A stretch of 64,000 bases of DNA from Grammothele lineata. Its lineage: Eukaryota; Basidiomycota; Agaricomycetes; Polyporales; Polyporaceae. The notes beneath the pieces were generated by a model that was given only the letters and a program-made list of their open reading frames with translations, did not search any database and was not told where the DNA came from. Shown piece after piece: positions 1 to 64,000 of the stretch (the first letter of the stretch is position 1; each line of letters opens with the position of its first letter). Location of the stretch: NCBI GenBank assembly GCA_002150815.3, contig NDFF03000065.1:62001-126000 (forward strand), given 5' to 3'. A program made the translations under genes and the position numbers.

Positions 1-375
1 GCGACGGCGATGTTCAAGCTCGCGTTCGAGGAGGTGCGCGCTGAACGACTCGCTTTCTGGAACCATTGCTCAAATTTGAGTATTTCCAGGCGGCGAAGCT
101 AGGCGTGACCGTCGCGCTGACCACAACGAACGGCGTGAACGTGAGTACCCTCCACATTCCCCTCCCCCTATCCTCATCCTCGCGCCTCATGTCCGCGCCG
201 TCGGACGAAACCCCCTCTGACCTCCCACAACACACATGCGCAGGTACCCGTCTACACGAGCATGGGCTTCGACTGCTTAGGCGAGCGGCCGGTCCCGTCG
301 CCGTGGCAGGACTGGAAGTTGTGGTTCTTCGACCAGAAAAAGGCCGAGGCCAGATCGGGGTGTACAGTACTGTGA
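1..375 (+). CDS. GNAT-like acetyltransferase, C-terminal part (gene cut by window start)
   Basis: Three exons can be joined: 1-33, 90-140 and 244-375. The introns are 56 and 102 nt, GT-AG, and keep one reading frame to the TGA at 373-375. The peptide reads MFKLAFEEAAKLGVTVAL, then TTTNGVNVPVYTSMGF, then DCLGERPVPSPWQDWKLWFF. The pattern of a small hydrophobic strand, then P-V-Y-x-x-M-G-F is the classic end of a GNAT acetyl-CoA transferase fold, where the Y-x-x-x-G-F segment closes the acetyl-CoA site. The N-terminal half lies outside the window, so substrate and full length cannot be told. The tail after the GF motif is polar and ends KKAEARSGCTVL. Confidence rests on the clean splicing and the motif, not on a full domain. 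Confidence 0.5.
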
Positions 376-2277
376 CCAATATTGCACCGTTCCTCTCCTC
401 TTCTCCCTGGGCCTCTACGTACGCCTCGAGGCAGACCGCTGTCGCTTCCCCGTGTCCATCCGTCACTTACTTATCTCTATTCACTTGGAATCGCTGACTG
501 CGTCTGACAAGACAAAACTCTCGCTGACTGTCTGTCTATCTGGTATCAGTGCATAACATCAGCGATCGCGGTCCGTCGCCCAGCGCTCAGCGCTCAGCCT
601 CAATATTTGCGCGCATCTCCCCGCCCGTCGAGTTCAGAAGCCCGAACGGCGGCGATCGAGAGGCCCGTTCACTCCCTGCGCGTACAGCATCAGATCTGAG
701 AGTACTTGCATCTGCCTTCAGTCAGAAAGGCTGGTAGAAATGGCCTTCGACTTCTTCATTTGGCGCTTCGCTGTCCCGGCTGCGCGACAGCCCGTGGGAG
801 TCGCGCGAAGACGAGAAGACGGAGAGTGCGCCCTGGGCGGGATAAGGGATCGTTGGGACCACGGTCTCCCCGGCTCTCGACGCGTCCGGGGCCCTCTGTC
901 TTCATAATGCATGTAAGTTTCCCGCGTTACTGTATCCCTCATGCCTGTATCACAGTGGATGCTGTATCAGCCGAGCGGCCTCCCACATCTGCCAGTGCTC
1001 GTTGGAAGACGTGGACGGGTGATGCAGCCCGGATCCGGATCGCAGGCTGTGGCCATCAAGCTTCGCGCGCCCGCAACTCGCTTTGTGCAGACGTCCTGCG
1101 GCCAGATTACAGGCCCCCGAGCGGCGGCGGCGACTCAGGGCGCCACGAAGACAATGCTCGACAGCGGGGCTGCATGGAGCCGTCAATCTCCGTCTCCTTC
1201 TTCGTCGCTTGCATCGATCTGTGCTCGTGCGACTTCGTCAGTTATTCTCGGTACATTTGTGAGTTATCTTCAATCTATATCTCGTTCCTTGGAGCGGAAG
1301 CTCACGCCTTTGCCCTAGATCGAAGCTCGAAGCTCGACGCCGCCAGTCGGGTGCCTGTACTTCTCCCGACGATGCGCGGGGAGCGGGGACGGGCGTGAGG
1401 GCGATCGAGCGCAATGCCGGAGGACGGGTCGCCTTCGCTGTTCAGATCCGCCGCCGTCGCCTCCTCTTGTTCGGTAGCCCAAGCGCCGAGCGTTAGCCTG
1501 AACGGACTCTCGCCCGGCGGAGAGAAGGCGCCTCGAGGCATGCCCGCGGGCTGCGTGACGTCTGCGGGAACGGGACAAGCTTTCAGACTTGCGTGTTCTG
1601 GGTTGTGCGGTATGTGAGCGAATCCCTTCAGAGATAATCTATGTACCGCTTACAATATTCCCAAGCATCCTAGGATTGAGTCAGACGCACCGCGGCTGAG
1701 TCCGCAATGTACGCAGCGCCTTACCTTGAAGCCTTAATTTCCATTCTGAGATATATGGTCATGACCCCTGACACCGCCATCGTTAGCTCCAGCTTTCAGC
1801 TAATCCTCCCAAGCTACGAGAAGTAAAGAGAAATCTAGAAGTAGAATTTCCATCAAAGGTTGTAACAGGGCACGCAAGCCAGGAGAGACTAGAATAAACA
1901 TCCGATACAGGGCAGACTCGTAGAACACTGTCTTTCGGAGGTTGAGCGTGGGGGTTAACATGACATCGTGAGTGAGAACAGCTGTTGATCGAATATTTTG
2001 AACCGGGATTACTTCACGCAGCTCTTCGACCGAACCGGGGGAAACGCTGCATATCCTTCTGTGCCTCCTCGCTCTGCGTAGCCGGAAGGGTTTCTCGCTC
2101 GTGCTTTGTTTGAAACGTGAAATGTGTTCTCATTCGCTAGATGCTCATAAGAGCGAGGAGGAGGGTGTCCAGTTGGGCGCGTGCGGCCGCTGCCCAGAGG
2201 TCGTCAAACACTCTTAACTTCCAAGCCCTGCAGCGCGTACCACCAGGACGCCCCCGTACAGACGCCAGACTGGGAAC
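376..2277. other. No convincing gene
   Basis: About 1.9 kb. Short GC-rich open frames exist around 700-1400, but none shows a recognisable domain, a coherent splice pattern or a signal peptide, and frames on both strands are open together as expected from high GC. AT-richer stretch at 1620-1980. I see nothing to name here. Confidence 0.5.
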
Positions 2278-2640
2278 ATGCCGAAGCTGGTCCGTTGGGC
2301 TCTTCTTGTCGGCCTCCTCGTAGGCGCAGAATGCGGCGCGCGCTTCGTCCACCCTCTCCAATCCGCACCCCCTACCGCTACGATCACCGGCGTGACTACC
2401 ACGGTGAGCGCTTTCCAGTCAGGCGACAGACCGACATCACTCAGTAAGTGACATTCCACCTGCGCTTTCGGTGACGGGGAACGTGTTGAGGGGAAGGGTG
2501 CTCATGTGATATGTACGATTTATCTTGAACGATGAAAACAGGGCCGACCATTACTATCCCCCAAAACAACACTTGGATCTGAACATCGTAGGGAGCGACA
2601 AACGTGCTGCAGCGACGCTACAGTATATGCTAGCGAGTGG
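2278..2640 (+). pseudogene. Possible remnant of a UstYa-like (DUF3328) gene, N-terminal part
   Basis: From the ATG at 2278 the frame gives a basic start and one hydrophobic segment (MPKLVRWALLVGLLVG), then a Thr/Ser-rich stalk ending AFQSGDRPTSL, with a good donor (GTAAGT) at 2444 and an acceptor at 2541. The following exon carries ADHYYPPKQHLDLNIVG, which resembles the D-Y-P-P segment that follows the membrane anchor in UstYa-family proteins (compare FIEDDYPPNLPVP in the intact copy at 38 kb). The two exons are one base out of phase, and no HxxHC motifs can be read downstream, so this looks broken. It could also be chance. It lies 1.2 kb upstream of the first small peptide gene. Confidence 0.25.
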
Positions 2641-3879
2641 GGTGCGTTTCTCGCTGTCTTCTCTCGCCTCTATCTGAACGTATCGGAGTTAGCTTATATT
2701 ACCTTGTTCTAGGGTATCTTGTCGTAGGATGCATCGACCATGTGGAAATTTGTATCCTATACACGATCATCCCACATGCGCGAAACGTTGAGGTGTTATA
2801 TCACAGCCGCTGAACTATCTGGCACTGTATACTATACACGAGGGTTCTATGCCTCATTTCAGATTACTCAAAATCGACTGAGCCGGCCCCCAACTGGATT
2901 CTTTTTTGACGTACCGCTGGTGGTATCTGGTATCCTATTACAACCACAGCGAACACATCTTAGGGCATGCGGTCCAGCGATGAGGCCCCCAGGAGGAAAC
3001 TAAGTACGCATGTGGACCCTAGGGCCCTTTCCCCGACGTGTGGTCGTCTGAATGACCTGTGCACTTACTCAGCGGTAACTGCGGTATTACTGCACGCCTC
3101 GGCATACATCCGGGGCGCGCGACTCCTGGCGCGCAGAGCTGGTTTCGGATCTAGAGGATCCGGTTCCGCGCTCTTCGTCTAATACGTTAATTGTCAAGAC
3201 GCGTCTGCGCAACGTAAAGAACGCCTGACGCTGAGCAAGCCCGGTCACTTCGCAAAGGGATGACTTAGCCGGGACCGCCCATGATGTTGTCCAGCCACTA
3301 TGTCCCCGAGCGTAGTAGTACTGGGAAATACCCCAAAGATCGTTTCGCACGCGAGAGGTGTTGCATGGAAGCTCGACCACACATGGGAATTTTGGCGGTC
3401 TGGGGCTGTAACAGGGTGCTGAGCACGGAGAATTGAAGCCTCCGGTAATAGTACGTAGGTGTACAGCACATTGGAAGAATGGAATCTCTCTGAGGTTCAA
3501 CAAATCTTGGCGAGACAGCATCAGGGGCATTCCCATTCGTATTCAAGTTCGACATTAGATCCTGAGAACGCTCCCTCGCGCCGCCAAGCGCTTCTGCGCC
3601 ACAGAGTATCGTCGACCAATCCTTCTGTCAAACAGGAAGACACTATTACAGCGCCTTCCGGAAAGAACTGTCTCCGTAAGGAGAGGCCTAGACCTCTCGT
3701 TGGCCGTGGCTGGTCCAAGAGTAGATTGGGTATTATGTACTTGCTACCCGGAAGTTGTACATAAAACTGACCGAACACACATCACTGAACACTGCAATAG
3801 ATCTCTCCACCCCCTCACCTGCTTCGTTTTCCCAAGTACTATCACTGCGAGGAACGTCTGAGACTATTTCTTACTCATC
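2641..3879. other. No convincing gene; upstream region of the first peptide gene
   Basis: About 1.2 kb. A 149-codon open frame on the minus strand (3087-3536) has no recognisable domain and is Arg/Ser/Cys-rich like random GC-rich translation. Nothing else is supported. Confidence 0.4.
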
Positions 3880-4117
3880 ATGTTGAACCCGCGGAACACA
3901 CAATCCTCGACGAAGCTCGCGTGTTACGCGGCAGGGGCCATTCTTGTCGTGATGGTGTTTGCTTTCGGCGGAATGTGGCCCTTTGGCCGAAACACAGCAC
4001 AAAAATCACCATGTAGGTGCTGTTTGACTTGTGACGGTAGTGGCCACATGCTGATAAACGCCTCCGGTCACCTTAGCATTGCCTGTGGTACCACCGAGCG
4101 AGAACTCCTGGGTCTGA
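3880..4117 (+). CDS. ENxWV small peptide 1 (57 aa), Cys-less variant
   Basis: Two exons, 3880-4012 and 4077-4117, separated by a 64-nt GT-AG intron (donor GTAGGT, branch-like GCTGATAAAC). Together they encode 57 aa. The N-terminus (MLNPRNTQSSTKLACYAAGA then ILVVMVFAFGGMW) is a hydrophobic signal peptide or signal anchor. The C-terminus is KSPSLPVVPPSENSWV. The second exon is 41 nt, the same as in peptides 2 and 3, and the intron is phase 1 as in all five. It differs from the others: there is no dibasic [KR]R before the intron (only GRNTAQKS), the motif Cys is Ser, and there is no AA|P signal end. It may be a diverged or decaying member. I do not recognise the family. Expression would have to be shown. 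Confidence 0.55.
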
Positions 4118-4982
4118 GTTTCGACCGAAGATGCAGATGTTTGACAGTGCAGCACGTGCCCTCCTATTGTGCGTGCTCTCAGATTATCTTTTAACTTTAG
4201 CTTCCTTAACGTTGACAAAGCACTATATGTTTAGACGGGTTCTTGTGCCCGGTTGAAATGGGCGACAAAGGATTGTGTGCGAATGGATCAGCACCGTGAC
4301 AGCGATCTAAAACGTTCATTAGCATGACGTGTATTCTTTGTCATGAATGCAGCCTACAATGATGTCCCAACAATCCAGGAGTACTGAAGTGCGCCCGATG
4401 CGCTTAGTGCAACTTCTCAAAAGCATCAGCACCGCATAAAGACCAGCGCCCGCTCGGGGCGGCCGTGGACTCGCACGCTGGTGCCGCAGTTCTGAACGCC
4501 CTGTGCGGATAACGACAAGCGGTGAGAGGCCCCCACCTACCCGAATCAACGCGCAGAGTGGGGAGGCTTCTGAAATGATGTGAGCAACGTCGTATCGCGC
4601 GAAGTCCTGTCCGAGGGTGGGTCATATGTCAGGCGCGCGCAGAGGCACTTACCCATGCCTGTTGGCAGAGAACGGCTTGGCGCCATGTCATGTCGCCGCA
4701 CTGTACGCGCGCGACACGCAGGCCACGCGCTGCATGCCTCGGGCCCGGAACAGCCTTCCGCGGGCGTTGCCCAAAGACGAGCGAGTCTCGCAGCCCAGTA
4801 GATGGCCTTTGTCCAAAAATAGAACGGGTATCTGGCGGGTATCCCTCGCCCGCTGCTCAGTCTGAGGATAAGAGCCGCACGGAATGCGCGACGATGGAGA
4901 TCATGAAACATTATATAACTTCTACTACACGTCAGCGCATCGTCGGCTTTCCGTACACCCACCTGTTACATATCGCCTAGTG
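4118..4982. other. Spacer between peptide genes 1 and 2
   Basis: 865 bp. Open frames on both strands overlap one another without domain, signal peptide or splice support. No repeat of the ENxWV motif is present. Confidence 0.4.
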
Positions 4983-5181
4983 ATGCAGCTTTCTATCCTA
5001 GCTTCGAAGTTCACCTGGACCATTGGTCTCGTCTTTGTGATCCTCGCGAGTACGAGTGGCGCGGCTCCCGCAGAGCGCAGAGGCAAGTGTTGCTTCCTCG
5101 GACACGAGCATGGTACTTACGCGTCTTTTTGCGCATCCAGCCGAGGACGTATCAGCCCCCAGCGAGAACATCTGGGTCTGA
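4983..5181 (+). CDS. ENxWV small peptide 2 (46 aa), spliced by a GC-AG intron
   Basis: Exons 4983-5082 and 5141-5181. The 58-nt intron begins GCAAGT, the standard consensus for a GC-AG donor, has a CTTAC branch site and ends CCAG. No GT donor gives an intron of normal size that also reaches the conserved tail. The GC-AG join puts the intron in phase 1 directly after the dibasic pair, exactly as in peptides 3-5. The product starts MQLSILASKFTWTIG, has a hydrophobic core (LVFVILASTSGAA) ending in the AA|P signal-cleavage pattern, then PAERR and the tail AEDVSAPSENIWV. There are no cysteines after the signal peptide. The predicted secreted form is 18 aa, and 13 aa after cleavage at RR. The family is unknown to me. 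The role as a secreted peptide is inferred from this architecture. Confidence 0.65.
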
Positions 5182-6167
5182 GTATCCGGCACCCTAGATT
5201 GTAATCCCAGCCGAGCAAGGTTCGTGGGCGTGCGCTCTCTGTCTGCGTGAGATAATTGACGTAGTTGTATCAGAAGCTAGTCTAGCCTTGAACATAAGTT
5301 GATAACACTGGACTTCCTTGATGATGGAGGAGGCTTCATATAGTCATGTCATCGATCCTCTCTTATATCCGCCATCAACAAGATGCTGTATCATGATGAA
5401 AGTAGATCTCTTACCTCCCTGATGTATTGATCCCAGATATTGTGCCATGCAATACTGTTACGCTTTGTAGGAGAGAGCTGCGCCGAGTTCTAAGATAGAC
5501 AGTTGGCCATAAAGTGGTCCATCAAGAATGAGAGGTAGCCTGACTACGAGTCGGTGATAAGAGGCCACTCACCAGCAACTTGAAGTAGTGTCAAAAACAG
5601 TACTTACTATTAGTACGTGATCAAGATCGTCGTACGGACCCAACCAAGTATCTTATGACACGTGCTATCACGGTAGTGTTGCCGCGAACTTAACTCTGAA
5701 CGATCTTGGAGACGAGAATAACAGGCTGAGCCGTTACACCCGAAGGTGGCGGCGCACCAATAGAACAGAGCGGAGTATGAAAGCAGGCCACGCAGCCGAG
5801 CGGCGCTTGAAATGGAGGTCGCATTCAACCGGGCTACGCCACGCAAACTCCACCTTCACGAAGATCGCTGAGCTTCCTTCAGGTGCGTCTCTATCTGATA
5901 GAACGGGCATTTGGATCTACATAATGGATACACAACTCGGATAGATCTAACTTCTGAATACATAGCAGAAACCCACAAAGAACTCGAAGTCCTTCCTGCA
6001 ACAAGTACCAAATAAGAGCATTACAGTTTGCATTATGGCCAACCGTGCTAAAACGAATACTTCAGCAAAATGAGCTAACATTCGAGCGACGAAACTGCGC
6101 CAACATACCCGAACCCTCTGGCCAACTGCTCCTCCCGCCCACGCATGTTCGAGCTCATGTCGATGTC
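5182..6167. other. Spacer between peptide genes 2 and 3
   Basis: About 1 kb, somewhat AT-richer than the gene blocks (5200-5600). Only short unrelated open frames. It holds the 3' sides of peptide genes 2 (+) and 3 (-), which converge. Confidence 0.4.
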
Positions 6168-6385
6168 TCATACCCAGCAGTTCTCGGTAGGTGGCGTAAT
6201 GACATCGTCTAAGCAGGTATCGTCAGCGTTTCATCTGGATATTGCTCTCCAAGGCATATGCACTAACCGCCTCGACGGGAGACGCAGCCGTCGACGTCTG
6301 GAGATCCGACGGGCGCAGCGATTGCGCCCGAAACGATAGCGGCAACGACGCCAGCGAAAACAAAGTAGAGCCTCGAGAGCTGCAT
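6168..6385 (-). CDS. ENxWV small peptide 3 (52 aa)
   Basis: Minus-strand exons 6385-6268 and 6208-6168, with a 59-nt GT-AG intron (donor GTTAGT, branch GCTGAC, acceptor CTTAG). The 52-aa product begins MQLSRLYFVFAGVVAAIV and ends its signal peptide at SGAIAA|P. After PVGSPDVDGCVSRR, the intron splits the codon two positions past the RR, and the tail is GDDVITPPTENCWV followed by stop. There is one Cys in the propeptide and one in the conserved motif, so a disulfide within the secreted form is possible. RR is a Kex2-type cleavage site, which would release a 14-residue C-terminal peptide. The gene is convergent with peptide 2 and in the same orientation as peptides 4 and 5. Confidence 0.75.
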
Positions 6386-7369
6386 GTTGCTGTGACAGCC
6401 GTAGGACTCTACCGAGCCGCGCTGAGAACTACGTGGAAGAGAGGATGAGAGGAAGGTAAGGTGAGCGTACTGCGGGAGTCTGCGGCGCGCGGCGCGCGCG
6501 ATGACCCTTTATCTTCAGATCTCAACCCACAGATCAAGACCTAGAGGACTGCCTTCGCGCTCACGAAACCCACCGCCCACGGCTTCTGCGCCTCACCGAA
6601 GCGATTCCTGCGCACCGTCGCTTTTGGTGAGAGGGTACGCTGGGCTGTGTCGTTATCTCAGCACGAATATCTCCACCTGGCGCTGCGGCAGGTTGTGAAC
6701 GGCGGCGGGGTGATGCGTAGCTTCGTAGCCCGCGGCCTTCCGCAGGGCTCACTTATTCCGTGTTTGGTCCACAATGCCGTGATGACCGTTTCCGTCGAGG
6801 TGGGCGCAGTCAACTGATTCCTGCATATCGCCATCACTGCAATCCGAGCGCCGCGGGTTCTTTTTCGCGCGTCAAGTTCACCTCCGTGTCCGCATTACTC
6901 ATTCCTGGAGTGCTTTCGCAAGCATGCCATATATGTAGATGCGCCTGTCTTAGACTGCTCTGCGCTGACTGTGCGTCATAGTTTGCGTCGAAAAGGCTAC
7001 AGGACTCTGGCAAGACCTTATCGCCCGGATGGTCATTGGCCTCGTGGCAGTGTGGGGGGCAGTCCTGGGCAGTCACGAGGGATTCTGTAGGAACTCGGGC
7101 TCGAGTGTCTCGCACATAGCCATCTTTACTGCTGCTTGAAGCTTGGCTACGCTGAGATGGTGGCGTCTCCTTTACAGTACATACTCTAGGCCATCCTACT
7201 CATCTGCATCATTGATCACCGCGCTGTGTTTATTCTATACACGCTCCGAAACTCAACGCGCTCAGGGTCTTATGTCTAGATCAAAAGCATACCGTCCCTT
7301 CAGTGAAGCGGAAGGCGGCTTGAACATCGATAAACGCACTCGTTTCATAATCATACGGGGTATACTAGT
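6386..7369. other. Upstream region of peptide gene 3
   Basis: About 1 kb between peptide genes 3 and 4 (both minus strand). No frame shows a domain, signal peptide plus intron, or a further ENxWV motif. It would contain the promoter of peptide 3. Confidence 0.4.
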
Positions 7370-7572
7370 TCAAACCCAGCAATTCTCGGTAGGGGGAAGA
7401 GGTGAAGCTACGCTCTGCGTCAGCTTTGATGAACTAGCTGGAGGTACACTCTGCATGGAGGCTTACCGTCGCGGCGCTGGGGCTCGCAGGAAACTGGCTC
7501 TGCCATTGGAGCCGCGACCACGGTGGCAGCGAAGAGGCTAGCGAAAAGGAAGACGAGTTTTGAAGCCTGCAT
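7370..7572 (-). CDS. ENxWV small peptide 4 (47 aa)
   Basis: Minus-strand exons 7572-7467 and 7407-7370, with a 59-nt GT-AG intron (donor GTAAGC, branch GCTGAC). The product is 47 aa: signal peptide MQASKLVFLFASLFAATVVAA, then PMAEPVSCEPQRR, then DASPLPPTENCWV and stop. I chose the ATG at 7572 because it lines up with the MQ starts of peptides 2, 3 and 5; an in-frame ATG 33 nt upstream would add a polar extension. The second exon is 38 nt, as in peptide 5, and the tails of 4 and 5 differ at only two positions (DASPLPPT against DAFPLPPS). The gene sits at one end of a duplicated block that also contains peptide 5. One propeptide Cys and one motif Cys are present. Confidence 0.8.
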
Positions 7573-8650
7573 TTTCTGTGCGTTGTTAGAAAAAGCTGGA
7601 ATCAAGTTTGACTCAGGAAGTCAGTAAATGGTGTGTGATGTATGGGCGTACACGAACAGGAGTAGGCGCAGGGACTGCGAGTGTCAGAGACGTTGGCCTA
7701 AGATATGGGGCTCATCCTCCAGCCTTTTCAACTGGTGGCCCGGCGTTCAGGCTGACACTCGACCTGCCACAATGCAGACAGCTAGGATGGGCGAGCATTC
7801 CAAAATAGAACAAGAAGGGACGCAGCCCGAGTACAAGTCAGGTCTCGTTAGATCCTGTGGAGAAATTCGTTAACCTCCGCTGGCGCATTTGGGATGATGG
7901 ACATGTCATCTGCCGAACGTCAGCCTGAGTCTTGAGAGGAGCGTGGTGTCTGTGAAGAGGTTCTGATGTTAGATTCTCGAGCCGGAACGCTCAGGTCCGC
8001 ACGTTACGTACTTTCCTTGTTCACAGGCTGCTCGAAGGCGTTCACGTCCGAAAAGGACTGGTTCTCGGGAACTCCTCCGCCTCATCGAGTTCCGAAGTTC
8101 AAGGTCCCAGCGTTTTGTATGCTTCTTTGTTCGCTGTACCTTGGTGGCGAGACTTCGATACATCAACCACAGGACTTGAGACGCCGCCATCACGTCCTAT
8201 CACTCTAAGAGCAGATACAGAGGGCGCACTGAATCCCCGGGCGATGATGTTACCAGGCGCACAATTATTCGGAGGGCAGTGCATACCCGGCTTAAATGTC
8301 CCGGTAACTGCGCTGAACGAGTTTTAATGTGATCGTTCCAACAGGCGTGGCCAAATAGAGCAGATTGGCTTCCTTCGCTAAATGACGGATCTCGAACATC
8401 CTCCCCGGGCTGGCCGAGTGGCGGCTCTCACGGACTGACCAGCAGCTGAACGGGGGAAGACCATTGCGGGATTAGGCTGCACTGGTGTCCGCATGTGACT
8501 GCGTGCTCTCAGAAAGGTTTACGTACGTGTTTTCCGGATATTCGGTTAATGTTTCTGAAGACGCATTCGATGAGCTACTTGCCACGGGCGCGAATATGCT
8601 GCACTGCCTCCTGAGACGCAGTACGACCGGAATAGGAAGGCCACATGGGC
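7370..8650. repeat. Segmental duplication, copy 1 (peptide 4 plus ~1.1 kb upstream)
   Basis: This block aligns by eye, in the same orientation and order, with 9641-10870 at an offset of about 2.27 kb shrinking to about 2.2 kb. Matching stretches include CCTTTTCAACTG at ~7721 and ~9994, a CCGAAAAGGAC-x-GGTTCTCG segment at ~8051 and ~10298, and TTTACGTAC near 8518 and 10729. Open frames are not conserved between copies outside the peptide gene, so the shared upstream part behaves as non-coding or decayed sequence. Edges are approximate. Confidence 0.7.
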
Positions 8651-8711
8651 GTGAACCGCGTGGCGAGTAATCAAGCTGTACGTGTGTCTCGGGGATCCGA
8701 GTATGAGCTAA

Positions 8712-8945
8712 CACGGCAGGGATTCCCGATTTTTGGGACGAAGAAAAATGGCTGAGCAACCGCGGCTCGAGGCAACATTTTCGGCGATATGCCTAAAACA
8801 AGGGAAATATCGCGGAAAACGAAACCATTTAGTCGCCTTTTCATCGATTTTTCTGGTACACGTGACTTGTTGAAGAAAAGGCTTCCTCGAGCCACCATTG
8901 TCCAGCGATTTTTCTTTGTCCGAAAAACCGGTAATCCCCGCCGTG
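8712..8945. mobile_element. MITE of ~234 bp with imperfect TIRs and a TAA target duplication
   Basis: The left end (CACGGCAGGGATTCCCGATT) and the inverted right end (CACGGCGGGGATTACCGGTT) match over about 42 bp with around seven differences, and further inverted similarity (GGCTCGAGG on both sides) extends inward, making a fold-back element. TAA flanks both ends (8709-8711 and 8946-8948), as for Harbinger/PIF-type elements. There is no transposase, so it would be non-autonomous. It lies just beyond the edge of duplication copy 1 and is absent at the matching place near 10.87 kb. Confidence 0.75.
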
Positions 8946-8948
8946 TAA

Positions 8949-9640
8949 AGATCTGATCTGCTCGTGCTCGGTAGCCCATCGGCACCGTATCACGGTCGAA
9001 GGACCACTGCTTGTCGCACGAGTTTGCTCGAGAATTTGACTCGGAGGGACTCGGAGAACGTCACAGATTCGAAGACGAGAAATAACGAATCAAACAGGCC
9101 GCCCGCCAACGAATACTGACGTAGGGGTCGTAGATGTGCGTGTTGGTTGCTCGTCAAGAAGAACCGAAGCGTATCGTAAGTCGTCAGCAAGCGAGTCCGC
9201 GATAAGTGAGTGACGCCGGTAAGTAACGCTGGAACGGGCCGGGCCACCCGGGCCACTACGCGCCGAAAAACGCACATATAGTAGTCTTAACTAATGGGAG
9301 GAGCTGAAGGTATACGCTGTTACTTTATGGCTGGCAAAAACCACGTAGAGCGGCTCCTGTCAATACCGCAAGCCAGTCAATCGACCATGTCAATATGTAA
9401 TACACTCCAGAGTAGTGACGTCCTATCCTCCGAGTACATGCCCAGAGCCACCCTCAGGCTATTGATTCTCAGTATTCAACACTACGTTGCGTTCATCCCA
9501 TACATATTCCAAAACGCCGTGCGCTTGTAGTCTCGCGTATAGACCAAACACCTACAACTCCTTCAGCACGCTTGAAGGCATGGGGTGCACCCCGCGCACC
9601 CAGATACGCACATTCTGGCAGTCACATGAAATCCCTTGTC
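8949..9640. other. Spacer between MITE and peptide gene 5
   Basis: About 690 bp. Minus-strand open frames near 9000-9277 show no domain and appear to be GC-driven. Nothing further supported. Confidence 0.35.
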
Positions 9641-9868
9641 TCAAACCCAGCAGTTCTCGCTCGGAGGGAGGGGAAAAGCTAATTCAATGTTAGCCTTCAC
9701 GAATGGATTCAATGTACAGCGTGCACAAAAATGCTCACCATCGCGCTTCGAAGGCCCTGAGTCGGAAACAGAGCCGCAACTTGGGTCTGTCAACAATGTG
9801 CCCGGGGCTGCACTTACGGTAGCAGCAAGGAGACTGCAGAGAAGAAAGGCGAACTTGGGAACCTGCAT
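9641..9868 (-). CDS. ENxWV small peptide 5 (55 aa)
   Basis: Minus-strand exons 9868-9739 and 9678-9641, with a 60-nt GT-AG intron (donor GTGAGC, branch GCTAAC, acceptor ATTAG). The product is 55 aa: signal peptide MQVPKFAFLLCSLLAATVSAA, propeptide PGTLLTDPSCGSVSDSGPSKR, and tail DAFPLPPSENCWV with stop. KR-D at the exon junction matches RR-D of peptide 4. One propeptide Cys and one motif Cys. An unspliced reading is also open and gives a longer protein with the same last residues, but the splice signals and the match to peptide 4 favour the intron. This is the clearest member of the family together with peptide 4. Confidence 0.8.
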   Translation of the reverse strand: MQVPKFAFLLCSLLAATVSAAPGTLLTDPSCGSVSDSGPSKRDGEHFCARCTLNPFVKANIELAFPLPPSENCWV

Positions 9869-10870
9869 CCTTCTTGGCTGCGTGAAGGGACCCTGCACTA
9901 TTGAAACAAAAATGGTGCCTGCACGCACGAGTTGAGGTGATAGGGGGTACGGGTGTAAAGACGTTATTGTCAGATACGGTGCTCATCCGCCATCCTTTTC
10001 AACTGCGCGCCCGGAATTCAGACTGACACTCGAGCTACAACAGTCCATACGAGCCGGGTAGGTACGGAGTCTCAAAATAGACCGAAAGGGAATGCGCTAC
10101 AAATACAAGTCGAGCCTCGTTAGCTTCCCCAACGCCCGCAGAGGTACTTGGGTGATGACATGCCAACTGCTGGATGCTATACATAGGAATGCAACATCGG
10201 TATGTGCGTTCTGGGGTTCCCATTGGCTGGAGCGTTCAGCTCCGTAGCTTACGCATCTTCCTTGCTCACAGGCCACTTAGTACTAGAGGTATTTGCTTCC
10301 GAAAAGGACCGGTTCTCGAGAACTGGTCTTCCCCATGGAGGTTCCAAGCTCAAGGTCCCCGCATTTTCGAAAACGTCTTCGCACCTCGTACCTGAGCGGC
10401 GAATTGTCGATCACAGAACTTTGGATGTCATCGTGTCTAAATTCCTCAAGAGTAGCCATAAAGAGCGCATGGAGTTTCTCACGCACGATGATGCAGTCGA
10501 GCTCACAACCACTCAGACGGTGATGTATACTCAGCTACAATGCTCCAGTAACAACGCCGAACGAGTTTCGTTCTCGCGGGTACCGGCAATAGCGCAGTTT
10601 GGCTTCCTTCAAATCGGCGGATCTCGAATACCCTCTCCGGGCTCTCCGACCGGTAGCTCTCATTGACCGGCTACAGTGAGAGTTTGACGACAGGAGGCCG
10701 TCTTGCACGGCGTGCTCACAGGAATCTTTACGTACATATTTGCCGGATACCTAGTTGGCATGCGTGTTGAAGACGTATCCGGTGAGGTCCTTGAGTGTGG
10801 CCTTGTATTGTACTGCCTCTCGGGGCGCAGAACGGCCGCAAGGAAAAGGCCACAGTAGTGTAACCTTGTG
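9641..10870. repeat. Segmental duplication, copy 2 (peptide 5 plus ~1 kb upstream)
   Basis: Partner of the block at 7370-8650. The homology covers the peptide gene and its 5' flank on the minus strand, so the promoters of peptides 4 and 5 share an origin. A 154-codon plus-strand frame here (10202-10666) is not kept in copy 1, which argues against it being a gene. Divergence is substantial (many substitutions and small indels), so the duplication is not recent. Confidence 0.7.
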
Positions 10871-12955
10871 GAAGATAATGAAACTATATCTGCATGACAT
10901 TAGATCCTAAGACGGGATAGAATTGTATCTTATCGTACCAGATTACCCAGCAGCTGTGGAAAACGCGCGCGCAACGCTGTACGGGTAGGACATATCGAGA
11001 CTGTCAGCTGCAAATCCATAGCTGGAAAAGACGTAATTGGCGCCTATCATTACCGCAAGCCAATTCAACGCCTTCTCCATTGCGTAGTATGCTGTCAAAG
11101 TGCGTCGGAGCTGGCCGGGCCCACTTCAAGATGTCGGGTGAAGTAGCGCCAGTAGTCCGGCGGATCTGTCAATGACACGGTCTTCGTGAGTGAAATGTAG
11201 ATCGGCTTTCCTGATAAGAAGATGTGAGCACTAGTAACAGAACTTTCAGAAGCCAACGTAACTTAAGAGAGCGTGAAACACAGGCACTCAGTGGAAGTAT
11301 CGACTTCGTGAACCTGACTAAGATTCTAGCCAGCTCTTTCATTGGCAGCCTGCTACAATGTGTCTCGGGGAAACTGTACGGCGGCAATGGACATAGTGCG
11401 GATTGAGAAGAAACTGATACTGGAAACCTACTTACCATGCGGCCAATGTGATGTTTGCTCGGCGCATAAAGTGTACTTTCCTATATAAGGTAATGCGTTG
11501 TGCGAATCTCTAGGATTTCCACATTGTCCGCCGAACCCGACGTCTGATATCTAGAGTAAGAACTGCACAGAAAATGATATGGACGTTATAATATAAACAT
11601 TAACCCAGGACGCTTACCCGGCAATTGTACACAGAGGTGTGCATGTATTCCCTGACCAGAGCAAAGACAACTTCATCTTCATATAGCTGTTGCAACGAAA
11701 GACGTACCAAGACGTATGTGGCGTATCAAGCTCAAATACAATGGAAGGTACCTTTCGAGCGGAGAGCCTCCCAGAATTGTGTGGTGATGAATTGACTTGG
11801 TACATCAAGTTGACGGTGATGGCCGGGAGAACCTATGCATATCATCCCATGAATGGACATGCGTGGGCAAGCGCTGCGAAGTGTACACGGTGATCAGAAT
11901 GCTAGACAGTTCATCAAGAGACTTACACGGCGTAGCTCCAGAAGTCTCTCAGAATTATGTACCTCAGCACACTACAATGTGAGCCACATGGCGCCATGCC
12001 GTATCCAGATGCCTCATCTGCCATCATGGATGTACCGGCGACGTGTGTGTCAATCGGCGACCAAGTACTACGATAGTGCGGCACTCTGGAAAATGCCATC
12101 CGTGGGTGCCTCACGATGGGAAGATTCGCCACTTCAAGTTGAGATGAAAGATTATCAGGAGAATATTCGAAAATGAAGACAGTGATTCGGCGTGATATAC
12201 CTGCTACGAATTAGTCTGAGCAACAGCTCGAGCAGCGCTACAGCCTGTGGGAACACCCGAACGCGAGCAGGCGCCTTGCTGACAAATTGCCACGTGGATG
12301 ACCCCAGTCACTGGTCGGTGCGGTCTCCAACACAAGGCTTTTCTTCCCTATTCTTGACGGTGGACTGTTTCGGTATGCCCGCGATAAACGCTACAGAGGC
12401 CTTGTAGCTTAACGGGTGTGCATTATCAGCCGACGAGTCACCCTGTGAGTTAGTACTCTAGCCTTCTCGCTCCTCAGACCCGATAATATCGGCGATGCGC
12501 TTATCCAGCTCCTGGAGAAGCTCGCGTCCCATGACACCCACTGCGGCTTCCTTGTTATCATGCCAAAAGAGGCCGCGATGAAGTGAGTCCTGATTTTGAA
12601 GCTCTGAATCCTAATAGGTTACCATCTACGTGGCTTCTGCATGCTTATTCTAAGTGTTTCGCTGGTCCCCGGGCCACCTAGTGTTTGTGGCAGATGGGAC
12701 GTTCAAAGTCTGCCATTGATGTCAATCGTCCCCCGACGTGTGCTGCCCTGACCCTTAGGCACCTGCAACACAAAGAGTAACTGTGCCTGAACTCACCGTC
12801 TCTCTTGACTAAATGCCGGCTTGCGTCCTCGCCGCTGGCGCTCAATCGCGAAATCCTTCAAAGACCCCGTTTCCGCTGGTCAGTGGTCAGCACCCGCCCT
12901 CCTAGTTGGTGCAATAACTCACACGCCGCCTTCTCCTCTGGGACCTACTCTAGTC
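10871..12955. other. Gene-poor stretch with exon-like fragments
   Basis: About 2.1 kb, partly AT-rich (10900-11650). Some short frames look protein-like but do not join: around 11690-12170 three overlapping plus-strand frames each hold a piece (for example LPELCGDELTWYIKLTV, then GREN..CISSHEWTCVGKRCEVY in another frame), as in a frameshifted relic. At 12479-12586 a possible exon after a TCCTCAG acceptor reads DNIGDALIQLLEKLASHDTH then CGFLVIMPKEAAMK and stop. I cannot assign a family. This is probably decayed coding DNA upstream of the first 7TM gene. Confidence 0.35.
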
Positions 12956-14235
12956 ATGGCAGACCAGAACGCGATCTTCCAGAACTCGTTCTATGTCGGG
13001 AACATGTTCGTCGCTATGCTTTACGGTACGCCGCTCTCTCGCTCGCACGCCGCACACGCCGAGACATAGTGCTGACCTGCTTTCTGCGTTACGGATGCAC
13101 ACTTGTACTGACGCACACAGGCGTTGAACTGATGCTCTACGGCGCTGGAGTGTGGCTCATTCTCGAAGATCGCAAGCGCAAGAAGAACCCCCGCGCGAAC
13201 CGCACCTTCCTCCTCATCAGTACTCTCCTTATCGCGATGAACACCATTTTTTTCGCCACCCAAGCTTTCTTCGGCGAAGACATGTGGATTATCAACGAGG
13301 GCTTTCCTGGGGGCTCTGCCGTCTGGTTCGTGGAGAACGCGGCGATTTGGTATCAGACGTTTGGCACGACTGCGTGCGTCATCCAGAATGCGGTCAGCGA
13401 TGGATTCCAGGTACATACGCCCGACGAGGCATCATTGTTAGCATGTATGGGTAAGCATCAGAGACTAACGAAAACCCTTGGCGACTGTTAGATTTACCGC
13501 ACATATATCGTCTGGGGCGCATCCAAGCGGCTCATTGCATTTCCCAGCTTCATCTGGCTTGGTACCTTTGGTGCGTCTGCTATCTTCCAGTTCCCTTTAA
13601 GAGTCATTTCTTTACTCACTACATTCGACTATAGCCCTCGGCATACTCACTTTGATCACTTCGGGCGCGCCCAATGCAGACTTCTTCGCTGGCTTCGCAG
13701 AGAACGTCGCGCTCGCATACTCGGCGGCAGGCATCTCGTTGAACGTCATCTGCTCCATCCTCATCACGGCACGTATTTTGTGGACGTCGCGCCGGATGGA
13801 AGCGACGCTGGGCCGCGAAGTATCGCGCACGTATACGAGCGCTGCGGCAATCATCGTCGAGAGCATGCTGCCGTACTCAGTCTTCGGTTTCGTCTACATC
13901 ATCACGCTGGGCGTGAACAGCCCTACGTCGGTTTTCTTCCTCTCGCTTTACGTCATGTTCACAGTACGTGCCTCCCATCGGCTCATCCGAACTAGACACA
14001 CACTGACACTTGCTGCACACAGGTGATCTCGCCCCAGATGATCATCGTGCGGGTCCTCCTTGGACGTGGCATCGCGGCAAAGACCACATTAGCGACGACC
14101 GCCCTGCCGAATTTCGCAGCTAACACCACTTCTCTCGGCACGGCGAATACGGAAGGCACAGCGGTCAACCTCCGTAACATGTCCAAGACGTCCGTTGAGC
14201 ACTCGAAGGACTACAGCTTCTCCACAGACGTGTAA
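12956..14235 (+). CDS. Seven-transmembrane protein A, uncharacterised Agaricomycete family (326 aa)
   Basis: Five exons: 12956-13025, 13121-13410, 13492-13570, 13635-13963 and 14023-14235, all GT-AG and in phase, giving 326 aa. It starts MADQNAIFQNSFYVGNMF, then has a run of hydrophobic segments consistent with seven helices: GVELMLYGAGVWLIL, FLLISTLLIAMNTIFFATQ, a conserved loop FGEDMWIINEGFPGG, WYQTFGTTACVIQNAVSD, IYRTYIVWG, then two further pairs ending at the conserved P-Q-M-I-I-V-R-V-L. The cytoplasmic tail is Thr/Ala/Asn-rich. It shares intron positions with copies B, C and D. The family is widespread and multi-copy in mushrooms, has no proven function, and is not the STE3 pheromone-receptor family. 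The likely location is the plasma membrane. Confidence 0.85.
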
Positions 14236-14483
14236 GCGAAAGCACTAGGAGGGTCACTTCTTTCTCTTAGTGGGCTCAGAGGGCTCAGAGACGCAATATA
14301 TGACACAAAGGTCCCTCATATCGCCGTAGCATTTCATGTTTTTCGATGTAATACTCTCCAGCAGCAGCTTTTCTAGCAGATCGCGTTGACCGCTCGGTCT
14401 GATATTTTGCGAGCGCATCTCAAGACGAGAATGAAACGAGCAGTTACTAGTGAGCCCAAGTTATTGTACTATCGAGTCCTATC

Positions 14484-16626
14484 TCAACCTACAACGCCGT
14501 CAGTACACGCTTTCCTAATAGAGTCCCAGACAGCAGAGCTCGGTATGATCGTCCGCCCGATTACCCTAGCGCCTCCATTTCCGTCCCGCACGCCGATCCA
14601 AAACCCCTGCATAAGCCAACATGTACCGCCAAATACCAACAAGTTACCCGCGTCTGTCTCCCGCCTCGTCGCTGAGTGTATAAGCCCCAACAGCGCACCG
14701 TGAGGAGTCAAGACATGCACAATGTCCACCACACGGAGAACTGCATCCGCGGTCGGCAGCGACGTGCCGCAGATCAGGCAGACAAGGAAACGCCGCAGCT
14801 CGTGAGCGAAAGTACTATCGGGGATGTTGGGTACTGCATCAAAGGAAATAATGCCGGTGGTGCCAAGCTCCAACGTAGCGATTTCATCAGGACTAAGGAA
14901 GCGCGACACGGCGATTGCATTGAACTCGTGTGCGAAATGTTGATGGAGGAGCCCGGCAGGATCGGTTTTGTCTAGAACGCGGTCTCTTTTGTTCATGCCA
15001 ATGCATGGACCCGAAGAAGAAATGAGCGCGATGTGCCGGAAGATGTCTGCTGTGGCCTCCAAGCCCTCTTTGATCTTGACCAGACCAGGAGCAGTTGCGT
15101 CGACGTCTCCGACGGAAATGGTATTGGCTACGGTGAAATACTTTTCACTACCCGTGATGTTCTCGCTGTCTCCTTGGAGTACAGTGAACGTGTCGTAAGC
15201 CTCTCCGATATTAGAAGGCTCCCTCATAAGCCACGGGAGGGTACGACCATTTCCCGACTCCATCATGCCGTTGGGTACTTTCGGCGTAACCAGTAAGATT
15301 TTTCGAACCTCAGGCTGGCTAATGGCGTCACGAAGGAGGCGCGGAAAGATATCGGCAGTCTTGTCCCGCGACCAGGAGGGGCCTGATATCCCTGAATGTC
15401 TGGAAAGACTGCCAAGACGTAGTCCCGAGACTTCGTTGTCTCGCGTGCGCTCCTCCATGCCTGGAGGATAGGGTTGTAACCCGGGGAAGGTCCCGGTTCA
15501 CAATTATATGCTAGTACGTTGAAACGACGCCGGTAGACAACATCGACATAGAGGGAGAAGAGGGAGCCTTCGGCGTCGGAGGCCTTGATGCCGTGGTAGG
15601 CGAGCTTATCGAGGAGGAATGTTTCGGCATACGTCCGTTTTGCTAACAGCGCCCCGTGCGCTACCCACACGGCCCGCGCATTTCCTTGCGTATGCAGGCA
15701 GGGGACAGGATTGAGGATGATAAAGTCCATGACGCACGCATATAACCCCTCCTGTCTGGTCCACAGCCGCTCGAACCAAGGGTCCGCGAAGAGGAAGTGT
15801 GGGCACCGGCGCCCGTGGGCAAACTCCTCCACCCCAAATGCTTCCTGATCTATGGATCCACTCTCAAAGACTCGCATAGTAGCAGCATTCCAATCTTGAC
15901 ACACTGGACTTTCGACAAGGACTTTAACGCATCGGCTGGACTTGTATATGGAGGGAATGGCCATGAGCTGTTCGGCGATGCTGATGGTCGCGGTCTCCGT
16001 CTGGTCGAGGCAGAAGAGATCCATCCAGAACCAATTGAAACCACACACATCGGGACGCTTGAGGATCGACAGTATGTCCTTCTTCCCAGGACTGAGGGAT
16101 ACCTCGCCTGCAGAACATGACGGCAGGTCAGCGTACCATAGACTGGCTCTCACAGCGGCATTGTGATATGCGTACCTTCAATTCCGTCTACGATCGTCTT
16201 TTGAATGGTTTCCGGGGACCCCCACACGTGCGATATGGCGATATAGTCGTCTGTGGTTTTTGCACTGTCTTTGTACTTGAGGTAGAGACATCCATTGGCG
16301 CGCTCGTCAACCTGGACGAGATAGATGTCCATGACTGCAGGCTTGACTTGGGTCTACTGGTGCACACGCACAGCGTTGATCGGTGAAACGTCTAAGGTTT
16401 GAGAACCTTTCCTCTCACGGCTGGCCTGATCGGTCAACGCCTCAATGCTTAACTCAGCCCGGCGCTCAATCACGGCACCGAATGTGAAAGAGACCGAACA
16501 ACAGAGCCTACGAACATCCAGGAGTAGTCGATTGGTATCCATGATGGTACATAGCAGGCGGAGGCTAAGTCGTACACTGGTAGTACAGAATCGTAAGTCG
16601 TCTCGTATCACAGGGTCAGCAACCAT
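14484..16626 (-). pseudogene. HET-domain protein, disrupted by a stop codon and a frameshift
   Basis: The HET domain (PF06985 type, heterokaryon incompatibility) is clear: YIAISHVWGSPETI in the first exon (16332-16176), then after a 67-nt intron GFNWFWMDLFCLDQ, IPSIYKSSRCVKVLV and PWFERLWTRQE from 16107 down. Two lesions stand out. An upstream frame ending SPINAVRVHQ (16626-16357) is in the same frame as MDIYLVQVDE but is cut by TAG at 16354-16356, which reads as a nonsense change in otherwise continuous coding. At about 15374-15383 the frame shifts by one base in an AGGAGGGG tract: DYVLAVFPDIQGYQAP precedes it, and RDKTADIFPRLLRDAISQ continues in another frame to the stop at 14484. No intron can bridge so short a distance. 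The C-terminal region, about 300 residues, is intact. Alternatively, the ATG at 16332 is the true start and the shift is a sequencing error. Confidence 0.7.
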
Positions 16627-16668
16627 AAATAAGCAATCACAAGTCGCACCATCGTACAGGACACCCTC

Positions 16669-18005
16669 TCAAACGTCCGCGAGGTCTCGCCCTTTCCCGT
16701 GCCCGTCGGTACTCGATAGATCGTAGATTTTCACGTCCCCACTACCCGACGAGCGCGGTAGAGGGACCTCTGGGGGTGGAGAGATCCTTTGAAGACCGAT
16801 CGCGGGACCGTCCGTACCCACTTCGAGGTCGCCTTCGGTGACGGTTGCTCGAGGGAACTGGAGTCGCGTGCCGCGGTCGCCGTACACGGCGGTTGAGTGC
16901 GTGAACCTCATAGTCGTGGCGGCTGCGTCGTTCGACCAACCGCGGCCCATGATGACGCGGAGGATGATCATCTGTGGTGAAAGGCACTACGCGCGCGAAG
17001 TGGGCTCCATGAGCAACGGATTCGATGACGAAAGGAAGGTACGAAACGGACACGTACGTTGAACATTGCGTATAGGGACAGGAAGAGAATCGATAGCGGG
17101 CTGTTCGCGCCGAGCGTCACAACATACGCGACACCGAAGAGCGTGTACGGCAGCATAGACTCGACGATGACTGACGCCGCGCTCGTGTACACGCTCGAGA
17201 CCTCGCTCCCGAGCACGCGCCGCATATCACGGCTAGCTAGGAGAATCCGCACGCAGATTAGGGTGGTGCAGGCGACGTTGAGGCCGAGACCGACGGAGGA
17301 GTAGGAGAGGGCGATGCGCGATGCAGTGCCCGCGAAGAAGCCATCGGAGTTGGGCAGAGAGGAGAAGTAGAGAGTGGAGACGCCGAGCGCTGAGAAGCGA
17401 ACGTGCAAGCGGTTGGGGGAGGCTTACTTGAACGAAAGGGGAAGCGACGACGCACCAAGACTGCCGACGTAGAGTATACATGGCACAACAATAACGTGCC
17501 AGTTTGCCCAGACGACATATGTTCGATAGATCTCGAGAGCGCGTCACGATTGACGGATGTGCTGGGTATGACGAGGGTACTCACCAGGAATGCATCGCTG
17601 ACCAAATTCATGAGAACCCAAGAAGTACTCCCAAAAAGCTGATACCAGACTTCCGCGTGGTCAGCGAAGTACTGCGCGGTCCCGCCCGGATATCCCTCAT
17701 TGATGATCCACATCTCCTCGCCGAAGTAGTTTTGCGTGATGACGTATATGGTGATCATGCAGAGAAGGAATGTGCTGAGGGAGAGGAATACTTTGTCATT
17801 GCGGGTGAATGGGCGCCCTTTGAGCTTGCGACCGTCTAAGATTAGTTGAATTGTCCTAAAGTAAAGCACGAGCTCCACGCCTGTGAGGACGCCGTCAACA
17901 TAGCTTTGCGACTAGCTAAGGATGTTGTAGCTCACCGTAGAGCAAGGCATTGAAGTTATTCCCTATGTACCATGCGTTCTGAAAGACCGCGTTCCAGCTG
18001 GCCAT
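16669..18005 (-). CDS. Seven-transmembrane protein B (363 aa)
   Basis: Minus-strand exons 18005-17936, 17880-17585, 17531-17456, 17389-17058 and 16986-16669 give 363 aa with every phase preserved. It starts MASWNAVFQNAWYIGNNFNA. Family landmarks include GVELVLYFRTIQLIL, FGEEMWIINEGYPGG, WYQLFGSTSWVLMNL, the IESMLPYTLFG-like helix (VESMLPYTLFGVAYVVTL), and NCLSPQMIILRVIMGRGW before an approximately 90-residue cytoplasmic tail. The tail ends near VKIYDLSSTDGHGKG, close to VKIYDLSKAQD in copy C. B and C are each other's closest relatives in the window and lie head-to-head about 2 kb apart. Function is unknown; a receptor-like role is inference from topology only. Confidence 0.85.
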
Positions 18006-19958
18006 GCTCGGTACGCGGGGAAGCAGTAGGCGACCTCGCCAATCTCCCGCTGCTTTTTAGTAGATCCCCCATGGCAAATCCCGCGTGGCGGAGCTCTCGG
18101 CTAGAGGCCCTGAGAAAGCTGTCACTCGACTGCTAGCGGAAATCCCGAAGACACTACTGATCGACTTGCGCTCCATCATCGAAAGTGGTGCACAGAAGAT
18201 GGATGTGGTGAAGGTGCGTGTACGTGCGACCCCGCTCGAGTGTGAGATGAGGGAGGTTGGAGGTCAATCGAGTCGACGGAATCGCGATCGGACTTAGGCC
18301 GTTGGTCCTGGAGGCCTCAAAGCCTCGCCTACGGAGGCCGTTGGCAATACAAAACAACTCTGAGTACATGTGTTTGAGAGCAAGCGGCGCAGTATCCGAT
18401 GAGAGGGGCTAAGAGCCCAAGTTTCTGCATGGAGCAAAGAACTTGATAGGGTTTATGCGAGGCGTTCTGTGGCTCCCTTCGCAGCGGGATTGCGTGAGTC
18501 TTCGTCATGCCATCTTCCTCACTGACAGATGGGCGGAGCCTCTTGGCCGTTCGACATGCAACGTCGCTGCGTCAGTCCATTTCGACAGAAAGGGATAGCA
18601 AGGTATGACGACGGATGAGGTGGATGAGGACCTCGGTCAGGGCCGTCGTTCGGGGTCTCCTCACGACGAAACTTCGGGCGCGACCGGGGAACCAGCGTCG
18701 CGAGGCCCGGATGCGGAAGAAAGTTAGGCGATATCTGCGAGGAACGATGTCGTGATGTCAAAATATGACCTCCGGTTGACTTATTTCCCTGTACCGGGCG
18801 TTAGCTGGAAATGGCTGAGGAACATGGCGAGTCTAGCAGAGAGTTCCACACAATCAGGAGGTCAGGGTTTCATGAGGAGGAGCGAGTAGAAACAAGACGC
18901 GTAGTGGGCTCTAGTGGGCTGGGAGAAATGTTCAAGGCCAATGGCATTGGCCTAGGGACCGTCCACGTGGAGGTCGCGGAAGTTTCTCTTTTGGTCATGT
19001 AAGCGCGCCTATTACGACAGGCGGCCGAAGCTCATTTGAAGCGCCCGACAGCACCTGCGACGCCGCTTCCCCTGAACTTGCCCGTACCGCATTTCGAGCC
19101 TACTTCGCTGTTCTTCAGCAGCCTGTAAGTAAATGTGTGCATGCAAAATCGGGGCGCTCGGACTAGACACCTCGGACGCGATGTACCCCAGCGGTATATC
19201 AGCCGGTGAGCGACAAACCTCTTTTATCAACACAACTTTCATTTCCGCTGAGTTCACCGGCTCCTCCGTCTGCGTGAAAGGGCGGTTTGATTGAATCCGC
19301 ACATATGCATCCTTCAGAAGTGCAAAACTATGTTACCTGTGTACCAGGCCGTGTTCGCGCGTGCATCATGCTGTATCTCAAGTTCGCATCGTAACGACGT
19401 TCTCACCGGTCGCGGCCCGCTTACGAGACTCTACTTCGTATCCAACAGCGACAAGAATACTTGAACCCATTGCTCGCCGCGCGTCCATTCTCTCGCAGGC
19501 TCATATCCTTTTTACCGAAACAAGCGCCTTAAAAGGATTCCGCCGATGAATAGTCCTAACTATGCGGTCTTCTAGCCTGTAGTTGAAAAAGTATGAAGCG
19601 CCTTCGTGCACACGTCCTGGAAGGTTTGCAAGACACCGCACACCAGGCCAAGACCTCTCACCATGATGAGTGCAGTCACTTTCGTCTATATGTTGGTCCG
19701 TGCAGAAGCAAGCTAACTTGGAAGCGCCAATATCGAATTTTGCTAGTGACCTCTCTTGGTTAGCTTCGGATTAGGAGGCGCGGGCCGAAGTGGCGTCGAA
19801 TATCCATTCTATCGGAGCGCCACGAAGAGCGTGTTGGGCGAAGTCCGCGATATCGGCGCACTCCGGCTGCCCAACCATCGAACTTTGCTCCGTACACCTT
19901 TATTCACCTGTGTTATTTGGAATGAGTAGCGACGCCCCTTCCTTGCTTTCCCTCTGCT
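18006..19958. other. Shared upstream region between 7TM genes B and C
   Basis: 1.95 kb between two divergently transcribed paralogues. Short frames at 18085-18297 and 18811-19002 (+) and 19012-19302 (-) have no recognisable domains, signal peptides or splice support. A bidirectional promoter may lie here, but I see no clear TATA box or repeat. Confidence 0.4.
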
Positions 19959-21263
19959 ATGCCTACCTGGAACTACGTCTTCCAGAACGCTTGGTATGTT
20001 GGGAACAACTTCAACGCTATCCTCTATGGTACGTCGTATGTTTCCGTATTCCGTGTCATCGCGTAATCACGTTCACTCGCAGGCGTTGAGCTAGTACTCT
20101 ATTTTCAAACCCTGAATCTCATTTTGAGCGGGCGCAAGCGTCGCAGCCTCACCCGTAGTGATAAGACATTTCTCTTCCTGAGCACGTTCCTGCTCTGCAT
20201 GATTACGATCTACTTCATCACGCAAAATTTCTTTGGTGAAGAGATGTGGATAATCAACGAAGGGTTTCCTGGAGGCACAGCGCAGTACTACACCGATTAC
20301 GCGGCGGTGTGGTATCAGCTCCTAGGTAGCACATCGTGGGTAACCATGAATCTCGTCAGTGACGCTTTCATGGTACGTTTGCGCTTCACGATGCTTGCGC
20401 GGCTTCCCTGATCTTCCTCCTGTGACTAGATTTATCGTACATACATCGTTTGGTCCGATTGGCGAGCAGTCGTCATCCCATCGGCCTTTTATGTTGGCAG
20501 TCTCGGTAAGTTCGTGCCTTCAGGAGACATCAGTCGTATACTGAATGCTCTATCTCTCGTAGGTTTGGGTGTTTCCACTCTCTATTTCTCGAGCAGACCC
20601 GACGCCAACGGCTTTTTCTCTGGCACCTCCTCTCATATCGCACTATCTTACTCCTCCGTCGGCCTCGGCCTTAATGTCACCTGTACCACCCTGATCTGCG
20701 CACGCATCCTCATCGCGAGCCGTAGGACGCGCAAGGCTCTTGGTGCTGATGCGGTTAGCGTCTATAGCGGCGCTGCAGCGGTCATCATTGAGTCGATGCT
20801 TCCCTACACCCTGTTCGGGGTCGCGTACGTCGCGACTTTGGGCGCCAACAGTCCCCTGTCGATCCTCTTCCTGTCGCTGTATGCAATGTTCAACGTGCGT
20901 ATCCCGCTTTCTCTCAGTTTTCAATAGAGCGAGCTCACCACGCTGAGACAGTGCCTCTCCCCTCAAATGATCATTCTCCGCGTCATCATGGGCAGAGACT
21001 GGACGACGGAAGCATGTAGTGTTACCGTGAAGTTCAGGCACACCTCCGCAGCGTACGCCGATACCCGCCATCGTATCCCGCGCAACACGGTGGGTGGTAC
21101 CGTAGACGTTGAGTCTGCGGATGTCGCGATCGGCCTGCGGAGGATACCCCGCGTCGACGGAGACCTCCAATCGGCGGAACATCCAGGAGGGGATGTGAAG
21201 ATATATGACCTCTCCAAGGCTCAGGATTTTCCAGGAAGAAAGGCGCCTCCGTTAGATGTATGA
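19959..21263 (+). CDS. Seven-transmembrane protein C (359 aa)
   Basis: Exons 19959-20028, 20083-20372, 20430-20505, 20563-20894 and 20952-21263 total 1,080 nt, that is 359 aa plus stop. It starts MPTWNYVFQNAWYVGNNF. Conserved features are GVELVLYFQTLNLIL, FGEEMWIINEGFPGG, WYQLLGSTSWVTMNLVSDAF, IYRTYIVWSDW, SYSSVGLGLNVTCTTLICAR, IIESMLPYTLFGVAYVATLG and CLSPQMIILRVIMGRDW. The C-terminal tail (about 100 residues) is polar and ends GRKAPPLDV. The same five-exon structure as copies A, B and D shows that they come from one ancestor by duplication of genomic DNA, not retroposition. The product is likely in the plasma membrane, and its ligand is unknown. Confidence 0.87.
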
Positions 21264-21757
21264 AGGGGAGTTAGTCGTCGTTCTACGCTGTTTCAGCTTT
21301 TTTAGATGCTGCTCGCGCTATCGTTATGTTTTTTGTCGTCCCGGATGTCTAGGCCATACATCGCTGCGTATAATGTTCGTTTACACAGAAAGGGCTAGGG
21401 TAGCCATATACTCCCCTTTTTGCTGTGGCGACGTTTGTTCACTAGCCTTCAAGTCGTGTTGTGAGTTTTAACAAGCGCCCTTGTTTCGGATGATCCAGCC
21501 GCAATCGTGGGAATTGCATTCCTTAAACAGAAAATGGCTTGACGTCACACCCGTCTGGATGGCCGGCACCTGAGTCCGACTCTTGACATTGACCGGACCA
21601 CGCCTACCGCAGGGTGTACGTTGGACTGTGTCTAGATCATTGAGAAGACATCGTCGTGCACTTTCAAAGCTGATCGGCGACGGAGGCCAAAGCCGGATCA
21701 ACTATCGGTAAATGCTCCATACTTCCTTTGTTTTCGTAATGAAGACGCGAGTGACTG

Positions 21758-21765
21758 TATATAAA
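21758..21765 (+). promoter_or_regulatory. TATA box-like site upstream of Argonaute 1
   Basis: TATATAAA lies 195 bp before the Argonaute 1 start codon. The rest of the 21264-21959 gap holds the 3' flank of 7TM gene C and a pyrimidine-rich stretch (21880-21950) just before the ATG, common in fungal promoters. No gene is seen in it. Confidence 0.4.
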
Positions 21766-21959
21766 CATCAGCACCTTACCGCAGCACCCTGAGTGTCTGC
21801 GGAGGGCCTACGGTAGGCGTGCTTAGCCGCATTGAGCCATCGATATAAGTTGACGCTAGGTGAGAGCCACCCCTTCACTGTCTCCTGCCCTCTCTTCAAT
21901 CTCTAATAACTCCCAGTCTTGCCAGCCTATTCTACATCTCTCGTTTCGATCTAGGTGAA

Positions 21960-24900
21960 ATGAGCCAACAACGTGGAGCTTCTCGAGGTCGCGGTCCAGG
22001 CCGAGGACCCAGAGGTGCCTCTCCCTCGACGCGAGGCCGGGGTAGTCCAGCCCCTTCGACGACCGGAACAGATAGGAGCGGAGGGGCTGGCGGCGGCCCT
22101 AGAGGCGGTCGCCCCCCTCGCGGTGCGAGTCCCGGCTCCTCTGGTTATGGAGGGCAGTCGCCATCCCGCGGTGGTGGTGGCGGTCGCGGCGGCGGCGGCG
22201 GAGGCTTCCGCGGCGGCCCTCCCAGCAGCGGCCCCGCGGGAGTCTTCGCAGCAGGCCAGCCTCTCACGCGACAGCCCCAGATGAACGATCAGGAGCTGGA
22301 TGGGCTCGTGCAGGGGTTTCGCCGTCTTCGGGTCCAGCCAGAGATGCCACTCCGTCCTGGCTGGGGCACGCTCGGTCAGCCGGGCGTGGTCCGAACGAAC
22401 TTCTTTGCGGTGCGGATGCTGGCGAACAAGACGTACTATGCGTACGAGATCGCTATCTCTCCGAAGGCCCAGGTCAAGGGTTTGGATCGGCGTGCTCGCA
22501 TCATGGAACTTGTCGAGCAGAGCCCTCAGTTTGCCCCTTTCGTTCACCATGTTGCGCACGATCGCAGCCAACGTCTCATCTCGACTGAGCAGCTCCCTCA
22601 GCCGTTCGAGCTTCCTATCATCTACCTGGAGGAGGATCAGCGAGACGACCCGAATGGGCTCAGGTTTACCGTTGAGTTAAAGAAGCTCCAGGAGGAGCTC
22701 AACACCTCTACACTGGAACGGTTAGTCTGATGTTCACCCTACCAGTCACTACCCTTACTGATTATTGCGCAGTTACATGAGCGGAAATCCTGAACATCGA
22801 AACATCGACACGCAGCCCATTGTTTCCGCTCTCAACCTCGTCTTCCAGCAATACGCGTCCAGAAACGGTGTTCGTGTGGGGAGAAACAAATACTTCTTCC
22901 GTTCCGCATTGCCGCCGCAGCCCCTCTCGTTGGGAGTGGAAGCCTATCGAGGGTTCTTCATGTCCATTCGTCCGATGTACAAACAGTTGATGGTTAACAT
23001 CAACGTGTGCATGACGGCTTTCTATGCACCAGGGAATCTCGCCACGGCCATGGACGCATTCCAGCAGCAGACAGGGGGCGCGATGCCCACTTTCTTCACC
23101 GAAAGGCTCAAGATATCCACCAAGCACCTCGGGTATACGAGGAAACGAACGATCCAGAAGGTGATGACGGGCAAGACGGCACGTAATGAGCGGTTCAACT
23201 GTGCTGAGCTGGGAGGAATGGTGACCGTCGAGCAGTTCTTCAAAAGGAGTGAGTCATCGCTACATCACGGGAGTCACTTCATTGCTAATCGGTATTCGCA
23301 AGAGTATAACATCACCCTGCGCCGTGCCGCCGACCTGCCCCTCATCAACGTCAGCGCCAACCGCGACAAGCCCAACTACCTCCCCGCCGAGCTTTGTGAG
23401 ATCGTCCCCGGTCAGGCCTATCACGGCCTCCACGGCAGGCTCAGTCCCGAGCAGACCGCCGCGATGATCAAGATCGCGTGCAACCCGCCCCCCATGAACG
23501 GCGACGCCATCGTCGGCCAAGGCTTCGACCACCTCGGCCTCCGCCCGAACACCCCTGGCTCCGCGCTCGGCGCGTTCGGCCTCTCCGTCACCGCGCAGAT
23601 GACCGCAGTCCCGGAGCGCATACTCCCTGCGCCGCGCATCGAGTACCGGCGCGGGAACCCGCCGCAGGTGCGCGACGCCGGCTGGAACATCCTCGAGGTC
23701 GCGTTCCAGACGGGTGGGAACATGCACAACCGCTGGGCGGTCCTTCTTGTCCGGGAGGGCCGCCGGGATGAGTTCGAGGGTCCGGGGGACCCCGCGCTCC
23801 GCCAGTTCCTCCAGACCTTCCTTCGCAAGTGCGCCGCGGCGGGGATCGCAGGTACAGACATCAACGTTGCGCCGCGAATCTTGGAGGTACGCCTGCCGCG
23901 CCCGAGCCAGGACAACGCGGCGCGCGGGGGCGCCCTCGAGGCCATCCGGACCACGCTGCGCGACGGCCTGGACAGGAACAACAAGCCGAGCTTCGTGCTC
24001 GTCCTCCTCTCCGGCGTCGACAAGTTCATCTACCCCGGCATCAAGAAGCTCGCGGACATCACTATGGGCCTGCACACGGTGCACATGCTGCTCAACAAGG
24101 CGCGCGACAACCGGCCGAACAGGCAGGATCAGTACTTCTCGAACGTGGTGCTGAAGGTGAACGCGAAGCTGGGTGGGGTGAACCACCTCCTCGATGGGAA
24201 CTCGATGCGCTGGCTTCGCGAGAAGAAGACGATGGTTATGGGCATCGACGTCACGCATCCCGGCCCGCGAAGCATCCCCGGTACCCCGAGTATTGCTGCG
24301 GTCGTCGCGAGCATCGACGACAATTTCGCGCAGTACCCGGCGAGCTTGATGTTGCAAAAGGCGGACTGGAACAAGGAGAGCAAGGAGGTACGTTAGTCCT
24401 TTCATGTGTCCGTGCGCACGCCGACCATATCTTCTCTATGCAGATGGTCGAAGGTTTGAAGCAGGCGACGATCGAGCGCCTCCAGTTGTACGGGAAGAAG
24501 AACGGGAAGCTCCCCGACCGCATTATCGTCTATCGCGACGGCGTGTCAGAGGTAAGCCTCGCGCCACCCTCAACCCGCCTCGCGCCACAGCTCACGACGC
24601 GCTACCCCTTAGGGCCAATACGAGCAAGTGCTCACCATCGAGCTCAAGCTCATCCAAGACGCCTTCAAGCAGATCTCGCCCAAGACCCCCTACAAGCCCA
24701 CGCTCACCATCATCGTCTGCGGCAAGCGTCACCACGCGCGCTTCTGGCCCGCCGACAGCGCTGGGGCGACGCGCAACGGGAACACCAAGCCCGGCACGGT
24801 CGTCGACAAGGGCGTCACGGACGTGTACAACTTCGACTTCTACCTCCAGGCACACAACGGGCTGCAGGGCCACGTGCGCGCGACGCACTATACGGTCGTG

Positions 24901-25203
24901 TACGACGAGAACGGGTTGAGCGCGGACACGGTGCAGCAGGGCACGCATACTGCGTCGTATTTGTATGCGCGCGCGACTAAGGCCGTGAGTCTTGTGCCGC
25001 CTGCGTACTATGCGGACGTTGCGGCCGAGCGTGGGCGGGCGTACCTTGGCGCGCTGCTCGACGCGGGGGACGACGCGCGGAGCAGCGTGACGGGGGGAAC
25101 GAGGGACCGGGAGGCGGAGAAGGAGCAGGTGTTCCAGAGCGCGGTGAGGATGTGGGGGAGGGGCGTGCATGCCGACTTGCGCGACTCCATGTTCTACATC
25201 TGA
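21960..25203 (+). CDS. Argonaute 1 (1,006 aa), RNA-silencing slicer
   Basis: Exons 21960-22720, 22773-23248, 23303-24387, 24444-24551 and 24613-25203 give 1,006 aa. Residues 1 to about 95 are an Arg/Gly-rich tail (many RGG/RGR and GGG). The N domain follows (VRTNFFAVRMLANKTYYAYE), then PAZ around 300-440 (TAFYAPGNLA, FFKRKYNITL, then PNYLPAELCEIVPGQAY), then MID and PIWI. PIWI catalytic positions are kept: Asp near 727 in MGIDVTHPGP, Asp near 806 in IVYRDGVSE, His near 902 in THYTVVYDENG, with a candidate glutamate finger near ESKEMVEG. The end is LRDSMFYI, as in eukaryotic Argonautes. It should bind small RNAs and cleave complementary targets in quelling-type silencing. Its paralogue lies at 45.8-49.0 kb in the opposite orientation. 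Confidence 0.95.
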
Positions 25204-25611
25204 GGGTCGGGCGAGGTTCCAAGGGCTCAAAGAGGCGAAGTGTTCTGTCCATATGCTCTCCCGCTCTCCCGACATACTGACTACTACTCGCTCTCCACAA
25301 ACGCACTTGCTGAGGAATGTTTTGCTGACTCGCACACACTGCTTTGATACATGTTGGATGGATTGTATGTACGATAGTCGCCGCTGCTCATGATAACACA
25401 TTCTTGGATCTCTGTGCCGATTCCTGAGCCTATCATACGAGTTGCAGGACGTCGTCGACCCTTCGGGAATGCGTGGCCGATCCAATGTTTGATGCCAATG
25501 GAATAAATATCAATGCAATGGTTGTACGATACGACAGCTCACGTCCTTTCCACGATCCACTTTCCACCTTGCTCATGACCTCCTCAACGCCATCGACTCT
25601 TCGCGTCCCCT

Positions 25612-25636
25612 CCATCCATCCATCCGTCCGTCCGTC
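25612..25636. repeat. Tetranucleotide microsatellite (CCAT/CCGT)n
   Basis: Three CCAT-type units followed by CCGT-type units, just 3' of the Ste24 stop codon. The surrounding 25204-25677 gap is only the 3' flanks of the converging Argonaute 1 and Ste24 genes. Confidence 0.8.
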
Positions 25637-25677
25637 CTTCCCTCCTTCTCTCATCGCATCCACTTTCCATCAGAGCA

Positions 25678-27859
25678 TCAAAGCTCCTTTTTCGCCGCAG
25701 AGCCGACAGCAGCGGCCGCAGCGGCCTTGTAGCCCTCGAGCGCGCGGAGACGCTCCGTGAGCGTCGGGTGCGAGTGGTGGTAAGCCGAATACCTAGGTGA
25801 TGGGGCGCATATAGTCAGCGAAACGCACGAAAACGGGGTATACAGGAGAACGAGAGGTGGGGAAGACAGAAACGTGGATGAACATGTCACCAGATAAGGG
25901 ACAGGGGGAGGGAGGGAACGTATGCAAAAAAACCAAAAGAAAAAACGAGGAAGTAGACACTCACAGCCAATCCACCCAAACCGTCGACAAATTCTCCACG
26001 TGGAGCGCGATGAGCGCCTTCCCGAGCCGCTCGCCCATGTCCGCCATGTCCTTCGTGTCCTCCACGCCGACGCCGGCCCGTACGAGCGTGGCGGGGAGCT
26101 CGCACGCGAACTGGTCCGCCTCGTATTCGAACTTGCGCGAGACGGCGTTGATGGCCATGCCCACGACGGACTCCATGGGGGTGAGGAGCATCTGTAGAAG
26201 GTGGGATGTGGGTAAGCGTTGGAATAATGGGAGCAGAAAACGGGCGGGGGAGGGTCCGATCGGCTGACGACGCATACAACCAGCCAGCGGCGCTGAATAC
26301 CTGGGTATTCGTATCCGTCGCTCGTCCCGTGAGCGGTCGCCACAGCTGCTATAGGTCTATCCTCATCATCCAGTACTCCAGACAGGACTCGTTCGCCGTC
26401 CACCCACTCTCCAACCGATCACGCCCGCGCCCCCACCCTTGGACCAAAAGAGGCCGTACGCACCTGGTACAACAAGAAAGCAATGATCGTCGGCGGCTTC
26501 GCCGCCACGCTCGGCGGGAAGTCGAACGCGCGGAGGAGCGGCGGGGCGTGCAGGAAGGCGGGGAAGAGCGCGAGGATGGTGAAGATGTGCAGCTGCGAGA
26601 CGGAGAGCAGCTTCGTGGGGTGCATGTAGTACCAGTGGCCGAGCTCGTGGGCTACATCGGAGGCGTCAGATGGAGGTGATAAAAGGGGAAGAGGGAGAGG
26701 GGAGGGGGGAAGGGGGAAGGGGACGCACCGAGGACGGCCTCGACTTCTTCGGGCTTTGCTTGCTTGATGAGCGTGTCGAAGAGGACGATGTGCTTGCTCT
26801 GTGTATGCGCATATGGCTGTCAGAGGATCTCGCAGGGATTAGACACTATCCGCACGCACCCAAGGAAGACCAAAGAAGTACGCGTTCGAGTGCGAGCTCC
26901 GCTTCGACCCATCAATTTCGTATAGATGCTTGAGCGGGAACTTGAGCTTGCCCGCGAGCGCCTCGATGCGCGTCCTAAGATCGCCCGCGGGGAGCGGGGC
27001 GAGCTTGTTGAACAGAGGCTGAATGACGGTCGGATAGAGGACGACCATGCTCATCTGGAAGACGAGGAGGAAGGCCATGAGCCAGGGGACGAAGCGGTCG
27101 CCGGCCCACTGGAAGATGGAGAGGAAGGCGGCGAGGAAGGGCGCGCCGATGGCGAAGCCGACGAGCCAGGACTTGACGAGGTCGGAGACGAAGAGGGAAG
27201 CGGTGGACTTGTTGAAGCCGTGGGCCTCCTCGAGGACGAAGGTGTAGTAGACGGAGAGAGGGAGGGAGGGGAGAGAGGAGATGAAGAAGAGGAGGAAGGC
27301 AAATGCGATGGACTGGACGATCTGCGGGACGGGAGTGAGCGTTGTCCTTGCCCCTTCCATAGACACATAGATGCAGAGAAAAGGATACATACCTCATACT
27401 CAGGCCCATAGCCCAACTTGCCGACTATCCAGCCGCCCGCAGACCAACACCAAGCGACGAGGCCAAAATGGACGAAGAGGGAGTCGGCGACCTGCTTGAT
27501 GAGGCCGGAGACAAGGGAGAACTTGGCCTTGTCCTTGCCGTACGCCTGCGACTTTTTGAACGTCTCGGGCTTAAAGTGCGCGGCGAGAACGGGCGGGGGC
27601 TGGTCCTTGGAGTAGAGCGGGAATTGACGCAGCCTGAGAAACGGACGAGACGGACACGGAGGTGTCAGACAGGCACGTCCACACGACGTCCTACATGCTA
27701 CGGCATAAAGGGGGAGAAGGGGGCGTACAGGAGGTAGGACTCCCAGAGGCAGACGCCCCAGGAAGAGATCTGGAGGTAGAGCTTCCAGTCAAAGGGCTCG
27801 GTGGAGACCCACGCGAGCTGGGACTGGACGGCGTCGAGGCCTGCGTTGAGGTAGTCCAT
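25678..27859 (-). CDS. STE24: CAAX prenyl protease Ste24 (M48 zinc metalloprotease, 477 aa)
   Basis: Seven minus-strand exons (27859-27729, 27633-27393, 27321-26860, 26798-26729, 26651-26464, 26191-25965 and 25792-25678) give 477 aa, the usual size for this family. The N-terminal domain shows FKPETFKKSQAYGKDKAKFS. Several membrane helices follow. The zinc site HELGH is at the start of exon 5 (AHELGHWYYMHPTKL), and the third ligand Glu lies in FEYEADQFACEL. The C-terminus AAKKEL fits a KKxx ER-retrieval signal. Ste24 removes the aaX residues from prenylated CaaX proteins and makes a second cut in a-factor-type pheromones. It acts in the ER and nuclear membrane. Ordinary housekeeping gene. It starts 587 bp from the divergent carrier gene. 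Confidence 0.93.
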
Positions 27860-28446
27860 GGCCCGCAGCTTGGCGTAGTGGTATGAGAGAGAGCGGTCAG
27901 GCGAGCGGTTCAGCGCATGCAAGGACAAGGACGGCGACGGAGGGAGAAGCGAGAGACGTGGTTCGAGCGGACGGACTGCTCCCGCCGCAAGCCCCGCCCG
28001 CGACGCGCGCCTCGACCACGGACGACGTGGACGCGTCTCTGGGAACAGCGCGTCGGCTCGGCCCGTCCGGCCCGTTACACGCGATCCGTGTCCACCGGCC
28101 GGCGAGGATAGAGAACGCTCTCGAACTCGTTCTTCTCCCCTAGACGGGGATACAGGGTCTTGAGCATTAAAATTGACCGGTTTGTGTTAGTGCAGATGTA
28201 TGTTCGAGGTGTGCATAGGTCGTGGTGGCTGCCAAGGCGGTCTTTCAGCACGACTTAAACGGAAGAGAAGCGGACCGTATCAGATAAGATTCCTCCGTAT
28301 TACTTGCCGCGGTGATAGCCTAATAATACGTGCGACCCGCGATAGCTCGCCGTCCGAGGCTCTGTCAGCAGCCATGTCCTCCACTGGCAGGTCCCCTTCT
28401 CAGCGGCCCTCGCTCTTCCTTTCCTTTCACCATCACCACGTCTACG
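27860..28446. promoter_or_regulatory. Divergent promoter region between Ste24 and the carrier-like gene
   Basis: 587 bp, very GC-rich near Ste24 and closing with a CT-rich stretch before the carrier ATG. Both genes are transcribed away from it. No TATA box is evident. Small frames inside are GC-driven. Confidence 0.5.
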
Positions 28447-29857
28447 ATGTCCGACCAACCCGCTGACGAGCGGTCGCCCCTCCTCACTCGGACGGAAGAA
28501 GACGCGCGAGCGGTGCGCGAGGAAGAGGGCGCCATCGCGACAGAGGAGACGGAGGCCGCTCCTTCTCCCGAGAAGAAGCGGACGTGGTGGCAGTTTGGAT
28601 GGACTGTGGTTTGGTCCGTGTTGGCGATCTTTGTCGCCGTTGTCTTCGTCAAGGGCTTCATTGATGCCGATGACGTCGAGGTATGTACCTTGATCATCCA
28701 CCTCTGTCTGTGATGTGGGGAAGGCGCTGTGTCTCGGGCAGAATGCCCAGATGTTGAGCGTCTGGGCGGGGGCTTGACTGTGGGCAGGCCTGGGTTGCGA
28801 AATAGTCGTAGTAAAGGAAGAGGCGCGTTAGACGACATTCACTACCTCATAACGTCCCCTCGGTATACCATCCAACATACAGCAATGCTCACTCTACTCT
28901 AGTTCGACCTCGGAGCCACCCTCAAGAAAGCCCTTGGCGGCGGGCTCAGCGGTGCCGCTGCTATGGTCCTCCAGGTCCTCACCCTCATGCCCCTCCGCAC
29001 GATCATGAACTACCAGTACCGCTACGGGACCTCCCTCACCATCGCCACGCGCACCCTCTACGCCGACGGCGGCTGGACGCGCTACTACCAGGGCTTGACC
29101 GCCGCCCTCGTTCAGGGCCCCGTGTCCCGTTTTGGGGACACCGCCGCGAACGTCGGCATCCTCGCACTCCTCAAGAGCAACAAGTATCTGAAGAACCTCC
29201 CCGCGCTCCTACAGACGGTCTTCGCGAGTCTCGCCGCGGCGGGTTTCAGAATGATCCTTACCCCCATTGACACCGTCAAGACGACGATGCAGACGGATGG
29301 GAAGGCAGGACTGCCGATCCTCCGCGCAAGGGTGAGTTCTCTTCCCCTCTCTCATCCCCTAACCACGCTCACGATGCCCTGAATTCGCCAGATCAAACGG
29401 TACGGCATCGGTTCCCTCTGGTATGGCGCCTTCGCGACCGCCGCCGCGACCTTCGTGGGGCACTACCCCTGGTTCGGCACCTACAACTACCTCTCCGGCG
29501 CCCTTCCCCCGCCCACGAACCTCGGCGAGAAGCTCCTCCGGCAGGCGTTCATCGGCTTCTGCGCGTCCGTCGTCTCGGACTCGGTTTCGAACTCGCTGCG
29601 GGTGGTCAAGACGTACCGCCAGGTGCACGCGACGCGCATTGGGTATATGGCTGCGGCGAATGCGGTTATTGCGCAGGATGGGCTGAGGGGGCTGTTGGGG
29701 AGGGGGTTGAAGACGAGGATATTGGCGAATGGGCTGCAGGGGTTGATGTTCTCGATCTTGTGGAAGCTGTTCTTGGATTTGTGAGTTTCTCTTTCGGTCT
29801 GTGTGGGGAGGGCTGCTAATGAAGGGCCGCAGGTGGGACAGTAAAACGCGCTCCTGA
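28447..29857 (+). CDS. Mitochondrial-carrier-like membrane protein (358 aa)
   Basis: Exons 28447-28680, 28903-29331, 29392-29780 and 29833-29857 join in frame to 358 aa. The start at MSDQPADERSPLLTRTEE follows a CT-rich leader. Residues 1-45 are acidic and soluble, then comes a single helix (FGWTVVWSVLAIFVAVVFV). The rest resembles the SLC25 fold: GGGLSGAAAMVLQVLTLMPL, a degenerate second repeat with FRMILTPIDTVKTTMQTD (matches the P-x-[DE]-x-x-[KR] signature), and a third with SDSVSNSLRVVKTYRQV. The first-repeat signature is changed (PLRTIMNYQYRYG), as in an atypical carrier subgroup shared by fungi and plants. The transported substrate is unknown, and the mitochondrial inner membrane is the family's usual place. 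Confidence 0.8.
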
Positions 29858-29963
29858 GCTGCCTGCAGCAGCGCACAAATAGACACATGTTTGGGTTTGT
29901 CGGGTTCCACTCTTGTGCTATTCAACGGCTTTCCCGTCAGATTCGCATTTCGCGCCTCGACCG

Positions 29964-30918
29964 TCAACCCTCAACTTGCGACCATCGACTCTTATTGGTA
30001 CATCTTCCACCCCTCCCTCCCCTAACCCTCTCCCTCCCTCCCCCCTCCCAATCATCCCAACAGCACGAAAGCAGAACCGTATCCCTCCCCGGGCAGCCCG
30101 CCCTCGGGTCCCCCTCGCGCTCCCCCTTCCCGTTCGAGAGCTTGTCCGAGCGGAGGACGCGCTGCCAGCGAATGGTCCCCTCAAGCACGAACCCGAGCGA
30201 GCGCGCGAGCGTCGCGGAGGCGACGTTCGCAGAGTGGGTCTGCCATTGGAGCCGGCGCAGGCCGAGTCCTCCTCCCGCAGCCTCCCCCGTACTGGCGCTC
30301 GCGCGGGCCCCAGACGACGGCGACGGGGAGGACGGGGAGGACGGGAGCTCGAGGCAGAACTGCATGAGCAGCGCGACGGCCGCGGACATGAGCCCCGTGC
30401 GCTGGAAGCGCGGTACGGTGAGGAGCATCCCGACTTCGGCGCTGAGGTTGTCCGGGTCCGCGTTGAGCAGGCCCGTTAGGCCTGCGAGGGGCGCTCCTTC
30501 TTCGCCTCCTTCGCCCCCTTCACCTTTCTCCTCGCCGTCGTTGGTGCCTGGGGCAGCGGCCTTGTCGAACACGGCGTAGACGAGGAAGCCCCTGTCGGCC
30601 CGCGAGCGCGCGTCGATGTACGCGCCGAGCTCGGCGGCGGAGGCGAACGGCCCGAAGGGGAGGTAGGTGTACAGCTCGGGCGCGGTGCGGGTCGCGGCGA
30701 AGAAGGGCGCGGCGTGCTTTGCGGGCTAGCAGGATCCAGGAGGGGGATCGAAGATGAGTCGATGGGGTGCAGTTCGGCGCGAGCGAGGGGATGTGCGTAC
30801 GTACGACGAAGGGGACGAGCTTGACGCGGTCGTTCTCGAGTGTGCGTACGGGGAGGCAGAAGTTGAAGTTGTACGGCTCTTCGCCATTGGTGTTGGTGCT
30901 TGTGCTCGTGCTTTCCAT
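29964..30918 (-). CDS. GNAT-family N-acetyltransferase (RimJ/RimL type, 291 aa)
   Basis: Two minus-strand exons, 30918-30805 and 30725-29964, with an 79-nt GT-AG intron, give 291 aa. The order is typical of Acetyltransf_3 proteins: an N-terminal strand (CLPVRTLENDRVKLVPFV), a helix region (ELGAYIDARSRADRGFLVYA), a core strand with the acetyl-CoA loop (LSAEVGMLLTVPRFQRTG), and RRLQWQTHSANVASATLARS then LGFVLEGTIRWQRVL, ending VLLSCCWDDWEGG. A low-complexity insert (Ser/Pro with Gly/Glu, about residues 105-125 and 165-190) interrupts the domain. It probably acetylates a small molecule or protein N-terminus, and the substrate is not predictable. It converges tail-to-tail with the carrier gene. 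Confidence 0.85.
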
Positions 30919-31027
30919 CGCTCTTGCTTACGCGTTGACAAAGTTGGTGGTTGCTGGATAAGAGGGGTGCACGGTCGCGTCGCGCGATTGATCGACGCCG
31001 CGCGTGCAGCGCGGGCAAAAGGAATTC

Positions 31028-31074
31028 GACGCGAAGGGACGCGAAGGGACGCGAAGAGACGCGAAAAGGGACGC
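31028..31074. repeat. 10-bp tandem repeat (GACGCGAAGG)n
   Basis: Three full units plus degenerate ones (GACGCGAAGA, GACGCGAAAAG). It lies in the 30919-31489 gap, upstream of the GNAT gene and downstream of the first F-box/WD40 gene, where no other gene is visible. Confidence 0.75.
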
Positions 31075-31489
31075 AATTAAGCGCCCATGGAGAGACGCGA
31101 CTATTCATATACGACAGATGTATTCTCGTGCATCACCCTCGTTGAATGATCATTCCAGCGCGACTGGTATGAGTCGGCGACGCGGGCCCATGACTCATGC
31201 TGAGCCGGATCTAACATTACGTCTTTTAGTGCTTGCCTGCTCTGCCGTGCGGTCACGATCGAACGAATAGGAGTGCACGTCGGCTCTCGCGTGGGTTCAC
31301 AGCGGACACGAAGGCGACCACGGCCCCCCATGAGCTTCATATGTCGGTGTTGTGGCGCCCTGATGATCTTATCCTCCTCCATTGAAAGATCCCCAGAGTA
31401 CTCTTGAAAATAGAAACGCACGTCAGCTTCCCGAGGTTCAAAGGGTACAGAGTACAGTAATCCAAGTATCCGAGACAGTCAAAACACAT

Positions 31490-34270
31490 TTACAGGTAAT
31501 CTACCAGACGAATGGAACGGATGGTGGCATCCGACATACCAACCACTAATCGCCGACTATCTCGTGTGAACGCGAAGTATTCAGCAAAAGCCTCTGGAAC
31601 TCCAAATCCCGTCTGTGTCATCGATACGAATCGCCTCACGCTGACGATTTTTGGATTGAAGCGCATCACCTCTGCTCCATCCTTTAATCTCCACACCCGT
31701 ACCGTGTTGTCCCCGGAGATGGCTGCCGCGAAGTCACCTTCAGGCGTCAATGCAACGTCAATGATGATAGAGAGTCCATCCATATTCAGTTGTCTCAGCC
31801 ATTGTGTCTGCGCGTTGAATATCAGGACCTCTCCGTAGTGTGAGACGAGAACGGCGTTTTGTCCATCTTCCGCGAACTGCACGCGCCACATGGTCGGCGT
31901 GGTGAGATCGGAAGCTTGTCTCGTGGAAAGCATTCGGCCGGACTGCAAGTCCCACGTTACAATGCGGCCATCCATGGACGCCGTGATGATTTTTTCGTTT
32001 CTCCCAGTGAACGCTGCTTGCACGGTATGATTCTCGGGTGGACCACATAGGATTTGTCGTGTACTCCCGGATTGGGTGCTCCACACTCGTGTCACGTTGT
32101 TGCCGCAACTCGCTGCGAGCCAGAGACCATCGCTGGAAAATCGTAGAAAACCCGGATCCGGCGCTCTATGGGCAACGGTGCTCAAAGTGAGGACATGAAC
32201 CAAATCATGCGTCTCGCTGTCCCATATGCAGACTGTCCCGATTCTTGCGTACAACCCAGCGAGGTGTGTACTGCGCGGCATCCAGGCGAGAGCGGAGATT
32301 TCGCAGATATAGTACCTGTGTAATGTCGCCATCAGGGCGCATTCTGGGACCTTCCATAGTATAACGGCTCCTTCTTGCTGGTCGCCTGCCAATACAGACG
32401 CTAATAGGGTGCTATCCGGGGAGAAAGCGAGTGCAGAAAGAAACGTCGAGGGTGCGACCCATGAGCATCGTATTGTTGCTTGTGCGATATCCCAGAGGGA
32501 AATTGTAGATGTATGCAAAGCTCTGGCTGCCCACTTTCCGTTTGGGGAGATGTCCACCAGCGTCTTTTTCCGGCTATTGAGCTCGTCTGCATATCCACCT
32601 GTACAATAGCAGTATTTATTTAGTCGACGAGGTTCATAGGTATGTTGGTAGTACGTCTCACTGATATTATCATATATCGTGACGGCTCTTTCCATGCCCT
32701 CGATAACCGTCTCAGGACTCGGGTCTAAGGCCCAAGAATCAAGGGAGTATGGATGGACTTCATCACGGGGGCCTCGGAGTGTCTACTCGATATCGCTGAG
32801 TCAATGTGGCATTCATTATAATCAGGAGGGGGGCTCAAACCTCATATTCGGTGTCGGAATGAGTTCTCTCCGGCGTGGATACAATATTGTCATTTGTACC
32901 TACAATTTCTATATTCACAATTGGACGTGTTTGACCTTTATCAGCGTGTTAGTTTCGCTCAATCACATACCATATATATACATTACTCTACTCACCTTTA
33001 AAATACGGCCCGTGATCTAGATGGTTACGCATGTATCTCAAAAAGGTGATTCGATCTTGGGTCTTCCACTTCCAAGCCATTATCCGGAGATTAAGATGTC
33101 GCACAGGGATGAGCGGATTCCATGAATCCATAATTGAGCTCATGAACAATTCCATGTTCGTGCCAGCGTGGACTGTCCTAATCTCAAGTGTCTGCAAATT
33201 GCTGAAAGGCTTGAGGTCGATTCCTAGAGGCTCTCCCGTGAACGGATCGTCTAAGTTTATGGTGAGACATGCTCGAAGAGCAAGGTATGTTTAACGCACG
33301 GGTAATATCACTCCCACGATTTTCACAATATGGATATTCGATGATGAGCTGATTCAACATATGAGGAGGCACTGCGGATAATATGCGTTCCACTCCATGC
33401 TGGTCCATCTTCGAAACCTAGCACGGAATTGTTCAAGTTGAGTATCCTGGAGGATTATAAGAAATAAGGATACATCATACTTACCAAGAATGCACGAAGA
33501 TTCTTTAGAAAAGGTCGCCTAGATATGCGTCTCATACATCTAGGAGGGGGCCCTAGGATATTCCATGACACTTCGATACATGACAATTCTTCGAGAGCGG
33601 GGAATGCGTCCAAGAACTCTACGAACTCCGAAAAGCGATGGGTCGTGACCTTGACGATGTTCAAGACAGTTACGGTCTCGAACAATGAATAGAGACTATG
33701 AAATCGAGGGTAGAGGGAGAGATACGATGACACCTTCCAGGTTGACTGGGGTAGGTAGGAAGATGATCCCTGGATTTGACCTATCAAGCTGAATTCACGT
33801 AACATCGGGAAGCGAGGTAGTGGAACTAGGGGGAAGGTGTTGACTATGTTTCGCAAGGGGAATCTTCCATCATGGCCGCATTCCAGGCAGAGGGCGGTAA
33901 CGAACCGTGCACGTTCTGGGTATTCCGATAATATGTTGACGAGATTCTTGAGAGAGGAAGACTCAGCTGAATCTACGCGGAGTCGTATACCACTGAAAAG
34001 CCAGCGTTGGGCTCGCGGCCACCATGCCCTGCATACCAGGGCGCATTGTTGGAGTGCACAATCGCGTGAGGTCCAGCAATAGAGCTTTTGATCGCTGTAT
34101 TCCAAGCCTAGCATATCTATGAAGAGTTCACAGACCTCGACAGGGAATCGAGGGGGGGGCTGGACAGGGAACCGAGGGGGACGTCTTTTCTTACGGGAGC
34201 CAGGGTAGTAAGCGTTGCGCTGGCCGGCTTGCACTTGTATGATGATAGCACGAAAACCGCCCCTATCCAT
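31490..34270 (-). CDS. F-box/WD40 repeat protein 1
   Basis: The N-terminal exon (34270-33485) holds an F-box-like motif FPVEVCELFIDMLGLEY, then ALQQCALVCRAWWPRAQRWL, followed by leucine-rich segments. Exons 33417-33300 (VSKMDQHGVERILSAVPPHM) and 33250-32996 (HDPFTGEPLGIDLKPFSNLQ) continue in phase. The C-terminal exon block (32695-31490) contains about six WD-type repeats: ISPNGKWAARALHTSTISLW, LAFSPDSTLLASVLAG, FLRFSSDGLWLAAS, TASMDGRIVTWDLQSG and GDNTVRVWRLKDG. It ends SDATIRSIRLVDYL. The join between the two halves (32996 to 32700) is not certain, but the same order recurs in copies 2 and 3, so one gene is likely. Such proteins act as substrate adaptors of SCF ubiquitin ligases. Here that role is inferred. 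Confidence 0.7.
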
Positions 34271-34753
34271 GTTGGAAAATGGATGGGGATGATGCGGAGT
34301 CCAGAGAGGAACGGTGAGAGGAACGGACAAGATCTGGGGTCCTATACTAGCAAGCACAACTGGCGAGTCGTACGCTTACAAAGGTAGAATCGTGACGCTG
34401 GCCCGGGTATCCTTGGGTCCCGTCTACGTAAAGGCGCTGAATAGAATACACAGACGTAGAAACAGCGGCAGTGTCCGCCGTCCTCGGTAGGAACTTCTGA
34501 GGGTGCTGAGTGAGTAGGTAGGCTTTGAGACGCTTTGAAGGGATGCAGTGTCAAGCATAAATATAAGTATCAGGCGTGTCCACAAGCTTACGCTGACTCA
34601 AGTCGAAGAGATGAAGACAGAAGACTTGAACGTCAGGGTGAGAAAACTGCGCTGCGTACATAGACCATGACAGGTAGGGGCCCGGGACCTTTCTCGGAGG
34701 GCGCCGTAGAAACTGATTTTCAGAAATGAACAAGAGATTCAACTATCTTGCGA
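34271..34753. other. Spacer between F-box/WD40 genes 1 and 2
   Basis: About 480 bp holding the promoter side of copy 1 and the 3' flank of copy 2. An in-frame ATG at 34357 could extend copy 1 by 29 residues. No other gene seen. Confidence 0.4.
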
Positions 34754-37329
34754 CTATAGATAATCTTGCCAGTGGAACGAACGTATACTACCATCAGACG
34801 AACCAGCCACTAAGAATCGTCCGTCCATGGTGAACCCTACATATCCAACGTCGGACTCTCGGATCCCGAATCGTGTCCGCTTCACGGATATAAACCTCCG
34901 AAGGTCTGGTCCTCGGAGATCGAAGCGTGCCACCTCCATCCCGTCCCTCAATCGACACAGCCGTACAAAGTCGTCTGAGGAGATGGTCGCTATGTATTCC
35001 CCTTCAGGGGATAACTCAGCGTCGTTGATAGACCTCATTTCCCTTTTTAAAACGACCAGCTGTGACCGGATTTTGAGGTCGAAGACCCATGCTGCTCCGT
35101 CGTATGACACAATGATGCACCTCTCCCCGTCTCCCGAGAAGCGCACACATAGCACCCCAACTCTGGCCTCCACGGCGTGTGAGTAGACTTGTTCTCCGGA
35201 TTGCACATCCCACATAGTAACGGTCCCATCTTTGGTGACAGTGGTGAGCGTTTCCCCTCCACCGTTGAAGGCAGCAAGCATAGCCGTCTTCCCATATGGC
35301 CAGTCGCGGAAGACCTGTCCGAGTTGTTCTCCGGAATGAGCGTTCCATATACGGGGTTTGCTACCGCCGCCGCTTGATACGACCCAGCGTCCATCAGGGG
35401 AAAACGAAACGAAATGTGGGTGCTCCACCCTTAGAGGAAGGGGTATGGGGAGATTCAACTCGATCTGCGTGAGCGACCTCGCATCCCATATATGTGTAGT
35501 GTCATCACCGGCGCACCACGCGAGGCGCGTCCCATCGAGTGCCCAGGCTACCGCGGTCACCTTGACAGGGCGGCCGAATATTAAAGGGCCCGCGAGGCGG
35601 CCTCCGGGAACGCTCCAGAGGATGATAGGTGTGATACTGCCTTCGTCTGTAGATAGCAACGTGTTGCCGTCGGGTGAAAAAGCGAGCGTCGACAGGGGCT
35701 CGTCGGAAACCATCCACGAGCGGACGGGTACCCCGAGGGCAAGATCCCATAGAGTGATATTGAAGCGATCTACGACGCTAGCAACCCATCGTCCGTCTGG
35801 AGAAATGTGCATGTGTTTCGTCTCTCTACTTCCGGGTATGTTCCTATAGTAGCTGGCTGCACAAGCGCAACGTTCGGCTTTAGCTGCATGCGCAAATGAT
35901 TGCAGAACGGTATTGCGTCGAACCCACCAATCTTGATCTCTACACCTTGCTCGGTCGCAACTCTTGGAAGAGAAAGACGCACTTGCTGTAGCATGTGCCC
36001 CTCCGCAAGTATGGTACCATGGTACATGCCTTCGACCTCAATACGTGTAGTTGTGTGGTGTGAAGCTTTGTTTGTTTATCAGTATTAAATGAGGATCACA
36101 TATATTCCACTCGGACATACCGGAGTATAAATTTCTATCCAGCACATGGCCCAACCTCTCCATATAGATCTCCAAGTCGAGCTCTCTCCATTCCCAAGCA
36201 AATATCCTGAGGTTGAGATGTCGCGTTGGAAAAACGGGATTCCATGAGGACGGCAGCGTATCAACGAATTGATCTGTCGCCTCGTTAGGACTGTCGCTCA
36301 TGCGAATGTCGATGTGCTCTAGATTACTGAACAAGTTCAGCGCGAGACCAATAGGAGCGCCAGTAAAGGGATCGTCTGTGGCGCTGGTAAGAAAATGAGC
36401 GAGAAAGGTGTAGAGGATCGACACGGACGTACGTGAGGGGTCAGTGGGACGTTGTTGAGAATACGGGTATTGCACAATGAGGGATTGGAGGGTGTCATTG
36501 GGAATCGCAGAGAGAACTCTTTCGGCTCCGTGCATTCCCATGTTTGAGATCTGGTTCGAGTTTTGAGTCATTCAACGAAATGTCAGTTCGGCGTAGAAGC
36601 ACTTACAGTAAGTGTGCGAAGCTTCTCTAAGAAAGCCCGTTTAGGTCTACAGTTCGTCATGCACCCAGGAAGGAGACCCAGAACATTCCAGGTTATATCG
36701 ACGCATGATAACTCTTCGAGGTTACGGAATGCGTCTAAAAACCTCCCGAATTCCGCAAAGCCGTGCGTCGTGACCTTGGACAGGTGCAAAACGGTCACTC
36801 CCGTGAACTTAGAGTATAGGAGATGACACCGAGGATGGAGAAGGAGGTATGGTATAACTCGTTTAGTGTCCTCGTGCGCATGCGAAGATGCGCTCTGACA
36901 TGTCAGGCTCATTTCGTGCAACGACACAAAACTGCGTTCGAACATCGCCGGAAAAGAGCCGACGACGTTGTATTGAGGGAACTTGCCGTTGTAGCCGCAC
37001 TCCAGATGGACCGCACGAGCGTTGCAAGCGTGTCGGGGATTGGTACGGAGGATATCCACCAGCCTGGGAAGGGAAGCGGACCGAAACCCGCGAAGTCGGA
37101 TAGTACTGAAGAGCCAAAACTGAGCTCGCGGACGCCAGGCGCGACATACGAGAGAGCATCGCTGGAGCGCGTGCTTTTCCGGGGTTGAGAAGTAGGGTCC
37201 TTCGAGTTGGCTACCGTAGTATTCTTGGCCAAGGGCGTCCATGAACAACTCTTGAACGTCTCTCGGGAATCCATGAGGAAACGGCCTGAACGAGGTGGGA
37301 TGTCGTGTATTTTCTTCGTTCGTCTCCAT
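34754..37329 (-). CDS. F-box/WD40 repeat protein 2
   Basis: First exon from 37329: METNEENTRHPTSF, F-box-like FPRDVQELFMDALGQEYYG, then ALQRCSLVCRAWRPRAQFWL and a leucine-rich part. Next come exons with SNMGMHGAERVLSAIPNDTL and TGAPIGLALNLFSNLEHIDI (36571-36038 region), a linker (HGTILAEGHMLQQVRLSLPR, around 36020), and a WD40 block (35812-34754) with ISPDGRWVASVVDRFNITLW, LAFSPDGNTLLS, FVSFSPDGRWVVSSGG, TKDGTVTMWDVQSG and SSDDFVRLCRLRDG. The end is GSIRSFHWQDYL. The reading frame changes between the linker and the WD40 block near 35.83 kb without an intron I can place, so this copy may carry a frameshift there or an intron with unusual sites. Tandem neighbour of copy 1. Confidence 0.68.
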
Positions 37330-37655
37330 TGTTATTTGAGAACTAGGAGAAGACGTTTCTGTTAGTGGAGAGAGAGAAGGTTGAATGAGGGGAAAGAGAT
37401 ATTAGTCTCTTGACAGGCGAGTACTGCACAGTGGGATGAGCTTAGAGGAGGCTCACCACGGTCTCAGACGCTCCCGAAGAACTTGACGCGGGTCGAAGGA
37501 CCGCCGCAGGTGATGCACTGGTTGCGGAGGAACTCCGTGACATACGTGGATAGTAAACGGCATCATTCGACGTGAGGTCCGGACCCAACATTGTATGGGT
37601 CCTCCTCACAACTCGTGCTCTAGACAGATTCCAAACCCTCATGCAGAAACCCGCG

Positions 37656-38334
37656 TCAATGCCGGACTTCGCGCCACTCCTCCCAGTTCTCCTCCATCGT
37701 TTCATACACTGCCTCCCAATCTCTGCATCGCCGTTCACCCCCAGCCCTCTCAGCACTCGCGTTCCTCCACACCGCGTCCGGTCTCTCCAGCGTCGTATCC
37801 GCAGAGCACAAGGCAACCTGCCGCAACCCATTTAGACACCTCTCGACGTGCGCTCGCTCGCGCGTATCCCCCGCAGCCGTCAGCGGGTCCTCTCTCCCGG
37901 CCAAGGTTGTCGCGAGGATGCGTGTGCAGTGTAGCTGGTACGCAAAGCCGGTAGTGAAGAAGCGGTGGGTAGGGCCGAGGCGGACGTTGCCATCCCCAGC
38001 CGTGTTCAAGGCCCGCCATTCGAGGCCTGCCTCAGGGGACTTCGGGGCGTAGCGCACGGACTCTTCGAACACGAGTCCTACGGCTTTGCGGGAGTGGGGA
38101 ACGGGAAGGTTGGGTGGATAGTCGTCTTCGATGAAGCCTGACGGGTGCATTTGTGAGTGGTTCTTCATGAGGAGCTGGGCTGTACGCACTGTAGTAGGAT
38201 AGCGGCGGTGGTCTTTGGACTGCGGTGCGCTTCGTCGCTCGTACGAATGCTACGTCTGCAACGATATTTGCAATTCCGAGGACGAGCACGAGAATCCACG
38301 CGAGAGCGTGTGTCGGTGTGAGGAAGTGTAGCAT
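37656..38334 (-). CDS. UstYa-like (DUF3328) protein with altered first HxxHC motif (208 aa)
   Basis: Minus-strand exons 38334-38190 and 38137-37656, with a 52-nt GT-AG intron, give 208 aa. A short N-terminal region and one helix (ALAWILVLVLGIANIVADVA) make a type II membrane protein. Then come YYSFIEDDYPPNLPVP, GLVFEESVRYAPKSPEAGLE, and the two metal-motif regions. The first reads YQLHC where the family has HxxHC; the second reads HVERC, followed by LNGLRQVALCSADTTLE. It ends with the typical CRDWEAVYETMEENWEEW. UstYa-family oxidases modify peptides in ustiloxin/phomopsin-type RiPP pathways, and many paralogues have unknown roles. With the first His replaced by Tyr and the second motif H-x-x-R-C, activity may differ or be lost. 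Confidence 0.8.
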
Positions 38335-39480
38335 GGCTCGGAGATGGTGGAGGTGTACGGCTGAAGGTAGTCGTCTTCAACCCCGCCTCCTCTATCCTGT
38401 GAAGGCGATGCGAATCATCGAAGTCTCAGGGATTTGACTGAGGCTATGCGTCTTGGGTTTAAAAAGTACTACAGTACGAGTGAGTACAAAGTTTCAGCAA
38501 CTGAGGAACCCGCTGACCTCCATGGTGCGCGTACGGATCGACCCCCATTCAAAAAGGGGGAACAGAGAGGCAATAGGACCAACAGTGCTCTTCGAGGGTT
38601 TCGAACAAGTTCATGGGGAATGTACGATCTCGTCTGACGCTGGGGGTTGCCGCTTCGGCCGAACACGTCGCCGCTTGAACATTGAAGCCCCGCATTTTCT
38701 CGTCCTCACCCGGCATTCAGTCTGTTGTCCTTCTGCTCCTCATGTCTATCGGCATACAACCCGTTCTATTTACGCTTCGTCATGTTTCAGCTCCAGTTGG
38801 TGGTATGTTGGCCTCTCCTTCCGACATCCCGGCTCCTAAGCAAGATCGCGACCCGTTTGTGGGCGGGAGAGGATGCACCGGCGGCGATTGGGCGGCAGGC
38901 ACTTGACCTCACTGCGGTGCCAGCGTTGGACGTCACCCTACCCGCTGAGCATCCCATCTCGCCACCGACGGTCAGAAAGACTCCCCTTCGGATGGCAACG
39001 AGCTCGAGGCCACCTCCTTTCCCTCAGCCTGTCCAATCCAGCGCGAAGAAAGCCACCTCCGCGAGGTTCGAATCCCCGCCGCGCCGAACCCGACGTGATA
39101 TCGGACGTTTGTGAGCTTCGGACGTCAAACTTACTCTTGCTTCGCGCACTCTCTCCGCTTCTCCCTCCGTGCCTGGCTCGAGTTCTCCCTCGCCCTCCCG
39201 TGCAAGGACTACATCCCGCGACATGCATACGGTTGGATCAGCTACGGTGTCGGAGCGCATCTGGTTCCTCGTCTGCGATCACCTGGGGAACGGGACGTCC
39301 GTCGGACCAGGGCACTTGAACGCCTGTATGTCACTCTTTTCGGCCCGCGCGGGCATGTGGTTCTCAGCATCAGAGCTTGCGAAGTTCTTCATATAAAGCT
39401 TCGGCAACTGCTTCCGACCCTCAGGTGTCCTCGCTACGCCCGCGCGCCCTCTTGTCCTCCAGAGTCGTCGACAGCCCACC
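38335..39480. other. Spacer between UstYa-like gene and 7TM gene D
   Basis: About 1.15 kb between two divergently transcribed genes. Short overlapping GC-driven frames only. A T-loop-like GGTTCGAATCC at about 39064 has no tRNA around it. Probable promoter region for both neighbours. Confidence 0.4.
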
Positions 39481-40833
39481 ATGTCCGACCCGTTGGCCGT
39501 CTTCCAAAATGCGTTCTACATCGGCAATAACTTCAACGCGATCCTTTATGGTCAGTGTGTCTTCGTATGTGGAATATGGCGCTTCTAACGCGAACATCTG
39601 GTGAACCTAGGCATCGAGCTCGTACTGTACTTTATGACAGTCCGCCTCATGCTCTCGCGTAAGCGCAAACACGCACCATCGGACAAGTGGTTCCTGCTCT
39701 TTTCGACCGCTCTCCTCTGCCTCAACACCGTCTTCGTCGCCACCGAAGCCGTGTTCGGCGAGGAGATGTGGATCGTCAACGCGAATTACCCCGGCGGCAT
39801 GGACGCGTACCTCAACGACTTCGCGGCGGTGTGGTACCAGACATTCGGCACAGCTGCGAGCATCGTGCTTAACCTGCTCGCGGACGGCCTCATGGTACGT
39901 TCCCAACTCCTTCCTACATTCTCTGGCCCGCACCCGCGTTGTGGCGTCCCGGTGGTTCCGCGCTCGAGATTGTGGTCTGAAAGACGCCGATGGCTGATCG
40001 GATCGATTTTCCATTTTGTTTTGTGCAGATCTACCGCGTTTGGGTTGTCTGGGACGACGTGCGCGTCATCATGTTCCCAATTGTCATTTACCTTGCGTCC
40101 CTATGTACGTGCACTCCTCCGTAGGTCGTGCGCGCCCCGATGCTAACGGCCAGCCGCCTTTTTGCTCCACCCCACACGCCACCGTGCACACACCCCGTAG
40201 GCCTGGGCGTATCGCAGCTGATTGAGTCTGGCAAGCCGCAGTCAAACTACTTCGTCGGGCTAGCCAAGAACCTCGGCATCGGCTACACCTCCTGCATCAT
40301 CGCGCTCAACATCATCACCACCGCGCTCGTCTCGGGCCGCATCTACGCCGCCGGGCGGACCTTCACGGAAAGCGTCGGCCGCGAAGCCGGGCGCGCGTAC
40401 ACGGGCGCGGCCGCGATCATGGTCGAGAGTTCCGCGCTCTCGACGCTCACGGGCATCGCGTACCTCGTCACGTTCGCGCTCGACAGCCAGCTCGAGATCT
40501 TCTTCCTCTCGATATACGTCATGGCGGTGGTGCGTCCCTCTCTTTTCGTCTCACTTCCCCCGTAGTGCGCTGATGACATTCCTGCACTTGCGTGCGCGCA
40601 CGTGTACATAGTGCATCGCGCCGCAGCTGATCGTGCTCCGCGTGATGAGCGGGCGCGCCTGGACACGCGACAAGTCATCGATGGTCGGCAGCAAGCTCGA
40701 GTTCACCGCGCGGTCGACGACGCACGTCGGCACGGACATCGAAGACGAGAAGGCGGGCGCGCGTAGGATGAACACGGACATCACCGGCACACTCTCAAAT
40801 ACGTCGAGCGAGCGCGCCGGGGAGATAGTGTGA
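39481..40833 (+). CDS. Seven-transmembrane protein D (326 aa)
   Basis: Exons 39481-39550, 39611-39894, 40029-40104, 40201-40529 and 40612-40833 total 981 nt (326 aa). It starts MSDPLAVFQNAFYIGNNFNA. Landmarks are GIELVLYFMTVRLMLSRKRK, FGEEMWIVNANYPGG, WYQTFGTAASIVLNLLADGL, IYRVWVVWDD, TSCIIALNIITTALVSGR, TGAAAIMVESSALSTLTG and CIAPQLIVLRVMSGRAW, with a short polar tail. The loop [GE][ED]MWI[IV]N..[FY]PGG is the best-conserved stretch in all four copies. D is more diverged from B and C than they are from each other and sits 18 kb away, between the second and third F-box/WD40 genes. Function unknown. Confidence 0.85.
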
Positions 40834-40985
40834 AGGGCTTTCGTATGTGCTCAGCCTGAAAACTCACTTCTAGGTTCCGATGTCACGTTCCTCTTGTACG
40901 CTTTTGGCGAGCCATTATACCATGTAAACGGTTTAACACGACAGAGAGGTAGCTAACCACACGTTCCATGTAAGGTGATGTTTAA

Positions 40986-43571
40986 CTACAGGTAATCTCT
41001 CCAAAGAAAAGAACGTATACTACCATCGGACATAGCACAAACCAAGTAGCCGTGCTGAGTGAAAACTACGTATCCGAAGTCCGAATTCAGGGTGCCAACA
41101 GCGGAAGACTCGTTAGGAAGGCCCATATTCCTGCCATGGTGGAGATCGAAGAACGTGATCAAGACAGCATCGCGCGTTCTCCACAACCGGAGGAAGTCGT
41201 CCGAAGAGACGGTAGCCACGTAGTCTCCTTCGGGAGAGATTGCAGCGCTGATGAAGTCTGAGCAAGATTTATTCTGGATCTTTGCTATCCGTCTCGGATT
41301 TGTGTTCAAGTCGAATGCCGTCACTTTACTGGTCAACGAGCCGACCGTGATGACTCTTTTCTCATCTGCCGAGAAGGATGGACTTATGGTCCTCAGTAAG
41401 CCAACGTCCTTAGCCACTATACGTATAATCCTGCCAGTCCGAACGCTCCATACAACGATCGAGCCGTTCTTGCTTACTGTAGTGATTTGACGTCCCGTCT
41501 TGCAGAATGATGCCGCGAAGACTTCCATCGTTTGCTCGCTGGTGTGTAGAAAGCGCGTTTCTTCCCCGGAACAAGCGATCCAGAGTATTACCCCGTGGCG
41601 GTTTCCGCTGGTGGACGCCAGCCACCCGCCATCCGGGGAAAACCGGACGAATCCTCTGGGTGCGTTGTTGCCGAGGGCGGAAGGAGAGGATAGACAACGG
41701 AGTTGTGTGAGGGTCCTCGTGTCCCATATGCGCACTGTCCCATCAATATCGCGCGATGCGATGCGTGTCCCGTCTGGTGCCCATGCTACCGCGGATGCAG
41801 ATTGTTTATGCCCTTGTAGTATCCCAAGGAGACATCCGTCGGGAATGCTGAAGAGCATGACGCCGCACCCCGAGTTGCACATGAGAGCCAGTTGATGGCT
41901 GCTCGGAGAGAACGCCAGCACCGCGGCGTTATTGAAGGACCACAGAGGAACTTTCCACGCGAGGAGCAGGACACTCTGTGCGACATCCCAGAGGGCAATC
42001 GTGGAGCGTTCAGTGACACATGCCATCCATATTCCATTCGGAGCGAGCTCTGCCGGCGTTCTTCTGGTGTGCACTGCAGAAACCTTAGAGCGTACGACTG
42101 GCAGAGAAAAGTCTCCTCGTTTCAGTTCGAGATAGCCACATGACACTTTCAGTCTCACCAATATCGTCTGTCTTAAGTCTCGACATTCTGACAGACGCTG
42201 AAAGTAGAGATTGCACTTCGTCTACGAAGGTTTTCTCTTCCTTCAACGTCGCGTGAGGAAGCTGTACAGATATACGGGCCGCATTTCCTTTGGTCTACTT
42301 ATCAGCATGGTTACTCATCGGCCATCAATCACGCAGCGTACGCCTCGTCTTGACTCACCGGGGCGATGCTTCTCCAGTAGACGACCCAATCGAATCGCAT
42401 AATGTATGATCGTTTGACCTTTCCAATATCTCTCTAACAGCACGAGATTCAAGCGCCCCCCTGTGGTAGGGGGCTTCCATGAGGACAGCAAAACGAAATG
42501 CACTTCTTCCAAGTATTTAGCGGCGTCTGCGATGTGAATATCAAGGGTGTCTAGATTGGTGAATTTGCTGAGTAGGAGTCCCGGAGGCTGTCCAGTTGCA
42601 GGATCCTCTGCATATGGCGTGGGTCTAACGTGAGATACTTTGCTCAAATTTGAATGAACATACGTGTAGGATCGTCTTGGAGAAATTCACAGTATGGGCA
42701 TTCAACTGTCAGGCGTCTGAGCTTGCCAGGAGGCAGCGCCGAGAGGAGTCTCTCGACTCCGTATACTCCAAATCGGGAGACCTGGTAGGAAATCCCGTAA
42801 GCCGGAGCGCCTCTATACTGGGAGATGAAATAGGTACCAGCTTACCGAAAACTCACGAAGCTTGCCCAAGAACAATCGTCGAGAAAGAGGGTGCATACAC
42901 ACTGGAAGGGGGTCGAGTATAATCCAGGAGACGTTAACGCAAGACAGGTTTTGCAAGGCGGGGAATGAATTCAAGAATATCATCAAGTCCGAAAATCGAT
43001 ACGTTGTTATCCGATTGATGTGCAGCACGGTGACCTTGATAAGCAGGGAATACGTGCTGTGAAGTTGTGGATGAAGTGCGAGATATGAAATAGCTTTTGT
43101 CGAGGGCCCTTGCCATTTGTAAGGTGGAGATGCCTGACCCGTCACATGTACCTCGCACAACTTTGGGAGACGGTGCCCAATGGCGACGGGAAACGGGTTG
43201 ACTACGTTGTTCAGCAGGAACTCGCTATATCCAGTGCCGCATTCCAGACGGACTGAGTGAATGTGAGCCTCGAGACCGGAATTCGTATCGAGAATCTTCA
43301 CGAGCTTGTGGATAGAAGACGAAGTTTGATCCCCGCGGAACCATACTGAGTAGAAGAGCCAGAACTGAGAACGTTGGCGCCACGTCCGGCATACAAGAGA
43401 GCAGCGCTGGAGTGCCCGTTTCTGGGGTGTTTCATAATGGTTTTGCTCGTTGTGATATTCGAGGCCAATCGCATCTATGAAGAGTTCGTAGATCTCGACT
43501 GGAAATCGCGTAGAAGACGGACGAGCAAATGAAGGGAAATAATGCGGAGATAAAGCTCTTATATGAACCAT
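40986..43571 (-). CDS. F-box/WD40 repeat protein 3
   Basis: First exon 43571-42846: MVHIRALSPHYFPSFARPSS, F-box-like FPVEIYELFIDAIGLEYHN, then ALQRCSLVCRTWRQRSQFWL and leucine-rich segments ending GKLREFS. The next exon begins VSRFGVYGVERLLSALPPGK, in phase, matching copies 1 and 2; then a block near 42600-42370 (GQPPGLLLSKFTNLDTLDIH). The WD40 block (42161-40986) has LAPNGIWMACVTERSTIALW, WAPDGTRIASRDIDGTVRIW, FVRFSPDGGWLASTSGNRHG, TVSKNGSIVVWSVRTG and SSDDFLRLWRTRDA, ending GSIRSFLWRDYL. The final residues Y-L and the SDGSIRSF context are shared by all copies. A putative SCF adaptor, by family. The joins in the middle are approximate. Confidence 0.7.
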
Positions 43572-43999
43572 GATTCTACGCCTTTGAAATCGGAACGCGA
43601 TGAGATGCTGCTAGCAAGACCTGGGATATCTGTTGAGGATGTACGATGGCTGGAGATGGGTGACTGGGGAACGTCGAAGAACGGGAAAGAGGTACCTCAA
43701 AGCCTTAAGTCACGCAACCAAATACACGTAGCTATGAAGCGCTTGCGTTATGAAATTCAGTAAAGTCAAGCATAGCGCTGATGATAACACAACACGTTCA
43801 CGCCGTTCCGTCGACTGACACTATCGTGCGTTTGTTTGTTTCTGTCCATGCTCATACTAATCAAGTTGTGTCCATGGGGCGAGATACCGAGCGCCAGGCT
43901 GAGGACACAGGGAAAGGTCGCGCATTCCGGCACTGCGTGTTTCAAGCCGATTTCGCCAGCGATGCGCGTTCGTGAAAATGACTTTCAATCTAACAGATA

Positions 44000-44389
44000 C
44001 TGTACTGTTCAGACCAATGCGGCGCAGGGTGTGACGTGTGACGCCTTCGAAAGCTCAAACGGATGCGGCGCGGCGGGCTGTGACACATGACGGGTTGCTC
44101 GGTGCGGCGCGGCGCGGGGTCGGAGACCCCGCGCCGCGCCGCGAAAAGGGGTTTTAGAGGGCCGAATATGCTCCCCGAGAGCCAAAATCGATGGGGAATC
44201 GTGAATCCGCCGCAGGCGGAACGTTTTCCGATTTTTCAGGGCATTTTTGGCGATTTTGGCGATTTTGAAGCTTTGTGACACGATTTTCGAGTGCGGCGCG
44301 GCCCGCTGTGATGCGTGACAGGTTTCACTATACGGCGCGGACGACACCCTTGTGATGCGTGACGCGCCGCATTGGTCTGAACAGTACAG
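44000..44389. mobile_element. MITE of 390 bp with perfect 26-bp TIRs and TA target duplication
   Basis: The first 26 bp (beginning CTGTACTGTTCAGACCAATG) and the inverse of the last 26 bp (44364-44389) are identical, and TA flanks both ends (43998-43999 and 44390-44391). Inside, a TGTGAYRYRTGACR motif occurs four times, two near each end and all in the same direction, next to GCGGCGCGGC tracts. There is no coding capacity for a transposase. The TA duplication suggests mobilisation by a Tc1/mariner-type enzyme, but the family is not certain. Perfect TIRs suggest recent insertion. The flanking 43572-43999 contains no gene. Confidence 0.9.
44104..44142. repeat. Perfect 18-bp GC-rich hairpin inside the MITE
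   Basis: An 18-bp arm (GCGGCGCGGCGCGGGGTC) is followed by a 3-base loop (GGA) and its exact complement. All but three of the stem pairs are G-C. It would form a very stable cruciform or RNA hairpin if transcribed. Confidence 0.95.
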
Positions 44390-44577
44390 TAGTACAGACA
44401 GCTGTGCATCAATGAAGACCAGTATATGCGCTACATCCTTGTGGCTCTGCCTCTGAAAACCTTCATCTAGTCCTCCCGACTACGAGCGAACAACGCAAGA
44501 GGTTAGCCGTAGCGCCCCCTCGCCAGCAAGCGTCGATGTCCAGAAAGAATAACTTACGCATGACAATTACCCACTGC

Positions 44578-44848
44578 TCAACCGGAAGTGCAGCCCGTAG
44601 GGAGGGGCTCAGGTGCCGCGTTGGGGTCGCGCTCTGTGAACACGGCAATGTCAGCACCTGTTGCGGCGGCGGAAGACTACGTCCAGGCCTCGCGCCAGAA
44701 TGTCTGACAATCTGCGGGGGGATGGACGACAGGGATATGGTCACTCACTGATAACGATGCATGGGTCGGGGAGCGCGCTGGCGGACGCAAGAGCGGCGAA
44801 CATGATGAGAACAGCAGCGGTGAGCTGCGAGGGCTTCAAGAAGACCAT
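44578..44848 (-). CDS. Small secreted two-cysteine protein (59 aa)
   Basis: Minus-strand exons 44848-44749 and 44657-44578, with a 91-nt GT-AG intron (donor GTGAGT), give 59 aa in frame. The start MVFLKPSQLTAAVLIMFA leads a signal peptide ending near ASASA|LPDP. The mature part is short: LPDPCIVI, then SADIAVFTERDPNAAPEPLP, then TGCTSG and stop. One Cys follows the signal peptide and one is near the C-terminus, and the RD...PLP...C order recalls the tails of the ENCWV peptides (RDASPLPPTENCWV), though this is too short to prove relation. A TATA-like site about 106 bp upstream supports transcription. A nearer acceptor would end the protein after CIVINCQTFWREAWT, so the 3' exon is not certain. 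Confidence 0.55.
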
Positions 44849-44953
44849 GATGAGAGCGAGGTAAAAGGGAGGGATGTGAAGAGCGGGCAGAAACCGACTT
44901 GTCCGGGAAGGATCAAGGGCAGTGTCTGTCTCCTTGGCCCGTTATTGCGCAGG

Positions 44954-44961
44954 TTTATATA
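44954..44961 (-). promoter_or_regulatory. TATA box of the small secreted protein gene
   Basis: TATATAAA on the minus strand, about 106 bp upstream of the ATG at 44848. Spacing is typical for highly expressed fungal genes. Confidence 0.5.
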
Positions 44962-45773
44962 CTGCAGCGGCGTTCAGCCCGTCAAAATCTCAGGTGACAA
45001 TTCACGCCTCGATATCCTTGTCCGGGGTCCCGTTCCCGATGCACAGCTGGATATGCATGATCCGCGATGTATCTTGTCGCGCGCCCTGCCAAGACGACCC
45101 GGAGCGGCCTGTTATACCGCGATGTTCGCAGTGGCGAGTGATCTAGAAGTGGGTGCACGACTACCTGAAAGCATAGCCTCAGCGACACGGGAATGTCGAT
45201 CAATGATGGCAGGAGGACCTCGCGCTTTAGCCACTGCGACCGATAGGCGTTGCGTGGCCGTGCGTGACCGCTGACCTCGTTCAAGACGCGGCATCCGTTG
45301 GGAGATTGGCGTTCTTGCAATGCGTATCAGACAGATCGACAGCTGAGCACATGGCCATGGAGCTACGTACAAGCAAAATCGAGGGCCGCAGTACGTAGTG
45401 AGTACATGCCGCGTCGAGCACGTGCAGGAACACTCACCAGTGTTGAGAGACCAGCCACGACCACCTAGTGTACCGTGAAACGTCAAGCTTCATACATAGC
45501 ACGAAGTTGAATGTGAGCCAGTGAGTATGGGTAGCTGGAGACCGACAGTTGAGCGAGGCGAATCGTGAATGGCCACGTGCCTGATATACCGACGTTGCCA
45601 TCAAACCGTCCAGAAGTGCATCTACACATTGATAAGCATACATCGTAAAGTAATACATCGGGCGCATCCGACTTCGGTCCTAGATCAACAGTACGGAAGA
45701 ACTTCGTTCAGCTAGAACGAAAGCACACCAACACAAGACAGGGCACACGGATACAGCCCTACCATCCCGGACG
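44962..45773. other. Spacer upstream of the small secreted gene and 3' of Argonaute 2
   Basis: About 810 bp. Overlapping open frames on both strands near 45110-45490 with no domain or splice support. Nothing else seen. Confidence 0.4.
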
Positions 45774-48700
45774 TTAGATATAGAACATACTGTCTCTCAA
45801 GTCCTTGTGCAACCCGTTCCCCCAGAGCCTCTTCGCCTCTTGAAAAATCCTCTCCCTCTCCGCCTCGCGCTCGTCGGGTGTCCTCGGCCCGCTACGGCCC
45901 GTCGCGGTCGAGCGTCCGTCGTCTTGCACGGCGCGCAAGAGCACATCGATGTAACTCCGCCCGCGTTCGGCGGCGATGTCGGCGTAGTACGCGGCGGGCG
46001 CGAGACTGACGGCCTTGGTCGCGCGCATGTAGTGGTACGACGCCGCGTGCGTGCCCTGCTGGAGCGTGTCCGCGTCGAAGCCATTCTCGTCGTACACGAC
46101 CGTGTAGTGCGTGGACTTGACGTGCCCCTGGAGGCCCTTGTGCGCCTGCAGATAGAAGTCGAAGTTGTAGATGTCCGTCACGCCGCGGTCGACGACCGTG
46201 CCTGGCAGCGTGTTTCCGTTCTCGGACGCGTTCGGGTGGTCGGGCGGCCAGAACTTGGCGTGGTGGCGTTTACCGCAGACGATGATCGTTAGGGTCGGCT
46301 TGTACGGCTTCTGCGGCGAGATCTGCTTGAACGCTGCCTGGAGCAGGGGCAGCTCGTCTCTTAACAAGATGCGATACTCCGCCTGGAGAAAGAAAGTGTG
46401 AGACGTCGGAGGCTCGTACGGCGCTAGATCGCATCCCGGGAACTCACCTCGGACACGCCGTCGCGATAGATGATGATGCGTTCCGGGAGCACGTTCTTGT
46501 TCCGCCTCTGGAACGCCTGCAGACGCTCGACAGTCATCTGGGCAAGGTTCTGGACCATCTACAACGCGCGCCCATGTCAGTCCAAGGGACGAAGGGAAAC
46601 CGGGACATGCACGACATACCTCCTTGGAATCCTTGTTCCAGTCCGGCTTCTGCAACGACAGGCTTGCGGGGAACTGCGCGAAACGGCCATCGACACTGGC
46701 GACCGCGGCCGCGATGCTCGGGGTACCCTGCACGCTCCCCGGACCCGGTTTTGTCACGTCGATGCCCATCATCATCGTGGGCTTCTTGGTCAGCCACGCC
46801 ATCGAGCCGGGGTCGAGGAGGTGGTTCACCCCGCCCAGCTTCGCGTTGACCTTGAGCGCGACGTTCGCGAAGTACTGCACCTGCCGCTGCGGCCGGCGCG
46901 GGTCGAGGCGCGCCTTCGAGAGGACCATGTGCACGGTGTGGATGCCGAGCTCCATGTCCGCGAGGCGCTTGATGCCGTGGTAGATGTTCTTGTCCCCACT
47001 CGAGAGCAGGACCAGGAGGAACGTCGGCTTCATGTCCGGCCGGAAGCGCGCGCGCAGGACCCTCCTGATCTCCTCGAGCGCGCGCGAGCGGTTCTCGTCG
47101 TCGCCCTGACGCGACGCGTTCGCCTCGAATATGAGCGGGGGCCTGTTCGCGTTCTGCAGGCCGCTCTTCCGGCAGCGCTCGAGGAACGACTGGAGGAACA
47201 CCGTCAGCTCCTGATCGTCCGCTCCCGAGAACTCCTCCCGCAAGCCTTCCTGGACGAGAAGCGTTGCCCAACGCCCTTGCATATCGCCGCCCGTTTGGAA
47301 CTCGACGTCGCGCATGTTCCAGCCCGCTTCATGCTCTCGGATCGCGGCGGGCCCAGAGCGGTAGGTGATCCTGGGGGCCGGAAGTCGACGGCTGGGAGCG
47401 ACAGTCATGTCGGAGCTGACGGTGATGCCGAAAGCTCTCAGCGCAGCTCCCTGCTCGTTAGGGCGCAAGCCGAGACGCGTGAAGCCGTCGTTGACGATGG
47501 TGTTAGCGTTCTCCGCTGGAGGACGGCAGGCCACCTTGATCATCTCCGCGGTCTGTTCGCCGCTGAGTTTGCCCCGGTAAGCTTGCCCGGGCACGATCTC
47601 GCATATCTCGGCGGGGAGAAAGATGGGCCTGTCTTTCTTCGTGCTGACGTTGATCAGGGGTAAGTCATGGGCGTGTTGCAGAGTGATGTTATGTTCTTCA
47701 TGGAGAGTCAGTACGGACACAACGAGACGAGGAAGACAATGACGCACTCCGCCTGAAGAACTGCTCTACAGTCACCGTACCACGTAGCTCCGCGCAATCG
47801 AACTTTTCGTTTCTGGCAGTCTTGTTCGTGGCGATCCTGAATATGGTGTACTTGCGGGTGTAACCAAGATGCTTCGTCGAAACCCTGAGGCGATCCGCGA
47901 AGGAGTTGGGCATCCCACCCCTAGACTGCCGCTGAAACGCGAGCATGGCGTCGGCGAGATTTCCTGGGGTGTAGAATGCGGTCATGCAGACATTGATGTT
48001 GACCATGAGCTGCTTGTACATCGGCCGCACAGACATGAAGAACCCGCGGTGCGCTTCGACGCCGAGAGAGAGAAAATGGGCCTGGGTGGATGCGGGGAAG
48101 AAGTACTTGTTACGCGCAACACGCACGCCCCGACGCGATGCGAACTGCTGCATGATCAGGTTCATCGCGGAAATATGCGGCGCAACATCCTTTTCTCGAT
48201 TCTCAGGTTTACCACTCATGTACCTACAAAGACTGACAGTTAGCAGTTTCACGCCAGGGTAGACATCAACTTACTCGGTCAGCTCCGAGGTATCAAGTTG
48301 CCTGATGAATTTGATCTCGACAGTGAACATGAGCGCATTCGGATCCTCCGCCTGCCCTTCTTCCAGGTAGCGAATAGGGATCTCGAGAGGCTGAGGAAGC
48401 TCACGCGCGGATACGAGCCGCTGCGCACCGTCGTGCGCGACATAAGGGACAAACGCCTTGAACTGGTCGCTCTGCTCCACCAGCTGCATGAGGCGCGCGC
48501 GGCGGTCTCCCTTCGCCTGATTTGACGGGGTAAACGCGATCTCGTAGTCGTGATAGATGGCATTCGGGGGCATGTTCACGGCGAAGAAGTTCGCGCGTAC
48601 GCGCCCGGACGCGCCGAGTGTGCCAAAACCGGGGCGAAGTGGCATCTCCGGCGCGGGGCGCGTACGAAGCTGGCGGAAGGACTGAATGAGGCCGTCGAGC

Positions 48701-49029
48701 TCGTTGAGCCTTGGGTGCATGGTAAGGGGCTGGCCCTCCGCGAAGATCCCCATGTCGCCGCCGCCGCTACTGCTCGGAGCACCGCTGTGGGGACCTCCGC
48801 GACCGCGACCGCCGCGCGGAAATCCTCCCTGCGGCCCGCCTCCGCGTGGTCCACCGTATCCTGCGCCCCCACCAGGACCTCCACGAGGACCGCCCCGACC
48901 GCCCCGACCACCTCCACTGCGATCCGTTCCGGTGGTGGAAGGGACCGGGCTCCCACCGCGTACAGAAGGGGAGTTTCCTCTCGAACCTCGGCCTCGACCT
49001 CTTGATGCGCCGCGTTGGGGTTGGCTCAT
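45774..49029 (-). CDS. Argonaute 2 (1,008 aa), paralogue of Argonaute 1
   Basis: Minus-strand exons 49029-48275, 48223-47748, 47695-46620, 46558-46448 and 46382-45774 give 1,008 aa. Intron positions and phases match Argonaute 1 exactly, and exon 2 is 476 nt in both. The N-terminal RG/GG-rich tail is about 100 residues. PAZ contains TAFYTPGNLADAM and NITLQHAHDLPLINVS; L2 has LPAEICEIVPGQAY. PIWI keeps Asp in MGIDVTKPGPGS, Asp in IIYRDGVSE and His in THYTVVYDENG, so slicer chemistry looks intact, though the usual T-H-P after the first Asp is T-K-P. The end is LRDSMFYI. It probably shares the small-RNA silencing role of its paralogue with some specialisation. Confidence 0.95.
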
Positions 49030-49115
49030 GTTGTGACAGATGGGTGAATGAAGGGAAAGGTGAAGTCGCGTAGCAGGAAAGGGTGGAGTATTGGGAGTGG
49101 GGCATAGGGCGTAGG

Positions 49116-49121
49116 TATATA
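49116..49121 (-). promoter_or_regulatory. TATA box-like site upstream of Argonaute 2
   Basis: TATATA on the minus strand 87 bp before the ATG at 49029. The same type of element, at a larger distance, is seen before Argonaute 1. Confidence 0.4.
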
Positions 49122-50214
49122 TGCGCCTTTGATGGACGCTGTGAGTCACTGCTACCGGAGACACGCAGACGGCCGTGAGACGTACCATCCACCCGATCGT
49201 AACTTGAGTATAGCTGCGGTAGCCGCACTCATCTCGGACGGTTGAACCAGCTACTACCGACCATCGGAAACCAGGGAGCTCGGCGCGGCATAAAGAATTG
49301 CAGTCCGAGAGTAGCACCCATTTTGAGAGAGACCATTCAGCGGAGTGTACGAGAGAAGGAGAAGGTCCGAGCGCTGAGCAACAAAGTTAGACTTGAGAAC
49401 ATGAGGCGGATGGCAGGTGTGCTCAAGGTGTGCTGCGGTAGTGTCCGATAGGCGGCTGTTCGGCGGCTGTTACCGTAGTACACGCGCCTGTGCCCACATG
49501 CGCAGATAGGCGCAGACGGGCACGCCGGACAAATCTAACATCAGCAACAACTCACAAGTGTCATGCCAGCAACCGTAGTAAATCAGTCTGCGGTAAGTCT
49601 GCGTCTACCCCAGTAAGCTTCCGGTGGACTCGCAGCGGACAGGTCGACAGTCGACGGTGATACACAATCACTTACCAAACAATCAATGCACATCTTCGAA
49701 CTAGGAGACTAGGAACACTGACGCCGAGCTGCACGTACACACTAACGAAGGCCAAGCAACGCTCGCAGGATATAAGAGTGTACAATTCGTCATCACAGGG
49801 TGACAGGCGCTGGAGCCTGGAGCGACATAGCGTATCGTATGTGCATACTACGGGGACGTGGCGATGTTCATCAACACAAGGGGTATGTAATGTAAGTGGC
49901 ATGCGCGGCAGGGGGAAGCGTTGAGAAACACGAATATGAAGGTATAAGGGTATCCTGCGTCGCGGGCACGAGAATAATGAAGGAATAAAACAAGGTCAGA
50001 AAGCGAAGGTATCACGAAAACGGCGTGAGGGTGAGGTGTACACGTAGGGTTTTACAATGACTAGGAATACAGACAGTGTGCGGTGGTAGACAGCGTGGAG
50101 GTGGACGATGCGATGAAGTGTCCGACAGTGTCAAGAACAACGATAGGAGAAATGTCAATGCTAAAGACGACGTGAGTTATAGCCGTTCCAAGGTCATAGA
50201 CGCCGACACGTACC
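49122..50214. other. Spacer between Argonaute 2 and the DUF3712 gene
   Basis: About 1.1 kb: Argonaute 2 upstream region and 3' flank of the large gene. No coding frame of note. Moderately AT-rich from 49680 to 50050. Confidence 0.45.
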
Positions 50215-53200
50215 TCATGAGGACTGAGAGGCAGTCGACGGCGTAGAGGACACCGAAGCACTGGACGCTGGAGTGTTCGACTCCTTCGAAGCATCCTGCG
50301 TCGCTGAGGACTCCGTGCTCGAGGTTTTAGGTGCAGCCGCGCTAGACGCCGGCTGAACGTCGCTGGACGTCGCATTGCTCTCCGTGGCTGAGGCAGTGCT
50401 GGCACTTTGGGCGCCGTCCGTGACGCTTGCACTAATAGACGAAGCACCGCTGGATGCGCCAGAGGACGTGTGCCCCTGCTTTGCTTGGCTGGCAGAGACG
50501 ACGGCTGACTTCATCTCGGAGAGCGAGAGAAGGTCGAGGTGGTAATCCGTCGGCACGGTGAGCGACGTGATGTGCAACCACGGGATCGTGTAGTCACCAA
50601 TCCTACGCATGAGAGTAGTCAGCGAACAATTTCGGGACATGGAGTTGCTAGAAACTTACTTGGCTGTGACCGCAGAGAAGACATCGAGCTCACCGAGGGG
50701 AATGATACCGAGAGAGGCGATGGCGCCCTGGGTGAGGAAGACGTTCGGAACCCGACCGCTATTCGCCGAGCCATGGGCAGGAATCGTGAAACTGTCGAAG
50801 CCTTGGTCGAAGTGGGCGAATGTCTCTCCATTGACACCGGAATCAACCTGCGTGAACTGGATCTCCATGTCTGTGTCCAACGGGTTCGCGATCTGTGCAA
50901 GGACTTATTAGCCTTGGTCTCTCCACGGCTTCAAACGTGTACTCACATCGAAGTCGATGGAGATGAAGTTGTCGAGAATCGAGTCCAGCGTAATGTAAGC
51001 GTTGATGTGGGTCACGATTGGCGGTACATTAAGACCTAGTACGACATCATCAGCTATCACCCGCACTGCGAAGTGACCATTGTGGAGCTTACCCTTGACG
51101 CTAGTCTCGATCTCTACACCCTCAAGCGCAGGAACCAACGACGCGAACGGCGAGCTGTCTCCATCGCCCTTAATTGTGACCGGAATGTCGTCGCCCGTCT
51201 GCAGAAGATTTGTGACGAACTCTTGAGCGGTGGTATCGTTAGCGTTATCCGGGGCGTAGTGGACCTCCGTCTGGATCGTGTTATCGCCTGGCACGAGGTT
51301 GAGATTGTCGATGACCGCACGGCCGAACTGAACACCTTTGTAGAATGCCGGCAGCTCCACGTCGACGGTCTCCAGCGAGATATTGGACGGGTTGTTGAGC
51401 TTCACCGTGATCGGGGACCGGATGAATGCGCCATGGCTATCGGTGCCGCTGCCAGTGATGGACACGTTGCTGAGCTCGGCGGCATGGCCGAAGGCGTTGA
51501 TACCCTTCAGAGTCGTAGTGACGTCGAATGCGATCTCGGAGATGGGAACATCGCCAATCGTGGTGCGAGCGACAACATCGGCAGATCCCTTCAGGTCGAA
51601 CTGCACGCCTTGAGTGTCGGTAACGGCTGCGAAGAAGGCCATGAACACATCGTTGTTGAGGGACTGCAGTGTCTGGTTCTGGAACGTCAACACCAAGGGT
51701 GCGACATTGCCGGTAGAGACTCCGCCATCGGTATCTTGTTGCGGGAGCTTGAGCTGTACGCGTTCTGATGTTAGCTGGGTTTCAACGACGTGACAGGTGG
51801 CGACGCACCTGCGCAACACTCGCGCCTTGTTCGGCCAATGTGATGTCCTCTGCACTCTTCACGACTTGCAGGGAGAATCCGAAGGGATTTTTGTACTGAG
51901 CGAGAACGTGCTGCGAGCTCGCCTTGGGCGCAAATGTCTCGCTGTCATCCGTCATGACCAGCTCGAGGTCGGACATCTCGATCGATTGGATGATCTACAG
52001 AGGAGACATTAGCACGACTCAATGATAGTACAAGAAGGAACGTACCTCGAAGCTCTGACCCGGGAGGGTGACATCCAGAGTCAACGTCTTGAAAGCAGTG
52101 CTGAGCCAGCTGACAGGACCGCTAGAGCCTTTCGGTTGGACAGATGCTCCTTGAACGGAAAGCGTCTGATTCTCGGCGTGCAGGAAGTTGGTGAACAGTT
52201 CGCCCATTGTGTTGAGATCGTCGCCGCTCTTGGGAGTGATACGACCGGACAGGTGGAGGTTGGTAGTGGTGTCCGGAGCCAAGAAGAGATTATCACCCTC
52301 GAGCGCTATACGAAATTGAGTATGGCGGTTCTCTGGTGAGATAGAAACGAGGCACTCACGTCCGACGGTGGTACCCTTGAAGGACGCCTCGAGCGTGACA
52401 GTACCAAGATCGATGCCGAGTTCTGTACAGAACGTTAGATGAGAAGTATGCGGAGTGGCGCTTTACTTACGGGAGGGCGAAGGGATGAGCGAATCGGTCT
52501 CAATATGGATACCTCCAGCTGGGTCGTCCGAAGGCAACTGGAAGTTGCTGATTGTCACGCCCGGAAGGCCATTGAACGCCTTGAACGAGATATCCTTGCT
52601 AAGCTTCACGCCGTCGAAGATAGTCCCGAGCGCGGTGAGACGGAGCGCGTTGGTCGAGATCGTCCATTCGAAGTCTGGATTGTGGAGAAGGAAAGTTGCG
52701 AAACTAGTGAACTGGTCCTGGTCTGTGATCGACAAGCGCGCGCTCGTCTGGTAGTCGGGGACGCCGTCGTTGGCAGTTGCGCAGACTGGAGGCAGCGCGA
52801 TCGTGGCGATATCGTGACCCTGCCAGGTGACGCTGTACAAGACTTAGCAACGTATCGCGCATTCCGAATGAGAATGAAACAAACGTACGTGACAGGTTCG
52901 ACGAAAGTAATTTGTGCGTCGAACGGCCCAGTGCCCGTGAGCGAACCCTTCAATGCGAGGTCAAAGCCGTCGTCGGAGATGTTCCTGAGGAGAGCTCAGT
53001 GGGGCTCATCAAATGCAAGGAAAGATTGAAGACTAACGTGATGTTAGCTTCCGTGAAGGCCAACTCAGCGCTATCGACAAGGTCCTGAACAATTGGCGGC
53101 GCGACTGCTCCAATGAGGAAGAGCGCAGTCTTGTCCGTCTGATTTACATGCATTAGTGAGGAAATCGCGGACGAGCTAGTATCGACTTACGATCGCGTTC

Positions 53201-56200
53201 ACGTTGCTTTGCTTGAACGAAAGGTCGGTGGCGACTGCCGGCGCATGTGAGCGCCAGCGTACACAGAATCCAAGCTTAAATGGTACTTACAGTCGTCAAT
53301 CTTCACAGAACTGTCAATGTCGAGGACGACCTCCAAATTCTTGAGCGCGTTCAAGATCGCGTCGTTGACGTCGAACTGTTTTCCGCTGCAAGAACATTAC
53401 TCAAGCGGACGAGATAGCGACTCGATAGCTACTTACCTCACGCACGGCGGGTTTCCAGTATCCACCGTCGTGTTGATCTATGACGGGTCGCCTTAATCAT
53501 TAACATCCTCATAGCAACTTGAGCGCACATACCGTTGTGTGCGCATCAGGGTTGTTCAGAACGATCTGGAACGCATCCGGTAGGGGCCCGAGGTCGACAC
53601 CGTTGTTCTTCGCGCCGATAAACAGCAGTTCAATGATGGTAACCGGATCCAGGTTGAACTCAAACGGCAAGGTCGGCGAAGTGATGTTGGTGTGGCCATC
53701 CGCGTGAATGGGGCTACTGGAGCGGTCGACGTGGTCGATCTTGCCGAGCGTCAGATTCTGGAACGTAGCCGTTGCGGTCACCTCCAGCAGGTTGAGGGCG
53801 GCAGTGAACGGGTTGGCGAGCGTGAAAGTCGTCTGCGCGATTCCAGTCCGGACGATGTCTGTTGGGAAGACGAGCGTCGCGGTTGTGATCAAGTTCTGGT
53901 GCAGTGCGGGGATTACCACTGGAGAAAGGTGGATGTTGGACATGGCCTCCTGGAGCGACTCAATGGGCGTCGAGTCGCGGGAGCCTTGAATGGTCGTTGA
54001 GGAATCGACGCCTTGCAAGAAGTTCTCCAACAACTTTTGACCAGACGCAACAGCGCCTCCGCTCGGCTGGTAGTGCACATCTAGCGCACGATGAGTACTG
54101 TATAACATGTCGAAGAGTCAACAAGCTCACCAATCGCATACGAAGAGTTCCCGGGGACTACAACCAAGTTGCTCTGTATCGCATATATTAAGCTATGTTC
54201 CAAAGGAAATCACAAAGGGACGCACCAGGTCGGCCTGTCCAATGGTATCATCTCTGCGAAGAGTCAGAAACGTTATCACGGAATACAATCAATCTCACGC
54301 ACTGGAAGAGAAGACCGAACGCGATGTCTCCAGCACCTGGGCAGACGTTAGTCACTTACTTCAACTGCTCTGACGGCAGTACTACTCACCAAGGGTGATG
54401 TTGCTAGGGTTGAAGAGCGACGAGTTGACCTTGATAAGCAAGAAGTCCGAGAACCCATGGTTGACGTCCAAGCTCGTCACGATCGTCGGGGCCGAATTCA
54501 AGCCCTGCAGGCCCGCGATAGTCGTCTGCACGTCGAACGCAATGTCCGTGAGCGACAGCAGGCCGACGGCGGTGCTCGCGTCCGTGTTCGCCGCGCCCTT
54601 GAGCGACATCGTCTCGCTCTTCGACGTCGCCGTGTCCGAGAGGAACTGCTCGAAGGCGCTTTGCTGACCGTCGAGGACGGCGAAGGGGACTTTGGAGAAG
54701 TTGAGGTGGATGATGCGTTGCTCGACCTCGGTCGTGCTCGGGCCCTTGGGGATAATGAGCTCCGCGAAGTCCGTTCCTCCAGCGCCGACGGTGATGTTCT
54801 GCTCCAGGGCAACGATGTCGATAGGGAAATCGAACGGCAGCGTGAAGGCGGCCGTGGTGTCATCGCTCCCAGTGGATGGGCCGAAAGCCGTCGACTCGGA
54901 GAAGCGTAGATCGAGTTCGTTCAGGCTGATGGACTTGATGATGCTGAGAACGCCGCGGTTCGGAAGGACCGTCTGGACCTGGAGCGCCTTGATGCCTTCG
55001 TTCAGCCACGTCACGTCAGACGGACCTGCGCTGTCCCCGTTCACGACTACGTCGCTGTCCTTCCCATGAATGAAGGCGTTGAACATTGCCGATACTGCAT
55101 TCAGACCGTCTTGTGAGCTCTGCGGAATGAGACGTCCAGCAAGAGGAAGAGAGATGTTGGACATCGGGGAGAGCGAGAGCGAGTTTGTCGAGGAGACGGG
55201 GCCGATGTTGACATTCTGGAAGAAGTTCTGGAACCCGATTGACGAAAGCTCGATACCAACTTGTGAAGGCTATGGGTGGATGGGATATAAGGACACTGAA
55301 GCAAGGCGCCGTAACTATGTACTCACGTTCGCGACGGTCGTCTGCAGGGTGAGGTGAATACCGCCCGCTGGATCATTGCTCGGCAAATCGAACGTGTTGA
55401 TCGTGACACCATTCTTGAGGCCATTCATGCCCTTTAGCGTGACCTTCTTGTTACTGAGCGCGATCTCGGGAACGGAGATTCCTGTAAATCATCAGATGTT
55501 GTCTCTTTCTCCCTCATTTCAAGGACATACCAATTGCAGCGACTATAACACATGATCAGCCTACTCCCGTACACGCATCAGCAAAGGTCCAGCTCACCAG
55601 ACAAGTTGCTTCCCGAGATGATCCAGTCGAACGACTCCTCCGTGAGCAGCGTCTTCGTGAAGTCCGTCAGGTGATCGGTGTCCGCGACGTTGAACGTCGC
55701 GTCGACCTCGAAGTTCGCGCCGACGTCGCCGACGACGTCGATGTCAGGCATATTGATGCTCCCGAGGGGTTTTCCGTTCCACTCGATCGTGAGTCCAGAG
55801 GGGAAGGCGATCTTCGCATCGACTGACCAAGCACTCGTCAGCGATCACTGACGAACAGCAACGACAGGAAAACCTACAGGGACCAGCGTTCGTGATCGAG
55901 CCCTTGAGAGACGTGCCGAACGAGTTCTCCTGAACGTCCTTTATGAGGACCGTCTCTATGCCGAGCACGGAACCCGTCACGATCTTCTGCACAATCGGCT
56001 GCGCGAGGATGGGCAAGAGAAGGTTGAGGCTGTCATCCGTCTTGATCTCCACATCGGGCTGCGTGTACGTGAGCGTAGTCGGGTACTCGCCTATACATCG
56101 ACAAATCGTCAGGAAATACGATGCAGAGAACTTGAGAGAAAGGCAGGAAACAGACCAATCGTGACCCCAGCGTTGAGCTGCACGTCCGCCGCGAGCTTGG

Positions 56201-59164
56201 TGAACGCCTTATCGACAAAGGTCGGGAGATCGAACCCGCTGTCGGCCAAAATCTGCATTAAGCGCCATCCTGAGATATAAGCGCGCTTAAGAACGTACGT
56301 GAACAAGTTGTCCCGCTTCTCGACCGCCTCCCGCTTTTCCGCTGTGTCGTTCGAGCCCACCCCGTTCAAGTAATGGTACCCGCCCAGGGCGACGATCGCG
56401 TCGAGCTGAGACGTCTGCAAGCCCGCCTCGTCTGCGAGCAAGCGCGTGACGGTGAAGAGCGACTGCGGGTCCATGTTCAAGTTGAGGTCGAGCGCGGGCG
56501 AGGCCGTGGTGGAGTTGCCCTTGGACGAGAATGAGGTCGCGGTGTCGATCGTGCCGAGCGTGATGTCCTTGAAGGTGACGGTCGACTGGACCTTGGTAAT
56601 GTCAAGCGCGGCGGTGAACGGGTTCGCGAGCGAGACGACCGTGTGCGAGATGTTGTTCTCGTGGCCGGTCGTCGAGAGGACTGCGAAAAAAATCAGTTGG
56701 TCGTTGAAAACGGAGGGGAGCGCTTGTAAACATACCCGTCAGTGACGCAGAGTTCAGCAGCTTCGACTTGAGCGCCGGTAAGCTTGCGGTGATGTTCAGG
56801 CTCTCAAACGCCTCGATAAGGGACTGAATCGCCGTGCTCTGACTGAACCCGGCAATAGCAACCTCAACGTCCGTTCCACCCACAAACTGGTCGAGGGTTT
56901 GAAGACCTTGGGGCGTATCGTTGGGCTAAACGTGCAAGGAATGAGTGGCGGTCATCACAAAACTTCCGTATGCACTTACCGTAAAGTTCCCCTGAGCCGT
57001 GACCGAGTTGTTGCCCATCTGAAGGGTCAAGTTGGGGAGGAGGGTCGTTCCCATGAGCGCGTTGTCACGGAACAGCTCCAGCGCTATATAGGTCTGTCAG
57101 TCCCGCTGCATTACCCCAAGCACTCACAACACGTACTGAGATCGCCCGTATCCAACTGCAGGTTCGACGGGTTGAAGATATTCACTGTATCCCGTACAAT
57201 CAGCATTCCACGCCGCCCCAGCCAACCTGAGAGACTCACCCCCAATCCCAAGATGGATCGCCTCCGTCGACCCCCCGAGCACGTCCACGCTGTCGATCGA
57301 GACGAGGCTCTTGAGGCCCTGGAGGCCGTTCAGCCCTGACGTAACGTTGAACTTGATCGGGTCGAGCGTGATCTGCCCGATGCTCGTGTTTGCGAGCGCG
57401 CGCGCGTGGCCCTCGAGCTGGAATGGGGTCGTCTTGCTGTCTGTTAGGTTCATGTCTACCGGGCGCGCGTGGCCGGGTTAGCGGGGGAGTTCTGGCGCAC
57501 TAAGGAAGCGACAGAGACACGTACTGAAGGAAGAGAAGATGGGCTGGCTCGGGTCCGTGACGTCCAGCGGGGTGTTGTCGATGGTGATGTTAATCGTCCC
57601 ATGCGTGAAAGTCTCGTTCACGACCTGAATATCGCTCGATGACGCTCCCAATGGCTACACTCGCACACAAAATCATAAGTACCCCATCCCTCGAACAAAA
57701 GCCTGCAAAGAGACGCACCGTAGAAAGCCCAGCAACGACCCCCTTCCCCGTCGTAATATTGAAGCTATTCTCAATCTCCCCAACCGCCAGCCCGAACCCA
57801 AACGGCAGCTCCAGCGCTGCCTGCACCGTCTGCGAGTTCGCCACCGGCGCCCACGGGCTCTCCTTCGCGAACGCCAAACCCAAGTCCCCGATCGTGATGC
57901 TCTTGATCGGGGCGATCGCGCCCCCGGGCGCGGTGAACGGCACATGGAGCTTCAGCGCCGTCAGGCCCGCGCTGAGCCAGCTCACGGCGGAGCCGTCGTC
58001 CTGGATGGAGGAGACGCCCGTGGCGACGACGTCCGAGGGCTCGCCGTTGAGGTACTGCGTGAAGAGCTGGGAGACGATGTTCAGTGCGTCGGTGCCGTTC
58101 TGGGGCACGAGGGCGCCTGAGAGCGTCACGGCGTTCTCGCCGGGGGCGACGGTGGTGTTCGGGCCCGTTCCGCGGCCGAGGAAGAGGCCCTGGTAGGAGA
58201 GGTCGAAGACGACGGTGCCGAGGTTGACGTCGAACGCGCTGGGGTTGTTGAGGCCCGTCTTGGCGACGAAGTTGATCCCGCCGCCGTTCGGGGCGTCTCC
58301 GGGCAGCTGGAAGTCGAGCAGGGAGACGTTGCCGTTGAAGTTGTTCATGCCGGGGAGAGTGACGTCCTTGCGGAAGTGGAGGTCGTGCGCAGTGGGGAAC
58401 GCGAGCGCGCGTACGTCGAGCTTCTCCGAGTCGAGGTGCCAGGTGAAGTTGGGCTGGGTGATCATTGCCTGCGTGAAGAGCGCGAAGTTGTCCTCGTTCG
58501 TGATGGTGAACTCGACGGACTGGTTGATGTACGCGCGTTTCGAGTGCACTTGGAGGTCGTTGAGGTGAAAGGCGCCGATGGAGATCGCGACACCGGAGGC
58601 GTTGTACCACGATACCGCGATCGGTTGGTTGAAATGAATCTTGGCCTTGAAGATACCAGCATGCGAGACCCATGAATCCAGCGTAAGGTTAAACCTACGA
58701 TAATTCTATCAGAGAACCATCTTCCGCACGATAATCACAATCACTCACGTCGTGTTGGTCGGCTGCGTGATCAGCGCCCTGTCGACGTTAAGTACCGACA
58801 CGTTCAAGATGTGCTGCGCGATAGCATGGATGACCGGGTAGAGGAGGATGAACAGGATTGCGATTCCGAGCAGCGCGGCGACGATGGAGGTAATGATGAA
58901 CCACTTGCGCTTGTAAATCGGCGGCTTCGGCGGAGGCTGCTCGCGAGGCACATCTTCGGGGCGAACCTCGTCTCCTCCTGCAGCCGCTGCTGGTGCTGCT
59001 TCTCCTAGCCCTGGAGGCGAGCCTTGTTGTGCGTGGACGGCGGCAGAGGATGCAGCGGGGCTGGAATATGGGTGGACACCAGCGGATGTTGTGCGGGCGA
59101 TGCCGACGCCTTCCGTCCCGTCATCTGTTTCGAAGGGGTTGGCGTTCGCCATGGTCAGCATCAT
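50215..59164 (-). CDS. Very large DUF3712/Tag1-like membrane protein (~2,500 aa estimated)
   Basis: Minus strand, many short introns (roughly 18-22). The start is MMLTMANANPFETDDG or MANANPF twelve bases later. A cytosolic Pro/Ala-rich part of about 85 residues leads to one helix (WFIITSIVAALLGIAILFIL). The rest is lumenal or extracellular and built from repeats of one beta-rich module. Typical elements are [VL]SGRL/ALVPQ-type strands with DALN (GALVPQNGTDALNIVSQLF, then GRLIPQSSQDGLNAVSAMF and GRITPKSGDDLNTMGELF), W-L-S-x-x-x-x-A-L-[KT]-L, and LNNPS.....LG. This is the DUF3712/LEA-2-like pattern, also found in the yeast vacuolar protein Tag1. The C-terminus (50640-50215) is Ser/Thr/Ala-rich. 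Exon joins were checked only at some places. Two genes in tandem cannot be fully excluded. Confidence 0.75.
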
Positions 59165-62100
59165 CGTTCACTTGGAGCCAAAATAAAGAGCGAAGTATAG
59201 GTGGGTTGAAAGGCAAACGAGGGACGATAGAGCAATGTGAAAGGTGCGACCCGCGAACCCCGCCCCCGCCATTATAGCAGAGACGCAAGGAGCCTATCAA
59301 CTGGATAAAATGGAAACGCTTCGCGAATCACGAGGGTGGACACCAACCATCGCACTGCTCAAGCCAGAAGTCGAAGTATAACAGCGGCTCACGTTGGCCC
59401 GCCGTTCCAAGGACCGCATATTATCACATAGCGCCCGTACCGCAACGGCTTCTCAAGAAGCTCCGGAGGATCGCAGCCGAATAACAGGTCAATTAGACGA
59501 CGGCGGAAGCAGGAAAGTGACATGCAGCCAGTCCTCGGTCTGTCTGCAACCATAAAAGGCAGTGCTCTATCCATATGCAACGCATACAGGCATCTCCCTG
59601 CACCATTCTTCACGGCACGAATGGGAGCATGGAGGGACTGCAGCGACTTTGCTTACGATACTCTGTCCCTCGACGACGCGGCAAGCATCTAGTGTGCGAT
59701 CGTCCCCGTCCAAGAACTCCGTGAGCCCCTGCAACCGGGATGCTCGGTGTCGTGCGTGGGTACCGAGGAGGCTAAACGCCACACAACGATCTGCAAACCA
59801 CCGCGCTGCAAATAAACGCCGTCGCCCTCGGCACAAGCAGCAGCACAACATCCGCCGTCTGAGCTGCACCCCGGCGTCCATTCTGCTCAGGGCGACGAGA
59901 AACGGGGAGTGGCGAGGAGACAAGGGACTAGAGCGGGGTGCAGCGTGCACGGAGGCACCGGAGATCATCCGGGCGGTGCGCGTCCACGCATGAGCCCAGT
60001 CTTCGCCCTGACACCATCGTTCAAGACGTCAAAATCGCCTTCCACACCAACACCACCACCACCACCTTCTCACGGCGCTTCGGACGCCGGGGACGCGCCC
60101 TCCCCAAGCCCAAGCCCAGGCCTCCTCCGCTCGCTTCTGCTCCCCGAAGGCTCCCCGAAAATAAATGCGCTGAATCCGCGCCGAGGAGGAAAGAATGGGA
60201 GCAGCAGGCACAGAACTGAAGAACGCGCCGCGCGAGCCCGCCGGATGCAAAGCGCCTAATGATGGACGGGGACGCGTCCAATTGCGTCCCGTTCGGCGAC
60301 GTGAGAACGCCGCGGCATGGGAGCGATGGGACGAGACTTGCGAACGAAAGCATGGAAAATAGGAGGAACGAACGCGTCGCCAAGTGGGGGTAGAGCGTGC
60401 CAAAAATCGACCAAGACGAGAGGGAAAAGGTAGAGCGCAAAAACACTCACTGGGGCTGGCGAACGGGTTCGAGTCGTGGCTGGCTCTCCTGGCTTCCTCC
60501 ATCGGGAATATGTGCACTCCGGGAGCGTGCTCGCGTGCTTTTCACGGCGCTTCACGGCGCGTGTCGTCCGGGGGTTGCGTACGGACGTGCTAGGACGGCC
60601 TCACGGACGGATTTGGCGGACGAGACGAAGGGGGAGGCGGAAGTGGAGGAGAGAGCTGGAAGAGACGAAGGAGCGAAGGAGCGGGGCCGCGCGCGAGAGG
60701 TCGCGACGGGACGGCGGGTGCATAAAACCCTCCCCGGCCGGGTGCAGGCCTGACGAAAAAGAAGCGTTCTCATGGCACCTGCGAATCACCTCTTGGGATC
60801 TTGCGCCGCGAAGGCGAAAACCGCACGCGCGTGTCCCGTCGCGTCCCCTGCCAGCGGATAGCCGCCCGCCCGCCCGCGTGACGCGCAGAGGAGGAATTCC
60901 TGCCTTTTCCGGACAGCCTTTCGCGGCGGGGCATCAATTGCGACGGCACCCGATCAGTGCGGGGTAACAATCGAGAGTTGCGGGTCTAGCGTCGTCCGCG
61001 TCTGGGGTAGGTCACTGGAACGGCCAGGGTCAGTTTGAGCTCGAGGGGACGCGCGAAGAGCATACGAGAGGCGCGAAGATGAGAGTCATCTGCTTCCTTA
61101 GCATGCTCCACAGGCGGCACGGCAGCAGAGGTTGGGCTGGACAATCCAAGTAGGGAACGCGCCACCGCACATGGGGCAACGTCATGAGAGCCTCATGCCT
61201 AGCACAGCGCCACCTCCGCACTCGCCTCCAAACGCTCTCGGCCTAGCTGGCCAATGATGTGATGGCAATTGTCCCCGCATTGACAGTCCCGATGGAAAAA
61301 CACCATCCGTCCCCGCAACAGCTCAGAACAAACCAACGACGGGCTCGCGTGACGATCGTAGCGCGAGGCACGTCGGATGCGTACTTATTGACACAGCTAG
61401 GCCCTAGACAGGTGGAGACCAACAAGAATACTTGATGTTCTCGAAAGAACCCCATACAGGCTCTTCCTTCAGGTCACGGTACCGCCTCTGCCCACTCTCT
61501 TTTCGGGCCCATGACCGCCGGGCCTTTTAATCCGGGGTTTTGATCTGCTTCAGGATAGCGCAATGATGAGTGGCTGCTGAAACTCAATTTGAGGCGACCA
61601 TGTACCAGCATGTACCTGACTACAGTCATTCAACGACAGCACATGACCATCGAACACCATTCAACAGCGCTGCTGGTTCATGTGAAAAGAAAGGATCGTG
61701 ATTTTACAGCAGGGAAAGGTCGTGCGACGGCACTCCTCCCCATGCTCAGGTGCCCTTGCGGCATCAACGTCGGGGCCGCGCCCGATACATGCCCAGACGG
61801 ACACTGAGATGTCCTAGTTTCCATACGGCGTCGGCGCGCTCTCGACGTGCGATGACATCTGTCCCAACTGCCTCTCCCGCTCACAATCACCTCGGGCGGA
61901 GTCCTGATGAGACCGCTCGTCCTGACAAGGCTTAAAACATCTAACCAGAGCGAGCGACCTCATCATGAATCCTCCCAGCATCTCACCACTCCCAACTGCC
62001 TCCTTCTTCATCTGAACCACCACCATACCACCAATACACCAAGGAAAGCTGCTCACCTTCGCAGTTCGCTCTCGACAACGAGTTTAGCCTCCCGCTCTGC

Positions 62101-63875
62101 CGTAAGCGGTGACGGCATAACGCATCCGAGATGAGATCGACACCTGCCACTCGGCCATGAATGTATGATCCGTAATCTTGGGTGACAAGACCGCGTGCAC
62201 TGTGGACAAGCTCCTCGTCCAAGGACGCCGTACGCAAGCGTACGCAGGGCTCGGACCTTCTCGCCCAATATTGGTAGCGTAAGCGCGCGTGCAGCAGGAG
62301 CGATCTGCTAAAGTGGTCCGCAAGCTTCGAAGGGGATACGAGTTGAGAAGTAATATGACTTACGAACGAGCCCAGTTGAACGACAAACCCCGTGCCGAGC
62401 GTCCAGATTGCGTCGCATCATTCCTCCCCGCTCTCCGCTCTCCGCCCCCAGCGCGCGATGTCCGCCCGAGCGATTGCGCCACCAAAAGATTGCACGGCGA
62501 CCGTCACCGCAAGACGGCGGGCCGGGGCGTCTTCATAAACGAAAGGAGACATCAGAAGCGAGCTCCTCTCCGCCGCTGGAAGATCCGCCTGGACTCTGGC
62601 GTTCACCACCGCATCCGCGCATGCATGGATGCGGACATAAACGGACGTACCGAGGATACCCGTCGCACATTGCCCATTGCCCAGTCCTCCCGCTCCCGCT
62701 CCCCAAATCTCCATGCGCACGCTGCTAGCTCCGCCGCGTCAATCTGTCCGAATTTTCGAGGGATGGTCCACAGAACCCGTGTCGCCGCTCGCGCGCCCCG
62801 CTCGAATGGTGACCCTAACATCGACGCGTTTGGAGGGAGATGGGCCCAGACCCGAAAGGGAGAGATTACGAGCCTCGCTTCTTCACCCACGGATAGTGCC
62901 GCCTCGATCGAGAGGCGGGGGGCAGGCGCGACGACGGGCGGAGGTCCACGCGTGCGCGGCGCGCGCAGACGGCGGTGGACGAACGCATTCTTCAGGTTGC
63001 CTAATCCAACGACCGGGAGTGCTCTCGCCGTGCCGCGTGCTGCTGACATCGTCGTAGTGATAGATATCGGGCGTTGAGCTTGAGCTTGAGCTTGTACGTC
63101 CGGCGACCGCCGAGCGTCGGTGAGGTCAAATGCGGAAATCGAGGGCGGCGATGACGTCGTGGCGTAGGAAAGAAGGCAGTGAAGGAAGGAGGTGCGGATC
63201 CACTTGACGTTTCACGAGGGATTCGCCGTCAGGGTTGTCAGACTGTGCGTGCGACTTGGGTTCAGAATGGGACTGGGGTTTCTGTATTTGGTGTCACGGC
63301 GAAGGTATAGGCTCGGTGGGAGGACAGGGCACTCACCAGTATGATCCCCGTATGCGACTCCTCGGCGTGTCCGCGGCTTCTCCGTGTTTGCCAAGGCAGG
63401 AGCCAGATTGGACGTACAGTGCTATACGCCTGACCCAATTGGGCCTACGGCGACGGGCCGGACGAGAAAGGGAGAGCAAAAGCGCAGCGTCTTGGGGGAA
63501 CACATGATCATAGAGAGCTGTCCAGCGGTGAAGAGTTGACGTCGAAAGCGCGAGGCGACCGACTGCACTCGATATTTGTAGACTGCAGCGCCGGACGCGT
63601 ACGGGCGTACCATGGCGAAAATCACAAGCTCGTCCGGGGACTGATGAGGTATTGATGGCTAACATCATATCCTGCAGGCTACGCGGGCACATATCATACA
63701 ACAACGGCGGGTACAAGCGCAGGCGGAGAGCTCGGAAACGACGCGGTAAACACGGTAGACGCGTCGGGAGGACTGAGAGGGTCGATAACGCGGTGGCGTT
63801 GGCGGAGTGGGGGAGAATCACATGGATGGGTCGGCGCGCCGGCCCAATGCAGAGTCTGGATCAATGACGCCTCGG
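59165..63875. other. 4.7-kb stretch without a convincing gene
   Basis: Long open frames occur (262 codons at 62289-63077 on +, 148 codons at 62603-63049 on -), but they overlap one another in GC-rich DNA, have no recognisable domain and are rich in Arg, Pro, Ala and Ser. A (GAGCTT)n triplet lies at about 63075. A CAC/ACC trinucleotide run is at about 60048-60068. It may hold long 5' leaders and promoters of the large DUF3712 gene on one side. No tRNA was found. Confidence 0.4.
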
Positions 63876-64000
63876 TCAAACGGTTATTGCCTCGACCTTC
63901 CTCGCAATCTCGTCTACCTCCTTGTCGCCCTCTTTCTCGTGTTCTTCCTCTTCTTCTTCGCTAGAGCTCTCCTCTACGTAATGCCGATTGGGGTTGGGAA
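63876..64000 (-). CDS. C-terminus of an acidic protein (gene cut by window end)
   Basis: The minus strand from 63998 reads NPNRHYVEESSSEEEEEEHE, then KEGDKEVDEIARKVEAITV and TGA at 63878-63876. The acidic and charged helix-like composition and a single open frame to the window end suggest the real end of a gene. The family cannot be told from 41 residues. Confidence 0.5.
   Translation of the reverse strand, partial: PNPNRHYVEESSSEEEEEEHEKEGDKEVDEIARKVEAITV

What the first reader, a model, noticed from the sequence alone, without database searches (positions are those of the whole stretch)
3880..9868. A cluster of five small secreted-peptide genes sharing P-[ST]-E-N-x-W-V at the stop codon
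Seen directly: five genes of 46-57 codons on both strands, each with a hydrophobic N-terminus, one 58-64 nt phase-1 intron and a second exon of 38 or 41 nt that ends in [AP]-P/S...E-N-x-W-V. Four have a signal peptide ending AA|P and a dibasic pair (RR or KR) just before the intron, so a Kex2-type cut would free peptides such as DAFPLPPSENCWV, DASPLPPTENCWV and AEDVSAPSENIWV. I know no named family with this signature. Such genes are short and spliced, so annotation pipelines would normally miss them. The conserved free C-terminus suggests it is the part recognised by a target.
Basis: partly seen in the sequence, partly recalled or inferred. Interest (0 to 1): 0.88.

Follow-up and report, generated by a model that had tools for sequence, protein, structure and literature searches.

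The report
Mushroom peptide genes beside receptor genes
A wood-rotting mushroom relative carries five tiny spliced genes for secreted peptides with the same tail, and they sit in a large cluster of peptide-modifying enzymes and receptor-like membrane proteins, which suggests an unrecorded peptide product, perhaps a signal.

The parts
3880..4117 (+). g1, precursor ending VVPPSENSWV; exons 3880-4012 and 4077-4117; N-terminal hydrophobic segment, no dibasic site (divergent member)
4983..5181 (+). g2, precursor ending RR-AEDVSAPSENIWV; exons 4983-5082 and 5141-5181 (GC-AG intron)
6168..6385 (-). g3, precursor ending RR-GDDVITPPTENCWV; exons 6385-6268 and 6208-6168 (donor GTTAGT)
7370..7572 (-). 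g4, precursor ending RR-DASPLPPTENCWV; exons 7572-7467 and 7407-7370
9641..9868 (-). g5, precursor ending KR-DAFPLPPSENCWV; exons 9868-9739 and 9678-9641; tandem duplicate of g4 (about 65% DNA identity in the flanks)
12956..14235 (+). 7TM protein gene (Ste2-like fold family), five-exon model in one open frame
15266..16177 (-). HET-domain protein gene (open frame with the domain), between the 7TM genes
   Evidence: PF06985 E 5.6e-8
16933..17978 (-). 7TM protein gene (same family); exon matches, ends not modelled
19959..21263 (+). 7TM protein gene (same family), five-exon model of 359 aa
37659..38249 (-). UstYa family protein (PF11807) gene; motifs YQLHC and HVERC, so both HxxHC motifs are degenerate
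39508..40665 (+). 7TM protein gene (same family); exon matches, ends not modelled

Best explanation
The five genes encode short, single-core precursors of ribosomal peptides. Each enters the secretory pathway by its N-terminal signal and (four of five) is cut by a kexin after RR/KR, leaving 13-14 residues that end in P-[ST]-E-N-x-W-V. The peptide is then oxidised, probably by a side-chain crosslink at the conserved C-terminal part, by UstYa-family enzymes of the same cluster, and secreted: a basidiomycete counterpart of the dikaritin pathway whose precursors lack the tandem core repeats on which existing surveys rely. In this cluster the product is plausibly read by the adjacent 7TM proteins, which have a Ste2-like receptor fold. 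Shown: gene structures, uniqueness of the tail, selection on the spliced frames, clustering of UstYa, But2-like, 7TM and peptide genes, the predicted fold of two homologues. Inferred: secretion, Kex2 cleavage, UstYa modification, receptor binding.
For: Five tails, all in one 6 kb stretch. pS>pN in 7 of 7 spliced pairs. Six of 21 UstYa exon matches in the genome are on this contig, C57:37.9-58.4k and 99.7k, the peptides being at 65.9-71.9k. A strict blind scan for signal peptide + phase-1 intron + short second exon found 9 loci in 244 kb, all in three UstYa clusters (C57 5, C139 2, C60 2) and 0 in the other 122 kb. It found 0 in 52 kb of other sequence, and 0.2 per 62 kb in Markov-simulated sequence against 5 observed. 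The relaxed scan, 33 rows in all, adds C139:145630, C60:83644 and C41:522802. The C60 and C139 peptide families occur in the whole genome only inside their own UstYa clusters (3 of 3 and 2 of 2 matches). Some precursors lie 0.5-1.2 kb from a UstYa match: C57:47211, C41:522802, and C60:86537 and 99543. All But2-like genes found (6 of 6) are in UstYa clusters. A kexin P-domain gene exists. 7TM: 12 of 20 genes found lie in UstYa clusters, and two models match Ste2 best.
Against: No RNA, mass or genetic data. The nearest UstYa match is 7.5-13.3 kb from g1-g5, among the largest distances of the 13 precursors measured. Three further UstYa contigs (C89, C129, C246) gave no convincing precursor, and C72 only one weak candidate, so 4 of 8 UstYa contigs have one. 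No tyrosine in the cores and no core repeats, unlike known dikaritins. g1 lacks a dibasic site. The UstYa gene inside the window has degenerate motifs. No related genome could be searched for the same genes.
Confidence: 0.62

Rival explanations
1. A peptide signal-and-receptor system first of all: the C57 peptides are alpha-factor-like secreted signals, and the seven 7TM genes encode their Ste2-like receptors. UstYa modification is secondary or absent. The cluster works like a pheromone/receptor locus, for self-sensing, hyphal fusion or non-self recognition (a HET gene lies between two of the receptors).
For: 7TM genes flank the peptides on both sides (window 12956-14235 and C57:59.0-60.0k). 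In the compact triple C57:45.2-48.4k a 7TM gene, a peptide gene and a UstYa gene lie within about 3.2 kb. Peptide:7TM counts run 6:7 on C57, 3:3 on C139, 1:2 on C41 (exon matches grouped by eye). Ste2 is the top structure for two members, in three states for the second. g4 and g5 have X-A then X-P dipeptides after the Kex2 site, as Ste13 trims from alpha-factor (sequence; Ste13 rule from PMC6339444 passages).
Against: C60 has three peptides and no 7TM found in the 30 kb read. 8 of 20 7TM genes are outside UstYa clusters, and the one such locus read (C13, 10 kb) has no convincing peptide gene. No PF02116 match. Ste2 is the only fungal receptor solved (PMC13308352 passage), so any fungal receptor family may rank it first. 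STE3 mating receptors lie elsewhere (C233, C156).
Confidence: 0.3
2. Defence or competition metabolite only: the peptides are modified into a toxic or antifungal product, and the 7TM proteins are self-sensors, tolerance factors or unrelated neighbours.
For: Known UstYa-dependent peptides are toxins (PMC7329392, PMC9233826 passages). Cores differ completely between the clusters of one genome. In Pleurotus 6 of 16 UstYa genes are developmentally expressed and the family was called putatively defence-related (PMC8893723 passages).
Against: Near-identical tails in five copies show little of the core diversification usual in toxin arrays (the latter from general knowledge). Seven receptor-like genes in one cluster are unexplained.
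Confidence: 0.3
3. Small secreted peptides without enzymatic modification (KEP-like single-core peptides) that lie near UstYa and 7TM genes only because the region is a hot spot of fast-evolving duplicated genes.
For: The contig also holds duplicated Argonaute-, WD40- and F-box-like genes (by eye) and a HET gene. UstYa distance 7.5-13.3 kb.
Against: The same peptide layout recurs beside UstYa genes on three further contigs, and strict scans of other sequence were empty.
Confidence: 0.15
4. Chance open frames, no genes.
For: No transcripts were available, and the genes are short.
Against: Five near-identical tails in 6 kb and none elsewhere in 41.8 Mb; constrained spliced frames; all five introns have donor, branch-type and acceptor sequences at the same phase (g3 read by eye).
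Confidence: 0.02

Closest known systems
Dikaritins (ustiloxin, phomopsin, asperipin, victorin): Kex2-processed peptides modified by UstYa/UstYb (PF11807, DUF3328)
   Same: Signal peptide, dibasic cut, UstYa genes in the same cluster, small core with a hydrophobic or aromatic end
   Different: One core per precursor, five precursor genes instead of one with repeats; no tyrosine in the core; basidiomycete; extra But2-like and 7TM genes. PMC9233826 treats dikaritins as ascomycete RiPPs (passages).
Kex2-processed repeat proteins (KEPs) of fungi
   Same: Secreted, dibasic-flanked peptides, many clustered with UstYa genes in Ascomycota
   Different: No repeats, so repeat-based surveys would miss them. 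PMC7329392 found only 103 of 1680 basidiomycete KEPs near DUF3328 and suggested that cyclisation may hardly occur there, or that the cyclising motif differs (passages).
Ascomycete alpha-factor pheromone and receptor Ste2 (class D GPCR, PF02116)
   Same: Secreted peptide, Kex2 site, possible Ste13 dipeptides (g4, g5), C-terminal residue encoded at the stop, receptor-like protein whose best structural match is Ste2
   Different: No detectable sequence similarity of the receptor; precursors have no repeats; UstYa enzymes present; Ste2-class receptors are described as restricted to Ascomycota (PMC12842992, PMC13308352 passages).
Basidiomycete B mating-type loci (lipidated pheromones and STE3 receptors, PF02076)
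   Same: Array of 50-60 aa peptide genes among 7TM receptor genes
   Different: Tail is x-W-V, not a CaaX box; cysteine (3 of 5) sits third from the end; STE3 genes lie on other contigs (C233, C156).

Membership tests
[quoted passage not shown]
   Met for four of five by a hydropathy and cleavage-site rule of my own; g3 judged by eye; no SignalP available; g1 passed the rule but lacks a convincing cleavage site
Dikaritin-type RiPP precursor | Kex2 dibasic sites flanking the core | tested here: met
   RR or KR before the C-terminal core in g2-g5, none in g1
Dikaritin-type RiPP precursor | Several repeats of the core in one precursor | tested here: not met
   One core per gene in all five
Dikaritin-type RiPP precursor | UstYa-family genes in the same cluster | tested here: met
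   Six on the contig, nearest match 7.5 kb from g1
Dikaritin-type RiPP precursor | Aromatic crosslinked side chain in the mature product | not testable with these tools
   Needs mass spectrometry; the cores have Trp and no Tyr
STE2 receptor family (for the 7TM genes) | Sequence match to PF02116 | tested here: not met
   None among matches with E up to 1 in hmmscan; none in the genome, though no control genome rang either; profile against PDB sequences finds no receptor
STE2 receptor family (for the 7TM genes) | Class D receptor fold | tested here: inconclusive
STE2 receptor family (for the 7TM genes) | Binds a peptide pheromone and couples to a G protein | not tested
   No complex prediction or experiment available
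B mating-type pheromone | C-terminal CaaX box | tested here: not met
   Tails end N-x-W-V; cysteine, where present, is third from the end
UstYa family (window 37659-38249) | PF11807 over cut-off | tested here: met
   E 2.9e-14, 53.9 bits against 25

The most novel reading that the evidence does not exclude
Mushroom-forming fungi have a second, non-lipidated peptide-receptor system beside STE3: short alpha-factor-like precursors, oxidatively crosslinked by UstYa enzymes, and read by a receptor family of Ste2-like fold encoded in the same cluster. That would place a class D peptide receptor in Basidiomycota and make a UstYa-modified peptide with a dedicated receptor of its own producer.
Probability: 0.27. 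Interest if true: 0.92.

Novelty: new variant of a known kind. Interest (0 to 1): 0.72.

Why it matters
Agaricomycetes carry many UstYa genes (21 exon matches here; 16 genes in Pleurotus per PMC8893723 passages) for which I found no described substrate, and a survey of repeat-type precursors concluded that cyclisation may hardly occur in Basidiomycota (PMC7329392 passages). Short, spliced, single-core precursors beside these genes would explain that gap and give a direct search rule: signal peptide, phase-1 intron, short second exon, near UstYa. The 7TM genes in the same clusters give candidate receptor-ligand pairs in a group whose receptors are mostly orphans, and test the stated absence of Ste2-class receptors outside Ascomycota.

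Tried and rejected
Mating-type B locus: rejected, since there is no CaaX and STE3 genes are on C233 and C156. DUF6534 'novel GPCR' family of PMC12842992: no such Pfam match for the two 7TM proteins scanned. Odorant-receptor match PF02949: below its cut-off. Homologues of the peptides in public proteins: none at E<=10 for the C57 family (41 candidates shared words). For the C60 family, 3 metagenome proteins only: two are unspliced readings of the same kind of gene, and one (P0116) looks like a chimera (its first half resembles a bacterial pyruvate dehydrogenase from recall, not tested). A C-terminal-motif pair search over UstYa regions mostly returned duplicated-gene noise. A first spliced reading of one C139 gene (QNFRLCIHWH tail) was discarded for another phase-1 reading ending DCF, whose frame differs between the copies mainly at synonymous sites. 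Rfam: nothing at gathering scores in the window. NCBIfam: nothing useful. 7TM structure against PDB by Foldseek alone gave class A receptors at weak E, and Ste2 was not among the 50 rows shown. g3 was missed by both blind scans because its donor GTTAGT lies outside my donor rule. The co-location test used 18 7TM genes in 8 loci (3 in UstYa regions, binomial p 3.8e-5) and 4 of 4 But2-like loci (6e-9). A later search with a second query raised the count to 20 genes in about 10 loci by my grouping, still 3 in UstYa regions; p was not recomputed by script. Genes in tandem are not independent, so the per-gene p should not be used.
Full report
What is there. The window lies at C57:62001-126000 of an unnamed 41.8 Mb genome. 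Its closest named 7TM relatives are from Epithele, Dichomitus, Polyporus, Ganoderma and Trametes, so a polypore is likely. The five gene models of the finding were rebuilt and translate as stated. The tail P-[ST]-E-N-x-W-V-stop occurs five times in the genome, all here, with none for the reversed control.

Are they genes? g4 and g5 are tandem duplicates whose flanks are about 65% identical. In seven pairwise comparisons of spliced frames (three among g3-g5, three among the C60 genes, one between two C139 genes) synonymous change exceeds replacement change every time. For g4/g5 the values are 0.64 against 0.22, and 0.75 against 0.04 over the last ten codons. The C139 pair is an exception in its last ten codons (0 synonymous, 2 replacement changes). 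g1-g4 reach the shared tail only after splicing; g5 reaches it either way. g2 uses a GC-AG intron. g1 lacks a dibasic site and a clear signal cleavage site, so it is a divergent member.

The surroundings. UstYa (PF11807) gives 21 exon matches in the genome, six on this contig at C57:37.9k, 41.4k, 48.0k, 54.2k, 58.2k and 99.7k. The peptides lie at C57:65.9-71.9k. Seven genes of one 7TM family lie on the contig, four of them in the window. Two But2-like membrane proteins lie at C57:49.4k and 55.8k; the Pfam But2 match is under its cut-off (20.8 bits against 24.2), so the name is only a label. GNAT-like genes form an array at C57:34-62k; of the three frames scanned from it one passes Pfam cut-offs. 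A HET-domain gene lies between two 7TM genes. A further secreted peptide of the same layout, MLLSLKLVLVAILTTAAAQPLPQDCEGVKDPSTIAELCSDSGYL, lies at C57:47211 (-) between a 7TM gene (45.2-46.2k) and a UstYa gene (47.8-48.4k).

Other UstYa clusters. A blind scan for signal peptide, phase-1 intron with donor, branch and acceptor rules, and a short second exon found nine loci in 244 kb: five on C57 (g1, g2, g4, g5 and the new one), two on C139 (one of them with two possible starts) and two on C60. It found none in the other 122 kb: the window's remaining 42 kb, which holds one UstYa and one 7TM gene, and the stretches of C41, C89, C129, C72 and C246, which also hold UstYa genes. It was empty in 52 kb of other sequence and gave 0.2 per 62 kb in simulated sequence. 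A looser scan gave 33 rows, of which I take C139:145630, C60:83644 and C41:522802 as further precursors, C72:2150 as a weak candidate, and the rest as background. The cores are unrelated between clusters: C60 ends NC[AV]SE[IA][DA][FY], C139 ends DCF, C41 ends QWYE. In the whole genome the C60 peptide has three copies and the C139 peptide two, all inside their own UstYa cluster. So four of eight UstYa contigs have a convincing precursor; C89, C129 and C246 have none found. Of the 21 UstYa matches 13 have both HxxHC motifs and 8 have degenerate ones; C57 (3 and 3), C139 (2 and 2), C60 (2 and 2) and C89 (1 and 1) hold equal numbers of both, which suggests pairs. The copy inside the window is degenerate.

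Co-location. All six But2-like genes found are in UstYa clusters, on four contigs. Of 20 7TM genes found with two queries, 12 are in UstYa clusters: seven on C57, three on C139, two on C41 (exon matches grouped by eye). Counted as loci, three of about ten fall in the 0.9% of the genome within 20 kb of a UstYa match (for the fraction and for the earlier count of 3 of 8). C60 has three peptides but no 7TM gene found in the 30 kb read, and eight 7TM genes lie elsewhere. Of those I read one 10 kb locus, C13, and found no convincing peptide gene.

How it most likely works. Signal peptidase and kexin free a 13-14 residue core; a kexin P-domain match is present in the genome. In g4 and g5 the residues after the cut, DA-SP and DA-FP, fit Ste13 trimming, which would leave LPPTENCWV and LPPSENCWV; this is inference. 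UstYa enzymes of the cluster then probably crosslink a side chain, Trp or Cys being the obvious candidates; this too is inference. The product is secreted and may be read by the Ste2-like proteins next door. The gene models are well supported, the modification rests on repeated co-location, the receptor step on co-location plus fold.

Literature (search listings plus passages; no whole paper read). Umemura 2020 (PMC7329392): 103 of 1680 basidiomycete repeat precursors are near DUF3328 genes, with the remark that the cyclisation motif might differ or cyclisation might hardly occur in Basidiomycota. Ford 2022 (PMC9233826): dikaritins treated under ascomycete RiPPs. PMC8893723: 16 UstYa genes in Pleurotus. 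Le Marquer 2019 (PMC6339444): receptors for basidiomycete Kex2 peptides are speculated to exist. PMC9769878 on Agaricomycete KEPs does not contain UstY or DUF3328 in its main text. PMC12842992 and PMC13308352: STE2-class receptors only in Ascomycota. Searches for DUF3328 with Basidiomycota gave 6 papers and for UstYa with Agaricomycetes 1; eight further searches are. From those listings and the passages I read, none describes such precursors, but most subscription papers are not held and I did not open the other listed papers.

Noticed in passing
window 21864-24980 (+) and 45774-49386 (-): Two Argonaute-like genes lie as an inverted pair of paralogues about 20 kb apart (judged by eye from the translations, no family search run).
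   Followed up: no
window 31490-43610: Alternating WD40-repeat and F-box-like genes in tandem, apparently duplicated units (by eye).
   Followed up: no
window 26842-27393 (-): CAAX protease Ste24-type gene (PF16491, PF01435) between the two Argonaute-like genes, about 17 kb from the peptides.
   Followed up: no
G000 C139:141000-168000 (L025-L027): Large inverted repeat: two arms, each with a 7TM gene, a peptide gene, two UstYa genes and a But2-like gene.
   Followed up: partly
C57:34000-62200 (L022-L024, window start): Array of about six GNAT-like genes interleaved with UstYa and 7TM genes; no match of this query in the other UstYa stretches read.
   Followed up: partly
UstYa genes of C57, C139, C60, C89: Copies with both HxxHC motifs occur in equal number with copies whose motif reads HQLRC, RQLRC or similar, suggesting pairs.
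   Followed up: partly
Ganoderma sinense GSI_03249-03290, G. adspersum V8D89_014884-014896: Relatives of the 7TM family appear to be clustered in other polypores too, judging by locus tags and contig lengths.
   Followed up: no
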